Shown piece by piece: positions 1 through 64,000 of a stretch of 64,000 nt of DNA. This DNA comes from Candidatus Saganbacteria bacterium. GTDB taxonomy: Bacteria; Margulisbacteria; WOR-1; XYC2-FULL-46-14; XYC2-FULL-37-10. Position numbers and translations under genes: made by a program. The first letter of the stretch is position 1, and every line of letters starts with the position of its first letter. The notes under the pieces are model-generated. The model did no database searches. It was not told the DNA's origin and saw only the letters and a program-made list of their open reading frames with translations. Location: NCBI GenBank assembly GCA_016223245.1, contig JACRPL010000021.1, forward strand, positions 101,725 through 165,724, in the 5' to 3' direction.

Positions 1-1
1 G

Positions 2-766
2 ACCGACCTGCAGGGGCTTATGGCGGCCTTGTTTTTGCTGGCTTATTTGCCTCGCTTGTTTGGCGGGGCGATAGGGGAGGGGGTGGGGAGAAAGTTCTCT
101 CTGCCGGACGTCAAACTTATCTATATTTTAGGGGCTGTGATAGCTTTGCCGTTTTTCATCAGTCTTTGTTTTAATTACGCCGCGACGGTAAGATCAGCGC
201 TAGAGATCAATATTAACAATAGGCTAGCGATCGTGGGCAATAATAACCTAACTTTTTCCGGCATCGCTAGACAGAGCATTAATAACAGAAGCCCTCGGAA
301 ATTGTTCGCACTACTTTACCCACTGTATTCGAAAGATTCGATCGCTGCGGGATTTAAAAAAAATAAATATTATACTTTGAAAGTTTCTTTATACGAACTA
401 TGCGGCCTGCCTCTCAATGAAAAGAAGAAGTCTTTGGTCTTTGTCCCGTCGGTGGACAAGTTATTTTGGGGCATCTTAAAAAAGAAAGAGAGCGTACCTT
501 TTATTGTCCCCGCACTCACAGAGATGGCGATGCTCGACGGTCTGCCTCCCTTTGTAAAAGAGAACCGCGTCCCTTATGACAATTACTCCTATATATATTA
601 TACCCAGAGGCATAGCCAGCAGACCGAAGCCGAGAGATGGCAAGCAGTACTCTGTCTAAAAGCGAAACGGCTGGGCTTTTCTCGTTTAATTATATTAGAC
701 TCGGAAAAGGGCGGAATAAAAAAGATTGATTGCGACAAATCAATCGGAGCGCCGGTCAAAATATGA
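2..766 (+). CDS. C-terminal part of an unrecognised membrane protein (5' truncated)
   Basis: The reading frame is open from base 2, so the gene begins before the window; the first ATG, at 20, is probably internal. The visible part has two hydrophobic segments, in the first 20 or so residues and around residues 38-60 counted from that ATG, followed by about 185 mostly polar residues with no motif I recognise. The two-helix anchor suggests the C-terminal end of a polytopic membrane protein with a soluble tail. The TGA at 764-766 overlaps the ATG of pseF by four bases, so it belongs to the same transcription unit. A link to glycan assembly is inferred from position only. Confidence 0.6.
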   Translation, partial: TDLQGLMAALFLLAYLPRLFGGAIGEGVGRKFSLPDVKLIYILGAVIALPFFISLCFNYAATVRSALEININNRLAIVGNNNLTFSGIARQSINNRSPRKLFALLYPLYSKDSIAAGFKKNKYYTLKVSLYELCGLPLNEKKKSLVFVPSVDKLFWGILKKKESVPFIVPALTEMAMLDGLPPFVKENRVPYDNYSYIYYTQRHSQQTEAERWQAVLCLKAKRLGFSRLIILDSEKGGIKKIDCDKSIGAPVKI

Positions 767-1470
767 ATAAGAATAATTCTTTAGCAATAATTACAGCAAG
801 AGGCGGGAGTAAAAGGATTCCGCGCAAGAATATTAAGGCCTTTTTAGGGGCGCCGATTATAAAATATTCGATTGAGACTGCGCTTGTTGCAGGTTGTTTT
901 GACGAGGTCATGGTTTCTACCGATGATCTGGAAATTGCCGAGATATCAAAAAAATATGGCGCCAGAATTCCTTTTATAAGATCAGCGGCCACATCGGACG
1001 ATTATGCCGCGACCAGCGACGTTCTTAAGGAAGTGATCCAGCGGTACATGGCGCTGGGGCAAGCATTCGAATACTTTTGCTGTATCTATCCTACCGCCCC
1101 TTTAATTTCGGCTCAAAAATTGATCGATGGCCTCGACTTGCTTAAAAATGGGGACGCCGATTCAGTTCTGGCCGTGACCCGATATTTATATCCGATTCAG
1201 CGAGCCTTAAAAATTGTTGACGGTCAGGTGAGCCTGATCGCACCGGAAAATGGCCTCAAAAGATCACAGGATTTGTCGCCCGCCTATCACGACGCCGGCC
1301 AGTTCTGTTGGTTCAAGACAAAGGCCTTTTTGAACAAGGGGAGGCCAATGTTCTCGAATGCGCAGGCGATTGAACTCCTGGCTGCCGAAGTCCAGGATAT
1401 CGATACCGAAGAAGATTGGGAGATGGCGGAGATCAAATACATGCGTATGCAGGAGAAGGGACAAAGATGA
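763..1470 (+). CDS. pseF: Pseudaminic acid cytidylyltransferase
   Basis: Predicted cytosolic enzyme of 235 residues that activates pseudaminic acid with CTP to CMP-pseudaminic acid. The N terminus has the nucleotide-binding signature of the CMP-sugar synthetase family, ARGGSKRIPRKN at residues 12-23. A DAGQFCW stretch at about residues 177-183, after an SQDLSPAYH segment, is typical of the PseF branch rather than NeuA. The ATG at 763 is chosen over an in-frame TTG at 730 because it gives the family's usual N terminus and a 4-base ATGA overlap with the gene before. pseG follows with another 4-base overlap. This is one of six CMP-sugar-synthetase-like domains in the window. Confidence 0.9.
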   Translation: MNKNNSLAIITARGGSKRIPRKNIKAFLGAPIIKYSIETALVAGCFDEVMVSTDDLEIAEISKKYGARIPFIRSAATSDDYAATSDVLKEVIQRYMALGQAFEYFCCIYPTAPLISAQKLIDGLDLLKNGDADSVLAVTRYLYPIQRALKIVDGQVSLIAPENGLKRSQDLSPAYHDAGQFCWFKTKAFLNKGRPMFSNAQAIELLAAEVQDIDTEEDWEMAEIKYMRMQEKGQR

Positions 1471-2453
1471 AAGTTTTGATCTTGACCGAAGGCGGTAAAT
1501 CAATCGGTGCCGGCCATCTAGCCAGATGCTCCGCCCTCTATCAGGCGTGCGAAGAAAAAGGCGCCAATGTTGAATTGGTCATTAATGGCGATGATTCTGT
1601 CTCTTTTTTGTTGAATGGCATGAAATATCAACTATTTAATTGGCTAAAAGCCAAACAGCGGCTAGCCATGATGTTGGCCGACGCTGATTGTGTCATTATT
1701 GACTCTTATTTAGCGAGCCGATCGCTTTTTAACAAAATATCCGGCGCTGTTGCCGGACGGGTCATTATGATTGATGATCTGAATAGGCTGGCATATCCGG
1801 CGGGGATTGTGGTCAACCCTTCAATATACGGTCATCAGCTAAAATATCCAAAAAACAAAAAGATAACTTATTTATTAAGCAAGGACTATGTTATCTTGAG
1901 AAAACCATTCTGGTCCGTGCCAGCTAAAAAGATTAAGAGAAATGCCAGGAATATTTTAATTATCTTAGGCGGGGGCTTTCAGGGTGACTTTTTACGGCGG
2001 ATAATAAAATACCTGTCAGTCAATTTCCCGTCTTTTACATACCACGTTGTTGCGCCTGATTTTCATGATCAAGGCGATCTTGATCTGGATATTAATTTCT
2101 ATACGGGCCTTTCAGCGTGGCAGATGCGTGGGCTGATGCTAAAGTGCGATTTCTCTATTTCCGCCGGCGGTCAGACGCTATATGAGCTGGTACGGGTGGG
2201 TGTTCCGGTCATAGCGATTTGTCTGGCAGAAAACCAGTTGACCGGATTGCGGTTTTTCCATCGGCTAGGAGCGATCGCTTACGCGGGTTGGATAAATGAA
2301 AACCGCTTCTGGCATAGGTTAGGACGGTCTTTTGAAAAATTTCTTTCTTATAAAGAAAGGCGCGGGCTTGTGAAGCAACAGAAGTTGTTGATTGACGGCC
2401 AAGGTGCGAAGCGACTGGCCAAGGTTGGGTTCACACTGAAACAGAGGAGCTGA
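1467..2453 (+). CDS. pseG: UDP-2,4-diacetamido-2,4,6-trideoxy-beta-L-altropyranose hydrolase
   Basis: Predicted 328-residue PseG, the GT-B-fold enzyme that removes UDP from the pseudaminic acid precursor before condensation with phosphoenolpyruvate. The N terminus carries the glycine-rich GKSIGAGHLARC segment; His17 sits where the family has its catalytic histidine. A second glycine-rich segment SAGGQTLYE near residue 235 is the expected nucleotide-binding part of the C-terminal half. The ATG at 1467 overlaps the pseF stop by four bases and has a purine-rich AGGAGAAGGG ribosome site at 1451-1460. The pseF-pseG adjacency supports both calls. No N-acetyltransferase (PseH) domain is fused or adjacent. 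Confidence 0.88.
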   Translation: MKVLILTEGGKSIGAGHLARCSALYQACEEKGANVELVINGDDSVSFLLNGMKYQLFNWLKAKQRLAMMLADADCVIIDSYLASRSLFNKISGAVAGRVIMIDDLNRLAYPAGIVVNPSIYGHQLKYPKNKKITYLLSKDYVILRKPFWSVPAKKIKRNARNILIILGGGFQGDFLRRIIKYLSVNFPSFTYHVVAPDFHDQGDLDLDINFYTGLSAWQMRGLMLKCDFSISAGGQTLYELVRVGVPVIAICLAENQLTGLRFFHRLGAIAYAGWINENRFWHRLGRSFEKFLSYKERRGLVKQQKLLIDGQGAKRLAKVGFTLKQRS

Positions 2454-2454
2454 T

Positions 2455-3588
2455 ATGAGAAAATTAAAGCTGGCTTTTATCGGCGGCGGCCTGAATTCTG
2501 CAGTCGGGATGACTCACAAGATAGCCTCGCAGATGGACGGCAGATTTGAATTGACAGCCGGATGTTTCAGCCCTGATAAGTGTATAAACGAGCAAACAGC
2601 CAAAGAGTGGCATCCGGAAAGATTGTATGCGACCTGGGTAGAACTATTGGCGGAGGAAAAGAACAAATCTGATGTGCTAGTCGCTTTGACCCCGACGTTG
2701 CTTCATGCCGATATTATCGTGGCGGCGGTTAAATCTGGTTATCCAGTTATTTCTGAAAAAGCATTGACCTCTTCCGTTGCCGACGCCAGGAGAATAAAAA
2801 CGGCCCTTGATGATTTGCAGGGTTACCTGGCTGTGACTTTTAACTATACTGGTTATCCAATGCTCAGGGAATTAAAGTCGGTTATTAAGCAGAATCGCTT
2901 GGGAAAGATCCAGCAGATCCAGATCGAGATGCCCCAGGAAGGGTTTGCGCGCCTGGGACAGGACGGCCGGCCGGTGGTGCCGCAGGAATGGAGACTAAGC
3001 GACGGCGATATTCCGACCATTTCATTAGACTTAGGTGTTCATCTTCATTCTATCATCTATTTTCTGACGGGTGAGAGACCGCTCGAGGTGACGGCGGTGC
3101 AGGACAGTTTTGGCTCTTTTAGGCAGATAATTGATAACGTCATATGCATTGCAAAATATTCTAATGGCCTAATATGTAATATCTGGTATGGCAAAACGGC
3201 GCTTGGCTGCCGGAACGGGCTCAAGGTAAGGGTTTACGGTGAACTGGGTTCGGCCGAGTGGTATCAGATGGACCCCGAGCGGCTTTTCCTGCGCGATAAC
3301 CGGGGACAGGAGCAAGTCCTCGATCGGGGCAGTCTCGGTGTTAACGTCTGCGGGTTGCCGCGTTACGGCAGGTTTAAGGCGGGTCATCCCGCCGGCTTTA
3401 TCGAGGCCTTCGCCAATCTTTACTGCGATATCGCGGATAGTATCACAGCCTATATGGGAAAATCATCTTATGATGCCGAATATGTTTACGGTATCGATGA
3501 AGCGCTGGAAGGTTTATGCATGTTTCAATCAGTCGACAAGGCGGCCAAAAATAAAACATGGGTAAATGTGGAGAGAGATAGCGAATGA
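2455..3588 (+). CDS. Gfo/Idh/MocA-family oxidoreductase
   Basis: Predicted NAD(P)-dependent sugar oxidoreductase of 377 residues. The N-terminal Rossmann fold starts with LAFIGGGLN, and a SEKALTSS segment near residue 100 replaces the usual EKP motif of the family. The C-terminal half has the alpha/beta character of the family's substrate domain, including DLGVHLHSI near residue 190. It sits between pseG and a glycosyltransferase fusion, one base after the pseG stop, with a GAGGAG ribosome site. The substrate is unknown; oxidation of a nucleotide sugar or of pseudaminic acid itself are both possible. The MocA-type 3-dehydrogenase role in diamino-uronic acid synthesis is another option. Confidence 0.8.
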   Translation: MRKLKLAFIGGGLNSAVGMTHKIASQMDGRFELTAGCFSPDKCINEQTAKEWHPERLYATWVELLAEEKNKSDVLVALTPTLLHADIIVAAVKSGYPVISEKALTSSVADARRIKTALDDLQGYLAVTFNYTGYPMLRELKSVIKQNRLGKIQQIQIEMPQEGFARLGQDGRPVVPQEWRLSDGDIPTISLDLGVHLHSIIYFLTGERPLEVTAVQDSFGSFRQIIDNVICIAKYSNGLICNIWYGKTALGCRNGLKVRVYGELGSAEWYQMDPERLFLRDNRGQEQVLDRGSLGVNVCGLPRYGRFKAGHPAGFIEAFANLYCDIADSITAYMGKSSYDAEYVYGIDEALEGLCMFQSVDKAAKNKTWVNVERDSE

Positions 3589-5915
3589 AGTTTTCAATTA
3601 TTATACCGGCTTACAATACGGGAAAATATATTGAGGGCTGTTTGGCCAGCCTGGAGGCTCAGCAAATCGGCGATTATGAAAGGGAAGCCGTCCTGATCGA
3701 TGATTACTCAACTGACGCCACTCACCGGCTACTCAAGGAATTCCAGGACAAGAACAAAGAGTGGGTCAAACTAGTCAAGAACGGTAAAAATCTTGGCCTC
3801 GGGATGACGAGAAACGTTGGGATCGAAAACGCAACAGGCGACTGGCTGATCTTTCTTGATGCCGATGACTCGTTAAGCCCGGCAGGGTTAAAAAAAATAT
3901 CGGAATATATCCGCTCAAATGATGCTGTTGATATTGTCGGTTTTGATTGGGCGTATGATTCGGCATCTACCATCAACAATGAAAAATATGGTGGACGCTG
4001 GGACCTGGACGTCCTGTCTCGGGATAAAGGCGAGTTGATCAAGAACTTTATTTCTTTGAGCATGGAAAATTCTGTCATTTACGCCGCCATGAAAAAAGAT
4101 CTGTTGACCACCTCCGGCTTGAGGTTTAGAGATGGTTTGCATGAAGATATTGATTTTATGCTCAAGGCATATTGCCATTCGTCTAAGTGCGGGGTGCTGA
4201 ACCAGCCAATATACCTGAAAAACAATCGAGAAGGTTCGATCGTCAACTCGATCTCAGAGATGCACATTAAAAGCTTTTTTCGCGCGCTTAAAGAAATCCA
4301 TGATTTTCTGCTGGCACATACTCTATTTACTGATGAGATCTGTCGGTATTTTTATCGTGGCGCCTTGCGAGCTGTCTCAACTGAGGCGAGATATATCTGG
4401 CAGGGCGGCGGGCCGGCAGATCGACAAGATAAGCTTTATTTTATGCTCTATGATGAGTTTATCGGCCTGACCAGGCATTGCGGCACGGCGCTGGCCGAGC
4501 TGGTAGGTTCTTTTGAGCCTAAATACATGATGATCGCGAAATTCTTTCTGGAATTGATGGGGGAAAAGCCAGTCAGCGTCCAAAAAGAGATCGGCGCCTA
4601 CCTAAAGGGAATAAATGATAAAAGCTGGGGCTGTTATGATCTCTATAACTCGCTCTTCTTGACTCCGGATGAAATTAGGACTTGCTGTAAGAGATTTTTC
4701 GTCAACAACGCAATGAAAGGCGACGTTGTACTGCTTGACCGCCAACGCTGTGAAGATGCAAGCCCTGAAAATATCCTGCTGGAGAAAAGGGGTTTGCATG
4801 TCAGAACTAACACTGGCTTGACGGACGAGTGTGTCGGCTGCCCTTACTTGACGTTTAAAAAATGGGGATCGATAAATGATCTCCGAATCGAGTATCTTTC
4901 TATTGAATACAACACAGTATGCAACATGCGCTGCAATTATTGCAGTGACCGTTTTTATGGCGGGAAACAGCCGGCCTACAAGGTCGAATCATTATTACAG
5001 CAACTATTTGAGCGTGGTAGTTTTAAGACGTGCCGCACGGTGATGTGGGGCGGCGGGGAACCGACGCTTGATGGGAATTTTCCCGCTCTGATCGCCTATA
5101 TGGCTTCACAGCTCCCGAAGATCAAGCCAAGGATCTTTACCAACGCGACAGTGTTTTCCGAAACGATCGCACGGTTGCTTGAGGGAAATAATATCTTGAC
5201 CATAACTAGCATTGACGCCGGCCGAGCGGAAACTTTCTATAAAATCAGAAAACATAAAGGTTTTGACCAGGTCTTTGAAAATTTGAAAAGGTATTCGACG
5301 TCCAGGCCGGAAAATATGATCATTAAATACATCATAACAGAAGATAACCGCGCTTTTGGCGAGCTGGAGGCTTTTGCCAGCCGCATTCGGCAGTATTCCC
5401 TGGAAAGGTGCAATTTCCAAATAAGTGTGAACTTTAAAGAAGAGCATGTTGACCTTGACTCTCTGATCGCCGCGATAGCCCTCTACACGAATTTGCTGGA
5501 TATTGGCGTGAAGTTCATATTTTTTGACGATCTGTTCTGGCAGAGGATTTCATCTAAACTAAACGCCCACAACGACAAATTTTTGGCGAGAGCAAAAGAA
5601 TTAGATTTGTTAAGGGCTTTTGCAGACAGCGATGAATATCGAAGCGTCGTCATTTGGGGGGCGGGAATTCAGGCCGGTTTCCTGATCGAAAAATCGGCCT
5701 TTTTTAAGAAAGTTAAGATCGAGTACCTGGTTGATAATGCGGCTGAAAAGCTCGGTAAAAAGTTCCACGGCCACGCGGTCTTGCCCCCTGAGACCTTGCT
5801 CAACTCCGCTCATCCGGTTTTAATTGCTGCCGTGCAAAATGTGCCTAATATCCTGGATAATTTTTCCAGGCTAGGCATTTCTGAGTCACGGCTGATAAAA
5901 GGGCTGGTCATCTGA
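3585..5915 (+). CDS. GT2 glycosyltransferase / radical SAM / Rossmann three-domain fusion
   Basis: This 776-residue protein has three recognisable parts. Residues 1 to about 230 are a GT-A glycosyltransferase family 2 domain (FSIIIPAYNTG at the start, FLDADD as the metal-binding DxD). Residues 446-453 hold a CxxxCxxC cluster (CNMRCNYC) with a following WGGGEPT segment, which is diagnostic of a radical SAM domain spanning about 430-640. From about residue 688 there is a VVIWGAG nucleotide-binding loop and a C-terminal Rossmann-like domain, as seen in many sugar-modifying proteins. I saw no internal stop or frame change, so this is a real fusion in the sequence given. It overlaps its neighbours by 4 and 1 bases. 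The radical chemistry and sugar substrate are unknown. Confidence 0.8.
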   Translation: MKFSIIIPAYNTGKYIEGCLASLEAQQIGDYEREAVLIDDYSTDATHRLLKEFQDKNKEWVKLVKNGKNLGLGMTRNVGIENATGDWLIFLDADDSLSPAGLKKISEYIRSNDAVDIVGFDWAYDSASTINNEKYGGRWDLDVLSRDKGELIKNFISLSMENSVIYAAMKKDLLTTSGLRFRDGLHEDIDFMLKAYCHSSKCGVLNQPIYLKNNREGSIVNSISEMHIKSFFRALKEIHDFLLAHTLFTDEICRYFYRGALRAVSTEARYIWQGGGPADRQDKLYFMLYDEFIGLTRHCGTALAELVGSFEPKYMMIAKFFLELMGEKPVSVQKEIGAYLKGINDKSWGCYDLYNSLFLTPDEIRTCCKRFFVNNAMKGDVVLLDRQRCEDASPENILLEKRGLHVRTNTGLTDECVGCPYLTFKKWGSINDLRIEYLSIEYNTVCNMRCNYCSDRFYGGKQPAYKVESLLQQLFERGSFKTCRTVMWGGGEPTLDGNFPALIAYMASQLPKIKPRIFTNATVFSETIARLLEGNNILTITSIDAGRAETFYKIRKHKGFDQVFENLKRYSTSRPENMIIKYIITEDNRAFGELEAFASRIRQYSLERCNFQISVNFKEEHVDLDSLIAAIALYTNLLDIGVKFIFFDDLFWQRISSKLNAHNDKFLARAKELDLLRAFADSDEYRSVVIWGAGIQAGFLIEKSAFFKKVKIEYLVDNAAEKLGKKFHGHAVLPPETLLNSAHPVLIAAVQNVPNILDNFSRLGISESRLIKGLVI

Positions 5916-7096
5916 TGAAAAAAAGAATATTTGTAGCCGGCGGTGGCTATGCCGATATCCCGACTGTTCAGGCGGCGAAGTCGCTTGGATATTACGTGAT
6001 CACCGGCGGGCTGGACAGGAACGGTCTAGCCAACGCTTACTCTGATCAGTATTTTCGGGCGGACAATTCCGATAAAGAAGCTATCCTTTCGGCCGCCAGG
6101 GAGCTGAAAGTCAACGCGATCTGTCCCGGCGCCGCCGGCCTCTCGGCGCTTTCCTGCTCGTATGCGGCGGAACAGATGGGCATGCAGCACCTTGATCCCT
6201 ATGATATCGCTGGCCTTTTGCACCATAAGGACCGGTTCCTGAAGTTTGCGAAAGAGAACGGTATTTCAGCTCCACGGGCCGAAAGTTTTAACGATATCGA
6301 TCAGGCCAATACTGCGATCGAAAGCTTCACTTTCCCATTAATGATCAAAGCGGCCGATTTGAGCGGCGGCAAGGGAATACTCAAAGTTGCGGACAAATCT
6401 GAGGCCAGAGAAGCCGTCGCACGCGCTTTTGCGCGGTCGAGGTCAAAGATTGTGGTCGTCGAAGAATACATCGAAGGGACCAATCACGGCTTTTCAACGA
6501 TCATCAGGAACGGGCGGGTCGCTTTTCATTTTGCCGACAACGAATATTATTATTTGAACAAATACACCGTGGCTGGCGCCTGCTCTCCCGGCGATGTCCC
6601 CGAGTCAGCCGTCAAAACTCTTATCACGAATATTGAAAAGATCTCCACTTTGCTTAAATTAAAGAACGGGATATTCCACCTACAATTCATTCTGAAAGGC
6701 GACAGGCCGTATATTATTGATATATGCCGACGGATACCCGGCGATTTGTATGTCAATTTCGTCAAACACGCAGCAGAGATCGATTATCCTCTTTATCTTG
6801 TCAAAGCGTTCGCCGGGCTTTGCATTGACGACCTGACGCATAGGCCAGCAAAGCACTTCATTACTCGTCATGTGATCATGGCCGATAGGAACGGGCGGTT
6901 TACCGGGGTGGCATTCGATACCGCGATCAAAAAGAATATTATCGATCAATTGGTCATTCTTAAGGTTAATGATGAAATTACCGATTTTATGACACAGCGT
7001 GTGGGCATTGTTTTCCTGAAATTCGCTTCGCGTCGTGAGCGCGATGAAGTGACCAGCAGGATCCACGCCCTGGTGAAAGCGGAGGTTAAGAGATGA
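5915..7096 (+). CDS. ATP-grasp ligase
   Basis: A 393-residue protein of the ATP-grasp superfamily (carbamoyl-phosphate synthase/PurK-like). It begins with a pre-ATP-grasp Rossmann domain (IFVAGGGYADIPTVQAAK). The LIIKAADLSGGKGI-like segment near residue 145, here reading MIKAADLSGGKGI, is the ATP-binding lysine and glycine loop, and VVVEEYIEG follows at about residue 182. Such enzymes join a carboxylate to an amine or thiol through an acyl phosphate. Lying between a GT fusion and pseI, it may amidate or aminoacylate a sugar acid, but the substrate cannot be read from sequence. The start overlaps the previous stop (TGATG) by one base. Confidence 0.78.
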   Translation: MKKRIFVAGGGYADIPTVQAAKSLGYYVITGGLDRNGLANAYSDQYFRADNSDKEAILSAARELKVNAICPGAAGLSALSCSYAAEQMGMQHLDPYDIAGLLHHKDRFLKFAKENGISAPRAESFNDIDQANTAIESFTFPLMIKAADLSGGKGILKVADKSEAREAVARAFARSRSKIVVVEEYIEGTNHGFSTIIRNGRVAFHFADNEYYYLNKYTVAGACSPGDVPESAVKTLITNIEKISTLLKLKNGIFHLQFILKGDRPYIIDICRRIPGDLYVNFVKHAAEIDYPLYLVKAFAGLCIDDLTHRPAKHFITRHVIMADRNGRFTGVAFDTAIKKNIIDQLVILKVNDEITDFMTQRVGIVFLKFASRRERDEVTSRIHALVKAEVKR

Positions 7097-8106
7097 AGAA
7101 ACCGTTTATCATTGCTGAGATGTCAGGAAATCACAACCAATCACTTGAGCGGGCGCTCGATATCGTAAGAGTGGCGGCCAAAGCCGGTGTCCACGCTTTA
7201 AAAATTCAAACCTACACTGCGGATACCATGACTCTCGATTTAGATAAAGGCGAATTCTTTATCAAGGAGCCCAAAAATCTTTGGAAAGGGAAAAGCTTAT
7301 ATAAACTTTACCAAGAGGCCTATACTCCTTGGGAATGGCATAAACCTATATTTACTCTTTGTAAAAGACTTGGGATAATAGGTTTCAGTACGCCTTTTGA
7401 CGAAACGGCAGTTGATTTTCTTGAAGGATTGAATGTGCCGATGTACAAGATATCTTCGTTTGAAATTGTCGATATACCTTTGATCCGTAAAGTTGCAAGC
7501 ACGGGTAAGCCGATAATCATGTCTACGGGTATGGCGACTGTTCAAGAGATCCGCGAAGCAATCATGGCGGCCAAATCAGCTGGTTCCAAGGAAATTACTC
7601 TTTTGAAATGTACTAGCGGTTACCCAGCTTCCCCGCTTGATTCGAATTTATTAACTATTCCTGATATGAGGAAAAAATTTAGGTGTGATATTGGAATTTC
7701 TGATCACACGCTTGGGCTTGGGGCAGCTATTGCAAGTATTGCATTTGGCTCAACAGTAATAGAAAAGCATTTCACATTATCAAGAGCCGAGGGAGGGGTA
7801 GATGCCGCTTTTTCTATGGAGCCGCATGAAATGAGGCAGCTTGTCGAAGAGTCAAAAAATGCTTGGCAAGCTATAGGAGCCGTGAAATATGGTCCGACTG
7901 TCGGAGAAAAGATATCATTAAAATATCGTCGCTCGCTTTATGTAACTTGCGATATTAAGGCTGGAGAAATGTTCACTAAGGAAAACATAAAAGCCATACG
8001 GCCTGGATTGGGTTTGCCGCCAAAGTATTATGATCGCTTACTTGGTAAAATAGTTAAAAAAAACATTAACAAGGGAACGCCGCTGGATTGGGCGATGGTA
8101 AATTAA
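7093..8106 (+). CDS. pseI: Pseudaminic acid synthase
   Basis: Predicted 337-residue PseI, which condenses 6-deoxy-AltdiNAc with phosphoenolpyruvate to give pseudaminic acid. The TIM-barrel start IIAEMSGNHNQS, the KIQTYTADT segment, an IEKHFTLSRAEGGVDAAF region near residue 222 and a C-terminal SAF (antifreeze-like) domain from about residue 280 match this family. Serine-glycine-asparagine-histidine-asparagine near the start is the PseI form, where NeuB has GVNHNG. The gene overlaps the ATP-grasp gene by four bases. Base composition becomes visibly more AT-rich within the first few hundred bases of this gene and stays so downstream. Confidence 0.9.
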   Translation: MKKPFIIAEMSGNHNQSLERALDIVRVAAKAGVHALKIQTYTADTMTLDLDKGEFFIKEPKNLWKGKSLYKLYQEAYTPWEWHKPIFTLCKRLGIIGFSTPFDETAVDFLEGLNVPMYKISSFEIVDIPLIRKVASTGKPIIMSTGMATVQEIREAIMAAKSAGSKEITLLKCTSGYPASPLDSNLLTIPDMRKKFRCDIGISDHTLGLGAAIASIAFGSTVIEKHFTLSRAEGGVDAAFSMEPHEMRQLVEESKNAWQAIGAVKYGPTVGEKISLKYRRSLYVTCDIKAGEMFTKENIKAIRPGLGLPPKYYDRLLGKIVKKNINKGTPLDWAMVN

Positions 8107-8108
8107 GA

Positions 8109-8180
8109 ATGGATATTGGTTTGTTGGATTCTCTAAAAATATGGAACTTTCATAACTTGTTAAAGATAATAGGGCGCTGA
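8109..8180 (+). other. 23-codon micro-ORF in the gap before the next gene
   Basis: An ATG two bases after the pseI stop opens a 23-codon frame that ends in TGA at 8178-8180, two bases before the next ATG at 8183. There is no clear ribosome site of its own, but it could be read by ribosomes re-initiating after pseI. It may keep translation coupled across the gap, be decayed sequence, or be chance. Confidence 0.25.
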
Positions 8181-8182
8181 TT

Positions 8183-9892
8183 ATGGAAAATATTCTTGAT
8201 TGGACGGAACTTTATGACCGCAGGATGATTGTACGGCAAACAAACAAATTAATCGACAGCATTATCAATAAAATATTTGATCTCCAGCTTTCAATACATG
8301 TTGGGATGTGCGAATCCGAACTTGCGCTTCTATACCGGTTCCCTATCCATGTTGCTACGAATATTTTTATCGAACGTATGTTGCGCGCTTCTTTTTATAT
8401 CAGAACAAATAGGCCTTTTTCCTTACAAGGCCCAATGCCGGGAAAAGAGTATTTTGATGATACTGATAATGCAGTATTAAATTGTTATTTTGATCATTCG
8501 ATAAATTTTGGGCTTCTCAATGGCCTATATTCTCTTCTAAATGATGGCGAATCGAAACATATTAATTATTCGGCGAAGAGATTGTCTCCGCAAAAAGAAA
8601 TTTTTAAGAATGAACCCATGGGGATAAAAGCATTATTTCGAAAATTACGCAAAGAATCAAGAAATCGATGGGTGAAGATGAAAAAACCAGAAATAATTGG
8701 CGAGCTGTCTAATTGGGCGCTTGGTTTTATGTCACATGAAAACCTTTTGGATTTCGACTATAAACCGGCTAAGCGGAGCATTGATCAGTATAGCCGCGAA
8801 AAGATCAAGATCGCTTGCCGAGAATGCTTTAGTCTTGCTGTGGGGGATCTTTATTTTGATGTGCCGACAGAGAAAAGAAATGAGATGGCAGATCTTTTTG
8901 CCGGATTTATTGATCGAATTTTACCATTTTCTCTGATCGAAGAATTAAATGATCGTTATAAATATTATGAGCTGATGCTAAAAAATTGGAGAATCCTGGA
9001 GGTGCATTCTTGCGTTGGATATTATTATAATGAAAATTTTAAGCTCTTCGCGTTCTTGGCAAAACGTGCAGGAGCCATTCTTGTAAGTCATGCCCATGGT
9101 TCTGGCAATATTAATCCGTCTTTTAAGCATACCGCAAATGAGTTGCCTTTTCTGGATTATTATTTTTCCTGGGGGGTCACAAATGGATCATGGTTAAAAG
9201 GCATGAGTAAGCTTGACAATCTGAAAATAATAGATGCGGGAAGCCATTACCTTTATGGCATGCCTGCTTGGGAAAAGAAGAGGAGCTGTAAAGGCAATTT
9301 TACAATACTTTATTCTTCTGGTCCTCTGAGAGATTTTATGGCTGACCTCGAAGAAATTACCCCTGAAAGGAATATGAACCATCGGATGTCTGTATTAATA
9401 TTGCTTAAAAGAATTTTGCAGGATTATCCTGGGTCGAAGATCATTTATAAGCCTTTTCCTGGAACTTATGCCAACGATCCAATCAAGGAAGTCTGTGCAG
9501 AAGAATTAAAGGTTGGAAGAATTCTATTGAGTTCGGACCGTCCGGTTGAGCTTTTCCAGAAGGCGGATCTTGTTCTTTGGGATTCTATTAGTACGGGTTT
9601 TGGCGAATCGGCCAGTTCCGGTGTCCCGGCATTAGTTTTTCAAGCAAGGTATGAATATGAATCGGCTTCGTCGCTTGGCAAGGAAATAGACAAGGAACTT
9701 GCGGATAAGGGAATCATTTTTTATGATGTTGAAACAGGCGCAATGCGGTGCAAGGTTGCATTGGATGATCCTATCGTCTTTCTGAGTTCGAGCAGACCTG
9801 CGATCAAAAAATATCAAGAAGCAGCTGCTTGGCCGGTAAATAAAGAAGCCTTTTGTGCGAAGATGAAAGATGCTTTGCGGATACAAGGATAA
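8183..9892 (+). CDS. Large putative surface-carbohydrate transferase (LIC12162-like)
   Basis: A 569-residue soluble protein. The order of weak features resembles the putative transferases named after Leptospira LIC12162: an N-terminal helical part with LYDRRMIV and SIHVG segments, then LVSHAHGSGN near residue 310, then a FSWG segment near residue 335, and a C-terminal half with FPGTY and SSGVPALVF segments typical of GT-B nucleotide-binding domains. The N terminus seems shorter than I expect for that family, so either this is a divergent member or the start is truncated. It lies directly after pseI, which would suit a transferase that uses CMP-pseudaminic acid. That role is inference. Confidence 0.5.
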   Translation: MENILDWTELYDRRMIVRQTNKLIDSIINKIFDLQLSIHVGMCESELALLYRFPIHVATNIFIERMLRASFYIRTNRPFSLQGPMPGKEYFDDTDNAVLNCYFDHSINFGLLNGLYSLLNDGESKHINYSAKRLSPQKEIFKNEPMGIKALFRKLRKESRNRWVKMKKPEIIGELSNWALGFMSHENLLDFDYKPAKRSIDQYSREKIKIACRECFSLAVGDLYFDVPTEKRNEMADLFAGFIDRILPFSLIEELNDRYKYYELMLKNWRILEVHSCVGYYYNENFKLFAFLAKRAGAILVSHAHGSGNINPSFKHTANELPFLDYYFSWGVTNGSWLKGMSKLDNLKIIDAGSHYLYGMPAWEKKRSCKGNFTILYSSGPLRDFMADLEEITPERNMNHRMSVLILLKRILQDYPGSKIIYKPFPGTYANDPIKEVCAEELKVGRILLSSDRPVELFQKADLVLWDSISTGFGESASSGVPALVFQARYEYESASSLGKEIDKELADKGIIFYDVETGAMRCKVALDDPIVFLSSSRPAIKKYQEAAAWPVNKEAFCAKMKDALRIQG

Positions 9893-9973
9893 TGTTTGGT
9901 TGAGATAGGGCCCAAAACAAAGGTAGTGCCTGGGTGGCTAATATTGGCTATTATTGACTAAGATATGCTTTTG

Positions 9974-10001
9974 TTGACATGATGTGAATAGGTGATATAA
10001 T
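9974..10001 (+). promoter_or_regulatory. Consensus sigma-70-type promoter
   Basis: TTGACA at 9974-9979 and TATAAT at 9996-10001 are both perfect consensus hexamers, separated by 16 bases, with a TG at 9993-9994 that makes an extended -10 element. The expected transcription start is near 10008. It lies in the largest intergenic gap of the window (9893-10044), upstream of a large transferase-like gene. No other promoter of this quality was found in the gaps between genes. Confidence 0.75.
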
Positions 10002-10015
10002 TTAATTAGGAGCAA

Positions 10016-10048
10016 ATGCGTCTTTATAAAGAGCGTAGAATACAATGA
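10016..10048 (+). other. 10-codon leader micro-ORF overlapping the next start
   Basis: The sequence reads AGGAG (10008-10012), then ATG at 10016, ten codons (MRLYKERRIQ) and TGA at 10046-10048, which overlaps the ATG at 10045 by the same 4-base ATGA arrangement used by full-length genes here. The AGGAG is close to the ATG (three bases) and close to the predicted transcript start, so its use is uncertain. The gene at 10045 has only a weak site of its own, which makes coupling through this leader plausible. Confidence 0.35.
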
Positions 10049-12009
10049 ATAATAGCAATTTAATAATACTTGAATCTCTTGATGAAGCTAAAAGGTTTAT
10101 TAATGTTCTTTGCGTTAAAGATAATCGCTTATTAAATAGTATTATTATTTCTTTAACGCCTAATATCAGATATTATCTTAAGAAAAATGGCGTAGGAAGC
10201 GTGAATACGTCTGAAATTATCGATGAGCGATCATTTAATGAAATAATGGATAAGAGTTGTGAATTAGAAGATTATATTAGGGAATATGCCAAAAATAGCG
10301 CATATGAGATGCCAGAAGAATATTTTTTAAGCGCATATTTCCATTATTTAAGGCAGATCTGGAGGTATTTCTTATTTAATATCGAATTGATCGGAAAATC
10401 ATTGGATGTTAAGAAACCTCAAAGGATATATTCGTTTAAATATAAAAAAGTAATTTCTTGTTCTCCTTGGATCGATAGGGCTCAACTTTATATTGGGGAT
10501 ATTGCCGAACAAATATGCCGAAACAATGGGATAGAGTTTGTTGGTTTTGCCTCACAAGATATGCAAATTGAAAATGAATTCAAATTACACGGAACCAACT
10601 CGCCTTATCATAAATTATGCGATCAAATAAGTTATTGTATTTTTTCGATCGCAACTTATATTATGTCGAAGAAGAAAACCCTTTTGGTCTCAAACTTTTC
10701 ATATAATATGAATTTAGTCTGTGCGGGGTTGTCGGCCAAATCAAAAGACATTAAAATATGTCAATATTATCTTGGCTCATCCGGGGCATTGGAGATTTTG
10801 AGGGCGATTAAGCAGCTTTATAATGCGAGCTTTAAGAAAAAGAACAAGAAAGGCTCCTCTTCTTATCATTCGGATTTTGCATTATCTGTCCAAACATATG
10901 CTAAATATTTTGAGAAATTATATGATAATGGTATTGCTAAGCGTTATCTTGAAACAACTTTAAAGAATATCAAGACATTGGGTCATGTTGGAATATACAA
11001 AGGGGTAGACATTGCGGGGTTATTGCATCAAAAGGTTGAGACGGACCTAATTCCTTATATGCTAAGAATTCATTTCCAAGCCTTCGGTTTGAAAATGGGA
11101 ATTCAAGCCCTTAAACCAAACTATGTGGTATCACAAATGAATTTTGGGATCAACGGAGCGTTAGGTGAGGCATGCCGTGAATTAGGTCTCCCGTCAGTCT
11201 TGATCAGCCACGGCTCCCATGTTTTACATGAAGATAAATATTCCGCAAGGGAGCATCAGATCCTCGCCAAAAATATCCTTGTTGGAGATTATAAATATCT
11301 TGCGGTCCAGTCTCCCTATGCAAGGGACTTAGCGCTGAAAATGACGAATGCACCGGAGAAGATCGTTTGTATCAAGCCTCTTCTTTGGGGAAGGACAAAA
11401 ATTCCTCCCCATAGAACCAATCCATCTCAATTGACTATTGTTCATGCCGGCACTTTTAAACTTCGGCACAATCGCCGGTATATTTATGAAACTTCAGACG
11501 AATTTCTTCAAAGTTTGATAGATCTGTGCGAGGTCGTTTCAGGTTTGCCGCATTTGAAATTGATAATCAAGATAAGGCCGGATATTTTTGAGCTTCCATT
11601 TGATGCTATAAAGATGTTCTTGCCTTCTTCTTCAAATATTGTCATTGAAACCCAAGCGCCCTTCCTTGATGTCTTGAAAATTGCCAATCTCCTCGTTAGT
11701 TTTTCTTCTACTACTATCGAAGAAGCTCTTAATAATAATATTCCTGTCCTGCTTTACGGCGGCGGAGGCCGTTATGCTCATATTCCGACTAATCCTTTTT
11801 CAGACAGTAATGAAAAGATCGAGCAAGCAGTTACTTTTGCGAAAAATAAAGAAAGTCTGAAAAAATATCTGACCATGTTGGATCAAAAACATTCTTCCCT
11901 CAAGATATCCGAAATAGAATTTAAGAAACATTGTTTTGGCAATACGGAAGCGGTTGATTTTAGTGATTGGTTCTTGAAGCTCAGCCATTGCAAAATGGAG
12001 GGAAAATAA
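10045..12009 (+). CDS. Large putative glycosyltransferase (GT-B-like surface polysaccharide protein)
   Basis: A 654-residue protein with no signal peptide or obvious membrane segment. The C-terminal half has features of a GT-B nucleotide-sugar-binding domain: PSVLISHGSHVLHED near residue 390, an IKIRPD segment, and SFSSTTIEEALNNNIPVLLYGG near residue 555, the pattern seen in capsule and teichoic-acid-type transferases. The N-terminal 300 residues match nothing I recognise. It is the first full-length gene after the consensus promoter at 9974-10001. The donor sugar is unknown; CMP-activated sugars are likely candidates given the neighbours. The gene is AT-rich (about one third GC on one sampled line). 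Confidence 0.5.
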   Translation: MNNSNLIILESLDEAKRFINVLCVKDNRLLNSIIISLTPNIRYYLKKNGVGSVNTSEIIDERSFNEIMDKSCELEDYIREYAKNSAYEMPEEYFLSAYFHYLRQIWRYFLFNIELIGKSLDVKKPQRIYSFKYKKVISCSPWIDRAQLYIGDIAEQICRNNGIEFVGFASQDMQIENEFKLHGTNSPYHKLCDQISYCIFSIATYIMSKKKTLLVSNFSYNMNLVCAGLSAKSKDIKICQYYLGSSGALEILRAIKQLYNASFKKKNKKGSSSYHSDFALSVQTYAKYFEKLYDNGIAKRYLETTLKNIKTLGHVGIYKGVDIAGLLHQKVETDLIPYMLRIHFQAFGLKMGIQALKPNYVVSQMNFGINGALGEACRELGLPSVLISHGSHVLHEDKYSAREHQILAKNILVGDYKYLAVQSPYARDLALKMTNAPEKIVCIKPLLWGRTKIPPHRTNPSQLTIVHAGTFKLRHNRRYIYETSDEFLQSLIDLCEVVSGLPHLKLIIKIRPDIFELPFDAIKMFLPSSSNIVIETQAPFLDVLKIANLLVSFSSTTIEEALNNNIPVLLYGGGGRYAHIPTNPFSDSNEKIEQAVTFAKNKESLKKYLTMLDQKHSSLKISEIEFKKHCFGNTEAVDFSDWFLKLSHCKMEGK

Positions 12010-12011
12010 TT

Positions 12012-13187
12012 ATGGATCGTTCGTTGAATGTGCTTGTGGTTGGCGCAGGGATGTATGTATGCGGTAGAGGGACAGACGGTTATGGTACTATCTTGCCCGC
12101 GCTGTATCAGGCTAAAAAATCAGGATTGCTCGGAGAGGTCAAGGTCGCTTCTGCGGGTGCGGCAGGGCTAAAAGAACTCGAAGAAAAGAACCACCTGCTT
12201 GCGCGAATGTTTGGTTTTAAGCTTAATATTAAATGCTTTTCTGATGACAAGACTGCCGGTACTAAGTCCTATAATAAAGCTGTTTCAAAAGGGATACTTC
12301 CGGATTGCGCGATCATTTCGATCCCGGACCATCTTCATTATGAAGTCGCATCCTTTTTGATGAAGAAAAAAATATCTTGTTTGGTCGTTAAGCCGCTCGC
12401 ACCGACTCTGAAAGAGGTGAAAAAGCTTATCCAAATTCAAAATGAAAACGAGTTATATTGTGCGGTCGAGTTTCATAAGCGCTTTGATCGATCAAATCTG
12501 AAATTGAAGGATATCCTCGCTGGAGGAGCGCTTGGAGATCCTCTATATTTTGTGGTAGAATATAGCCAGAGAAAAAGCGTTCCAACGGAAAAGTTTAAGT
12601 CTTGGGTTCGGCGAACGAATATCTTCCAATATTTGGGGATCCATTACATAGATATTATTTATTTTGCAACACGTGCAATTCCTCAAAAGGTGATGGCTTT
12701 AGGACAAAAGAATTTTCTTGTTTCTAAAGGTGTCAATACTTACGATTCGATCCAATGCATTGTCGAATGGAAGCTTCCCGTAGGTAATAAATTCACCAGT
12801 ACGATCATGGTGAACTGGATCGATCCGGAATGCACGTCCGCGATGTCGGACCAGAAGATAAAAGTGATCGGGACAAAAGGAAGATATGAGGCTGACCAGA
12901 AAAACAGGGGCATCTGCATTGTGACCGATGAGGGGGGCGTCGAAGAACCCAATCCTGATTTCTGCGGACATTACGGCTCTATCGGTGAAGTGAATTATCA
13001 AGGATATGGGATTGACAGCATTTTGCAGTATTTTGATGATATTTGTAAAATAAAAAGAGGCTTTTTGACTGTAAATGGTTTAGAAGATACGAGACCGACC
13101 TTTAAGCAATCGCTAATTCCGACAAAGGTGCTGGAAAGCGCGAATCAGAGTTTGAGGAGCAACGGCAAATGGATCAATTTAAGGTGA
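12012..13187 (+). CDS. Gfo/Idh/MocA-family oxidoreductase
   Basis: A predicted 391-residue NAD(P)-dependent oxidoreductase with LNVLVVGAGMYVCGRG as the Rossmann loop. A VVKPLAPTLKE segment near residue 125 stands where the family has EKPLA, and EFHKRFD near residue 155 matches the family's common YNRRF/HKRFD region. The start at 12012 is preferred over an upstream frame opening at 11967 because of the GGAGG site at 11998 and the normal N terminus. It overlaps the next gene by 19 bases. It is not a close copy of the oxidoreductase at 2455. The substrate is probably a sugar or sugar acid, unknown in detail. Confidence 0.8.
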   Translation: MDRSLNVLVVGAGMYVCGRGTDGYGTILPALYQAKKSGLLGEVKVASAGAAGLKELEEKNHLLARMFGFKLNIKCFSDDKTAGTKSYNKAVSKGILPDCAIISIPDHLHYEVASFLMKKKISCLVVKPLAPTLKEVKKLIQIQNENELYCAVEFHKRFDRSNLKLKDILAGGALGDPLYFVVEYSQRKSVPTEKFKSWVRRTNIFQYLGIHYIDIIYFATRAIPQKVMALGQKNFLVSKGVNTYDSIQCIVEWKLPVGNKFTSTIMVNWIDPECTSAMSDQKIKVIGTKGRYEADQKNRGICIVTDEGGVEEPNPDFCGHYGSIGEVNYQGYGIDSILQYFDDICKIKRGFLTVNGLEDTRPTFKQSLIPTKVLESANQSLRSNGKWINLR

Positions 13188-14851
13188 AAAACACCGTGGA
13201 TTTTCTGATAATCATACCGCCTGCGGATACGGTTAAAACTATCTATCCGCCCTATGGTTCTATGTATATTGCCAGCGCTTTAAGAAATAAAGGTTTTAAT
13301 CCAAAACTATTGAACATTGATCTGGAACGGATCACGAATGCAGAAATAATTGAAAGAATTCGGATTCTAGATCCTAAATATATAGGCTTTAGCGGTATTG
13401 TAGCGCCATCTTATAAGTACTTGAAGGAATTGAGCCGGGAATTAAAAAACGCTTTTCCGGAAAAAAAACAGATACTGGGCGGTGGGCTGGCGTCGGCCGC
13501 TGCCGTATTATTTAATAATACGCCGATCGATATAATCGTTAAAGGAGAAGGGGATATTACGATCGTAGAGTTGATTGAGGGGCTGAATAATGGGAGGAGT
13601 TTGGAAAATATTCCTGGCATTTATTACAGGAACGATCTTTCTTATAATTTCACGGGCGACAGAAGATTAATAACGAATCTTGATTCTCTTCCTTACCCTG
13701 CGTTTGATCTGATAGACCTAGATCATTATTTACCCGATGGTCTAGAATTCATGAGAAAATTCACAAAAAAAATAAAGAACAATAGTTTGCTTGATCCCAA
13801 AAGAAAAAGAAGAATGATCACGATCGCCACCAGCAGGGGATGTTTTGGGCAATGTAGTTTTTGTTTCAGGGCGTATGCCGGTTTGAGGCTGTTTTCATTA
13901 AAGTATATTTTTGATCTTGTGGAGTATTGCATCAAGAAATATGGTGTCGGATTTTTCTCGTTTGGCGATGAATGTTTTGCCCCTAACAAGCAGAGGAACT
14001 GGCAGTTTATTGAAGAATTCAAAAGGAGAAAATTGGATGTGCCGTTCAGGATACTCGGAATGCGCGTTGATACCGTGGACAAAGAAATAATAGAGGCCTA
14101 TAAAGAGATCGGGTGTTGGATGATCGAGTATGGCTTTGAATCTGGCAGCCAAAAAATGCTTAACATCATGGATAAAAGGGTAAACGTAGAGCAAAATCGC
14201 CGAGTGGGACGGTGGACATATGAAGCAGGTATTTACACTTCACCCACTATTGTGCTGGCAATGCCGGGAGAATCTGATCGTACGGTACGGGAGTCGATCG
14301 ATTTTTTAAAATCTCTAAACTTTAATTTCAAACAATACCAATATACCTACGCCCTACCCATACCTGGTTCGCCGCTTTATGATTTTGCTAGATTGTCAGG
14401 CGCAATAGAAGATGAAGATGAATACCTTACTTCTTTAACTGGATCTGTTTCGGGGGCAGGAGTTTTTCATGTGAATTTGACCGATGAGCCAGATGAGGTT
14501 GTCGCGGGGTGGAGCAAGAAGATAGTTGCCGAGGTTGACGGGCATTATTTTATAAGTAAATATAAGATACGTTTTCTAGTATGGTTATTTATTCTTCTTG
14601 GTAAAATTAAATATCATATTGACAAGAACAGTCTATTCGCGATATTTAAAAAGAAAATCTTCGGATTGTTTTCAATAAGTCTTGCGCCTAAGATGCAAGT
14701 TGATGCTGCTGCAGTGAAAAGGATCAGCAAATTTAGGAAAAGAAAAGAATTGAGTTTTGAAAAATTCTGCGAGGGATTTAGCAATTCAACAATAAATCGC
14801 GATTTAGCTCTAAAAAAGATAAATCAAAGGATAAGCCCTGCCAATGAATAA
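13169..14851 (+). CDS. B12-binding-type radical SAM protein
   Basis: A 560-residue protein. Residues 1 to about 150 form a cobalamin-binding-like Rossmann domain (PPYGSMYIASALRNKGF, then an ILGGGLAS segment). Residues 225-232 are CFGQCSFC, the CxxxCxxC iron-sulfur motif of radical SAM enzymes, within a domain reaching about residue 430. The final 100 residues are basic and partly hydrophobic and could contact the membrane. Enzymes of this class often methylate unactivated carbons or rearrange carbon skeletons; here a lipid-linked or nucleotide sugar is a reasonable substrate. The ATG overlaps the previous gene by 19 bases with a GAGGAGC site upstream. Confidence 0.78.
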   Translation: MDQFKVKNTVDFLIIIPPADTVKTIYPPYGSMYIASALRNKGFNPKLLNIDLERITNAEIIERIRILDPKYIGFSGIVAPSYKYLKELSRELKNAFPEKKQILGGGLASAAAVLFNNTPIDIIVKGEGDITIVELIEGLNNGRSLENIPGIYYRNDLSYNFTGDRRLITNLDSLPYPAFDLIDLDHYLPDGLEFMRKFTKKIKNNSLLDPKRKRRMITIATSRGCFGQCSFCFRAYAGLRLFSLKYIFDLVEYCIKKYGVGFFSFGDECFAPNKQRNWQFIEEFKRRKLDVPFRILGMRVDTVDKEIIEAYKEIGCWMIEYGFESGSQKMLNIMDKRVNVEQNRRVGRWTYEAGIYTSPTIVLAMPGESDRTVRESIDFLKSLNFNFKQYQYTYALPIPGSPLYDFARLSGAIEDEDEYLTSLTGSVSGAGVFHVNLTDEPDEVVAGWSKKIVAEVDGHYFISKYKIRFLVWLFILLGKIKYHIDKNSLFAIFKKKIFGLFSISLAPKMQVDAAAVKRISKFRKRKELSFEKFCEGFSNSTINRDLALKKINQRISPANE

Positions 14852-15575
14852 TAAAAGCATAGTTGCAATGATCCCTGCTCGTATGGGCAGCACAAGACTT
14901 GCCAGAAAGAACCTAGCGCTGTTGAATGGGAAACCGCTTATTTATTACGCGATCGAAGCGGCAAAACAAGCAGGTGTTTTCTCGAGAATTGTCGTAAATT
15001 CAGAGGATCCCGTTTTTGGCAACATAGCGAATAATTACGGCGTGGATTTTTATCTGCGTCCTGCGCCGCTGGGCGGATCAGATGCCAGGTCTGATGAAGT
15101 TATTTATGATTTTATGAAGCATAATTCAGCGGAAGTAACGGTATGGGTTAATACTACTTCGCCTCTTCAAACTGGAGATGAAATTAAGCGTGCGGTTGGT
15201 TATTTCAGCGATGGAAGGTTTGATAGCCTCATTACTGTAAAGGAAGAGCAGGTTCATGCTCTCTATGACGGCAAGCCGCTTAACTTCAAAGAAAATGAGC
15301 TATTCGCAAAAACGCAGGACCTGTCCCCTGTTCAACGATTTGTTTATTCTGTCATGATATGGAGAAACCAGACTTTCCTGGAGATATACAAAAACCAAGG
15401 ATATGCACTGTTATGCGGCAAGACTGGTTATTTCCCTGTAAGCAAAGAAACTTCGCTTATTGTTAAAACGGAAGATGATTTGCGTCTGATCGAGTATATT
15501 TTGGCGGGTAAAAATGTGCGTCGGGATTATCAAGTACGACATGAAACAATCAATGTAGAGGCGCGCTTTGAATAA
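14844..15575 (+). CDS. CMP-sugar synthetase (acylneuraminate cytidylyltransferase family)
   Basis: A 243-residue cytidylyltransferase with IPARMGSTRLARKNLA at residues 10-25, a divergent form of the ARxGSxxxxxKN nucleotide-binding motif. VNSEDPVFGN and WVNTTSPLQ match the standard positions for the Mg/CTP site, and a KTQDLSPVQRF segment resembles the sugar-binding loop of NeuA/PseF. It should charge a nonulosonic or related keto sugar with CMP. The sugar is not determined. It overlaps the radical SAM gene by 8 bases and the methyltransferase by 8 bases, so the three are likely to be made together. Confidence 0.78.
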   Translation: MNNKSIVAMIPARMGSTRLARKNLALLNGKPLIYYAIEAAKQAGVFSRIVVNSEDPVFGNIANNYGVDFYLRPAPLGGSDARSDEVIYDFMKHNSAEVTVWVNTTSPLQTGDEIKRAVGYFSDGRFDSLITVKEEQVHALYDGKPLNFKENELFAKTQDLSPVQRFVYSVMIWRNQTFLEIYKNQGYALLCGKTGYFPVSKETSLIVKTEDDLRLIEYILAGKNVRRDYQVRHETINVEARFE

Positions 15576-16647
15576 ATTAAACATTAGTTCCGCTATTTTA
15601 TCCAAACGCTTTAAGGACGACGGAAGAGCTGAGGAATTGTTGGGTTTTCCAATGATTCGAATAAGAAATGAAATATCTGACCGGATCAAAAATGGGACGA
15701 TTAAACGAGTTCGCCGCGAAAAATGTCCACTTTGTTGTGGGCAAAAATTTGTGCTGATTGCAAAAAAAGATCGGCTGGGGCTTCCTCTGGAAACGCTCAT
15801 TTGCGATATTTGCGGCCTGGTGTTTTCCGGATCTTTCTTTAGTGCCAGCGGAGAGGATTTGTATTACTCAAATTACTGCAACCTGCTTAAAAATATAGGG
15901 CGCAGTCCAGATCAAATGTTTGCGGCAAGGACAGGTACGGATTCATACGCATGGAAAAGATACCGCTGGATAAAAAATGCTTTGGGTGGCAAATTTAATA
16001 ATATAAGGACCATTATGGAGGTAGGATGCAACGATGGATGCAACCTATATCCATACCATCTAAATGGGTTTAATGTTATAGGATGTGACTTTGATGAGGT
16101 AAGGATGGCGCCCGGCCGATCCAAAGGAATGACCATGCTAAAGGGAGGGATCGAACAACTGCGGAAACTTTCCCAAACGGCGGATTTGCTTATTTTTTCT
16201 CACGTATTAGAACATTTGTCAGATATTGATCGTGCCTTGAGCGAAGCGAAAGAATTACTTTCTTCTGATGGGAGAATTTATATTGAAGTGCCGGGATTTA
16301 AGCGTTGGAATCGGGCCCGTTCAGAAGCAATTTCAGATGAATGGCTTGTTAGCGGGAATAATTTTCTTTCTTATCTTCAGATGGAGCACAACTTTTGTTT
16401 TGAAGCGCGGACATTAAACTTTTTTGCTTTTCGCAACGGTTTGATAGCAGAAAAGGGAGATGAGTTTGTTCGCGCTCTTTATAGGAGAGCAAATTGTCGA
16501 GATCAATTTTCGACTGAAAATAAAGAATACGGATATGGGGTCTATAACTATATTTTAGGAGTTGAAAAGGATTATCAAAAAAGCAATCCACTATGGAAGA
16601 GATTTGGACGATCCATAAGAAATATCTTGAGGGCGGGAAATGGATAA
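15568..16647 (+). CDS. Zinc-ribbon class I methyltransferase
   Basis: A 359-residue SAM-dependent methyltransferase. Residues about 50-80 hold two CxxC pairs (CPLC and CDIC), a small zinc ribbon often seen in front of sugar C- or O-methyltransferases. Residues about 150-260 have the class I fold: MEVGCNDGCN as motif I, then FSHVLEHLSD and the SDGRIYIEVP strand. The start is a TTG at 15568, supported by a GAGG site a few bases upstream and by the 8-base overlap with the previous gene; the first in-frame ATG, at 15652, lacks a ribosome site and would remove little but unstructured sequence. The acceptor is unknown. Confidence 0.75.
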   Translation: MNKLNISSAILSKRFKDDGRAEELLGFPMIRIRNEISDRIKNGTIKRVRREKCPLCCGQKFVLIAKKDRLGLPLETLICDICGLVFSGSFFSASGEDLYYSNYCNLLKNIGRSPDQMFAARTGTDSYAWKRYRWIKNALGGKFNNIRTIMEVGCNDGCNLYPYHLNGFNVIGCDFDEVRMAPGRSKGMTMLKGGIEQLRKLSQTADLLIFSHVLEHLSDIDRALSEAKELLSSDGRIYIEVPGFKRWNRARSEAISDEWLVSGNNFLSYLQMEHNFCFEARTLNFFAFRNGLIAEKGDEFVRALYRRANCRDQFSTENKEYGYGVYNYILGVEKDYQKSNPLWKRFGRSIRNILRAGNG

Positions 16648-18007
16648 AAAGAATGTTTCTATAATTATTAGGTCTCATAACGAAGAGAAATGGATCGCGG
16701 CTTGCCTGCAGGCCGTCTTCAAGCAAGATTATAGGGACTTTGAGGTAATACTTATTGACAACAAGAGCAGTGATAAGACTGTCAAAAAAGCACAGGCATT
16801 TCCGGTTAAAATAGTTTCAATCGATAATTTCTTGCCTGGCAAAGCGATCAATATTGGCATAGAAAATTCAACCGGTAAGTATGTTGTCTGTCTTTCGGCC
16901 CATTGTATCCCGGTCGATAACTGTTGGCTTTCGAATCTGCTCAAGGATTTTGATGATGACAAGGTTGCCGGTGTTTATGGCCGGCAGGAACCGATGGCAT
17001 TCACTTCCGATACCGATAAACGCGACCTGATAACAGTTTTTGGCCTTGACAGAAAAGTGCAATTCAAGGACAGTTTTTTCCACAACGCCAATAGTATGTT
17101 CCGCAGGGATGTCTGGGGGAAAATACCGTTTGATGAAAACATCTCGAATATTGAAGATCGAATTTGGGCAAGAGATGTACTCAAGGCAGGGTATAAAATT
17201 ATTTATGAGCCCGACGCTAGTGTTTATCATTGGCATGGGATCCACCAGAACCAAAATCTAGAACGTTGCACTAATGTTGTAAAGATAATAGAGAATCTTA
17301 ATGGTTTGGACGGTCGAAACTATAATCACCTTCAACTCAAGGACCTAAATATTTTAGCCTTGATCCCTGTAAAAGGTGAAAGTTGTATGCTTGGTGGGCG
17401 GTCATTGTTGGAATACGCTATCAACAGCGTAAAGGAATCACAATTTGTCAAACAAATAGTTGTTTACACTGATTCAGATGAACACGCCGACCTCGCCAGG
17501 AAATTAGGTGCTAATGTGCCGTTTATGAGGGACAGCTCACTTTCGGCAGAGCATATAGGGCTAGAAAATGTTTTTCAGCAAGCCGTTTTAGAATTGGAAA
17601 ACAAAGGGATAATGGCCGACATAATTGTTACTTTAGAGGTGACTTTTCCTTTTCGGCCAAAAGGGTTTATTGACCAGTTGATCATAAGACTTGTCAAGGA
17701 AGGTTTGGATAGCGTGGTTGCGGCTAGGACGGAATTCGGTTCCTGTTGGGTAAAAGAGCCTGAAGGATTGAAGCAAGTTGATTCCGGTTTTGTTCCCAGG
17801 AAATTCAAGGAGCCGGTCTATGTAAGCATCAAAGGTCTCGCCTGCGCGACCCATCCACAATTTTTACGGGAAGGGCGGCTTCTAGGAGAAAAAGTCGGCA
17901 TTGTTGAAATCAATGATCCATATGCCTCTATCGAAGTAAGAAATGAAGAAGGGTTGCGGTTTGCCGGACTATTAGTAGATAATTGGTCGGACAGGAATAT
18001 TAAATGA
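16640..18007 (+). CDS. GT2 glycosyltransferase fused to a CMP-sugar-synthetase-like domain
   Basis: A 455-residue two-domain protein. Residues 1 to about 230 are a GT2 domain (VSIIIRSHNEEKW, then CLSAHCIP and VYGRQEP, with NIEDRIWA near 170). Residues about 236-455 resemble a cytidylyltransferase: ILALIPVKGES, RSLLEYAINSVKES, VVYTDSDEHADLARKLGANVPF and a TLEVTFPFRP segment correspond in order to NeuA motifs. The signature ARGGSKxxxxKN is replaced by PVKGESCMLGG, so CTP binding may be altered or lost. The fusion could pass CMP-sugar directly from synthesis to transfer, or the second domain may be regulatory. The GT2 half is closely related to that of the fusion at 46803. Confidence 0.72.
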   Translation: MDKKNVSIIIRSHNEEKWIAACLQAVFKQDYRDFEVILIDNKSSDKTVKKAQAFPVKIVSIDNFLPGKAINIGIENSTGKYVVCLSAHCIPVDNCWLSNLLKDFDDDKVAGVYGRQEPMAFTSDTDKRDLITVFGLDRKVQFKDSFFHNANSMFRRDVWGKIPFDENISNIEDRIWARDVLKAGYKIIYEPDASVYHWHGIHQNQNLERCTNVVKIIENLNGLDGRNYNHLQLKDLNILALIPVKGESCMLGGRSLLEYAINSVKESQFVKQIVVYTDSDEHADLARKLGANVPFMRDSSLSAEHIGLENVFQQAVLELENKGIMADIIVTLEVTFPFRPKGFIDQLIIRLVKEGLDSVVAARTEFGSCWVKEPEGLKQVDSGFVPRKFKEPVYVSIKGLACATHPQFLREGRLLGEKVGIVEINDPYASIEVRNEEGLRFAGLLVDNWSDRNIK

Positions 18008-19050
18008 AAGAAATTTTAGCCTCTGATAGTAATATCAAAGAATTATTCTTAAGTATTTTGGAAAAAGAAAATGTCCGTCCCGATGTTGCCAAATTTTTAG
18101 TCGAGGGGATCGTTCAGGCTTCACTTCGTGGGGTTGATTCGCACGGAATCAGATTGTTCCATCATTATCTGCAAGGATTTATCCACGGCCGGTTGAATAG
18201 AGATCCGAAATATGATTTTAAACTTACTTCGCCTTCAACTGGAAAACTCGATGGTGATCATGCCCCTGGCCACGCGGCAGGAGCTGAAGGGATGATGAAA
18301 GCGATCGGGATAGCTAGCACAAACGGGATCGGTGCGGTTGCCGTTCACAATTCCAGCCATTTTGGAGCAGCGGCCTATTTTGCTCATATGGCTGCGGGTG
18401 AAGATATGATTGGCTTGAGTTTTACCCATGCGACAGCCCATGTAGTCCCTTTCGGCGGCTTGAGGCCATTTTTAGGTAATAATCCGATCTGCTTAGTTGC
18501 GCCATGTGAAGGTGAGTATCCATTTTGTCTTGATATGGCAACAACTGTTGCGACATTTAATAAAGTCCAGCAATATAAAGAACTAGGAAATGAAATGCCT
18601 CCTGGCTGGGGAGTAGATGAAAAAGGGAACGAAACAAATGACCCGAACGATCTAAGAAGCCTTCTTCCAATTGGCGGATATAAGGGATTCGGCCTAAGCA
18701 TGATGGTTGAAATACTTTGTGGTCTTTTGACAGGATCTCCCTTTGGCCCCAACGTCAGTGCGATGTTCGGAACGCCGATGGACGCGAAGCGATTACTTGG
18801 TCATTTCTTTTTGGCGATAAGGATCGATGCATTTGAAGATCCGATTATGTTTAAAAGCCGATTGAAGAAAATGGTGGACGAATTGAGAAGCGAGCCATCC
18901 AAGGATCCGGAAAAACCCATTATTGCGCCGGGTGATCCGGAGAAAAAAACATGGAAGAAACGCTCAAAAGAGGGTATACCGGTGCCAGAAATGGTATTAA
19001 ACCAATTCAAGCAACTGGCGGGTAACTATAAGGTGCCTTTTAATTTATAA
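18004..19050 (+). CDS. Malate/L-lactate dehydrogenase (Ldh2) family oxidoreductase
   Basis: A 348-residue NAD(P)-dependent 2-hydroxyacid dehydrogenase of the Ldh2/MDH2/YlbC fold, unrelated to classic lactate dehydrogenase. RGVDSHGIR near residue 40, NSSHFGAAAYF near 120 and GGYKGFGLSMMVEI near 225 are the family's conserved blocks. Members interconvert 2-hydroxy and 2-oxo acids or related substrates such as ureidoglycolate. In this island it could supply the 2-oxo acid used by the E1 complex 3 kb downstream or act on a sugar acid. It overlaps the preceding fusion gene by four bases and is followed by the ABC flippase. Confidence 0.85.
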   Translation: MKEILASDSNIKELFLSILEKENVRPDVAKFLVEGIVQASLRGVDSHGIRLFHHYLQGFIHGRLNRDPKYDFKLTSPSTGKLDGDHAPGHAAGAEGMMKAIGIASTNGIGAVAVHNSSHFGAAAYFAHMAAGEDMIGLSFTHATAHVVPFGGLRPFLGNNPICLVAPCEGEYPFCLDMATTVATFNKVQQYKELGNEMPPGWGVDEKGNETNDPNDLRSLLPIGGYKGFGLSMMVEILCGLLTGSPFGPNVSAMFGTPMDAKRLLGHFFLAIRIDAFEDPIMFKSRLKKMVDELRSEPSKDPEKPIIAPGDPEKKTWKKRSKEGIPVPEMVLNQFKQLAGNYKVPFNL

Positions 19051-19061
19051 TGGAGAAAAAC

Positions 19062-20852
19062 ATGAAAATGTCTGGTAAGTCTATCGAAACAATAAAGTAT
19101 TTTATTTCAAAAAAATGGCGAGCAATGGTCGTGATCCTTATCCTGAGCTTTTTGGTCGCATTTTTTGAAAGTCTTTCCGCGGTGGTAGTTTACCCTGTGC
19201 TGTCTGTGTTAGTGCCTGAAACTGCTGTTGAGGCGGGAGCCGGACAATTCATCGCTATTATGAATTTGATAACACATAATTCATTTTTTTCCCCTTTAGT
19301 TACAGTTGTGCTGATATTGTTCAGCCTTACACTCCTTAAATTATCATTGAGTTATTTCAATACGGTATTCTCAGGCTTATACGCAGGCAGGATTTTCCAA
19401 GAAACGCAGATCAAGATGATGTCTGTACTGTTGAATTCCGATTACCAGTTTTTGATCAATACCAAAAAGGGGGATCTTGTTTTCCGGCTCACAACTGCGC
19501 CGGGATATGTGAGCAAAGTAATTGGGATGCTCACATTAATGCTTGTTGAACTCCTAAAAACCGCAATGATGCTCATTGTGCTTTTCGTGGTTTCACCTGT
19601 GGTAACGGTTATTCTATTGGCTGCTTCCTCCATTTATTATTTTGTGACCAAGTCAATTGCCCAGCGGGTTTCATATGGAACGGGAAGTGGACGGGCTGTT
19701 AGCGCTTCAAATCAGACAATCCATGCCATGAATGCGCTTAAAGGGATAAAAAGCATTCGCCTTTTTGGCGTCGTCAGCCATTGGATCGAAATGTTCAGCC
19801 GGGAATGCATGAATTTCTATCATTATGCCTTAAAAGATCTGGTTATCAGCAGCCTGCCGGCAAGCCTGCTGGAACTAGTTTATATCTCTTTCCTTTGTGT
19901 CATGGTCGTTTATTTCAGCAATGTTAAGGGAGGCGTGCTCGGCAGTTTGCCGATGATCGGCGTATTTGTTTATTCACTGCTTAAGATCATGCCTTCGTTA
20001 AGATTGTTAAGCAGTTATGGTATGGGGCTGATGGCGATCCTCCCTAATGCTGAAGCTGCTTACTTGGCGATCAGGGAAGCGGAGGAGCACCGAGACCATC
20101 TTGGAGGGAACAGGCAATTGAAGAAATTCACTTCGGAAATCGAGATCAGGGAAGTGACCTTCAATTACCAGAACGCAAAAAAACCAGCAGTTATTGATGT
20201 GTCTTTTACTGTGAAACGAGGAGAATTTATTGGCATCATTGGTTCTTCCGGATCAGGAAAAACAACATTGCTTGATCTTTTGTCCGGATTGTTAAACCCG
20301 ACGTCCGGCCGGATATTGATTGATGGAATTCCGATTGTTGATTATCTGCCAGCTTCGCTCTGCGAGCATATCGGCTATGTCGGACAGGAAACATTCTTTT
20401 TTAATGATACTATAAGAAATAATATCCTTTTCGGTCGGGCAGGGTTTGATGAGAAAAATGTCAAGGAAGCGCTGAAAAAAGCCGATATCCTCGATTTTAT
20501 TTTAGGTCTTCAGGGCGGCCTTGATTTTATTCTGGCAGATGATGGTATGAAGATTTCGGGCGGACAGCGCCAGCGTCTTTCCATTGCACGAGCCTTGCTC
20601 CGCAACCCGGAAATTATCCTGCTTGATGAAGCGACCAGCGCACTCGATCACTTAGCCGAAGAAAATGTCATGGAAACAATCCTTAAACTGGTCAGGGAAG
20701 AGGGGAAAACGGTGATCTTTGTTACGCATCGGAAAAGCGCGATCAAGGATGCTAACAGGGTGGTTGAAATGAGAGATGGAAGGATTATCGATATTATTGT
20801 GCGCGAACCGATCAGGGAAATGATCCAAAAGGTGCGGATATATAATGAATAA
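19062..20852 (+). CDS. ABC exporter/flippase with fused membrane and ATPase domains
   Basis: A 596-residue half-transporter of the MsbA/PglK type. The N-terminal ~330 residues have six likely membrane segments. The ATPase follows, with Walker A GSSGSGKTT at residues 394-402, the SGGQRQR signature from residue 499 and ILLDEATSALD as Walker B. As a homodimer it probably flips lipid-linked oligosaccharide across the inner membrane, as PglK does. The ATG at 19062 is preferred over one at 19050 because the GGAG at 19052-19055 is well spaced for it. It overlaps neuB by 8 bases. A Wzy-like polymerase is also present at 57442, so two assembly routes may be mixed here. Confidence 0.88.
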   Translation: MKMSGKSIETIKYFISKKWRAMVVILILSFLVAFFESLSAVVVYPVLSVLVPETAVEAGAGQFIAIMNLITHNSFFSPLVTVVLILFSLTLLKLSLSYFNTVFSGLYAGRIFQETQIKMMSVLLNSDYQFLINTKKGDLVFRLTTAPGYVSKVIGMLTLMLVELLKTAMMLIVLFVVSPVVTVILLAASSIYYFVTKSIAQRVSYGTGSGRAVSASNQTIHAMNALKGIKSIRLFGVVSHWIEMFSRECMNFYHYALKDLVISSLPASLLELVYISFLCVMVVYFSNVKGGVLGSLPMIGVFVYSLLKIMPSLRLLSSYGMGLMAILPNAEAAYLAIREAEEHRDHLGGNRQLKKFTSEIEIREVTFNYQNAKKPAVIDVSFTVKRGEFIGIIGSSGSGKTTLLDLLSGLLNPTSGRILIDGIPIVDYLPASLCEHIGYVGQETFFFNDTIRNNILFGRAGFDEKNVKEALKKADILDFILGLQGGLDFILADDGMKISGGQRQRLSIARALLRNPEIILLDEATSALDHLAEENVMETILKLVREEGKTVIFVTHRKSAIKDANRVVEMRDGRIIDIIVREPIREMIQKVRIYNE

Positions 20853-21897
20853 AAAGTTAATTAAAATAGGGGACCATTTGATCGGGAAAAATCAGCCGGT
20901 ATTTATAATTGCCGAAGCGGGCGTCAATCATAACGGCAGTTTAAAGCGGGCGAAGAAAATGGTGATTGCCGCTAAAAAGATTGGGGCGGACGCGATAAAA
21001 TTTCAAACCTTTATTGCCGAGGAACTGGTCACGAAAGATGCGCCGAAAGCAGAATATCAAAAAAGGCAAAGCGGCGTAGGATCGCAATATGAGATGCTCA
21101 AATCCCTGGAATTGTCGGAAATGGATTTTGTGGAACTGCAGCATTTTTGCAGCAAGCAAGGTATAATCTTTTTATCGACTCCATTTGAATTGCGAAGCGC
21201 GGAGCTTCTCGATCGGCTTCAGGTGCCGGCGTTCAAGATAAGTTCCGGCGAGTTGACCAATCTGCCGCTCCTTTCAAAAATAGCGGCTTTTGGCAAGCCC
21301 ATCATATTATCAACCGGGATGTCAAATTTAAGCGAGATCAGAGAGGCCGTGGACGAGATTTATGCCGAGGGGAACCGGAAGTTGATTTTGCTGCACTGCA
21401 CCTCAAATTATCCTACCAGACCGGAAAATGTCAACCTGCTGGCAATGGAAACCATGAGAAGGGCATTTAGTGTTCCCATTGGATATTCGGATCACACACT
21501 GGGGATTGAGATAGCGGTCGCGGCCGTCGCCCTCGGAGCCTGTGTGATTGAAAAGCATTTTACGCTTGACCGGAATCTGCCAGGGCCTGATCATCAAGTG
21601 TCGCTGGAGCCGGAAGAATTCAAAGCAATGGTTGCGACAGTCAGGAACACTGAACAGGCGCTGGGCAGCGGAAAAAAAGAACCGCGGTTTTCAGAACGGA
21701 AGATTGCAAAGGTCGCCAGGAAAAGCTTGGTTGCCGCCAGCAATATTCCCGGCGGTACTAAGCTGATCGCAGAAATGTTGACCGTCAAACGGCCAGGGAC
21801 AGGGATCTCGCCAGAATATATTAGCGTTGTTCTTGGCAAAATCACCCGGCGGGCGCTGAAGCGGGATACCGTTATTTCGTGGGGAATGATCCGATGA
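20845..21897 (+). CDS. neuB: N-acetylneuraminate/legionaminate synthase family protein
   Basis: A 350-residue NeuB-type condensing enzyme: a TIM barrel starting IIAEAGVNHNGSLKRAK, with KFQTFIAEELV, an STPFE block, an IEKHFTLDRNLPGPDHQ block near residue 235 and a C-terminal SAF domain from about 285. It joins phosphoenolpyruvate to a 6-carbon N-acyl amino sugar. GVNHNG and PGPDHQ are the sialic/legionaminic forms, unlike the PseI version at 7093. With NeuC at 26055 and LegB at 56446 a legionaminic-type product is more likely than sialic acid, but sequence alone does not decide. It overlaps the E1 alpha gene by four bases, which ties sugar condensation to the acyl-transfer genes. Confidence 0.88.
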   Translation: MNKKLIKIGDHLIGKNQPVFIIAEAGVNHNGSLKRAKKMVIAAKKIGADAIKFQTFIAEELVTKDAPKAEYQKRQSGVGSQYEMLKSLELSEMDFVELQHFCSKQGIIFLSTPFELRSAELLDRLQVPAFKISSGELTNLPLLSKIAAFGKPIILSTGMSNLSEIREAVDEIYAEGNRKLILLHCTSNYPTRPENVNLLAMETMRRAFSVPIGYSDHTLGIEIAVAAVALGACVIEKHFTLDRNLPGPDHQVSLEPEEFKAMVATVRNTEQALGSGKKEPRFSERKIAKVARKSLVAASNIPGGTKLIAEMLTVKRPGTGISPEYISVVLGKITRRALKRDTVISWGMIR

Positions 21898-22874
21898 ACG
21901 TTGGTAATCAAGAATTAATTGGATATTTGCGGCAGATGATTGTCATTCGTCACTTTGAAGAAAAAGTTGATTGGTTGTTTGCCAGGGGAAAGATCATGGG
22001 GACTTCTCATCTTTGTGTCGGGCAGGAAGCGATTGCTGTTGGGGCCTGCGCTGCTCTTCGTACTGAAGATTACATTACCAGTAACCACCGGGGACATGGA
22101 CACTTCATTGCTAAGGGCGGAGACCCCAAAAAGATAATGGCTGAAATTTTCGGCAAGGCAACCGGCTACTGCAAAGGTAAGGGTGGAACCCAGCACATGT
22201 GTTGTACGGAAGTCGGGCATCTTGGCTCAAACGGGATAACCGGCGGCCAGATCCCGATTGCGACCGGAATTGCGTTTGCGATTAAGTATAACCGCGAGTC
22301 GAAAGTGGTTATTTGTTTTCTTGGAGATGGGGCGACCAACCAGGGAATTTTTCACGAAGCGCTGAACATGGCTGCCCTCTGGAAACTCCCCGTTGTTTAT
22401 GTTTGCGAAAACAACCGGTACGCGATGTCGACCCCGGTTCAGGAAGGGCTTTCGGTTGAACATATCGCTGAACGGGCGGCCGGCTACGGCATGCCCGGCT
22501 TGATTGTTGATGGGAATGATCCACTAGCGATCAAGGAAACAGTTGTCCGGGCTGTAGAACTGGCCAGAGAAGGTAAAGGACCAAGCCTGGTTGAAGCCAA
22601 AACATACCGTCTCCTCGGCCATTCCAAGAGCGATCCCCGCCAGTACAGGACAAAAGAGGAAGAAAAGGCGGCGTGGAAAAATGAACCGATCCGCCGGTTC
22701 GTTGATTTTTTAAAAAAACAGAAGGCCATTGGCGATGATGAGCTGAAAAAAATTGAAGCCGATGTCCAAGCAGAGATTGAGGCAGCGGTCGAATATGCGG
22801 AGAATAGCCCGTTGCCTGGACTGGAAGTTGCCTTCGAGGATATTTTTGTTTATTCTAATGAGGCGGCCCAATGA
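21894..22874 (+). CDS. TPP-dependent 2-oxo acid dehydrogenase E1 alpha subunit
   Basis: A 326-residue E1 alpha of the pyruvate/acetoin dehydrogenase type. The thiamine diphosphate motif runs from GDGATN (residues 144-149) to ENN (172-174), the SNHRGHGHF segment near residue 62 supplies the active-site histidines, and a YRLLGHSKSDP loop lies near 240. With the beta subunit it should decarboxylate a 2-oxo acid and load the acyl group on a lipoyl arm. The start at 21894 gives a 4-base overlap with neuB. The presence of E1 inside a nonulosonic acid operon, followed by a chimeric lipoyl protein and not by E2/E3, argues against a housekeeping role. Composition is GC-richer than the flanks (about 53% on one sampled line). 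Confidence 0.9.
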   Translation: MNVGNQELIGYLRQMIVIRHFEEKVDWLFARGKIMGTSHLCVGQEAIAVGACAALRTEDYITSNHRGHGHFIAKGGDPKKIMAEIFGKATGYCKGKGGTQHMCCTEVGHLGSNGITGGQIPIATGIAFAIKYNRESKVVICFLGDGATNQGIFHEALNMAALWKLPVVYVCENNRYAMSTPVQEGLSVEHIAERAAGYGMPGLIVDGNDPLAIKETVVRAVELAREGKGPSLVEAKTYRLLGHSKSDPRQYRTKEEEKAAWKNEPIRRFVDFLKKQKAIGDDELKKIEADVQAEIEAAVEYAENSPLPGLEVAFEDIFVYSNEAAQ

Positions 22875-23848
22875 AAGAAATGTATTACTGGCAAGCTATC
22901 CAGGAAGCGATGGCCGAAGAAATGGAGCGCGACCGGCGAGTTTTCCTGTTAGGTGAGGACATTGCCGAGTATGGAGGCGCTTTCGGCGTGACACGCGGCC
23001 TGCTTGAAAAATTCGGCAAGCATAGGATTGTCAATACGCCGATTTCCGAGCCGGGAATCGTTGGTCTGGCGACCGGAGCTGCGCTCAAAGGATTACGTCC
23101 AATTGTTGAAATCATGTTTATGGATTTTATGACTCTGTGTTCAGATCAAATATTAAACCATGCAGCCAAATACGCTTATATGTATGCTGGCATGGTTAAT
23201 GTTCCGCTGGTGATAAGGACTCCGGCTGGCGGCCGGCGGGCCTACGGTCCAACCCATTCACAAAGCTTGGAATCATGGTTTATGCGTGTTCCTGGCCTCA
23301 AGGTTGTGGCTCCTTCTGACCCCGCCGACGCCAAAGGATTGCTTAAAACAGCAATCCGCGATGATAACCCGGTACTTTTTGTCGAACATAAAATGCTCTA
23401 TGCGGTCAAAGGCCCGGTGCCGAAAAAAGAATATCTCATCCCGTTCGGTCAGGCGGCTATCCGCCGCTCAGGAAACGATGTCACGATTGTGACCTACTCG
23501 GAGATGGTTCCTCGCGCACTACGCACCGCCGAGAAATTGTCGGAAGAAAATATCGATGCCGAAGTTATTGATTTACGCACCCTGGCACCGCTTGATTTAC
23601 CGGCAGTTTTTGCTTCCGTGAAAAAGACCGGCAGGGTACTGATTGCTGAAGAAGGATGGAAAACCGGTGGTGTCGGGGCAGAGATTAGCGCGGCGATCGG
23701 CGAGAATGTCCTAGAATATTTGGAAGCGCCGATCCGTCGGGTAGCGGCCAAAGACGTTCATATCCCTTCGAGTGATGTTCTGGAAAAATTGGTCTTGCCG
23801 GACGAGAATGATATTTACGACGCGGCTATGGAAATAATGGGAGGTTAA
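22871..23848 (+). CDS. TPP-dependent 2-oxo acid dehydrogenase E1 beta subunit
   Basis: A 325-residue transketolase-like E1 beta. FLLGEDIAEYGG and NTPISEPGIVGLATGAA in the first 70 residues, FMDFMTLCSDQI near residue 82 and a C-terminal transketolase domain with VTYSEMVPRALRTAEKL and VIDLRTLAPLD segments match pyruvate and acetoin dehydrogenase E1 beta along the whole length. It should pair with the alpha subunit to form the alpha2-beta2 E1. The ATG overlaps the alpha stop by four bases. The next gene begins three bases after the stop and encodes the lipoyl domain protein that E1 would load. All catalytic regions appear intact. Confidence 0.9.
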   Translation: MKEMYYWQAIQEAMAEEMERDRRVFLLGEDIAEYGGAFGVTRGLLEKFGKHRIVNTPISEPGIVGLATGAALKGLRPIVEIMFMDFMTLCSDQILNHAAKYAYMYAGMVNVPLVIRTPAGGRRAYGPTHSQSLESWFMRVPGLKVVAPSDPADAKGLLKTAIRDDNPVLFVEHKMLYAVKGPVPKKEYLIPFGQAAIRRSGNDVTIVTYSEMVPRALRTAEKLSEENIDAEVIDLRTLAPLDLPAVFASVKKTGRVLIAEEGWKTGGVGAEISAAIGENVLEYLEAPIRRVAAKDVHIPSSDVLEKLVLPDENDIYDAAMEIMGG

Positions 23849-23851
23849 TTA

Positions 23852-25396
23852 ATGGCAACGGAAATTATTATTCCTAAAATGGGGGTCAATATGACCGAGG
23901 CGATCCTGTCCCGCTGGCTGAAGCAGGAAGGGGAGCTCGTGAACAAAGGTGAGCCGGTTGTTATGATTGAAACGGACAAGGCGATTTTTGAAATAGAAGC
24001 TGAGGATGCGGGAAATCTCTTGAAGCAAGTTGTTAGAGAAGGGGAAACAGTTCCGGTAATGAAAGTGATCGGTTATATAGGAACGCCGGGCGAAAAATTG
24101 CTGGAGAACAAAAAAATTGAAACTAAAACGGGAGATGGTGGAGAAATAAAAACCGAAACAAAAACCAAAGCAAGTCCCGCAGCCAGGCGGCTTGCCAAGG
24201 AAAATAGTTTATCGCTCGAAACGATATCACCGACCGGCCCAAAAGGGGAAGTGACGGTCGAAGATGTGGAAAATGCACTGACATCAATTAAGGTTTCCTG
24301 GGCGGGGAAATTATCCGATGCTTTTATTAACAGTTTAAAGGGGGATATTCAGCGGTTTGCCGCATTGGGATCAGAAGATAAAATTAAACAATATAAGAAC
24401 AATGGGGCAGAGATCGGCGCGGGAGTTGTCATTGGTAAAGGAAGTTATATCATTGCCGAATATCTGGAGATAGGCGACGGGACAAAGATCGGAGACAATT
24501 GCGTGATCAGTTGTCGCAAGATTAAATTAGGGGAAATGAATTTTATCGGCCGAAATTCAGAGATCAGTTGCAAGGAGCTCCTGATTGGCGATGTCCTGTA
24601 CGCGGTCGGAGATTTTTTGATTGGCGGTGGCGGGGAACAGGAACCCAATGCTCGTTTGTGGATTGGCAATAATTGTTTCCTTGGGAAGGGGGTGGTTCTT
24701 AATCCGTGTGAGGAGATTATCCTTGAGGACGAGGTTTGCTTGAGCCCGTGGGCAAAGGTTTTTACCCACAGCCACTGGCAGTCGGCGCTTGACGGTTACA
24801 ATGCCGATTTCGCACCGGTCCGGATTAAGAAAGGAGCCTGGTTGGGACCCGCTTCATTTGTTATGCCCGGCGTAACGATAGGCGCAGGGGCGACGGTCAC
24901 CGGCAATTCGTTTGTTGCCCTTGATGTCCCGCCGCGTTCCCTGGCTGGCGGTGTCCCTGCGAAGGTTATAAAGTCGTCTGACCATTATCCTAAACGGCTG
25001 ACTCCCGAACAGAAAGACGCGCTCTTAAAAGGAATTATAGTTGAACTTGTTCTTAAGCTTAAGGACAAGGGATATGGGGTGGAAGAAAAAATATTCTCTG
25101 ATCGTCTGGCGCTGACTGTCCGCCGATCGGGTGTGGAAGCGAAGATCGTATACTCCAGCGCGCTCGATGCGGAAATTGTGCGGCAGGTGATGGAAGGGAC
25201 AAATCGACTGATTATTATAGGTTTTTACCTTGATTTAAAAGGATTGGATGGGACCGAGTTGTCGGTTTTTGATCTGACGGCTCGTTCAGCGACGGGTAGA
25301 CGGGATGAATTATCCGATGAAGTGCGCGAGCATTTAAGGAAAAGAGGCATCCGGTTTACTCCAATACTATGGAGATACATGGAGGGTTTGAAATGA
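23852..25396 (+). CDS. Lipoyl / E1-E3-binding / left-handed beta-helix acyltransferase chimera
   Basis: A 514-residue protein with an E2-like front and a non-E2 back. Residues 1-80 are a lipoyl domain (IPKMGVNMTEA; the lipoylated lysine is K43 in ETDKA). A charged linker follows. Residues about 107-143 are a peripheral-subunit-binding domain (SPAARRLAKEN, TGPKGEVTVEDV). In place of the chloramphenicol-acetyltransferase-like E2 core with its HxxxDG motif, residues about 178-365 are hexapeptide repeats (IGDGTKIGDNCVIS, IGNNCFLG, MPGVTIGAGATVTG) with FTHSHW, His306/His308, as likely catalytic residues. Residues about 375-514 form an unrecognised C-terminal domain. Inference: acyl groups loaded on K43 by E1 are passed to a sugar amine or hydroxyl. 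Confidence 0.85.
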   Translation: MATEIIIPKMGVNMTEAILSRWLKQEGELVNKGEPVVMIETDKAIFEIEAEDAGNLLKQVVREGETVPVMKVIGYIGTPGEKLLENKKIETKTGDGGEIKTETKTKASPAARRLAKENSLSLETISPTGPKGEVTVEDVENALTSIKVSWAGKLSDAFINSLKGDIQRFAALGSEDKIKQYKNNGAEIGAGVVIGKGSYIIAEYLEIGDGTKIGDNCVISCRKIKLGEMNFIGRNSEISCKELLIGDVLYAVGDFLIGGGGEQEPNARLWIGNNCFLGKGVVLNPCEEIILEDEVCLSPWAKVFTHSHWQSALDGYNADFAPVRIKKGAWLGPASFVMPGVTIGAGATVTGNSFVALDVPPRSLAGGVPAKVIKSSDHYPKRLTPEQKDALLKGIIVELVLKLKDKGYGVEEKIFSDRLALTVRRSGVEAKIVYSSALDAEIVRQVMEGTNRLIIIGFYLDLKGLDGTELSVFDLTARSATGRRDELSDEVREHLRKRGIRFTPILWRYMEGLK

Positions 25397-26058
25397 ATAT
25401 TTTAATAATAGCGCCTCATCCCGATGACGAGACTCTTGGTGTTGGAGGAGTGATTGTCAAGAACGTCAAAAAAGGGAATAAGGTGTATTGTTGTGTTTTG
25501 ACGAAAGCTTTCCCGCCTCAATATTCGGAAGAGTTGATTGTGCGTAAAAGAGAAGAGGCTGAGGAGGCAAGGAGAGTTCTTGGAGTCGAGAAAAATTATT
25601 ATCTAGAATTGCCGACTCTAAAACTCGATACCCTGCCGCTGTTTGATATCCAGCAGAAGATTATGGCGGTAATTAGTAAGTGCCATCCTGAAGTCGTCTA
25701 CCTGCCGCACCACGGGGATATCAACAGCGACCACCGGGTAGCATTCGAAGCGGGGATATTGGCGGCAAAATTCACGAAAGAATCAACCGTCAGGAATGTT
25801 TTATCTTACGAAGTTATCTGTTCCGCAAACTGGGCGCCGCCCTTTCCGGAAAGCGCTTTCATTCCCAATTATTTTGAGGATATTTCTGGAACGCTGGCGG
25901 TTAAAATGGAAGCGTTAAAATGCTACAGGAGTGAAATGAAGCTGGCTCCGCATCCCCGCTCGCTGGAACTGATCGAAATTGAAGCGAAGCGATGGGGAAG
26001 TGTCATTGGCACGGAGGCAGCTGAAGCATTTATTTTGATTAGGGGGAGAGTCGTTTGA
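25393..26058 (+). CDS. PIG-L/LmbE-family deacetylase
   Basis: A 221-residue zinc-dependent deacetylase. HPDDE at residues 9-13 and the later HHGDINSDHR block form the PIG-L metal site and catalytic aspartate. Family members remove N-acetyl groups from GlcNAc-type sugars. The ATG at 25393 overlaps the acyltransferase stop by four bases, and the next start overlaps this stop by four bases, so acyltransferase, deacetylase and NeuC should be made in matched amounts. A simple reading is that it bares an amine for re-acylation by the upstream chimera. Removal of an acetyl group after sugar assembly is the main alternative. Confidence 0.85.
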   Translation: MNILIIAPHPDDETLGVGGVIVKNVKKGNKVYCCVLTKAFPPQYSEELIVRKREEAEEARRVLGVEKNYYLELPTLKLDTLPLFDIQQKIMAVISKCHPEVVYLPHHGDINSDHRVAFEAGILAAKFTKESTVRNVLSYEVICSANWAPPFPESAFIPNYFEDISGTLAVKMEALKCYRSEMKLAPHPRSLELIEIEAKRWGSVIGTEAAEAFILIRGRVV

Positions 26059-27212
26059 AAAAAAGAAGAAAGATTGCAGTCGTTACCGGTTCGCGGGCTG
26101 ATTATGGATATTTACTGCCGGTGATAAGAAGAATATATAAAAGTGATGAGCTGCAACTGCGACTGATAATTACCGGCATGCATCTTTCACCTCGACACGG
26201 CAATACTTGCCGGCTAATAGAGCGTGATGGTTTTAATATCAATGCCAAGGTTCCGATGCTGCCGATGCTGGAGAGTTGGACGTACATGCCGGAAGCGATT
26301 GGTGACGGTATTAAAGGCATTGCGTTGGCTCTTGATAAGCTTTCGCCTGACATCCTGTTGGTTTTCGGTGACCGGATCGAAACTTTGGCGGGGGCAATTG
26401 CCGGAAGTTATATGAACATTGTCGTTGCGCATATGCATGGCGGCGATCGCTCGAAAGGAGACATCGATGAGCGGGCGCGACACGCGATCACGAAAATGTC
26501 GCACCTTCATTTTCCGGCGACCCGACTTAGCGCCAAACGGATCAGAAAAATGGGGGAAAGAAAAGAATTAATCTTTCCGGTCGGTTCGACGACTATTGAT
26601 GTCATAAAGGGACTGAAGCTCAAAACGCGCAAACAGCTCGGTGCTGACCTTGGCCTAGACGATCGTGATTTTGTTCTCGTTTTGCAGAACCCGGTGACAA
26701 CGGAACCACAGGCGAGCTATGCGGAAATGAAAGAAACGCTTCTTGCCCTGCGCTCCTTTCCGGAGCTTGCCAAGGTTGTTGTTATGCCTAACGCCGACGC
26801 TGGTTATCTGGGGATCAACCGGGCGATCGAGGAGTTTAAAAAGGAGGTCAAGCTCAAAGTTTTCATCAACCTGGAACGTCTCGATTATCTAAGCCTGTTC
26901 AACTATGCCAGGGCGCTTATTGGAAACTCGAGTAGCGGCATTATTGAAGCCCCATCATTTAAGTTGCCGGCAATCAATCTGGGGATCAGGCAGGCCGGCC
27001 GGGAACGAAGCACCAACGTTATTGATGTGCCGCATGATAAGGCCAAGATCGTGAGGGCTATTAGAAAGGCGCTTTATGATAAAAAATTCAAGGAACAGGT
27101 TCGAAGATGTGTAAGCCCATACGGTGATGGGCTTGCCAGTGAGCGCATCGTTAAAACTTTGAGCAATATTAACATTGACAACGAGCTCTTGCAAAAACAA
27201 ATAACTTATTAA
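26055..27212 (+). CDS. neuC: Hydrolysing nucleotide-sugar 2-epimerase (NeuC/LegG type)
   Basis: A 385-residue GT-B-fold hydrolysing 2-epimerase. VTGSRADYGYLLP at the start, FGDRIETLAGA near residue 100, HMHGGDRSKGDIDERARHAITK near 130 and IGNSSSGIIEAPSF near 295 are the conserved NeuC/LegG blocks. It would release NDP and invert C2, giving the mannose-configured substrate of NeuB. The start is TTG at 26055 in a TTGA overlap with the deacetylase, supported by an AGGGGGAGAG site at 26041. Whether the nucleotide is UDP or GDP cannot be read; a GDP route as in Campylobacter is possible because LegB and a guanylyltransferase-like gene are in the island. Confidence 0.87.
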   Translation: MKKRRKIAVVTGSRADYGYLLPVIRRIYKSDELQLRLIITGMHLSPRHGNTCRLIERDGFNINAKVPMLPMLESWTYMPEAIGDGIKGIALALDKLSPDILLVFGDRIETLAGAIAGSYMNIVVAHMHGGDRSKGDIDERARHAITKMSHLHFPATRLSAKRIRKMGERKELIFPVGSTTIDVIKGLKLKTRKQLGADLGLDDRDFVLVLQNPVTTEPQASYAEMKETLLALRSFPELAKVVVMPNADAGYLGINRAIEEFKKEVKLKVFINLERLDYLSLFNYARALIGNSSSGIIEAPSFKLPAINLGIRQAGRERSTNVIDVPHDKAKIVRAIRKALYDKKFKEQVRRCVSPYGDGLASERIVKTLSNINIDNELLQKQITY

Positions 27213-27224
27213 GGAGGATTATTT

Positions 27225-28376
27225 ATGAATGACCCGAAGGAAAATCTGATGACAGGGATAAAAATACCTTTAGCCCTGCCCTGGTTTGATGAAAAAGAAT
27301 CAGAGGCGGCCGCTGCGATCGTAAAATCGAAATGGCTGATTTTTGGCAAACAGGCGGAAACATTTGAAAATGAATTTGCTGAATTGGTTGGAGCACAGTA
27401 TGCCATTGCTGTCAATTCAGGATCTTCTGCCCTACTGGTCTCTTTGGCCGCTATGGGAATAGAGGCGGGAGATGAAGTGATCGTGCCTGATATGACATTT
27501 ATTTCAACGGCCACAGCAGCTATGTTTCTGGGCGCCAGGCCAATCTTTACAGATTTAGAGCTTAATACTTATTGTATGAATCCTGAAGATATTGAAAAGC
27601 GGATCACACCTAAAACAAAATTGATAATGCCTGTTCATTACGCTGGCCAAACGGCGGACATGGACCCGATTTTGACTGTTGCGAAAAAACATAATTTGAG
27701 GGTTTTAGAAGATGCGGCTGAAGCTCATTTGTCGGAATATAAAGGGAAGAAATGCGGGACCATTGGGGAGATGGGGATTTTCAGCTTTACTCCCAGTAAG
27801 CCGATGACCACTGGTGAAGGCGGTATGGTCGTTACCAATGATAAAACCCTGGCAGATAAATCCCGATTAATACGAAATTATGGCGACACCGCCAGGTTTC
27901 AATGGGATTTACTTGGATTTAATTTTCGCATGCCCGAGGTAATGGGTGCGATCGGAAGAATACAATTGCGAAAACTTACAAAAGCAATTGAGTTGCGAAG
28001 AAAGATAGCCCAGCGGTATACCGCGGGTTTTAAAGATGAGGAAGCGATAACCACTCCCTCAATAAGAAATTATGCCGATCATAACTTTCAGCTTTATACC
28101 GTTCGCCTGAAAATCGATACCCTGAATATCTCCCGAGATGAAGTTATTGCCCAGCTGGCCGAGCAGGGAATAAGCACCAGACTATATTATCCCTCCTTGC
28201 ACACTCAAAAGGTTTTTGCACGGCTTGGTAATTATCGCGATTCTGATTATCCCCGTACCCTGGAATACACTAAAACAGCCTTGTCTCTACCCATTTTCCC
28301 GGATTTGACCGAAGGGGAAATTGATTATGTAACTAAAACCCTGATAAATATTATAAAAAGGAACAAAAGAAGGTAA
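27225..28376 (+). CDS. DegT/DnrJ/EryC1-family sugar aminotransferase
   Basis: A 383-residue PLP-dependent enzyme. NSGSSALLVSLAAMGI near residue 65 binds phosphate, EDAAEAH near 165 carries the PLP-contacting aspartate, and SFTPSKPMTTGEGG near 187 supplies the lysine that forms the Schiff base. It likely transaminates a 3- or 4-keto nucleotide sugar. It leads a block with an SDR, a hexapeptide acetyltransferase and a UDP-sugar 6-dehydrogenase, the same enzyme classes used for diacetamido-uronic acids in Pseudomonas O-antigens (WbpE, WbpD, WbpA). It could alternatively be the LegC step. A strong AAGGAGG ribosome site precedes the ATG after a 12-base gap. Confidence 0.85.
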   Translation: MNDPKENLMTGIKIPLALPWFDEKESEAAAAIVKSKWLIFGKQAETFENEFAELVGAQYAIAVNSGSSALLVSLAAMGIEAGDEVIVPDMTFISTATAAMFLGARPIFTDLELNTYCMNPEDIEKRITPKTKLIMPVHYAGQTADMDPILTVAKKHNLRVLEDAAEAHLSEYKGKKCGTIGEMGIFSFTPSKPMTTGEGGMVVTNDKTLADKSRLIRNYGDTARFQWDLLGFNFRMPEVMGAIGRIQLRKLTKAIELRRKIAQRYTAGFKDEEAITTPSIRNYADHNFQLYTVRLKIDTLNISRDEVIAQLAEQGISTRLYYPSLHTQKVFARLGNYRDSDYPRTLEYTKTALSLPIFPDLTEGEIDYVTKTLINIIKRNKRR

Positions 28377-28382
28377 ATATCG

Positions 28383-29351
28383 ATGAAGAAAAAGGTATTA
28401 ATAACAGGCGGAGCTGGATTTATTGGAAGCGCGCTTGCCAGAAATCTATTGAAAAAAGATTTGGATATAAGACTATTCGATCTAGACTTCTCCAATCTGG
28501 AATCGTTTCAAGCCAACCAAGAAATTATTTCCAAAACGGAGATGGTCAGGGGAAGCATACTTGATACTAATGCTTTGGGCAACGCCGTAAGAGGGTGTGA
28601 TTATGTGATACATCTGGCCGCGATGCTGGGCGTGAGGAGAACGGAGACCAAAAGAATGGAATGTCTTAATATTAACATATTGGGAACCATAAATGTGCTT
28701 GAGGCCTGTCTAAAGGAAAAGATAAAAAAGGTACTTTTCACCTCTTCTTCCGAGGTGTACGGCGAGACAAATGGATTGCCGATTTTGGAAGATTCGCCTA
28801 AAAATCCGATCTCGGTATATGCGATAACAAAACTTGCAGGAGAGGAATATCTTAAAGCATATGCCAATAGATATGGATTGAATTATTCGGTGGTCAGGTT
28901 TTTTAATGTCTATGGTCCGGGTCAGGTGGCTGAGTTCGTTATGCCGCGTTTTATTAAAAACGTTTTAGAGGGTTCAGCGCCTACCATTTATGGGGATGGT
29001 TCTCAGATCAGAGCTTTTTGTTATGTAGAGGATGCTGCGGAAGGTGCTACCAAGGCCCTGTTAAGTTCAGAGGCGGATCAGCAGGCTTTTAATATCGGGA
29101 ATAACAAGGAGCCCATTGCGATGAGAGACTTGGCGATAAAAGTCTTAGCTGTTTCCGGCAAGAAAATCGAACCAAAATATATTCCGATGAGCGATTCCGA
29201 CCGTAATTCTTCTAGGGAAATAATAAGGAGGGTCCCTTCTATTGATAAGGCACGTAAAATACTCAAATACGAACCCACGGTATTATTGGATGAAGGTATT
29301 TCAAAGGTTATGGCAGCAGACCATATAATAAAAACCTGGTTTGAGGGGTGA
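28383..29351 (+). CDS. NAD-dependent nucleotide-sugar epimerase/dehydratase (extended SDR)
   Basis: A 322-residue extended short-chain dehydrogenase. TGGAGFIGS near the start binds NAD, and TSSSEVYG plus the YAITK (YxxxK) motif near residues 120-150 form the active site. The overall pattern (FFNVYGPGQ, IYGDGSQIRAFCYVEDAA) is that of UDP-glucose 4-epimerases and UDP-glucuronate decarboxylases. The exact reaction cannot be assigned. It is six bases after the aminotransferase and three bases before the acetyltransferase, so it probably acts in the same nucleotide-sugar pathway. Confidence 0.82.
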   Translation: MKKKVLITGGAGFIGSALARNLLKKDLDIRLFDLDFSNLESFQANQEIISKTEMVRGSILDTNALGNAVRGCDYVIHLAAMLGVRRTETKRMECLNINILGTINVLEACLKEKIKKVLFTSSSEVYGETNGLPILEDSPKNPISVYAITKLAGEEYLKAYANRYGLNYSVVRFFNVYGPGQVAEFVMPRFIKNVLEGSAPTIYGDGSQIRAFCYVEDAAEGATKALLSSEADQQAFNIGNNKEPIAMRDLAIKVLAVSGKKIEPKYIPMSDSDRNSSREIIRRVPSIDKARKILKYEPTVLLDEGISKVMAADHIIKTWFEG

Positions 29352-29354
29352 AAC

Positions 29355-29753
29355 ATGGGTAAACGGTTTAAAAATTGGAAATATCCCAAGATAGAGGAAA
29401 TGAAACCGACCAAATATCAATGGTTGGTTCAGCATAAGGAAAATTTGATTTTGGGGAAAGAAACAGATATAGGAGCTTTTACGTTTATTGCTGCTCATGC
29501 CGGTGTGGTTATTGAGGATAATGTACAAATCGGTTCCCATTGTTCCATATATTCGAATTCGACCATTGATAATACCAAGGGGAAAATAATCCTTAAAAAA
29601 AAATGTTGTATCGGCACTCACAGCACAATTATGCCGGGCATTACGGTAGGCAAAAATTCTATCGTGGGAGCTTACAGTTTTGTCAATAAAGACATACCGG
29701 ATAATGTGGTTGCCTTCGGTGTGCCGGCAAGGATCGTAAGGAGGCTGAAATAA
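29355..29753 (+). CDS. Small hexapeptide-repeat acetyltransferase
   Basis: A 132-residue left-handed beta-helix protein. Repeats such as ETDIGAFTFIAAH, VIEDNVQIGSHCSI and MPGITVGKNSIVGAYS, and the closing FGVPARIVRRL, are typical of trimeric sugar N- or O-acetyltransferases (WbbJ/WbpD-like). It is short, lacking the N-terminal substrate-binding extension of PglD-type enzymes. By context it probably acetylates the amino group set by the aminotransferase two genes upstream, using acetyl-CoA. It shares the fold of the C-terminal part of the chimera at 23852 but has no lipoyl domain, which gives a useful internal contrast. Confidence 0.82.
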   Translation: MGKRFKNWKYPKIEEMKPTKYQWLVQHKENLILGKETDIGAFTFIAAHAGVVIEDNVQIGSHCSIYSNSTIDNTKGKIILKKKCCIGTHSTIMPGITVGKNSIVGAYSFVNKDIPDNVVAFGVPARIVRRLK

Positions 29754-29757
29754 TATT

Positions 29758-31071
29758 ATGCCGCACGATATCAGCAGAAAAATAGCGAAAAAGCAAGCGG
29801 TTGTTTCCATTATCGGATTGGGTTATGTGGGCCTACCTCTGGCAGTAGCTTTCGCGGATGCCGGTTTTAAGGTGATAGGATTAGACTTAAATGGTGAGAG
29901 GGTTGATGAAGTTAACAAGGGGAAGAGCTACATAATAGATGTTTCTGATGATAACATAAAAAAACATATTTCAGGGAAAAACAGACGTTTGCTCGCCTCA
30001 AAAGACTTCTCGCTACTCAGCCAGGCCGATGTTCTCTGCATTTGCGTACCAACACCCCTGGATATAAATAAAAAGCCCGATATGTCCTGTGTTGTTTCTG
30101 CCACACGGCAGATAGCGCAATATCTTAAGGAGGGGCAATTGGTTGTCCTGGAAAGCACCACCTACCCGGGGACAACGGAAGGGCTGGTGCTGCCCTGCCT
30201 GCAGAGCGGTAAAATGCGGGCGGGCAGGGATTTTTACCTGGCCTTTTCCCCCGAAAGGATAGATCCCGGCAATAACAAATTCAATTTTAACAATGTGCCA
30301 AAAATTGTCGGCGGCATCACGAAAAATTGCACGCGGCTGGCGTGTGCGTTTTATTCCATGGTCTATTCGAAGGTTTTACCGGTTTCCTCTCCCCAAGTGG
30401 CGGAAATGGAAAAATTACTGGAAAATATTTTCCGCAACGTGAATATCGCGTTGGTCAATGAGATGGCGCTTCTTTGCCGAAAAATGGGCATCAATATCTG
30501 GGAAGTTATTGAAGCGGCTAACAGCAAACCCTACGGGTTTATGCCTTTTTATCCTGGCCCAGGCGTTGGCGGGCATTGTATTCCGGTTGACCCTTTCTAT
30601 CTTTCCTGGAAAGCAAAAGAATATGATACCTACACACGCTTTATAGAACTGGCTGGGGAAATTAATGATGAAATGCCAAAACAAGTGGTAAATATCACTC
30701 AGGAAAGCATGAATATTGAGGGGAAGTGCATTAATGGTTCAAAGTTTTTGGTTTTAGGGGTGGCATATAAAAAAGATATCAATGATGTAAGAGAATCACC
30801 CGCGCTCAAAATAATAAATTTACTTAAAGAACAGGGCGGGGTCGTCTTTTATCATGACCCTTGTGTTCCGTTTGTCAATTTAAATGGCGACACGCTGAAG
30901 AGTTGCAAATTATCGGATGGATTTCTGACGAAGATTGATTGCGCACTTTTGTTAACGGATCATTCGAGATTTGATTACGATTCCCTTTGTCGAAATTTAA
31001 GTCTTGTAATTGATACAAGAAATGCAATCAAAAAGCAGACAAATAGCAAATGTAAGATAATTAAATTATGA
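29758..31071 (+). CDS. UDP-N-acetyl-hexosamine 6-dehydrogenase (WbpA/WecC family)
   Basis: A 437-residue nucleotide-sugar dehydrogenase. IGLGYVGLPLAVAFADAG binds NAD, STTYPGTTEG near residue 135 is the linker motif, FSPERIDPGN near 165 is shared by the WbpA/TviB group, and GPGVGGHCIPVDPFY near 260 holds the catalytic cysteine. It oxidises C6 of UDP-GlcNAc or a close relative to the uronic acid by two NAD-linked steps. With the aminotransferase, SDR and acetyltransferase just upstream it suggests an aminated uronic acid. It overlaps the neuA-like gene by four bases. Confidence 0.88.
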   Translation: MPHDISRKIAKKQAVVSIIGLGYVGLPLAVAFADAGFKVIGLDLNGERVDEVNKGKSYIIDVSDDNIKKHISGKNRRLLASKDFSLLSQADVLCICVPTPLDINKKPDMSCVVSATRQIAQYLKEGQLVVLESTTYPGTTEGLVLPCLQSGKMRAGRDFYLAFSPERIDPGNNKFNFNNVPKIVGGITKNCTRLACAFYSMVYSKVLPVSSPQVAEMEKLLENIFRNVNIALVNEMALLCRKMGINIWEVIEAANSKPYGFMPFYPGPGVGGHCIPVDPFYLSWKAKEYDTYTRFIELAGEINDEMPKQVVNITQESMNIEGKCINGSKFLVLGVAYKKDINDVRESPALKIINLLKEQGGVVFYHDPCVPFVNLNGDTLKSCKLSDGFLTKIDCALLLTDHSRFDYDSLCRNLSLVIDTRNAIKKQTNSKCKIIKL

Positions 31072-31769
31072 CGAAGTATAAACATAATAAAAAAGTAATC
31101 GGTATCATCCCCGCCCGCGGTGGTTCCAAGGGCGTGCGTCGGAAAAACCTCAAAATGGTCGCCGGCCGGCCGCTCCTTGCCTGGACGATAGAGCAGGCCA
31201 AAGCGGCAAAATACTTTGACCGGTTTATTCTCTCTTCGGAAGACGCGGAGATCATTGCCGCTGCCAGAAAACTTGGTTGCGAGGCACCCTTTGTCCGACC
31301 CCGAAAACTGGCCGGCGACGGGACGCATACAATAGATGTTGTGCTTCACGCGCTAAGGAAACTGTCCGAAAAATATGATTATGTCGTCTTATTGCAGCCT
31401 ACCTCTCCTTTGCGCCAGGCAGAAGATATTGATGGTTGTATTGAGCTGTGTATGAGGAAAAACGCTGATTCCTGTGTGTCTGTGGTTGAAGCAGGGAAAA
31501 GCCTTTATTGGTCTTTTTCCCTTGACCAGAAAAATCGTTTAAAACCGGTACTGAATACCGGAAAGCTGATCCCCCGCCGCCAAGAATTGCCTAAAGCTTA
31601 TACGCTCAATGGCGCCGTTTATTGCGCTCGGGTTGACTGGTTGTTTAAGAAAAAGATGTTTATAACTGACGAAACTATAGCTTTTGTTATGCCACCCGAG
31701 AGATCTTTGGATATTGATTCCGAATTGGATCTAAAAATTGTGGATTGTTTGCTGGGCGGGAAGAAATGA
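31068..31769 (+). CDS. neuA: CMP-nonulosonate synthetase (NeuA/LegF type)
   Basis: A 233-residue CMP-sugar synthetase. The signature IIPARGGSKGVRRKN at residues 11-25 is canonical, LLQPTSPLRQAEDID near residue 110 holds the CTP/Mg site, and YTLNGAVYCARVDW near 180 with DIDSELDLKIVD at the end are the standard C-terminal motifs. It is the best candidate for activating the product of NeuB at 20845, although 10 kb separate them. It overlaps the UDP-sugar dehydrogenase gene and the following large transferase-like gene by four bases each, so donor synthesis and transfer are probably paired. Confidence 0.85.
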   Translation: MTKYKHNKKVIGIIPARGGSKGVRRKNLKMVAGRPLLAWTIEQAKAAKYFDRFILSSEDAEIIAAARKLGCEAPFVRPRKLAGDGTHTIDVVLHALRKLSEKYDYVVLLQPTSPLRQAEDIDGCIELCMRKNADSCVSVVEAGKSLYWSFSLDQKNRLKPVLNTGKLIPRRQELPKAYTLNGAVYCARVDWLFKKKMFITDETIAFVMPPERSLDIDSELDLKIVDCLLGGKK

Positions 31770-33604
31770 CTTTACCTTATAATCTCGGTGAAATGAAAAG
31801 CAAAGGGGGAGCGGCTTTAAGATACGAAGTCGAAGAAACGGCTTCGGAGCTGGCGATAAAGCTTTATCAAATCGTTAAAACTTATCCGGTTTATAAAAGT
31901 ATCGCGGATCGGCTTCAAAGCTCTAAGACCGAATTGTATTTCCAGAAAAGGATTAAAATGGAAATTTATCCGGTGGCGCGTGATCTTTGCGTGCTTCGTT
32001 GGTATAAGCGAAATAATAGACAAATTGATATCAAAGATAAGTTTATCCTTATCCCGAAACACGAAATATATTTATTATTATCTCAAGTTTGGATCGATAG
32101 TGAGTTTCCAGTTCAATTTTCAAGATATATAACCAATAACAATAATTTATTCATTCCCTCTTTGTTGCAATCTTTCCGTAGCCGCGGCAAGGGCGTATTA
32201 AATGTCTGGAACAAGTGGAAATATGCCGGACATTTTCGCGGCGCGCGATCAAAGAAGCCGGTCATAGCGCTTGAATACACGGAAAAACTGGACCTTTGTC
32301 GCAGGTCTGATTTAGTATGGTTCCCGGAAAGCGGCATTGATCCAAAACAAGTATTGATCTATTTTAATGGACCAGACGCCTTTACCGGCAAACCGATCGC
32401 TGATGATGACCTGCGGGGCATTGAAGCATTAGGGATGAACTGGGTGTGTTTAAAGCCTGGTTCCCTTGCCAGAAAAAATATCCCTATCTGGCGGCCTGCT
32501 ATGAGAAGCAAACAAAAGATAGCTCGACCTATTAATGACGTCGGGAAGTGGATTTATAAAACCGGAAAAGAGCTTCTTGAAAAAGTAGGCTATTGGGCTT
32601 CTTTTTATGAAGAATTTAACATTAAAATTCATTTTATCAATGGAGAAGGGGATCTTAAATATATTGCGCAAAGCATTGCTTTTGACATGAACGGCCAGGA
32701 TAGCGGTTTTCTGGCCGGGAAACAACGTTCCGAATTGTATTTATCATCGCGGGCTTTGCTCGGGCACTATCCGAGGGACGTTTTTTTTACCTGGAGCGCG
32801 CGCTCCAGGGATTATTTGCTTCCCAATCTTAACAGGATTAAGGCTAATGTTACAGTTGGTTATCCGAATGATTCAGTTTTTCTTAATAAACAAAAAATAG
32901 ATGAAGCCAAAAAATTAAATGATGAAATTAGAGCGCAAGGCGCCGATTTTATTGTAGCCTTGTTTGATAATATTCATAATTCCAGCCTGCACATTTCTAC
33001 GGAAATGATGGAAAAATTCTATCTGGCATTTTTTGGCTGGGTTCTTGAGGACAAGTCTGTAGGGCTCGTAATAAAAACCAAAAAACCACTGGTTTTAGAA
33101 ACTCTTCCTAAAGTCCTTCCATTGTTGGAAAAAGCGTTGGCGACAGGCAGATGCGTTATGCTTGAAAATGCTTTTGGGCGTTTACCTGTTGATGCCGCAC
33201 TTGCAGGCGATATGTCGGTGGGTATAGGAATATCCTCTGCTGTAATTGAACCTGTGATCGCAGGAGGGAAAGGAATTCACTGTGATTTGACATGCCTGTT
33301 TTCTCATGAATTTTACAAGTGGGGTAATAAAAGGATTATTTTTGATGATACAATAGGAATCATTAATGCTCTCAAGCAATATAAAACTGATAAATCCTCA
33401 AATCCTTTATTAGGAGATTGGGCTCCTTTTCTGGACAAATTAGATCCTTTCAGGGATGGCCGTGCGGGAGAAAGAATGGGAGTTTATTTGCGCTGGCTGC
33501 TTGAAGGTTTTGACGAGGGGTTAGGGCGTGAGTCTGTTTTGAGGCGAGCAAGTACAAAATACGCTGAAAAATGGGGAGGTGAAAACATTTTGGAATTAAT
33601 ATGA
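31766..33604 (+). CDS. Large putative surface-carbohydrate transferase, unrecognised family
   Basis: A 612-residue protein without signal peptide or clear membrane segments. I recognise no catalytic motif. Visible features that recall GT-B-like proteins of capsule loci are VIALEYTEKLDLCRRSDLVWFP near residue 165, a VGIGISSAVIEPVIAGGKGIHCDL stretch near residue 490 that looks like a nucleotide-binding loop with a following helix, and an FPESG segment. The ATG at 31766 gives a 4-base overlap with neuA; no in-frame start further upstream looks better. The tight pairing with a CMP-sugar synthetase suggests a transferase that uses a CMP-nonulosonate, which is inference from position. Confidence 0.45.
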   Translation: MTLPYNLGEMKSKGGAALRYEVEETASELAIKLYQIVKTYPVYKSIADRLQSSKTELYFQKRIKMEIYPVARDLCVLRWYKRNNRQIDIKDKFILIPKHEIYLLLSQVWIDSEFPVQFSRYITNNNNLFIPSLLQSFRSRGKGVLNVWNKWKYAGHFRGARSKKPVIALEYTEKLDLCRRSDLVWFPESGIDPKQVLIYFNGPDAFTGKPIADDDLRGIEALGMNWVCLKPGSLARKNIPIWRPAMRSKQKIARPINDVGKWIYKTGKELLEKVGYWASFYEEFNIKIHFINGEGDLKYIAQSIAFDMNGQDSGFLAGKQRSELYLSSRALLGHYPRDVFFTWSARSRDYLLPNLNRIKANVTVGYPNDSVFLNKQKIDEAKKLNDEIRAQGADFIVALFDNIHNSSLHISTEMMEKFYLAFFGWVLEDKSVGLVIKTKKPLVLETLPKVLPLLEKALATGRCVMLENAFGRLPVDAALAGDMSVGIGISSAVIEPVIAGGKGIHCDLTCLFSHEFYKWGNKRIIFDDTIGIINALKQYKTDKSSNPLLGDWAPFLDKLDPFRDGRAGERMGVYLRWLLEGFDEGLGRESVLRRASTKYAEKWGGENILELI

Positions 33605-35049
33605 GTACTTTAAATAACAAGACAGCGCAGAAAGTTAAAGAATTTTATAATGAAAACTGCAAAAGAGTGAATGCCGGTAAAGCCAGGAATGCCGCTTATT
33701 ACGATGGTCTGAAAAAGTTTTTGCGTTCAGTCGTTCTTCCGGGACAGAAAGTGCTGGATCTGGGCTGCGGGAACGGCGATCTTCTAGCGTCCCTCACAGT
33801 TTTGGAGGGAGTGGGCATTGATCTGTCGGAGAAAATGATTGAAACAGCCCAAAACCGCCATTCTTCTTCGGCTCTTCGTTTTATGGCGGGCAACGCGCAG
33901 GACACTGCTCTTTTGCGGTCTCTCAAAACCAGGTTTGATGTGGTTATCTTATGCAACAGTATCACGGAAATGCACGATGTTCAGGCAGTTTTTGAGGCTT
34001 TGCATGTTGTATGCCATGCTAAAACGAGAATAATCGTTCTAAGCTACAGCCGGATCTGGCAGATGCCGCTGCGATTGGCTGAAAAATTCGGGCTAAAAAC
34101 TAAAAATCCTGTCAACAACTGGTTGAGTTCGGATATCGTGCGGGAAATGATTTCCATGTCTGATTTTGAGGTGGTTCGGAGTCTGAATTTTCAAATAATG
34201 CCATTTAATCTGGGCCCGATCTCTCGGTTTGTAAATAGATATATTGGGAATCTCCCGATAATTAATGAATTGACTTTAATGTTTGGAATAATTGCCCGTC
34301 CAACAAAATCCGAATATGTGTCGGAATCAATCCCTTCCTGTTCAATTGTTATCCCTTGTAGGAACGAAGCAGGGCATATTGAAAAACTGGCAAATCGATT
34401 GCCGGATTTGGGGGCGGCTTCCGAAGTTCTATGGGTTGAGGGCAACTCCACCGATAATACTGCCGAGAAAATAAAGGAAATCATTTCTGTCAACCCGGAG
34501 AAAAACTGGAAGTTTTTAAAGCAGCCCGGAAAAGGAAAGGGGGATGCGGTGCGTTGCGCTTTTGCGCAAGCTCGAGGAGATATTCTGATCATTCTGGATG
34601 CAGATGTAACAGTTAATCCCGAGGACATCCCCAAATTTATTGATCTAATGGCGCGCAATAAGGCTGAGTTTATTAACGGATGCCGACTAATCTATCCCAT
34701 GGATGAAAAAGCCATGCGTTTTCTTAATCTTTTGGGTAATCGGTTCTTTGCCAAATTGTTTACTTATTTGCTTGGACAAAAGATCAGGGACACCCTTTGC
34801 GGCACCAAGGCGCTTTGGAGAAATGATTATGAGAAAATCGCCTCAAATCGAAATTATTTTGGGGATTTTGATCCTTTTGGGGATTTCGACTTGCTTTTTG
34901 GCGCGGCGAGACTTAATTTGAAGATCGCGGATCTACCTATTCGCTATGGAGAAAGAACTTATGGCACGACGAATATTTCTCGTTTTCGAGACGGTTTGCT
35001 TCTTTTAAAAATGAGCGCCTATGCGGCGAAAAAATTGAGGTTTATTTGA
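33601..35049 (+). CDS. Class I methyltransferase fused to GT2 glycosyltransferase
   Basis: A 482-residue two-domain protein. Residues about 45-170 are a SAM-dependent methyltransferase (VLDLGCGNGDLLAS as motif I, GIDLSEKMIE, then VVILCNSITEMHD). Residues about 247-480 are a GT2 domain of the dolichol-phosphate-mannose-synthase type (SIVIPCRNEAGHIEKL, GKGDAVRCAFAQARGD, ILDADVTVNPEDI, GTKALWRNDYE). The GT2 type suggests transfer to polyprenyl phosphate. Its 4-base overlap with the upstream gene ties it to that protein. The domain order is the opposite of the GT2/methyltransferase fusion at 60278. Confidence 0.82.
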   Translation: MSTLNNKTAQKVKEFYNENCKRVNAGKARNAAYYDGLKKFLRSVVLPGQKVLDLGCGNGDLLASLTVLEGVGIDLSEKMIETAQNRHSSSALRFMAGNAQDTALLRSLKTRFDVVILCNSITEMHDVQAVFEALHVVCHAKTRIIVLSYSRIWQMPLRLAEKFGLKTKNPVNNWLSSDIVREMISMSDFEVVRSLNFQIMPFNLGPISRFVNRYIGNLPIINELTLMFGIIARPTKSEYVSESIPSCSIVIPCRNEAGHIEKLANRLPDLGAASEVLWVEGNSTDNTAEKIKEIISVNPEKNWKFLKQPGKGKGDAVRCAFAQARGDILIILDADVTVNPEDIPKFIDLMARNKAEFINGCRLIYPMDEKAMRFLNLLGNRFFAKLFTYLLGQKIRDTLCGTKALWRNDYEKIASNRNYFGDFDPFGDFDLLFGAARLNLKIADLPIRYGERTYGTTNISRFRDGLLLLKMSAYAAKKLRFI

Positions 35050-35052
35050 ATT

Positions 35053-35799
35053 ATGGATGAGAAAATAGTTATGCCCGATTGGATCAAGGAACATCGGGAA
35101 CGTTTTGCCGCAAAAACTTCTCTGCGGTATTATTATGAAGAGGTCTTTGTTCCCCTTCTGCGGAATGAATTGTTGCCAGGACCTACGCTGGAATTGGGCA
35201 GTGGGCCAGGATTCCTCTCCCATATTGTAGAAGATATCACCACTTCAGATCTTAATTTATACCCTGGGATAAAAGTGGCATGTGATGCTCATAAGCTCCC
35301 TTTTGATGATGCAAGTTTTTCCTCTGTTTTCTTTGTTGATGTATTGCATCATCTAAGGGCGCCTTTGGTTTGCTTCCGTGAAATTTCAAGAGTTCTTCGT
35401 CCGGGTGGGCGCCTGGTCATGATAGAGCCCTTTACTTCACCCCTGGCCAGGATATTTTATAGATATTTCCATCATGAGAACTGTTTAGGAATAAAAGATT
35501 CCTGGAACAACGCTTTTCCGGAAGGAAAAGAGCCGATGAACGGCAATGCGGAAATTCCTTGGCTTTGCTTGGTCAAGAACAATGCTCCGATCAAAGGAAG
35601 GTTCCCGTCCAGCGGGTTGCGGTTGCGCAAAATAAGTCCGTTTGCCGGTCTTAGTTACTTATTGACCGGAGGTTTTCAGCGCTGGCAGTTTCCAGTTTCC
35701 TTTGTTCGCGGGTTGTACCGGGTTGAAGAAAAAATACGGCCAATATGGGCGAATATGGCGGCAACACGCTGCTTGGCTGTGCTGGAAAAGGAGAGCTAA
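35053..35799 (+). CDS. Class I SAM-dependent methyltransferase
   Basis: A 248-residue methyltransferase of the Methyltransf_11 type. TLELGSGPGFLSHI near residue 40 is motif I, DAHKLPFDDASFSSVFFVDVLHHL near 77-100 carries the standard middle strands, and SRVLRPGGRLVMIEPF near 112-127 is the post-helix strand. The acceptor, sugar or lipid-linked precursor, is unknown. It starts three bases after the previous stop. Confidence 0.82.
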   Translation: MDEKIVMPDWIKEHRERFAAKTSLRYYYEEVFVPLLRNELLPGPTLELGSGPGFLSHIVEDITTSDLNLYPGIKVACDAHKLPFDDASFSSVFFVDVLHHLRAPLVCFREISRVLRPGGRLVMIEPFTSPLARIFYRYFHHENCLGIKDSWNNAFPEGKEPMNGNAEIPWLCLVKNNAPIKGRFPSSGLRLRKISPFAGLSYLLTGGFQRWQFPVSFVRGLYRVEEKIRPIWANMAATRCLAVLEKES

Positions 35800-35800
35800 A

Positions 35801-36487
35801 ATGTTTGTTATTATTGAAAAATTAATGCGCCGATACAATAAATATCTTCCCTGGCAGATAAAATATCTTTTGGGCAAAGCAAGCATCGGAGGATTGGATA
35901 TTACAATTGACCGCCATTTTGAATATGCTTTTGTTGTGAATCGTCTCAAAGACAAGACTGGAGGTATATTGGTAGATGTTGGCGGGGCTGGATCTGTTCT
36001 TTCTCCTATTATGGCGGCGCTGGGTTATAAAGTCATTGGTTACGATCTCCACTCATGGGATCTGCAATACCCTGGCTATGAACACCGAATCGGTAATGCT
36101 TGTAAAATGGATTTACCGGATGGCTCGGTTAGCGTTTGTGTTTCCGTTAGTTGCATAGAGCATATGAATACCGATCGTTATACTTCTTCAGACCAGGGAG
36201 TGGATAAATTGTTTCTTAAGGAAGTCTTAAGAGTGCTGAAACCAGGGGGCAGGCTTATCATTACTGTCCCGTTCGGGCTCACCCGGATTACCCCCCTCCA
36301 TCGTGTCTACGACGATGGGGCAATCAAGAAGTTGACTGCAAGTTTTAAGGAGATATCCCGTGAATATTATGTGCCGAGAGAGCGTGAAGGTTTGTACCAT
36401 TATCGTATTGGCACGATCGAAGAAGCAATGCTTCCGCGATCTATTTCGCAATATTCGGTAGTTGCGCTCGAATTGGAAAAGTATTAG
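35801..36487 (+). CDS. Class I SAM-dependent methyltransferase
   Basis: A 228-residue methyltransferase. LVDVGGAGSVLSPIMAALGY near residue 52 is motif I, YDLHSWD follows, SVSVCVSVSCIEHM near 108 and VLRVLKPGGRLIITVPF near 142 complete the fold. The ATG at 35801 is chosen over an upstream frame opening at 35702 because of the AAGGAGAG site at 35788 and because the upstream part lies inside the previous gene. It is the third methyltransferase domain in a row, so the glycan likely carries several methyl groups or one branch with serial methylation. Confidence 0.8.
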   Translation: MFVIIEKLMRRYNKYLPWQIKYLLGKASIGGLDITIDRHFEYAFVVNRLKDKTGGILVDVGGAGSVLSPIMAALGYKVIGYDLHSWDLQYPGYEHRIGNACKMDLPDGSVSVCVSVSCIEHMNTDRYTSSDQGVDKLFLKEVLRVLKPGGRLIITVPFGLTRITPLHRVYDDGAIKKLTASFKEISREYYVPREREGLYHYRIGTIEEAMLPRSISQYSVVALELEKY

Positions 36488-36498
36488 GAGGGAATGAA

Positions 36499-38874
36499 AT
36501 GGCAAGGGTAAGGAAAATAGCTGAATATTTGTGGCATACTGTGAATTTTAGGAGATTTATTTTTTTTGTTGTTGCTTCATTTATAGCACATCTTGATAAG
36601 TTTCTTCTCGGATCCTACGCGCTTTATAAAACGCACGATCAATTTGATTCCTTTTGGCCTTATCAGGTTGCGCTCGCAAAACGAATTTTGTCTTTCCAAA
36701 TGCCTGGTTGGTTCCCAGATTATGTCGGAGGGCTGCCATTTTTTTATATGGATATTAACTGGCTTTTCTTCCCCATGCTTATTGGAGGTTTGTTTCGCGA
36801 TCCATGGGCTACGGTTGTCATTACAATGATGCAGTTTGTATTAGCCGGGTTTGGAGCGTATCTATTTTTGAAGCATTTTCTGGACTTAGACGACACCGCC
36901 GGTATTTTAGGCGGTTTGCTTTGGGCGCTAGGAACATTTAATCTGACTTATTGGAGAATATTCGATTTGGCCGTGATCCCAATGTTATTTTATTGTACGG
37001 ATAAGATCGTTTCGGCGCCTGAAAGAAAAACAAAATTATTATTGTTGGTCGGATTGCTTATATCTACTCTGAATATCCAGTTTGCCAGAGGGGCATTGTT
37101 CCTTGCCTTTTTCCAATTGTTTTTTATCTTTTTCTCCAACCGGGAATGGCGAAAAACGAAAAAAACGTTGCTATTCTTTGCTTTGGTTTGGTTATTTGTA
37201 ACGATCATTAATTTACCGGTTATTATCTCTCTTCTTACTAGCGCGGCGATAGGCAGTCGGAGTTTGGTCAAATGGGTTCCGGAAAGCACGCCGTCCCTTG
37301 CTTTTTACTGGCGGAATCTGGTTAATTTTATAATCGGTACGCCGTCCATGAATTTTGGTTTTATCGGTTCACTGATCTTTTTTTTCAGTTTGACACGCTT
37401 AAAGCAATGGGCCCCGCTGGTAAAAAAGTTGCTTATCTTTTATCTTGTAATCCTATTTTTTGTGTTATTTGTTGATCAGGCAGTCTGGTTCCAGACCGTC
37501 CGGCAGCATCTTCCTTTAAGGGATTTCAGGCTTTCCCGGTTTATTTTGCCTGGACCCTTCATCTTTCTTATTTTATTGATTGCAGGGTTCAAGGATTTTC
37601 TGGTTTTTGTCGCAAAAGATTTTAAGAAGGTGTTTCTTTTTGTATTAATGGTTCTATTCGCCTTGGTCTTATATCATTTCACAAAACATCCCTTCCCATC
37701 AAATTATATTGAGGTTTTTTCTTGCTTGTTGTTTTCGTTTATCTTCTTGGCAGGGGTTTTGGCGCTCAGTAAGAACAAAACAAAGCCATTGTGGCTGGCC
37801 TATTTCATTATAGGATTGATCCTTTTGGAAAGATTAACAACATTTAATTTGATTAGGGTGGCCGATGTTCATCCCCCATCTTTTGTGCATATTTTTAAAT
37901 CCGAACTTTTCGATAAGTTTAGGCCAGCCCATAAATATGATTATCGCATTGCATTTATCAACTGGCATCCTACCGTCGGAATTTATAATGGCTATCAGGT
38001 TGCTGGTGGTTATGCATCGCAATATATGAGAAGTTATGCTATCTTTTGGGCGTCGATTTTACAGGATGAAAAAGATGAATTTTTATCATATGTTTATAAA
38101 GCTTATTTGATCGACAAAAATGTCGAGAATGAAGATGTCCCTCCCAAAATAATAGAAAAACCGACTTTCAAAACAGATTTGCTGGCATTAAATAATGTTC
38201 GCTATATTTTTTCCTTCAACGATATTGAACGTCCCGAAAAGTGGGGCTTGTCCATTGTTAATCGAGGCACACAATATCATTCCGATCCTTCCCTAGCCGG
38301 CTTAGCGCGAAAAAAACAGACTGTCAAGCGCCTTGTATCCAAAATCTTTACTACAATTCCTTATTATGTTTTTGAGGTTAAAAACTACCAGCCTCGAGTT
38401 TATTTGGCGGGGGGCTATAGATTGGTCAACGGCGAAATTGGGCTTAAAGATTATCTAAAAGCGGTGCCGATAGGTCGTTTAAGAAAAGAAGTCGTCTATG
38501 ACAGGCACGATTTGTCTCTTGCGGAACTTAAAGCGTTAAAAACAAAATATGGTTTTATCTCTAAAACTCTGCCGCGGATCACTAAATATTCTGATAATAG
38601 GATCGAAATTGAAGCCGTTTCCGACCGATCCTGTCAGCTTGTTCTGGTTGAAAATTATTCTCAAGATTGGACAGCCTCTGTTAACGGTCAGCCGGTTGAG
38701 ATCATGCCTGCATATGGAGTTTTTCGATCGGTATTGATCAATAAAGGATCCAATAAAATAATCTTTGAATATCGGCCGAGTTATCTTTTGTTTTCTCTTT
38801 GGTTTTCAGCAATTGGAGGCGCGTTTATGCTTTTTATTGGACTATTTTGGGCGTTAAAAAAGGAAAAATATTAG
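36499..38874 (+). CDS. YfhO-like polytopic membrane protein (GT-C type)
   Basis: A 791-residue membrane protein. The first 440 residues hold around a dozen hydrophobic segments with a large loop near residue 35-60 containing HDQFDSFWPYQ, where GT-C enzymes place acidic catalytic residues. The rest is a soluble domain that ends with the pattern NYSQDWTASVNGQPVEIMPAYGVFRSV and a final membrane helix, a hallmark of YfhO-family proteins. Members transfer sugars from polyprenyl-phosphate donors on the outer face of the membrane. A GGAGGG ribosome site lies before the ATG. The two DPM-type GT2 domains in the island could make its donor. Confidence 0.8.
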   Translation: MARVRKIAEYLWHTVNFRRFIFFVVASFIAHLDKFLLGSYALYKTHDQFDSFWPYQVALAKRILSFQMPGWFPDYVGGLPFFYMDINWLFFPMLIGGLFRDPWATVVITMMQFVLAGFGAYLFLKHFLDLDDTAGILGGLLWALGTFNLTYWRIFDLAVIPMLFYCTDKIVSAPERKTKLLLLVGLLISTLNIQFARGALFLAFFQLFFIFFSNREWRKTKKTLLFFALVWLFVTIINLPVIISLLTSAAIGSRSLVKWVPESTPSLAFYWRNLVNFIIGTPSMNFGFIGSLIFFFSLTRLKQWAPLVKKLLIFYLVILFFVLFVDQAVWFQTVRQHLPLRDFRLSRFILPGPFIFLILLIAGFKDFLVFVAKDFKKVFLFVLMVLFALVLYHFTKHPFPSNYIEVFSCLLFSFIFLAGVLALSKNKTKPLWLAYFIIGLILLERLTTFNLIRVADVHPPSFVHIFKSELFDKFRPAHKYDYRIAFINWHPTVGIYNGYQVAGGYASQYMRSYAIFWASILQDEKDEFLSYVYKAYLIDKNVENEDVPPKIIEKPTFKTDLLALNNVRYIFSFNDIERPEKWGLSIVNRGTQYHSDPSLAGLARKKQTVKRLVSKIFTTIPYYVFEVKNYQPRVYLAGGYRLVNGEIGLKDYLKAVPIGRLRKEVVYDRHDLSLAELKALKTKYGFISKTLPRITKYSDNRIEIEAVSDRSCQLVLVENYSQDWTASVNGQPVEIMPAYGVFRSVLINKGSNKIIFEYRPSYLLFSLWFSAIGGAFMLFIGLFWALKKEKY

Positions 38875-38884
38875 GGAGCGTTAA

Positions 38885-38920
38885 ATGATCATCATTAATA
38901 TATTGGAGGAAGAAGGATGA
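38885..38920 (+). other. 11-codon micro-ORF overlapping the gmd start
   Basis: In the 42-base gap before gmd, an ATG at 38885 opens eleven codons ([11 protein letters not shown]) and stops at TGA 38918-38920, overlapping the gmd ATG at 38917 by the ATGA arrangement. A GGGAGCG stretch lies about 8 bases upstream. gmd itself has a GGAGGAAGAAGG site, so coupling is not required. It is listed because the same layout recurs in other gaps. Confidence 0.25.
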
Positions 38921-39969
38921 AGAAAGCTTTATTAACCGGCGTAACTGGGCAAGACGGTAGTTATTTAGCGGAATTGTTGCTTTCTAAAGGGTATGAGGTT
39001 CATGGGTTAATAAGACGCGCCAGTACTTTCAATACCCATCGAATAGACCATATTTATGTTGATCCACATATCGTGGGCGCTAAATTCTTTTTGCATTTTG
39101 GAGACCTTTCGGATTCGGGGCAATTAATAAATCTTATTTATAATATTCAACCAGATGAGATCTATAATTTGGGCGCTCAAAGCCATGTTAGGGTCAGCTT
39201 TGATACTCCCGAATATACAGGAGATATAACAGGGCTTGGGACCACTCGATTGTTGGAAGCTGTAAGGAGAAGTGGGATAAAAACCAGATTTTATCAGGCA
39301 AGCAGCAGCGAAATGTTTGGCATCTCTCCACCGCCACAAAGTGAGAAAAGCCAATTTTATCCGCGAAGCCCATATGCCGCGGCTAAAGTTTATAGTTATT
39401 GGATGACCGTTAATTTTAGGGAAGGATATAGCCTATTTGCCTGCAATGGAATACTTTTTAATCATGAGAGCCCAAGAAGAGGCGAAACTTTTGTTTCAAG
39501 AAAAATTTCACGTGCAGTTGCAAATATATTGGCAAAAAAGCAAGATAAACTTTATCTTGGCAATCTACAGGCAAAAAGGGATTGGGGCTATGCTCCTGAA
39601 TATGTTGAGTGCCAATGGCGCATGCTTCAGCAAGATAAACCACAGGATTTTGTCGTTGGGACAGGCGAGAGCCATACAGTCCAGGAGTTTGTTGAAGAAG
39701 CCTTTTCATATGTAAATCTTGATTGGAGAAAATATGTTGAAAAAGATGAAAAGTATTTTAGACCGACCGAAGTCGATCATTTATTGGCTGATATTTCGCT
39801 TGTGAAAAAGGTTTTGGATTGGGAACCGAAAGTGAGGTTTCTGGAACTTGTTAAGATTATGGTCGATGCCGATTTGAAAGCTGTCGGATTGCAGCCTATT
39901 GGCCAAGGTGAAAAAATTTTAATGGGAAAAGGGATTCATTGGACAAAAAACCAATTAACGGTGGGGTAA
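38917..39969 (+). CDS. gmd: GDP-mannose 4,6-dehydratase
   Basis: A 350-residue SDR that converts GDP-mannose to GDP-4-keto-6-deoxymannose. [20 protein letters not shown] at the N terminus, [19 protein letters not shown], a QASSSEMFG catalytic block near residue 128, [16 protein letters not shown] with the YxxxK pair, and [20 protein letters not shown] near 190 are diagnostic for Gmd. The following gene, seven bases later, is GDP-fucose synthase, so the pair makes GDP-L-fucose. A GGAGGAAGAAGG ribosome site precedes the ATG. Confidence 0.95.
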
Positions 39970-41698
<1,729 letters not shown>

Positions 41699-41702
<4 letters not shown>

Positions 41703-43693
41703 AGAAAATTCTTATTGTATTGGATAATTTTGACGATGATTGGGGTAGTAAAATATCCGCAAACGGCAACCAATATTATTTGCTAACCTTTGGGTTTTCC
41801 CCAAAGCAAGCTTTTTCGAATTGCAAATCGCCATCGCATGACCTCGAAAAAAGAGTAAATGCAATTGATTCAAAAACTATTTCAGCCTGTGCAGAAAAAG
41901 AAGCAAGAGATTTTTATCTCGATCTTATTAGGGATTTTCCGAGAAAAGTGTCAGATATCCTTGCTTTTAATGGGAGGAACTTGTGGTGGTATTTAAATGC
42001 AAGCGAGAAAAGCATTTGGACGGGTAAGATCATTCATAGGCTTTATGCCTTTCTTCGTTTTTGCCATACCTGCGATGAGAAAAATTATGATGAAATATTT
42101 TTCTTTGTTAGGGACGATCTCTTGAGGGAATCCGTGGTGAATTATTCGAAAAGTAAAAAGATTCAATATTCAAGCTTTAAGGCGAAAAAAATATTCTTGA
42201 ACTTGGAAAAGAATACAATAGCTTTCTTGATAATGTATTTTTTTCGCGCCATAAGAATATGGCTAAGGATGTTTTTAAAATTATTGGCATTGCGGTTCCT
42301 TGGCCTTAAAACAGTAAAGGATATTCCGGCAGGATCTTTTGGGATATTCAGCATATATCCGATCTGGTGGAATAGGTCAGTTGCAGGGAAGTCTTCAGAG
42401 TGTTTCTTTGGATCGGTCCCAGATGGGCTGTCAAAAAAAGAAAAAGTAATTTATATCTTATGGTTGACCGATAGTTGGTTTATGTTGTTAATGAACGGGA
42501 AGCGGCTGAAAAGCTTTTTTATGGATAGGACCGCGCTTGTTTTGGAGAAGTTTATAACTATTTCCGACCTATTTATTTTGTTTGATTATAATATTTTGAT
42601 GAAATTCATTCGTCTAATAAAATTTTCCGACAAATTGGATTGTGAATTGAAGGGGGTAAATGTGTCCGGTTTTTTTTGTGATGAACTAACTAGGTCATTG
42701 ATCAATCCAATGTTTTTTCAATGGATCCTGCTGGATAGGTCTATTGGAAGAATTGATCTCGCGAATCTAAAGGCATTGCTTTTTAGGCTTGAATTTCAAC
42801 CGCTTGAAAAGGCTTTGTTGTACAACGCTCAAGATAATGTAAAATCGTTTGGGTTTCAGCACTCCGCGATAGGTAAAAACTTCCTTAATTATGTTTTTAC
42901 CAATAACGAGCTAGTGGTCAGCCTGGTAAATAAGTCTGATATAAATAGTATGCCGCTTCCTGATTATATTTTTACCTGTGGGCGGCGGGGTGTTGAAAAT
43001 CTTTTATTTGCGGGATATCCGAAAGACCGCCTTGCTGTTGCAGGAGGGGTTCGGTTTCACAAATTATTTGATTATTCACGAAAAAAACCTGCCCAACATG
43101 AATTGAGGGAGAAGTATCACCTACCATCCGATAGGAAAATTATTTTTGTTGCAGCTTCTCAATTATTAAACGAAACTATTTGTATGCTTGAAGATTTGAT
43201 TGAGACAATAACTTCCAGAAATGAGCCTTATCATGTTATTATCAAAAGCAATCCGAATAAGGATAAAAATAAGCAGTATTTAGCAGGTATTATTAAGCCT
43301 CTCGAGAAAGCGAATGGAAGGGTATCTCATGAGATATTCAGAGAAGATATGCAGCTTTATGACTTTATCACTTTAGCAGATTATGTGTTGCTGACCGGTG
43401 GTTCGGTGGCTTTTGAATCTATGGTCTTAGGCGTTGTTCCTCTTGTATATGATTGCGAACCGCAATTCAGCCATAACCCAATGATCGAATATCCGCAGGC
43501 TGTATTAATTGTAAACAATAGCGAATCAATTGGGAATGCATTTGAAATAATTAATGATCCAAGGGTATTGGATGGGATAAAAACATATTGGGAAAAACCA
43601 CTTTCTGACATGTTTTCGGATGTTTTGCATGATCCGACCGATGATTTCTTGGAGCTTCTTGAGGAAAGGGTCGCGGGGAATGTGAGCAAATGA
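41699..43693 (+). CDS. Large surface-carbohydrate biosynthesis protein (LIC13510-like)
   Basis: A 664-residue protein. FNGRNLWWYLNASEKSIWTGKIIHRLY near residue 85 (quoted in pieces: LWWYLNASEKS) and a long middle region resemble surface carbohydrate proteins of the LIC13510 type named from Leptospira. The C-terminal third looks like a GT-B domain: KSFGFQHSAIGKNF near residue 383, FVAASQLLNET, and VLLTGGSVAFESMVLGVVPLVYD near residue 563. The start is GTG at 41699 in a GTGA overlap with the KdsB-like gene. That overlap suggests it transfers the CMP-activated sugar made by the upstream enzyme, which remains inference. A few hydrophobic stretches near residues 175-200 could associate with membrane. 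Confidence 0.5.
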
Positions 43694-45213
43694 CAAGATC
43701 AAAATTTAAAATATTATTGGTTTATCCAAATCTTCCGATGATGCTTGTAACCCCTCTATCAATTGCTGCTTTTATTTGGATCTTGAGGCGAGAGGGATTT
43801 GAAGTTGATTTGTTTGATACAACTTCTTATGGCGAAGGAGACTTGAGCAGTCCTCAAAATAGAGTAAAATATCTTCAGGCGCGCAACTTGTTTTCTGAAG
43901 GCAATTTAAAGCAGTTGAAATCCACCGATATGGTTGATGATTTCCAACGCAAACTTGAATCATTTAGTCCCGATTTGATTCTTTATTCTTTTCCGGAAGA
44001 TGGATTTCGCCGCGCAATTCATTTGTTGCGCGTTTCTAATCCTTATAATATCCCAACCATTGTCGGCGGGATACTTGCGACTTCTGCTCCAGATTGGCTC
44101 ATATCTCATCCTGAAGTTGCGATGCTTGGGGTAGAAGAAGGGGAAGAGCTGATAAAGGAAGTGGCTTTAAGGCTCGCAAAAGGCAAGGATATTTTTGATG
44201 TTGCTGGTCTCTGGATAAAGAAAAAAGATGGGTCGATCATTCGAAATGCAATCGGCCCATATGTGGATCTAGATGATTATTCAACAGATTTTTCCCTGTT
44301 TGACGAAGAAAGATTGATCCGCCCAATGGGGGGGATTATCCATCGCGCCTTACCGATTGAGACATACAGAGGATGCCCTCACGACTGCACATTTTGCAAT
44401 TCTTCTTTGCACAATAGGATTGCGAGAGAGCGCCATACGACTTTTCTCCGTAGAAGATCAATTGATGGGATTAGAAAAGAGATTAAGCATCTATTGGATG
44501 ACTATGCCATAAATCTCTTGTACGTTATCGATGATAGCTTCTTGGCGCGTCCGAAACATGAAATTGACGGGTTTATGGAAATGTATAAAGAATTTAAAAT
44601 TCCTTTCTGGTGCAATACGCGTCCCGAGCACTGCACTCTGGAAACATTGACGAGGATGAAAGATGTTGGGCTTTTTCGTATGTCATTTGGCATCGAATCC
44701 GGCAATGAAGATTTTCGCAGGAAAAATCTCAACAGGAATATCACCAACGAGAAGTTATTGCATTGTTTTGACATTATTGACCAGAGCGGGGTCGCTTACA
44801 GCATTAACTGCATGATCGGTTTTCCTTTCGAAACTCGTGAGATGGTATTTGACACTATTCGTTTGGCAAAAAAAATCAAGGGATATGATTCACTGACGGT
44901 TAGTATTTTTACCCCATATCGAGGGACGATTTTGCGACAAAAAGCTATTGAGGCTGGATGGCTAGATCCCGAAGCCCAGACCATACATACTACTGCGACT
45001 TCATTGCTTAATATGCCGCATTTTACCGCAAGGCAAATTGACGGTCTAATGCGGACTTTCCCGCTATATGTTGAGTTTGATGAATTTGACTGGCCTGAAA
45101 TTGAAAAGGCGGAATTGTCAGAACCTGGAGGCGAAGAAATATTGGTCCGATATTCAGAATTGTATAAGAAACGACGTTGGGAAAAAAATCCTGAAACCAA
45201 GAGGAGGGCATAA
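43690..45213 (+). CDS. B12-binding-type radical SAM protein
   Basis: A 507-residue protein with an N-terminal cobalamin-binding-like domain (ILLVYPNLPMMLVTPLSIAA, then TIVGGILATSAPDWL near residue 118) and a radical SAM domain with CPHDCTFC at residues 229-236. FGIESGNEDFRRKNLNRN near residue 335 is a common feature of this class. The substrate is unknown. It overlaps the preceding large transferase-like gene by four bases and touches the hydroxyacid dehydrogenase gene (TAATG). It differs from the two other radical SAM proteins of the same class at 13169 and 58834. Confidence 0.78.
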   Translation: MTRSKFKILLVYPNLPMMLVTPLSIAAFIWILRREGFEVDLFDTTSYGEGDLSSPQNRVKYLQARNLFSEGNLKQLKSTDMVDDFQRKLESFSPDLILYSFPEDGFRRAIHLLRVSNPYNIPTIVGGILATSAPDWLISHPEVAMLGVEEGEELIKEVALRLAKGKDIFDVAGLWIKKKDGSIIRNAIGPYVDLDDYSTDFSLFDEERLIRPMGGIIHRALPIETYRGCPHDCTFCNSSLHNRIARERHTTFLRRRSIDGIRKEIKHLLDDYAINLLYVIDDSFLARPKHEIDGFMEMYKEFKIPFWCNTRPEHCTLETLTRMKDVGLFRMSFGIESGNEDFRRKNLNRNITNEKLLHCFDIIDQSGVAYSINCMIGFPFETREMVFDTIRLAKKIKGYDSLTVSIFTPYRGTILRQKAIEAGWLDPEAQTIHTTATSLLNMPHFTARQIDGLMRTFPLYVEFDEFDWPEIEKAELSEPGGEEILVRYSELYKKRRWEKNPETKRRA

Positions 45214-46163
45214 TGCTTCGGAAAATAATGATCTCCGCGCCCTATATGCAACTGGCAATAGATGCGTTTCGATCATTCTTTAATGAAAACAACTTGGAAG
45301 TTATAATTCCTAAAGTCCAGGAAAGATTGGAAGAAGGGGAATTGCTAGATTTGATCGGAGAGATCGATGGCGTTATATGCGGCGACGACCGCTTTACCGC
45401 AAAAGTTTTAAATCGTGCAAAAAAACTTAAGGTTATTGCCAAGTGGGGAACGGGCACGGATTCGATCGACCGAGAGGAAGCCCTAAAATTGGGAATTGCG
45501 GTCTGCAACACCCCGAACGCTTTTACCGAACCAGTGGCTGACACGGTGTTGGGTTACATGTTAAGTTTCGCTCGGCGGATACCATGGAGCACCAATGACA
45601 TAAAAAACGGTTTATGGCGGAAAAAACAGGGTATTACTTTGGGGGAGTGTGTTTTGGGCGTTGTTGGAGTGGGAAATATTGGAAAAGCAGTCATCCGAAG
45701 AGCGAAGGCCTTCGGAATGAAAACGATAGGCAATGACATCTCCCGGATATCAGAGGAATTCCTCAAAGAGACAGGGACAGAGATGAAAACAAAAAAGGAC
45801 TTGTTGAAACTGTCGGATTTCGTCACTCTGAATTGCGATCTTAATCCGACCAGCCATCATCTAATGGGCGATGATGAATTTCAGTTGATGAAACCTACTG
45901 CTTATATTATCAATACTGCGCGCGGTCCGATTATCAATGAAAAAGCTTTGATCAAAGCATTAAAAAAGAAACAAATAGCCGGGGCAGGGCTGGATGTATT
46001 TGAAAAGGAACCTCTTCCTAAAAACAGCCCTTTAAGGAAAATGAATAATTGTCTTTTGGCGCCGCATAATGCCAATAGCAGTCCTGCAGCTTGGGCGCAT
46101 GTTCATCAGAATACTTTAAATAATCTTTTGATGGGATTAATAAGCGGAAGAAGACATGCATAA
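45213..46163 (+). CDS. D-isomer-specific 2-hydroxyacid dehydrogenase (SerA-like)
   Basis: A 316-residue NAD-dependent dehydrogenase. GVVGVGNIGKAVIRRAKAFG near residue 150 is the nucleotide-binding loop; NTARGP, DVFEKEPLP and LAPHNA supply the catalytic Arg, Glu and His. It lacks the C-terminal ACT domain of phosphoglycerate dehydrogenase. It could act on a three-carbon acid or a sugar acid. The start overlaps the previous stop by one base and has a GAGGAGGG ribosome site; it overlaps the cyclase gene by 8 bases, so the two probably form a functional unit. Confidence 0.85.
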   Translation: MLRKIMISAPYMQLAIDAFRSFFNENNLEVIIPKVQERLEEGELLDLIGEIDGVICGDDRFTAKVLNRAKKLKVIAKWGTGTDSIDREEALKLGIAVCNTPNAFTEPVADTVLGYMLSFARRIPWSTNDIKNGLWRKKQGITLGECVLGVVGVGNIGKAVIRRAKAFGMKTIGNDISRISEEFLKETGTEMKTKKDLLKLSDFVTLNCDLNPTSHHLMGDDEFQLMKPTAYIINTARGPIINEKALIKALKKKQIAGAGLDVFEKEPLPKNSPLRKMNNCLLAPHNANSSPAAWAHVHQNTLNNLLMGLISGRRHA

Positions 46164-46806
46164 ATATATCAAAATATCTTATGATTTAGCGCCTGATATG
46201 CCGATATTTGAGAATAACCCTCAAAATAAATATGAGGAGATAAATTCTTTTAGAAAAGGCGACAATTGGAGTTCGGCTTTGGTTACGATCTTTACTCATA
46301 ACGGCACGCATATTGATGCACCCTATCATTTTGATCCTCGCGGTAAAAAAATAGGAGATTATCCGATTGAAAGTTTTATTTTCAATAAGCCTAGAATGCT
46401 GAATGTAATAAAAAAAGAAGGCGAACTCATTAACGCAAATGATTTATACGGGGAAAAAGATGAAAAATGTGATTTGCTTTTAATTCGAACGGGGTTTGGC
46501 GGAAAAAGGAAAGAAGCTGCTTATGTGCATAATGGTCCTTGGCTGCATCCTGAAGGAGCGAAATTTATCATCAAATGTTATCCAAAATTAAAAGCAATTG
46601 GAATAGACGCTATTTCCATTGCATCGCCCAGACATCTTAAAGAAGGGGTGGAAGCTCACAAAATTCTTTTAAAAAAGGTCATGATTATAGAGGATTTGAA
46701 CTTGAGTATGGCACCCCCCAATATAAAAAAGATATTTGCCATTCCTTTATTTGCGAAAAATGTGGATAGCATGCCTTGTACGGCACTTGTGGAGGTTGAA
46801 GGATGA
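46156..46806 (+). CDS. Cyclase/kynurenine-formamidase-like metal hydrolase
   Basis: A 216-residue protein of the cyclase superfamily (KynB-like). HNGTHIDAPYHFDPRGKKIGD near residue 50 is the metal-binding HGTHxDxPxHF motif; a GIDAISIASP segment near residue 155 is also conserved. Relatives hydrolyse amides or catalyse additions of water to activated substrates. In a glycan locus it may act on an N-acyl group or a lactone form of a sugar acid. No closer assignment is possible. It overlaps the dehydrogenase by 8 bases and the following fusion by 4. Confidence 0.78.
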   Translation: MHKYIKISYDLAPDMPIFENNPQNKYEEINSFRKGDNWSSALVTIFTHNGTHIDAPYHFDPRGKKIGDYPIESFIFNKPRMLNVIKKEGELINANDLYGEKDEKCDLLLIRTGFGGKRKEAAYVHNGPWLHPEGAKFIIKCYPKLKAIGIDAISIASPRHLKEGVEAHKILLKKVMIIEDLNLSMAPPNIKKIFAIPLFAKNVDSMPCTALVEVEG

Positions 46807-48692
46807 AAAATGCTTTCGCCACGATAATAATAAGGACATTCAATGAAGCGAAGCATTTAGCGCGGCTGCTTGATGGGATTTTAGAGCAAGACAACAAGAA
46901 TTATGAGATTATCATTGTTGATTCAGGCTCCACCGATAATACTCTTGAGATCGCAAAGAGATATCCAGTAAGAATATTGAATATTCAGCCTGAAATCTTT
47001 TCATTTGGTCGTTCGTTGAATGTTGGCTGCAAGAATGCAGAGGGAGAATATCTGATTTTTGTCAGTGCGCACACTTATCCTTTCGATCGAAAATGGTTAG
47101 ACAATCTTTTGTTGCCCTTCACCGACCCCAAAATTGCAATGGTTTATGGGCGGCAAATTGGCAATCATTTGACCAAACTTGCCGAAGAAAGGGATTTTAA
47201 GGCAAGTTTTGGCGATAAATCAAGGATCCTAGTTGAGGAGCCTATTGGAAACAATGCAAATGCGGCAATTAGAAAATCACTTTGGATAAAGGTTCCGTTT
47301 GATGAGAAATTAACTGGATTGGAAGATATTGATTGGGCCCACAAGGTGCAGAAACAAGGCTATTATGTTTATTATCGTTCTGATGCGGTAATTTTTCATA
47401 TTCACGAAGAATCTTTCCGCCAGATATATAATCGTTTTAAGAGAGAAGCGCTTGCCTATAAAAACATTTTTCCCGATTATCATTTTAATGCTAAACGGTC
47501 TTTTCTTTCATATCTTTCAATGGTATTGAAAGACGTTTTTTTTGGGATAATCAATAAGAAATCTCTGAATAAAATATTTTCTGTTTTTGCTTATCGATTG
47601 GTGGAATATAAAGGGTTGTATGATGGTTTTCAGTATGCCGGACGACTTACTGCGAAATTAACTGATGAACTCTACTTCCTTTTAAAAAATCGAAGTATTG
47701 TTTTTGTGGGTCCTAAGCAGCATAGGATTGAAGAAAAAATGATTCCCGATCTTAAAGATGATGAGATTTTAATCGGTGTGAAATATGTAGGAGTATGTTC
47801 AACGGATTTAGATGTTTTGAGCGGTGAATTGTCTTATTACAGGTCAGGATGGGCCAAATATCCTATTGTGCCCGGCCATGAATTTTCCGGTGAAGTGATT
47901 AGATTGGGAAGAAATGCTAATAGCCTTAATGTTGGGGATAAGGTTGTGGGGGAATGTATTTTGGGCTGTGGGATTTGTGATCAATGTAAAAAATGGCAGC
48001 CTATTAATTGTAGTGATCGAAAAGAAGTTGGCGTTTTGAATTTTAATGGGGCATATTCCAAGTATTTGAAAATGCCGGCCAGGTTTGCGCATAAGCTGCC
48101 AAAAGGCACGGATTTACTAAGCGCCTGCTTGGTAGAACCTTTAGCGGTTTCCCTAAGGGGTATTAATAAATTAACCAAAGGGGATGAAAAGGGGAATCGG
48201 CAGGTTGCAGTGGTGGGATTTGGAACGATTGGGAATCTTTGCGCCCAATTAATGAGTTTATTAGGCCATGCTGTAACTGTCTTTGATAGCAATAAGTCAA
48301 GAATTGAAAATATTGCTGATATTAATCTTTTAGGAATAACTGAGATATCTGGTTTGGCGAGGTTTGATTATATAATTGAGGCGACAGGAAATACAAAGGT
48401 GCTTAAGCAAATATTATCTGAAAGCCGTACTAGCGCTAAAATCCTGATTTTAGGATTGCCATATTCGCCAATGGAATTTAATTTTGGGTCAATTGTATGT
48501 TTTGATAAGACGGTGATTGGGTCTGTGGGAAGCGGCAAAGAAGATTTTATTCAAGCCCTAAATATGTTTAATATGTTGAACATGAAAGGATTGACACAAA
48601 ATATTTTCTCGCTTGAGAATTATGAAATTGCATGGAAGAAACAAATGAATGGGGAAATTGCTAAAGCTATTCTTAAGATTGGAGATGAATAA
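46803..48692 (+). CDS. GT2 glycosyltransferase fused to zinc alcohol dehydrogenase
   Basis: A 629-residue two-domain protein. Residues 1 to about 250 are GT2 (ATIIIRTFNEAKHL, VDSGSTDNT, FVSAHTYPFD, MVYGRQIG, GLEDIDWAHK). After a linker with some hydrophobic character, residues about 298-629 are a medium-chain dehydrogenase: GVCSTDLD with Cys332, PGHEFSGEV with His359-Glu360, a four-cysteine structural zinc lobe (CILGCGICDQC...C) and VAVVGFGTIGNLCAQL as the NAD loop. The GT2 half is of the same subgroup as the GT2 half of the fusion at 16640. Both domains look intact. The dehydrogenase may oxidise the sugar that is transferred or its precursor. Confidence 0.82.
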   Translation: MKNAFATIIIRTFNEAKHLARLLDGILEQDNKNYEIIIVDSGSTDNTLEIAKRYPVRILNIQPEIFSFGRSLNVGCKNAEGEYLIFVSAHTYPFDRKWLDNLLLPFTDPKIAMVYGRQIGNHLTKLAEERDFKASFGDKSRILVEEPIGNNANAAIRKSLWIKVPFDEKLTGLEDIDWAHKVQKQGYYVYYRSDAVIFHIHEESFRQIYNRFKREALAYKNIFPDYHFNAKRSFLSYLSMVLKDVFFGIINKKSLNKIFSVFAYRLVEYKGLYDGFQYAGRLTAKLTDELYFLLKNRSIVFVGPKQHRIEEKMIPDLKDDEILIGVKYVGVCSTDLDVLSGELSYYRSGWAKYPIVPGHEFSGEVIRLGRNANSLNVGDKVVGECILGCGICDQCKKWQPINCSDRKEVGVLNFNGAYSKYLKMPARFAHKLPKGTDLLSACLVEPLAVSLRGINKLTKGDEKGNRQVAVVGFGTIGNLCAQLMSLLGHAVTVFDSNKSRIENIADINLLGITEISGLARFDYIIEATGNTKVLKQILSESRTSAKILILGLPYSPMEFNFGSIVCFDKTVIGSVGSGKEDFIQALNMFNMLNMKGLTQNIFSLENYEIAWKKQMNGEIAKAILKIGDE

Positions 48693-48695
48693 ATA

Positions 48696-49490
48696 ATGAA
48701 AAAAAAGAAATGGGAAATAATCGGCATAATCCCTGCACGGATGGCTTCTTCCCGTTTTCCGGGAAAGCCTCTTGCTTTGATTAATGGAATGCCAATGATT
48801 GGTCATGTGTATATGCGATGTAAAATGAGCAAAATCTTAAATGAAGTTTATGTCGCGACTTGTGACAATGAGATTGCAGATTATATAAAAATGCTTGGCG
48901 GGAGAGCGGTCATGACCTCGAAATCACATGAGCGAGCTTCTGATCGAACTGCAGAGGCTTTATTGGAGATCGAAGAAGAAGAAGGGAAAACAGTTGACAT
49001 TGTTGTAATGATCCAAGGCGATGAACCGTTGATCAACCCGGAGATGTTAGAGGAATCAGTTCAACCAATGATCAAGAACGAATCACTGGATGTGGTCAAT
49101 CTAATGTCGCATCTAAAAGATAAAGAAGAACATGAAGATCCAAACGAAGTTAAAGTTGTTGTTGATCAAAATAATTTTGCGCTTTATTTTTCCAGGGAAC
49201 CGATTCCTTCCCGGAAAAAAGGAGCAAAAGATATCCCTATGTTAAAACAAGTTTGCGTGATCCCTTTTCGGCGGGATTTCTTGCTTTTATTCAATCGCCT
49301 ACAACCTATGCCTCTTGAGATTGCGGAGTCAGTTGATATGCTTAGAGTTCTCGAGCATGGGCATAAGGTTAAAATGGTTTTGTCGGAGCATCAAACTTAT
49401 AGCGTGGATACCAAGGAAGACCTGCTTAAAGCTGAAAAGATTATTGCAAAAGATGGTTTGTTTAAAAAATATAAAATAGGGAGCAAATAG
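48696..49490 (+). CDS. KdsB-like CMP-sugar synthetase
   Basis: A 264-residue cytidylyltransferase with the canonical KdsB start IIPARMASSRFPGKPLA, VATCDNEIADYI, QGDEPLINPEM near residue 108, EIAESVDMLRVLEHGHKV near 208 and YSVDTKEDLLKAE near 236. It is clearly related to the gene at 40911 but closer to standard KdsB in the first motif. It should make a CMP-activated 3-deoxy-octulosonate-like sugar. It is followed one base later by an RmlD-like reductase. Confidence 0.85.
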   Translation: MKKKKWEIIGIIPARMASSRFPGKPLALINGMPMIGHVYMRCKMSKILNEVYVATCDNEIADYIKMLGGRAVMTSKSHERASDRTAEALLEIEEEEGKTVDIVVMIQGDEPLINPEMLEESVQPMIKNESLDVVNLMSHLKDKEEHEDPNEVKVVVDQNNFALYFSREPIPSRKKGAKDIPMLKQVCVIPFRRDFLLLFNRLQPMPLEIAESVDMLRVLEHGHKVKMVLSEHQTYSVDTKEDLLKAEKIIAKDGLFKKYKIGSK

Positions 49491-49491
49491 A

Positions 49492-50355
49492 ATGATGCTA
49501 GTTACTGGCGCAAATGGGATGGTCGGGTCTTATGTGCCGCAAGTTTTCAAAGGAGAGGATTTTATTTTGACCGATCTCCCCGAAATGGATGTAACAAATC
49601 GTGTCAAGGTATTTGGTCTAATCGGAGAATATAAGCCGGATATTGTTTTGCATTTGGCCGCGGAAACTGATGTTGATAAATGTGAAAAGGAAATCGACCA
49701 TGCTTTTCGTGTAAATGCGATTGGCACACAGAATGTCGCACTTGCTTGCCAAAAGTATAAGGCTGTTTTGGTTTATATAAGCACGGGTGGCGTGTTCGAT
49801 GGACTTGCTAGACAAGTTCATACTGAATACGATCAACCAGCCCCGCTAAATATATACAGCAAAGCAAAATACGCGGGTGAGCTTGTTGTTAAAGACTTGT
49901 TGAGGGAATATTATATTTTTCGTGCGGGATGGATGATCGGCGGCGGAGAGGCGAAGGATAAGAAATTTGTTGGAAAGATAATAGAATTATGCAAGACCTG
50001 CAAAGAGATTGAAGCTGTTGATGATAAATTTGGCAACCCAACTTTTGCCAATGATTTTGTCTCCGGTATAAAAAAAATAATTCAAACAGGGAATTATGGG
50101 TTATATCACCTTGTCAATACGGGCGTTTGCAGCAGATATGAAATTGCAGTTGAAATCGTAAAGATCTTAGGCGTGGATGTAATGGTTAAGCCGGTAAGTT
50201 CTGATCGTTTTCCTTTGCCTGCGCCTCGTTCAGCATCAGAAGCTATGAGCAATTTTAAACTAGATTTAATGGGCATCAATCCAATGCGGGATTGGAAGCA
50301 AGCCCTCGCTAACTACGTTTCCGAATGGCGGGAGTCGAGGAACTTTCGATTATAA
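49492..50355 (+). CDS. RmlD-like NAD(P)-dependent sugar reductase
   Basis: A 287-residue short-chain reductase of the RmlD family. MLVTGANGMVGSYVPQVF binds the cofactor, DIVLHLAAETDVDKCEKE near residue 50 and FRVNAIGTQNVALAC match RmlD, and YSKAKYAGE near 125 holds the Tyr-Lys pair. RmlD reduces dTDP-4-keto-rhamnose, but no rmlA/B/C genes are seen here, so a different keto sugar is likely. Two consecutive ATG codons (49492, 49495) could serve as start. Confidence 0.8.
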   Translation: MMLVTGANGMVGSYVPQVFKGEDFILTDLPEMDVTNRVKVFGLIGEYKPDIVLHLAAETDVDKCEKEIDHAFRVNAIGTQNVALACQKYKAVLVYISTGGVFDGLARQVHTEYDQPAPLNIYSKAKYAGELVVKDLLREYYIFRAGWMIGGGEAKDKKFVGKIIELCKTCKEIEAVDDKFGNPTFANDFVSGIKKIIQTGNYGLYHLVNTGVCSRYEIAVEIVKILGVDVMVKPVSSDRFPLPAPRSASEAMSNFKLDLMGINPMRDWKQALANYVSEWRESRNFRL

Positions 50356-50356
50356 G

Positions 50357-51280
50357 ATGTTTTTTTCTGTAATTATCCCTTTATATAATGGTGAAAAGCA
50401 TATTGAAAAGACGCTTGATTGCGTGAAGGGCCAAACTTATCAAGATTATGAGATCATTATCTGCGATGACGGGTCAATGGATCATTCCGGTGAAATAGTT
50501 AAATCTTATATGGAAGATCATTTACAGCTGGAAATTAAGTATATTCGGCAAGAAAATAAAGGCCTTGGTGGAGCAAGAAACAGCGCTATACGAATGGCCA
50601 AAGGGGATGTTTTGGCATTAATTGATCAGGATGATATTTGGTATTCAGACAAACTCTATGAGGTTAACAAGATTTTTAATGACAATCCTTCGATTGATTA
50701 CGTTGGCCACAATGAAGCAATTAAAAAGAACGATATGGTTGTTGGCATATCCTCTTATGGGCCGATCGGCAGGGATTTTTTCCGCCAATTGCTTTTTGAT
50801 AGGAACTGTCTCTCAACTTCTGCCAGTTGTTTTAAAAAAGACGTAATAAAGAGAATTGGTTATTTCACCGAAGATAGAGAGAGGGAACATTTTGTCGAAG
50901 ATTATGACCTATGGCTTCGAATGGCTGCGAGTGGCTGCAATTTTTATATGATCGAAAAAATTCTTGGCGAATATGTTCTCCATAATGATAATTGTTCAAC
51001 TAACAGCCCGAATGTTATGTCCGATCATGAGGCTAATGTTTTGCAAAAACATTGGTATAACTATGAGAATAAAAGATCATTTGATAATTTTAGGTATCGC
51101 TTAAGGATGGCAAAACTTTATATGGCGGCCGCTATTAATTGTAGGATTTGCAATAAATGGGATCTCGTCTTTCATTATGGCAATAAAGCCCTCCTAGCCA
51201 ACCCTTTAATTGTATTTGTATTATTAAAGTTGATACCAAAAAGCCTATCCAGATTATTTTTCCCCGTCAAATTATTATGA
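50357..51280 (+). CDS. GT2 glycosyltransferase
   Basis: A 307-residue GT-A enzyme. FFSVIIPLYNGEKHIEKTLD at the N terminus, IICDDGSMDHSGE, NKGLGGARNSAIRMAKGD and LIDQDDIWYSDKL (DxD metal site) near residue 90 are standard for family 2. WLRMAASGCNFY near 190 is the acceptor-side region. It starts one base after the reductase gene and overlaps the next by four bases. Donor and acceptor are unknown. Confidence 0.88.
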   Translation: MFFSVIIPLYNGEKHIEKTLDCVKGQTYQDYEIIICDDGSMDHSGEIVKSYMEDHLQLEIKYIRQENKGLGGARNSAIRMAKGDVLALIDQDDIWYSDKLYEVNKIFNDNPSIDYVGHNEAIKKNDMVVGISSYGPIGRDFFRQLLFDRNCLSTSASCFKKDVIKRIGYFTEDREREHFVEDYDLWLRMAASGCNFYMIEKILGEYVLHNDNCSTNSPNVMSDHEANVLQKHWYNYENKRSFDNFRYRLRMAKLYMAAAINCRICNKWDLVFHYGNKALLANPLIVFVLLKLIPKSLSRLFFPVKLL

Positions 51281-52410
51281 AAAGCGAAATTATTAGGTTT
51301 TATGATGATTTTATCGAACTTGGCAGTATTTGGGATGAATTGCTTCAGCAATGCCAAAATAACACGATTTTCCTGACTTTTGAATGGCTTTTGGCATGGT
51401 GGGAAGATTATGGGGCTGGGCACAAATTGTTTATTATTATTATTAGAAACGATAAGAATATTATTGCAATTGCTCCATTTATGATAACAAAGGAAAGAAA
51501 ACTCCAATTCATTGGCCATGATGTGTCAGATTATCTTGACATAATAATTGCCGACGAAAAAGAAAAATGTTTTGAGCTCATTTTTGAAACATTGAAACGT
51601 TTTGGGAATGAGTGGGATTGGGCGGAATTTGTTTATATCCCGCAAGACTCACCATTCTTTGGTCTTTGGGAAAAAAATTTGAAAAAATTAAAAACAATTC
51701 AATATGAAATTAAACTTGATTGTTTTTCAATTGTTCTTGATTTGTATAAAAATGGAGGAAATTGGGAATCACTCGAAAAAACATTGCCGCCAAAGCGCCG
51801 AAATGACCTAAAGCGTTGTTCCCGGCTATTAAATGAAATGGGAAAACTTTCGTTTCACCGGCTTTCTAAGTTTAAAGAAATCGAAGCTGCCTTCGCTTAT
51901 TTCGCTAGCAACCACAAAAGGCGTTGGAAGGAGGCCGGTCAAGGGAGCCAGTTTGACAGTGATTTGCAAAATAAACATTATCTAAATACTGCCCGTATGC
52001 TTGCCCCAAAAGGTTGGGTCGAGCTTTCTTGTATTATGATAGATGGAGAATATGTAGCAATGGCTTTTGGCTATATATACGAAGGGCGATATTATTACTA
52101 CACTCCCACTTTTAACCCGGATTATTGGAAGTGCTCTCCGGGAAATGTTTTGATTAAATATTTGATTGAATCTTTTTATCAGGAAGGAAAGATTAAGGTG
52201 TTTGATATGTTGCGTGGCCAAGAGAAATATAAATATTCTTGGGCAAAAGATGAGCGCCCCCTTTATCGTATTACTATCTACCCCAGAAAACTCCTCTCGT
52301 TGTTCATTTATTTTAGAAATTCTACAGTATCAATAGCTTTGCCAAGGCTTCAGAAATTCCCGTTTCTAAGAAAAATAAAGCATACACTGCTTCGATTGAG
52401 TGGAAAATGA
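51277..52410 (+). CDS. GNAT/FemAB-like acyltransferase (CelD type)
   Basis: A 377-residue protein of the Acetyltransf_6/FemAB-like group. FLTFEWLLAWWEDYGAG near residue 30 is the typical early motif, KRRNDLKRCSRLL near 175 and a C-terminal FDMLRGQEKYKYSWA near 305 are conserved in this group. Members transfer acyl or aminoacyl groups and are common in exopolysaccharide loci. It overlaps both neighbours by four bases. The acyl group and acceptor are unknown. Confidence 0.75.
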   Translation: MKSEIIRFYDDFIELGSIWDELLQQCQNNTIFLTFEWLLAWWEDYGAGHKLFIIIIRNDKNIIAIAPFMITKERKLQFIGHDVSDYLDIIIADEKEKCFELIFETLKRFGNEWDWAEFVYIPQDSPFFGLWEKNLKKLKTIQYEIKLDCFSIVLDLYKNGGNWESLEKTLPPKRRNDLKRCSRLLNEMGKLSFHRLSKFKEIEAAFAYFASNHKRRWKEAGQGSQFDSDLQNKHYLNTARMLAPKGWVELSCIMIDGEYVAMAFGYIYEGRYYYYTPTFNPDYWKCSPGNVLIKYLIESFYQEGKIKVFDMLRGQEKYKYSWAKDERPLYRITIYPRKLLSLFIYFRNSTVSIALPRLQKFPFLRKIKHTLLRLSGK

Positions 52411-53513
52411 ATATTATTCCATATTTGATGCCCAGGGATATTTTAGGAATAAGACGCAGCATTAGCCCGTTTCCATGGTCAAATACGATTATTTATTATT
52501 CAAGCGGGCGAGCGGCCTTGCTTAATGGCGTTAAGTTGTTAGCTTCAAGTAATGACAAAACTAGAGAATTACTCGTTCCTTCTTTCATATGCGAAGAAGC
52601 TCTTTGGCCATTACGAGACGCAGGCTTCAAGATCAATTATTATTCAATTGATGATAAATTTGGCTTCTCTTTAGAAGAAATTGAATCGAAGATAAATGCG
52701 AACACTCTAGCTGTTATGATCGTGCATTATTTCGGCATCCAGGTCGATTTGGATGGATTAAAGGATTTGTGCATCAATAAAGGGATCTATTTGATCGAAG
52801 ATTGCGCCCATAGTTTTTGCGGGGAAAAAACAGGCACAATTGCAGACATTAGTTTTTTCAGTATCAGAAAATTCATTCCGGTACATGACGGCGGAGCGCT
52901 GGTTGTTAATAACATTATATTTCAGCCAAAAATTAATCAAATAAGAAGTACTCGAAATCTGGGGAATGGCAATATGCTTAAGCTTGTAATGCGCTCAATC
53001 TTGAATTTGTTGAGGGGTCGACTACGGATCAATAATATAGAGGTTGCTCAAAAGCTTTCAATTGAAATGCTTTGTCCTCGGGCTGATAATAATACAGAAC
53101 GAGCCGGTTTTAAGCCGAAAGAAGGAATGTCAGATCTCTCAAGAGTGATTTTATCGCGGCAGGATCTAAAAAATATCCGCTACAAGCGGCGGGAAAATTA
53201 TAACGACCTTGCAAATAAATTGAAAAACATGCGTGGGATAGTTATTCCTTTTCCAATTGCTAAGGATGGTTGGTCTCCGTATGTTTTGCCGGTATTTGTT
53301 GAAGGCAAGAAACAGTTGACCGTACTAAAGGCCCTGATTTCAAATGGTATTATTGCAAGCGATTGGCCTACTTTGCCAAATGATCTGTCAGGTAGTGAAA
53401 AAGAATCCGCTTATCAACTTATGGGACGCATAATTCTTCTTCCGGTTCATCAGCGTCTTAGTAAAAATGCACCACGCGAAATTTCGAGAATCTTTATTGA
53501 GGCACTTAAATGA
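52407..53513 (+). CDS. DegT/DnrJ/EryC1-family enzyme, divergent
   Basis: A 368-residue PLP-fold protein. YYSSGRAALLNGVKLL near residue 30 replaces the usual SGTxAL phosphate loop, VHYFGIQVDLDGL and EDCAHSF near residue 130 contact PLP, and FFSIRKFIPVHDGGALVV near 150 places the Schiff-base lysine. It is more divergent than the family member at 27225. It probably aminates a keto sugar. Position between a GNAT-like protein and a polysaccharide deacetylase suggests that the aminated sugar may be acylated or deacetylated by neighbours. Confidence 0.75.
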   Translation: MNIIPYLMPRDILGIRRSISPFPWSNTIIYYSSGRAALLNGVKLLASSNDKTRELLVPSFICEEALWPLRDAGFKINYYSIDDKFGFSLEEIESKINANTLAVMIVHYFGIQVDLDGLKDLCINKGIYLIEDCAHSFCGEKTGTIADISFFSIRKFIPVHDGGALVVNNIIFQPKINQIRSTRNLGNGNMLKLVMRSILNLLRGRLRINNIEVAQKLSIEMLCPRADNNTERAGFKPKEGMSDLSRVILSRQDLKNIRYKRRENYNDLANKLKNMRGIVIPFPIAKDGWSPYVLPVFVEGKKQLTVLKALISNGIIASDWPTLPNDLSGSEKESAYQLMGRIILLPVHQRLSKNAPREISRIFIEALK

Positions 53514-54538
53514 GGCAGATATCCAAAAAAATTCTTTCTTTTTTTCTTTCCAAAGATATTGCGATCTGGTTTTATCTCAAACTGAAAAAGAAGCGTTTGA
53601 GGATAATCCTGTACCATGGAATTTCCGATTCTACAGATGAATTGAGGTCGTCGCAGGTTATAAGATCTATTGTATTCGAAAAACAATTGGCGTATTTGAA
53701 AAACCACTATAATATTGTCCCATTGATCAATGCAATTTCGGGCGGCAATGCAATAGGGAATGACTTAACGATTACATTTGACGATGGTTATGAAAATGTT
53801 CTTGAGATCGCTTCTCCATTATTACTTAAATATGGGATGACGGCTTCAGTTTATGTCAATCCAAAGCTTATTGATCAGACGGAAGCCGGAGAATATAAAC
53901 CGGCATGGTGGGATATTATTGATAACTTGTTCAATGAAACGACTGCAGGACAATTTACAGAAGTTTTTGAAAAATTTGATATTGGTTTCCGGCGTGAAAA
54001 GAGTCTGGCAAAGATCAAGATTGCTATGGAAGAAACACTTAAAGAACTGCCAGCCGCTATAAGTGCGCGCATTGCCGAAGAGTTGCAGTGCCGGTTCTCT
54101 AGCCAGATGAAAGAAAAAGCTTTTCCCAGATTAATGACATGGGGGCAGTTGCAACAATTAAGCAATAAAGGATTCGAGATCGGAGCTCACACGATGTCTC
54201 ATTTGTCGGTGGCATCATTACCTGAAGAAAAATATGAATATGAATTGGTAGAGTGTAAAAAAACTATAGAATCGCGGCTTGGTATCAAAGTTGAGTCGTT
54301 TGCATTTCCCTATGGAGGAGATAAGCATTTCAATTTTAATTCTCTTAAAGTTTTAAAAGATGCCGGATATTTATGTGCTTTGCTTGTCTCGGGTAGCGCG
54401 GATGATCAATTTTGTTTAAGTAGAATTTCAATACATAAAAATGATGATTTTCAAATGTTCAAAATTAAAGTTGCAGGTATTTATGAAGACTTCGCTTCTA
54501 TTTATAGAAAAATTAATAATATATGGAAAAGAAATTGA
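53510..54538 (+). CDS. Polysaccharide deacetylase (NodB homology domain)
   Basis: A 342-residue carbohydrate esterase family 4 protein. ITFDDGYENVLEIASPLLLKYG carries the catalytic aspartate pair near residue 88, GAHTMSHLSV near 225 is the HxxxH zinc motif, and SFAFPYGGDKHFN near 260 completes the NodB core. No signal peptide is evident; there is a hydrophobic-basic start. It would remove N-acetyl groups from a glycan or lipid-linked sugar. It overlaps the next gene by 16 bases. Confidence 0.85.
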   Translation: MRQISKKILSFFLSKDIAIWFYLKLKKKRLRIILYHGISDSTDELRSSQVIRSIVFEKQLAYLKNHYNIVPLINAISGGNAIGNDLTITFDDGYENVLEIASPLLLKYGMTASVYVNPKLIDQTEAGEYKPAWWDIIDNLFNETTAGQFTEVFEKFDIGFRREKSLAKIKIAMEETLKELPAAISARIAEELQCRFSSQMKEKAFPRLMTWGQLQQLSNKGFEIGAHTMSHLSVASLPEEKYEYELVECKKTIESRLGIKVESFAFPYGGDKHFNFNSLKVLKDAGYLCALLVSGSADDQFCLSRISIHKNDDFQMFKIKVAGIYEDFASIYRKINNIWKRN

Positions 54539-55710
54539 AAATTGCTTTTATTGGTTGGGCAAATAGCCAGCATGTGAAAAGCTGGGTTCAATGGTTTGCT
54601 GGCAGGGGGCATGAAGTACATTTGATATCTAATATTTATGAGGAAATTGAAGGGGTTATAGTCCATTCTTTACAAAACAAGATTTCATTGTCAACAGATA
54701 TGGCTTCAAATTCATCTCAAGGAAGCAATTTCTTCGTTAATTTAATTAGATGGGTGAAGTTTAATTATTTGAGTTATATTAAATATCCATTTTATATTAT
54801 AAAGACTAGACTATTGCTTAAGCAGATCAAGCCAGACATTTTACAGGGGTTTTATATTGGTTTTGCTGGATATATCGGGGCATTTACCGGATTTCATCCG
54901 TTTATGGTTTTTACCGGAGGGCCGGAATTGCTTTTTTTCCCAAAGAAATCCCTGTTCCATCGTATCTGGACAAAATTTGCCCTGAAAAGGGTAGATTTTC
55001 TAACACACACGTCCGAGGAGGCGAATGAAGCAGCTGTTCAGCTTGGCATGGCTCCGAATAAATCAAAATTTATGCATATTGGTATTGATCTTAGAACTTT
55101 TAACCCCCATGTTGATCCAGGCGATTTAAAGGATAGATTGGGGATTGCTGGTCATCCTATGGTTCTAAGCACACGTGGGTTGTACGATGCTTACTATAAC
55201 ATTACAGGCCTGATTAAGGCCTTTTCAGTTGTGGTTAAGAGGAGGCCGGAAACACGCTTGGTAATGAAATACTATTCCGCGCTTGAAAAGGAAAAATTTG
55301 TTAGATTAGCCCAAAACCTTGGTATTTATGATAAAATTGTATGGGTAGAGAAGGTAGATTACAAAGATATGGCAAAGTTCTACCGCGCAGCCGATGTCTA
55401 TGTTTCCCTTTCTTATACCGATTCCGGAGCTGTTTCTATGCTCGAAGCTATGGCTTGTGGTTGCGTGCCGGTTGTTTCCGATCTCAAGAATATGAAAGAG
55501 TGGATTGAAGATGGGAAGAACGGCTTTATTAGTGATCCGGATAATGCATTTGCCGCGGCTAATTCTATCATAAAAATTATTGAAAGTGGTGAAACTAAAA
55601 AGGTTTTTGGGGAAAGGAATGTCGATATTATTAAAGCAAGAGCTGATCAGGAGCGATTATTTATTGCTCTTGAAGAGAAATCATATGAATTGGCAGGTAA
55701 TAAAAAATGA
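54523..55710 (+). CDS. GT4-type glycosyltransferase
   Basis: A 395-residue GT-B enzyme of the glycosyltransferase family 4 group. IAFIGWANSQHVKSWVQWFAGRGHEV is a typical N-terminal acceptor-domain start, VFTGGPELLFFPKKS near residue 125 and MHIGIDLRTFNP near 185 are conserved, and SYTDSGAVSMLEAMACGCVPVVSD near 305 is the donor-binding segment, with the first glutamate of the usual E-x7-E changed. Retaining transfer from a UDP- or GDP-sugar is expected. Confidence 0.88.
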   Translation: MEKKLKIAFIGWANSQHVKSWVQWFAGRGHEVHLISNIYEEIEGVIVHSLQNKISLSTDMASNSSQGSNFFVNLIRWVKFNYLSYIKYPFYIIKTRLLLKQIKPDILQGFYIGFAGYIGAFTGFHPFMVFTGGPELLFFPKKSLFHRIWTKFALKRVDFLTHTSEEANEAAVQLGMAPNKSKFMHIGIDLRTFNPHVDPGDLKDRLGIAGHPMVLSTRGLYDAYYNITGLIKAFSVVVKRRPETRLVMKYYSALEKEKFVRLAQNLGIYDKIVWVEKVDYKDMAKFYRAADVYVSLSYTDSGAVSMLEAMACGCVPVVSDLKNMKEWIEDGKNGFISDPDNAFAAANSIIKIIESGETKKVFGERNVDIIKARADQERLFIALEEKSYELAGNKK

Positions 55711-56432
55711 AAAGTAAAAAAGCGTTTGTTTTGGCGGGAGGATTGGGGACAAGGTTAAGGCCTTTAACTTTTGCAATTCCCAAGCCCCTTATCCCGGTTA
55801 GGGAAAGGCCAATAATTGACTATATTATTACTAGATTGGTTAAATTTGGTTTTACTGAAATATTTGTTTCTCTCAATTATCAGGCGGAATTGATAAGGCA
55901 TTACTTGGCGAGTAAAGAATGCAAAGGGATCAAAATAACTTGTTTTGAAGAGGACTCTTCCTTGGGGACTGCCGGGCCTCTTTCGTTTTTGAGAAAAAAA
56001 GATATTAGGCTTGCGGATGACGAATCAGTAATGGTTATCAATGGCGACATATTAACTGATCTTGATTTCGGCAGATTTTCAAAAAAGCACATAAAAGATG
56101 GCGCAGCTATTACGGTAGCTATGATTAACTATGAATACCAATTGAGCCTGGGGGTTCTTGAGCTTGATCCCCATGATCGTATAATTGGCATTTCGGAAAA
56201 ACCAAAATTTTCATATAATGTCAGCGCCGGAATATATCTTGTCAAGCATAGTGCGATCGATCTTGTTCCTTTTAATCGATACACTATGCCTGAATTGATA
56301 TGCAATGCTCGAAAGAAAGGTTTGCTGGTAAATGGATATTTGATCAAAGAACACTGGTTGGCAATTGAGCAGATAAAACAGCTCGAAGAGGCAAGTTTAG
56401 TAAAAAAAGGTGATTGGATATCAAAGCTTTAG
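55707..56432 (+). CDS. Sugar-1-phosphate nucleotidyltransferase (PtmE/HddC-like)
   Basis: A 241-residue nucleotidyltransferase. FVLAGGLGTRLRPLTFAIPKPLIPV at the N terminus is the NTP-binding motif, MVINGDILTDLD near residue 110 holds the metal aspartate, and IIGISEKPKF and AGIYLV follow in standard order. It resembles the nucleotidyltransferase domain of PtmE, which makes GDP-glucosamine for legionaminic acid in Campylobacter, and HddC. The adjacency to a LegB-like dehydratase supports that reading, but a GDP-mannose product that feeds Gmd is a reasonable alternative. Confidence 0.8.
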   Translation: MKSKKAFVLAGGLGTRLRPLTFAIPKPLIPVRERPIIDYIITRLVKFGFTEIFVSLNYQAELIRHYLASKECKGIKITCFEEDSSLGTAGPLSFLRKKDIRLADDESVMVINGDILTDLDFGRFSKKHIKDGAAITVAMINYEYQLSLGVLELDPHDRIIGISEKPKFSYNVSAGIYLVKHSAIDLVPFNRYTMPELICNARKKGLLVNGYLIKEHWLAIEQIKQLEEASLVKKGDWISKL

Positions 56433-56445
56433 AGAGGAATATTAG

Positions 56446-57438
56446 ATGGAATTAAAAGATAAAAAAGTTATTGTTACTGGTGGAGATGGTTTTGTAGGAA
56501 GCCATTTAGTTGAAGAATTGGTTAAATTGGGTGCGGATGTGACCGCATTTGTATTGTATAATTCGCAAAATAAGATCGGGAATCTCGAATATTTGCCAAA
56601 AGATATTCTTGGGCAAGTTAAAACTTTTAATGGTGATATCGTGGATTCAGGCGCTGTTAAAGATGCCATAAAAGGGCAGGATGTTGTTTTTCACTTGGCG
56701 GCATTGATTGCGATCCCATATTCCTATTTGGCGCCGGAGGCTTATGTAATGACCAATGTTCTTGGAACTCTGCATGTATTGCAGGCATGCCGAGAATTTG
56801 GCGTACAAAAGATTGTACATACTTCAACGAGCGAAACTTACGGCACCGCTCAGTATACTCCAATCGATGAAAAGCATCCCATCCAGGCGCAATCGCCTTA
56901 TTCGGCAACCAAGATTGGCGCGGATAAATTGGCTGAAAGCTATTATTGTTCCTTCAATCTTCCAGTAGCCACAATTCGACCTTTTAACACTTACGGTCCC
57001 AGGCAATCAGCTCGCGCAATTATCCCGACGGTAATTTGCCAAGCATTGGCCGGCAAAAAGGAGATTAAACTTGGCGCACTTTCACCTATACGGGATATGA
57101 ATTATGTAAAAGATTCTGTTGCGGGATATATCAAGATCGCTGAATCAGATGCGACCGTTGGACAAGTTATCAATATCGGCTCGGGCCGGGGAGTGACGAT
57201 TGGGGATTTGGCCCAAAAAATACTCAATCTTACAGGAAGTTCGGCGAGGATCATAAGTGATGAAACCCGTATTCGTCCGGATAAAAGTGAAGTTAAACAG
57301 CTTCTCTGCGATTTCACGAAGGCGAATAAGCTTTTCGGGTATGAGCCTTTGCATGCTCTTGAGCAAGGGTTAAGAGAAAGCATCAAATTTATAGAAGAAC
57401 ATTTGGATCTATATCGCCCAGATGAATACACGATATAA
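56446..57438 (+). CDS. legB: NAD-dependent 4,6-dehydratase, LegB type
   Basis: A 330-residue extended SDR. VIVTGGDGFVGSHLVEELVKLG and TAFVLYNSQNKIGNLEYL at the start, VFHLAALIAIPYSYLAPEAYV near residue 80, TSTSETYGTAQ near 127 and a SPYSATKIGADKLAESYY block near 150 with the YxxxK pair follow LegB along most of the length, as does RPFNTYGPRQSARAIIPTV near 180. LegB makes the 4-keto-6-deoxy intermediate in legionaminic acid synthesis. The other steps lie elsewhere: NeuC at 26055 and NeuB at 20845. It has no overlap with its neighbours. Confidence 0.85.
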   Translation: MELKDKKVIVTGGDGFVGSHLVEELVKLGADVTAFVLYNSQNKIGNLEYLPKDILGQVKTFNGDIVDSGAVKDAIKGQDVVFHLAALIAIPYSYLAPEAYVMTNVLGTLHVLQACREFGVQKIVHTSTSETYGTAQYTPIDEKHPIQAQSPYSATKIGADKLAESYYCSFNLPVATIRPFNTYGPRQSARAIIPTVICQALAGKKEIKLGALSPIRDMNYVKDSVAGYIKIAESDATVGQVINIGSGRGVTIGDLAQKILNLTGSSARIISDETRIRPDKSEVKQLLCDFTKANKLFGYEPLHALEQGLRESIKFIEEHLDLYRPDEYTI

Positions 57439-57441
57439 ATC

Positions 57442-58713
57442 ATGGAGAATGTCGTTTTATTGTTATCAATTATATTTTTTTATTATGTAATGAGAAAAAA
57501 GAAGATTCCTATTGTTTCGCTTTACGGCATTTTTGGGTTGCAATGGTTTTACTATTTGTTGTTTCCTTTTCTTTCGGTGAATAATTTTATACCCGCACCT
57601 TTTCCGACGGGGACACCTTTGAATCACGATGTTCGCGTTGTAAGCTATTTTTTGTTGTTTAATGCTATCTTTATGCTTATATTTTCCTTCATCTTTTTAG
57701 TTATTTTCAAGCCAAATGATACAATAAAGAAAGAGGTTTCTGCAAAAGATGAAAAATATAAGACAGCTTTGTTTTTCATTTTATTATTGCTGGATATTTT
57801 CTTAATATATATCGGTTATAAATATAGATATTCATATGTTGCAGTGGTGCATACAATCCACGCCAATCTGAGAAATATTTTTGTCGGGTTATTTGCTTTT
57901 TATATGATGATTGAGACTAGACGGCTAAAGATATATTTTCTTTATTTTCTTTTTATTGTTGCGACATTTTTTCTTGGCAGCCGAATCTTTTTGGCAATAA
58001 TCACCGCCATTCTATTTGTTTATTTGTTCGACGTGGGCGTAATCGATCTTAAAAAAGGGGTGGCTTTGTTGTTGGTTGCGATTACTGCTTTTTCGTTGAT
58101 TGGCGTTGTGAGGGTGGGATTCTATTCTATAGAAAAGATCTCCTATTATTTGTGGCATCCGTTGATCCTAGAAAGTTTGTACTCGGGGTATTCGGGTTTG
58201 GCTTTGACTGAAATGTGGCTGGATGGAAAGATAAAATATTATAATTATTTTGGCAGCTATTATATTGATCCATTAATGATTTTTGTGCCTCAAATGGTTT
58301 TTATTGGAGCGGGTATTCCTAAGGCGAGCTATAATGTTTTAGGAAAATGGGAAGAAGATCATGGGGGGCGAGATAAAATATCTCCAAAAGGCTCTTATTA
58401 TTACCTTGCCGAGGCGATTGAGGCAGCAGGTTTCTGGGGAATTATCCTGGTTTCTACGGGCTTTGCAGTAATTTGCGCAAAGATGGAAAAATTACGAGCT
58501 GGAAACATTTTTAATCGATTTATTTATTATAGCTTTTTTGGGGCTTTTGGGTTTGGTTTTGTAAAAGCTCAGTTTTCTTGGTGTGCAAGATATTTTATAC
58601 AAAACATCTTCACGCTGGCGCTCTTTTTCTTGATGTATAAGGTTTTCTACGATGTGGCAAAAAATGTGCGCGATCAATCGAATGGAAAAATTTCAGGACA
58701 AACAATTGTATAG
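57442..58713 (+). CDS. Wzy-like O-antigen/oligosaccharide polymerase
   Basis: A 423-residue polytopic membrane protein with around ten hydrophobic segments, a large loop near residues 235-310 (WHPLILESLYSGYSGLALTEMW and following) and a short basic C terminus. This arrangement is typical of Wzy-type polymerases that join lipid-linked repeat units on the outer face of the inner membrane. Sequence motifs are weak in this family, so the call rests on topology and context. The gene is strongly AT-rich (about 32% GC on one sampled line), as is usual for wzy genes. Confidence 0.68.
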   Translation: MENVVLLLSIIFFYYVMRKKKIPIVSLYGIFGLQWFYYLLFPFLSVNNFIPAPFPTGTPLNHDVRVVSYFLLFNAIFMLIFSFIFLVIFKPNDTIKKEVSAKDEKYKTALFFILLLLDIFLIYIGYKYRYSYVAVVHTIHANLRNIFVGLFAFYMMIETRRLKIYFLYFLFIVATFFLGSRIFLAIITAILFVYLFDVGVIDLKKGVALLLVAITAFSLIGVVRVGFYSIEKISYYLWHPLILESLYSGYSGLALTEMWLDGKIKYYNYFGSYYIDPLMIFVPQMVFIGAGIPKASYNVLGKWEEDHGGRDKISPKGSYYYLAEAIEAAGFWGIILVSTGFAVICAKMEKLRAGNIFNRFIYYSFFGAFGFGFVKAQFSWCARYFIQNIFTLALFFLMYKVFYDVAKNVRDQSNGKISGQTIV

Positions 58714-58717
58714 GGGG

Positions 58718-58837
58718 ATGTTTTTTGTGGTTGATTTTGTGCGTAGCGCGGTTTTGCTTTTCATGGCTACGGCCCTTTTTATAGCAAAGTCTTTTTGGTT
58801 ATTGCGCTTAGTTGCTTGTGGGGGCGACATATCATGA
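58718..58837 (+). CDS. Possible 39-residue single-helix membrane protein
   Basis: In the 120-base gap after the polymerase gene, an ATG at 58718 opens 39 codons and stops at TGA 58835-58837, overlapping the next ATG (58834) in the ATGA manner used by real genes here. The residues from about 10 to 33 are hydrophobic enough for one membrane helix (AVLLFMATALFIAKSFWLL). The only ribosome-site-like run (GGGGG) touches the ATG, so initiation would depend on re-initiation after the upstream stop. Chance or decay cannot be excluded. Confidence 0.35.
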   Translation: MFFVVDFVRSAVLLFMATALFIAKSFWLLRLVACGGDIS

Positions 58838-60285
58838 GCGAAAAATTAGATTGCTTGTTGATCTCACCGCCAATCCATCATAAAGATAATGATAATATTT
58901 GGAAAGGAATAGATTCGAATTTTCCTCCGCTGGGATTGGCCGATATGGCTGGCTATATAAGAGATAAAAACTACAGCGTAAGCATATTGGACTGTAACGT
59001 GGAATGCTCTTCTGTTGAATCTTTCGGATCTTTGTTTAAAAAGGAATTTGTTGATAAATATGTGTCAATTAAAATCATTGGATTGACAACCTTGACTTGC
59101 AATATAAAAAAAGCTTATGGTGTCGCACAAATTTGCAAAAAATATTATCCAGATGCCATTTTTGTCTTTGGTGGAGTGCATGCGACCTTTGTAGCTGATG
59201 AGGTAATAAGAAATGATCTAGTTGATATCGTTGTTTGTGGAGAAGGCGAAAACACTTTACATGAATTGGTCGCAGGCAAGGATTTGGAAATGATTAATGG
59301 GATTATATTTAAGAAAAAAATAAATGGCAAGCAGGAAATAGTAAAGAATCCATCTAGGCAAAGAATTACCGATTTGAATTCTCTTCCAATGCCTGCCTAT
59401 GATTTGCTCCCGATATCTAAATATAAACCTGCCAAAGGATCATATAAACGTTTACCAGCCATGAGCATGATGACATCTAGGGGATGCCCGGGCAAATGTT
59501 CTTTTTGCAGTAAAACCCTGGGGAATAGACTTGTATTTAAGTCGGCCGAGAAGATTTTTCGAGAAATAAATTATTTAATTCAAAATTATGGCATTAAACA
59601 AATACTTTTTTATGATGACACATTTACCGCATTCAGAAAAAACGTCATGGAATTGTGCGATCTTATTGTGGAAAATAAAACAGATATTTCATGGACTTGT
59701 TTTGCTCGCGTTGATTTTGTCGATTTAGGAATGTTGGAGAAAATGAAACAAGCTGGTTGTCACCAGATTATGTATGGGGTTGAGAGTATCGATGAAAATG
59801 TATTAAGAAAGATTAATAAAAAAACTAATATTAATCAAGTTGTCAATGCGAGCAAATGGACGAAACAGGCAGGAATAGAATGTAGAGTCGCTTTTATGGT
59901 GGGCAATCCTGGGGATGATGAGGAAATAATCAAAAAAAATATTAGATTTGTGAACAAGCTGAATCCCGATATTTTAATTGTTAACATTACCACGCCATTC
60001 CCTGGCACGGAAATGTTTGCATGGGCAAAAGAAAATAATTTAATATTGACTTATGATTGGGATGATTATAATCTTGCAAAGCCAGTGATGAGGCTGAAAA
60101 ATTTGACATCGGATCAAATAAAGGCTCTTTATAAATTGATGTATCAAAGTTTCTATTTTAGGCCGGCTTTTATTCTGCGAAAGCTTTTTCGGATTAGGTC
60201 GTTAAGTGATATCAAAATACTTTTAAGTGGATTGAAAGCTGTTTTTTCCCTATTTCAGCCGAAAGGAGGGACGGCCCGTGGATAG
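58834..60285 (+). CDS. B12-binding-type radical SAM protein
   Basis: A 483-residue protein with an N-terminal cobalamin-binding-like domain (LISPPIHHKDN, PPLGLADMAGYIRDKNYSVSILD, then FGGVHATFVADEVI near residue 110) and a radical SAM domain with CPGKCSFC at residues 218-225. YGVESIDENVLRKINKK near residue 310 is typical of the class. The ATG at 58834 is preferred over an in-frame start at 58795 because of the GGGGG stretch near 58820 and the usual N terminus. It overlaps the next gene by 8 bases. Confidence 0.8.
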   Translation: MSEKLDCLLISPPIHHKDNDNIWKGIDSNFPPLGLADMAGYIRDKNYSVSILDCNVECSSVESFGSLFKKEFVDKYVSIKIIGLTTLTCNIKKAYGVAQICKKYYPDAIFVFGGVHATFVADEVIRNDLVDIVVCGEGENTLHELVAGKDLEMINGIIFKKKINGKQEIVKNPSRQRITDLNSLPMPAYDLLPISKYKPAKGSYKRLPAMSMMTSRGCPGKCSFCSKTLGNRLVFKSAEKIFREINYLIQNYGIKQILFYDDTFTAFRKNVMELCDLIVENKTDISWTCFARVDFVDLGMLEKMKQAGCHQIMYGVESIDENVLRKINKKTNINQVVNASKWTKQAGIECRVAFMVGNPGDDEEIIKKNIRFVNKLNPDILIVNITTPFPGTEMFAWAKENNLILTYDWDDYNLAKPVMRLKNLTSDQIKALYKLMYQSFYFRPAFILRKLFRIRSLSDIKILLSGLKAVFSLFQPKGGTARG

Positions 60286-61717
60286 ATCTTTGTCGCTGTC
60301 TGTGATTATGCCTGTTTATAACGAAGTATATACAATCGAAAAATGCATCGAGAGAGTTTTGGCTGTTCGTAGCTCCCATATTTCGGAAATCGAACTTATC
60401 GTGGTTGATGATGGATCTACTGATGGGACAAAAGAAATATTGCATAAATATAAGGAAAGATATCCTCATCAGATAGTTTTTGTTGAGCATGGAAAAAATA
60501 AAGGTAAGGGTTCGGCCGTTAGAACAGCTTTAGAAAGCGCAAAAAACGATGTATGCATCATTCAGGATGCGGACTTGGAATATAATCCGGAAGATTTTGA
60601 TAAATTAGTTGTACCCTTTATAAAAGAGAATGCAGATGCGGTTTTTGGATCGCGGTTTATTATTAGAGATTATGCCAGAGTGCTCTATTATCGCCATGCG
60701 CTAATGAATCGCTTTCTTACATTCTTAACAAATTTGATAACAGATCTGAATTATACAGACATGGAAACTTGTTATAAGGCGGTTCGGACTGGGTTGCTTA
60801 AATCGATCCCTTTGCGTTCGAACGGATTTGATCTTGAACCAGAAATTTCCATCAAACTTGCAAAAAGAGGGGCCCATATATTTGAGGTTCCAATAAGTTA
60901 TTCGGGAAGAACCAGGCAAGAAGGGAAAAAAATTGGATGGAAGGACGGAGTCATGGCCTTTATAACTTTATTGAAATATTTATTGATCGATGATATTTAT
61001 AAAGATGATGAATATGGGTCGCATATTTTGACAAGTTTGACGCACGCGCCAAAATTTTCACAATGGATGGCGGATACTATTAAGCCATTTGTCGGAAAAA
61101 GAGTTCTGGAAATTGGAGCTGGTATTGGCAATATGACCGGATATTTTATCCCTAAAAAAAAATATGTGGTAAGCGATCTTAATGAGAATTATCTGAAATA
61201 TATGCGAAATAATTGCAAAAACAAACCGTATCTTGAAGTCAAGAAAGTGGATTTGACGTTACAGCAAGATTTTGATTGGTGTAAAGAACAGTTTGACACA
61301 GTCATTTGCTTGAATGTTCTAGAGCATATTTCTGACGATGTTGCAGCATTAAAAAACATTTGCACGGCTTTGAATGGAGATGGCAGGGCTATAATTTTGG
61401 TGCCTCAGAATCAATCATTATATTCATCTCTTGATGCGGTGGTTGGGCATGTCAAGCGATATTCAACAGAACAATTGCGCCAGAGCATGATTGCCTCTGG
61501 ATTTGAAGTTGAACAAATGATCACTGATTTTAACAAAATAGGCGTACTAAGCTGGGTTTTAAACGGCAAGCTTATGCGCCGCAAGCATTTCTCGCGCGTA
61601 CAGCTTAAAATATTGAATAGCTTGACTTGGTTGTTCCGGATAATTAATCCTCTCCTTCCATGGAATGGACTTTCATTGATATGTGTTGGAAAGAAGGCAG
61701 GATCAACAGAAACATGA
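60278..61717 (+). CDS. GT2 glycosyltransferase fused to class I methyltransferase
   Basis: A 479-residue bifunctional protein. Residues 1 to about 240 are GT2 of the DPM1/DPG type (LSVIMPVYNEVYTIEKC, VVDDGSTDGT, KGKGSAVRTALESAKND, IIQDADLEYNPED, METCYKAVRTGLL). Residues about 250-479 are a SAM-dependent methyltransferase with VLEIGAGIGNMTGYF from residue 275 and CLNVLEHISDDVAAL near 347. This GT2-methyltransferase order is known in bacteria. The start is GTG at 60278, supported by the strong AAAGGAGGG site at 60262 and an 8-base overlap. A polyprenyl-phosphate-linked sugar made here could serve the GT-C enzyme that follows. Confidence 0.88.
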   Translation: MDRSLSLSVIMPVYNEVYTIEKCIERVLAVRSSHISEIELIVVDDGSTDGTKEILHKYKERYPHQIVFVEHGKNKGKGSAVRTALESAKNDVCIIQDADLEYNPEDFDKLVVPFIKENADAVFGSRFIIRDYARVLYYRHALMNRFLTFLTNLITDLNYTDMETCYKAVRTGLLKSIPLRSNGFDLEPEISIKLAKRGAHIFEVPISYSGRTRQEGKKIGWKDGVMAFITLLKYLLIDDIYKDDEYGSHILTSLTHAPKFSQWMADTIKPFVGKRVLEIGAGIGNMTGYFIPKKKYVVSDLNENYLKYMRNNCKNKPYLEVKKVDLTLQQDFDWCKEQFDTVICLNVLEHISDDVAALKNICTALNGDGRAIILVPQNQSLYSSLDAVVGHVKRYSTEQLRQSMIASGFEVEQMITDFNKIGVLSWVLNGKLMRRKHFSRVQLKILNSLTWLFRIINPLLPWNGLSLICVGKKAGSTET

Positions 61718-63609
61718 TCTTGATCCTTTTTCCGATGCTTGCTTTTCTTGGCTTATGGGGATTATTCAACCAAAAGCTGTCCATGCGAGAATCTTTTATA
61801 TGGGCTTCAATTATTTTTGGTTTATTTGTTGTAATAATTACTGAAGTTTTAAGTTTATTTAAATGGATTAAGCCCGTTCCTTTAGCTTTGAGTTGGCTTT
61901 TTCTTTCTTTTTTGGTAATAGTAATATTAATTAAATATTATAGGACAAACTTGCGTATAAATATTGTTTTTCCGCGTTCATTCAGCTCATTGGAAAAAGT
62001 TCTGTTGAGCTGCATAATAACGATTATGGCTATCACTTTTATAATCGCCTTGGTTGCGCCACCAAATAATTACGACTCCATGACTTATCATATGTCTAGA
62101 GTTGTACATTGGGAGCAGAATCAAAGCATTGCTCATTATCCGACAGGGATTGTACCCCAATTATCTCTCCCGCCGTTGGCAGAATTTATTATTCTAAATT
62201 TTCAAATATTATCGGGAAATGATCGATTCGCAAACTTAGTCCAGTGGATCAGCATGTTTGGAAGTGTTATTGTGATAACTCTGATTGCACAACTGCTCGG
62301 AGGCAACAGAAAGCAACAAATATTATCCGGTTTTATTGGTAGTACTATTCCAATGGGAATTCTACAGGCGACAAGCACTCAAAATGATTATGTTGTAGCT
62401 TTCTGGCTGCTTGGATTGGTTTATTTTGTTATTAAATCGGATACAGGGTGGGGCGCATTTAATATTGCTGGGGCAGCGATGGCTCTGGGTTTGGCGATCC
62501 TGACGAAATCGATCGCATTTTTCTATGCTTTTCCTTTTTTGGTTTGGCTGATATATATTTATCTTAAAAAAGTAAAGTTAAATTCCTGGAAATATTTATT
62601 ATTTATGTTGCTGATCATTCTTGCGATCAACAGCGGGCATTATTATAGGAATTTCAATGTGTTTTCTTCGATTGAGGGGCCAAATTATAGCACAAAGAAT
62701 GAAACCATTTTGCCTCGAAATATTTTGTCTAATTGTATAAGTTATTTTGCTGCAAATCTTGCTACCCCATCGTTTAAAATAAATAATGCAATCGAAGATG
62801 GAGTGGCGCATTTCAATGGCATAATTGGTGTAAAGTATTTTGATAAACGATCGGTTCGTGAGCCATTTGAGGTTTACCGGTATGCTCCCCATGAAGATAT
62901 TGTCCCTTCACCCGTGCATCTATTGTTGATTGTTTTAAGCGGAATAGCGTTCTTTTGTAGTAGGAGTTTGCGACAGAATACAAGTTTATTATTTTATTGC
63001 GTTTCACTTTTTGTTGGTTGTCTGCTGCTTTTCGCATTGCTAAGATACCAGAGCGCCTTTTTTCGTTTTACTTTGTCTTTTATTGTATTGTCTTCCCCAT
63101 TACTGGGCATTATACTTGAAAAAATATTTTCAAAAGGAATTCTTGTTGTGATGATTATTGTAATGATGATTTTGGCTCTGCCGCCATTAATAATGAATAT
63201 TACTAGGCCAATAATCCCGCCGCCTCTTGCCCATAGGTCAGAATTTTCAATTCTGAATGTCCCGAGGCAATTCTTTTATTTTGGCGGAGGGCGACAAGCA
63301 GAATATGAAAGTTATAAAAACATTGTTAAAACGATAAAAAACCGAAAATACATAAATATTGGTGTTATTGGCATTAATAATGAATATCCGCTCTGGGCAT
63401 TATTAGAAAATAGCGGCATCAAGTTTAGGCTTGAGCATTTGGAGGTTGATAACTTATCAAATTCAATAAAAATGGACTTTAAACCTTCGGCAGTTATTAT
63501 TTTCAGCGATGATCCCTTAGTTGAAGAAAAATATAGATATAAATTTAAATACCGTGAAATTGTCGGCAAAAGCCATTTTGGCAGGAATATAATAATCTAT
63601 GGGGAATAA
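61714..63609 (+). CDS. GT-C membrane glycosyltransferase (PMT/ArnT-like)
   Basis: A 631-residue polytopic membrane protein. Around ten to twelve hydrophobic segments fill the first 510 residues. The first large loop has PPNNYDSMTYHMSRVVHWEQNQ near residue 115, where GT39/83-type enzymes carry the catalytic aspartate, and a soluble C-terminal part of about 110 residues follows. It likely transfers a sugar from a polyprenyl-phosphate donor on the periplasmic side. The ATG at 61714 overlaps the upstream bifunctional gene by four bases, which supports a donor-transferase pair. Confidence 0.78.
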   Translation: MILILFPMLAFLGLWGLFNQKLSMRESFIWASIIFGLFVVIITEVLSLFKWIKPVPLALSWLFLSFLVIVILIKYYRTNLRINIVFPRSFSSLEKVLLSCIITIMAITFIIALVAPPNNYDSMTYHMSRVVHWEQNQSIAHYPTGIVPQLSLPPLAEFIILNFQILSGNDRFANLVQWISMFGSVIVITLIAQLLGGNRKQQILSGFIGSTIPMGILQATSTQNDYVVAFWLLGLVYFVIKSDTGWGAFNIAGAAMALGLAILTKSIAFFYAFPFLVWLIYIYLKKVKLNSWKYLLFMLLIILAINSGHYYRNFNVFSSIEGPNYSTKNETILPRNILSNCISYFAANLATPSFKINNAIEDGVAHFNGIIGVKYFDKRSVREPFEVYRYAPHEDIVPSPVHLLLIVLSGIAFFCSRSLRQNTSLLFYCVSLFVGCLLLFALLRYQSAFFRFTLSFIVLSSPLLGIILEKIFSKGILVVMIIVMMILALPPLIMNITRPIIPPPLAHRSEFSILNVPRQFFYFGGGRQAEYESYKNIVKTIKNRKYINIGVIGINNEYPLWALLENSGIKFRLEHLEVDNLSNSIKMDFKPSAVIIFSDDPLVEEKYRYKFKYREIVGKSHFGRNIIIYGE

Positions 63610-63634
63610 GGGCTATAAAAAAAAAGAACAATTA

Positions 63635-63714
63635 ATGGCTTATCTGCCAGAGGCATTAAACGCAAGGCTGAAGTTATGAATGTCATTATATACGGTCTGG
63701 GGAGTGGCCGATGA
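63635..63714 (+). other. Two chained micro-ORFs in the last gap
   Basis: Between the GT-C gene and the last gene, an ATG at 63635 opens 14 codons ending in TGA at 63677-63679. This overlaps an ATG at 63676 that opens 12 codons (MNVIIYGLGSGR) ending in TGA at 63712-63714. That stop overlaps the ATG at 63711. The second peptide looks like the first strand and glycine loop of a Rossmann protein, so it may be the remains of a deleted gene, or the chain may couple translation across the gap. Confidence 0.3.
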
Positions 63715-64000
63715 AAATAGCAATTAATGCCTTGTCTGCTAAAATAGGCGGAGGCGTGACTTACTTAAGATATCTTATACCCGAGTTGGCTCTTCAGGGA
63801 AGCGAGCATAAATTTTGTCTTTTTATTTCTCGTTCGCATTTTGATGAAATATTTAATGACATTAAGCTGTCCGACAATATCAAAATAATTAAATTAAATA
63901 CGGATGGCCCTTTATTGCGAATAGTCAGCGAACATTGTTTTTTGCCTTTTTATCTCGTCAAGGAAAGAATAGATTTATTGTTTTGTCCAGCCAATATAAT
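63711..64000 (+). CDS. N-terminal part of a GT-B glycosyltransferase (3' truncated by the window)
   Basis: The last 96 codons visible begin with MKIAINALSAKIGGGVTYLR, the usual glycine-rich start of family 1/4 GT-B glycosyltransferases, followed by a LIPELALQGSEHKFCLFIS strand and an FCPANI segment that often precedes the acceptor loop. No stop is reached before base 64000. The ATG at 63711 follows a GGGGAG stretch at about 63698-63703. Donor and acceptor are unknown. Confidence 0.8.
   Translation, partial: MKIAINALSAKIGGGVTYLRYLIPELALQGSEHKFCLFISRSHFDEIFNDIKLSDNIKIIKLNTDGPLLRIVSEHCFLPFYLVKERIDLLFCPANI

Follow-up and report, generated by a model that had tools for sequence, protein, structure and literature searches.

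The window, a 64,000-nucleotide stretch from the 1.65-Mb genome of a Candidatus Saganbacteria bacterium (G000:C21), encodes a protein in which a GT2 glycosyltransferase is joined to a domain with the fold of a CMP-sugar synthetase. Its reading frame overlaps an open reading frame on each side, an operon-like arrangement that makes co-transcription probable. All copies of the C-terminal domain were aligned to Neisseria meningitidis NeuA, whose residue numbering is used for comparison. The relevant features are:

11967 to 13187, + strand: Gfo/Idh/MocA oxidoreductase, a recurrent module partner in the neighbourhood comparison
14844 to 15575, + strand: CMPsynB, a CMP-synthetase-like protein with its P-loop retained, a neighbour of 17 among the first 28 fusions
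16640 to 18007, + strand: fusion of GT2 and pseudo-CMP-sugar synthetase, 455 aa, ATG start
16652 to 17254, + strand: GT2 glycosyltransferase domain, residues 5-205 (PF00535, E 1.5e-27), with motifs common to all fusions
16895 to 16903, + strand: S86-A-H88 at the GT2 D-x-D position; S-x-H in every fusion and in near GT2 relatives
17153 to 17158, + strand: E172-D173, the GT2 catalytic-base motif, invariant among fusions
17345 to 18004, + strand: CMP-sugar-synthetase-fold domain, residues 236-455, predicted to be catalytically dead (AF2, Foldseek, tree)
17363 to 17395, + strand: IPVKGESCMLG, where an 8-residue deletion has taken out the CTP-binding P-loop (NeuA Ser15, Lys16, Lys21, Asn22)
17528 to 17530, + strand: Arg297, equivalent to NeuA Arg71 (cytosine selectivity), retained in 28/28 fusions
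17798 to 17800, + strand: Arg387, equivalent to NeuA Arg165 (sugar C1 carboxylate; domain-swapped arm), retained in 24/27 fusions
17933 to 17941, + strand: E432-V-R434, replacing the Mg2+-binding D209-x-D211 in the alignment to NeuA
18004 to 19050, + strand: Ldh_2-family 2-hydroxyacid dehydrogenase, a recurrent module partner in the neighbourhood comparison

The fusion is real, as the original prediction had proposed. Both domain matches lie far above chance: PF00535 covers residues 7-158 (E 1.5e-27; 97 bits against a Pfam cut-off of 23.3) and PF02348 covers residues 251-367 (E 8.8e-9, above the cut-off). The latter match begins only at profile position 21, that is, past the signature loop, and the NCBIfam PseF model scores 56.2 bits, below its cut-off of 205.7. 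Two further genomes of the phylum encode homologues along the full length (68% and 51% identity), so the fusion is no assembly artefact. A wider search for GT2-NeuA fusions brought the total to 32, from at least six phyla. Named records with 41-66% identity include Syntrophaceae, Halobacteriovoraceae, Planctomycetota, Desulfobacula and another deltaproteobacterium, as well as Aminicenantes, three Magnetococcales, one alphaproteobacterium and Omnitrophota; searches of related groups added fusions from the class of Desulfobacula, Omnitrophota, Planctomycetota, Alphaproteobacteria and the phylum of the Aminicenantes genome. The distribution is sporadic, with a few fusions per several hundred genomes (a count that does not give prevalence, since the groups are samples), and suggests horizontal transfer of the cluster. 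A scan of genome contigs with the C-terminal half as a single sequence gave no match, and an alignment-based scan did find homologues; phage and plasmid records yielded GT2 matches only, none reaching 80% query coverage.

The GT2 half retains D40, like the E-D motif, and carries S-x-H in place of D-x-D. The D-x-D motif is not kept by every GT2 protein, so this replacement alone is no bar to GT2 membership. The idea that S-x-H marks a CMP (monophosphate) donor found no support: unfused S-x-H enzymes show no clear link to CMP-synthetases, which occur at 1/6 versus 1/63 loci, both small numbers. Elsewhere in the window, a GT2 domain of the S-x-H kind precedes an alcohol-dehydrogenase-like half in a 629-aa protein (46803-48692) with homologues in several genomes, and a radical SAM domain is joined to a GT2 domain in a protein of 776 aa (3585-5915).

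The original prediction hinged on a cytidylyltransferase fold for the C-terminal half, and this fold is borne out. An AF2 model of residues 236-455, built with an alignment of relatives that took in two loop-bearing ones, reached a pLDDT of 91.3 and a pTM of 0.87. Foldseek placed 6ifd as its top PDB match (E 3.6e-16, TM about 0.8), followed by further CMP-nonulosonate synthetases (9t4z, 9ftc, 1qwj and 1eyr); the best matches are CMP-NeuAc, CMP-Kdn and CMP-Pse synthetases. The AF2 model of the full-length fusion (pLDDT 73) is too weak to place the GT2 domain relative to the C-terminal domain.

In active CMP-sugar synthetases, Arg12, Ser15, Lys16 and Lys21 of the P-loop bind the phosphates and Asn22 the ribose, Arg71 recognises cytosine, and the carboxylate of the sugar is bound by Arg169/165, which sits on the swapped arm; the active site is formed by the globular domain of one protomer and the arm of the other, and the K21A mutant of the E. 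coli enzyme is dead (PMC6580227). Likewise, NeuA D209A is dead and D211A is 15,000-fold slower (PMC2901514). The signature loop had been thought to have become PVKGESCMLGG in the window protein, but the alignment (LIPVKGE--------SCMLGGRSLLEYAI) reveals an 8-residue deletion, with the same gap in 28/28 fusions. Specifically, Ser15, Lys16 and Lys21 are deleted in all 28 tabulated fusions, and the loop is absent from 32/32 overall, which rules out sequencing error as the source of its loss. The NeuA motif series, which had been taken as kept in order, has also lost its final, metal-binding motif, a loss that had gone unremarked: D-x-D is absent from every fusion (28 tabulated and four later ones), and the window protein reads S-I-E-V-R there. 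Position 209 is Glu in 22/28 fusions, position 211 is Arg in 19, and position 104 (Gln in NeuA) is Glu in 20/28. The PFR motif and the pocket positions 110 and 142 are invariant, as is Arg71; the count for Arg165 refers to the 27 complete copies, the one from G148 being truncated. Among loop-bearing relatives, both the loop and D209 are present in 5/5 copies of the synthetase CMPsynD, and the loop residues in 33 of 35 other NeuA-like proteins. On the strength of these losses and of their evolutionary pattern, the C-terminal domain very probably makes no CMP-sugar.

The dN/dS ratio is about 0.07 for the C-terminal half versus 0.03-0.04 for the GT2 half (G077 with G130 and G307, the pairs whose divergence is measurable, with dS near saturation), and the pseudo-synthetase domain is under purifying selection. 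In seven genomes (G640, G1171, G1429, G1102, G1461, G1474 and G1576), a gene of its own encodes the loop-less domain, at most about 2 kb from a GT2 of the same kind that is not fused; in G1171 a single TGA is all that parts the two, which share a reading frame. These stand-alone copies are less uniform, with Gln at Arg71 in one copy and Arg165 absent in 3/7. In a tree built without the loop and D-x-D columns, the 30 fused and seven separate copies form one clade of 37 (100/95), within which the fusions alone form another (99/96). The loop-bearing CMPsynD is sister to the pseudo clade (99/93 for the whole group), in agreement with an earlier quick tree. This topology indicates that catalysis was probably lost before a single fusion, and the simplest history is one in which a CMPsynD-like synthetase was duplicated, lost catalysis, became paired with GT2 and was fused to it once. 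The clade of separate copies is weak (96/48), so fusions may also have been split again.

The neighbourhoods fall into three settings. One comprises CMPsynB, the Gfo/Idh oxidoreductase and the Ldh_2 dehydrogenase, with CMPsynB near the window fusion and 16 others of the first 28. Another comprises a DAHP-synthase-like enzyme with IolB-like and IolO-like isomerases, in some cases together with CMPsynD and a Kdo-transferase-like GT30, and the third contains NeuB, NeuA-like and dehydrogenase genes (Magnetococcales and G518). A P-loop-bearing synthetase adjoins most copies; none was seen nearby at L048, L191 and L183, whose contigs end early. CMPsynD and the pseudo-synthetase often share a cluster. 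CMPsynB retains the P-loop and the cytosine Arg, and has Ile, Val or Leu at D209 and Lys at D211 in essentially all 17 copies. The genome of the window encodes six other cytidylyltransferase-family genes above the Pfam cut-off.

The available data are compatible with a model, to which we assign a probability of roughly 55%, in which the pseudo domain serves as a CMP-ulosonate binder that gates or feeds GT2. In this model, GT2 is joined to a CMP-ulosonate (nonulosonate-type) synthetase turned pseudoenzyme. The C-terminal domain retains the fold, the arm swapped on dimerization, the cytosine Arg and usually the carboxylate Arg, and lacks the loop for the CTP phosphates and the aspartates for Mg2+. 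CMP-ulosonate made by a cluster-encoded synthetase would be bound by this domain as a non-catalytic receptor, which might either present the donor to the attached GT2 or gate it, comparable to GMPPA. The main argument is that residues for both ends of the CMP-sugar acid tend to stay while those for the triphosphate and the metal are gone, which points to binding rather than catalysis. However, Arg71 is universal in active NeuAs too and could be retained for structural reasons, and the separate Kdo-transferase-like GT30 at L058 and L195 suggests that GT2 may not take the CMP-sugar as donor. The exceptions at Arg71 and Arg165 among the stand-alone copies and the lack of a clear link between S-x-H and CMP-synthetases elsewhere also weigh against the model. 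Of the options first put forward, a single protein that both activates and transfers the donor is disfavoured, given that the CTP-phosphate and Mg2+ ligands are gone in all fusions and loop-bearing synthetases are encoded nearby. The retained cytosine-selectivity Arg likewise disfavours a different nucleotide. The best fit is a sensor without catalysis that steers GT2: sequence and evolution speak strongly for the death, and the sensing and steering are what we infer.

The obligate dimer fold, with an active site shared between protomers, also allows for a different role, in which the dead domain heterodimerises through the arm-swapped interface with CMPsynD or CMPsynB and tethers GT2 to the source of the donor; the active site of the partner may then be completed in trans by Arg387. 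Most copies retain the arm Arg though they have lost their own nucleotide site, and most have a P-loop-bearing synthetase nearby; CMPsynB itself lacks the arm Arg (Thr at Arg165 in 17/17). Fusions nevertheless accompany three synthetase types (B, D and NeuA-like), which makes a single fixed docking interface unlikely, and we regard such docking as possible at about one chance in four's worth of weight, while noting that it is compatible with a receptor role. A further reading, in which the fusion and CMPsynB are complementary half-enzymes that are active only as a heterodimer and hand the CMP-activated sugar acid they form directly to the attached GT2, appears quite improbable. The lost nucleotide-site residues and the faster evolution of the C-terminal half (dN 0.12 versus 0.05 in the GT2 half, G077/G130) would also suit a structural remnant that merely stabilises or dimerises GT2 with no specific ligand. 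This is unlikely in view of the invariance of Arg71 and positions 110 and 142 among fusions, and of a GT2 pairing that persists where the domain is a separate gene. An enzyme with changed chemistry, whether cytidylyltransferase or other, that needs neither P-loop nor D-x-D might explain the newly conserved Glu104, Glu209 and PFR, but none of the known ligands for CTP phosphate or metal remains and P-loop-bearing synthetases are available in trans, leaving this very doubtful.

Relative to the NeuA/PseF-type CMP-nonulosonate synthetases (PF02348; 1eyr, 6ifd, 9ftc, 9t4z), with which it shares the fold, the swapped arm, Arg71 and usually Arg165, the domain lacks the P-loop and D-x-D, has mostly Glu for Gln104 and is fused to or paired with GT2. 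In CgtA/NeuA1 of Campylobacter jejuni, the transferase is a GalNAc transferase from outside GT2 and the synthetase is active, whereas here the transferase is a GT2 and the synthetase is predicted to be dead. The corresponding gene, cgtA/neuA1 (orf5/10), is a natural fusion of glycosyltransferase and CMP-synthetase (PMC7248181). GMPPA, in turn, a nucleotidyltransferase paralogue without catalysis, binds GDP-mannose and regulates GMPPB (PMC11228364); product binding and regulation are proposed here by analogy, although GMPPA has a different ligand, a pyrophosphorylase as partner and no glycosyltransferase fusion. Both parts are known separately, and a family joining a dead nucleotidyltransferase with a glycosyltransferase fusion was not found in a literature search that took in few subscription papers.

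In eukaryotes, nucleotide-sugar supply is regulated by pseudoenzyme paralogues such as GMPPA. A bacterial dead CMP-sugar synthetase wired to a glycosyltransferase, as a fusion or as a gene pair, would provide a direct physical link between synthesis and transfer, and channelling or donor sensing could be tested within a single 455-residue protein. Furthermore, the annotation of such fusions as 'bifunctional' is probably wrong, and the fusion marks clusters of uncultured bacteria whose products are likely to be unusual ulosonic acids.

At L058 (7111-11718) and in G034 (L038/L039), genes for an IolO-like epimerase, IolB (above cut-off), a DAHP-synthase-like enzyme and a CMP-synthetase lie together, at L058 additionally with a Kdo-transferase-like protein, and constitute a candidate pathway to an undescribed CMP-activated ulosonic acid. 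The nonulosonic acid cluster of the window contains, at 21879-25396, Dehydrogenase E1-alpha- and E1-beta-like genes and one protein that combines lipoyl, E3-binding and hexapeptide acyltransferase domains. At L195 (9054-10673, - strand), the unfused-type GT2 of G640 is joined to a degenerate NeuB-like domain, matched only by the end of the NeuB profile, and a 594-aa protein at L193 (12998-14782, - strand) matches both CMP-synthetase and 2-hydroxyacid dehydrogenase. Finally, the viral contigs L128-L132 carry nonulosonic acid genes of NeuA-like, NeuB-like and 2-hydroxyacid dehydrogenase-like type together with an S-x-H GT2, and in L129-L132 the GT2 gene is overlapped by a second loop-bearing CMP-synthetase.
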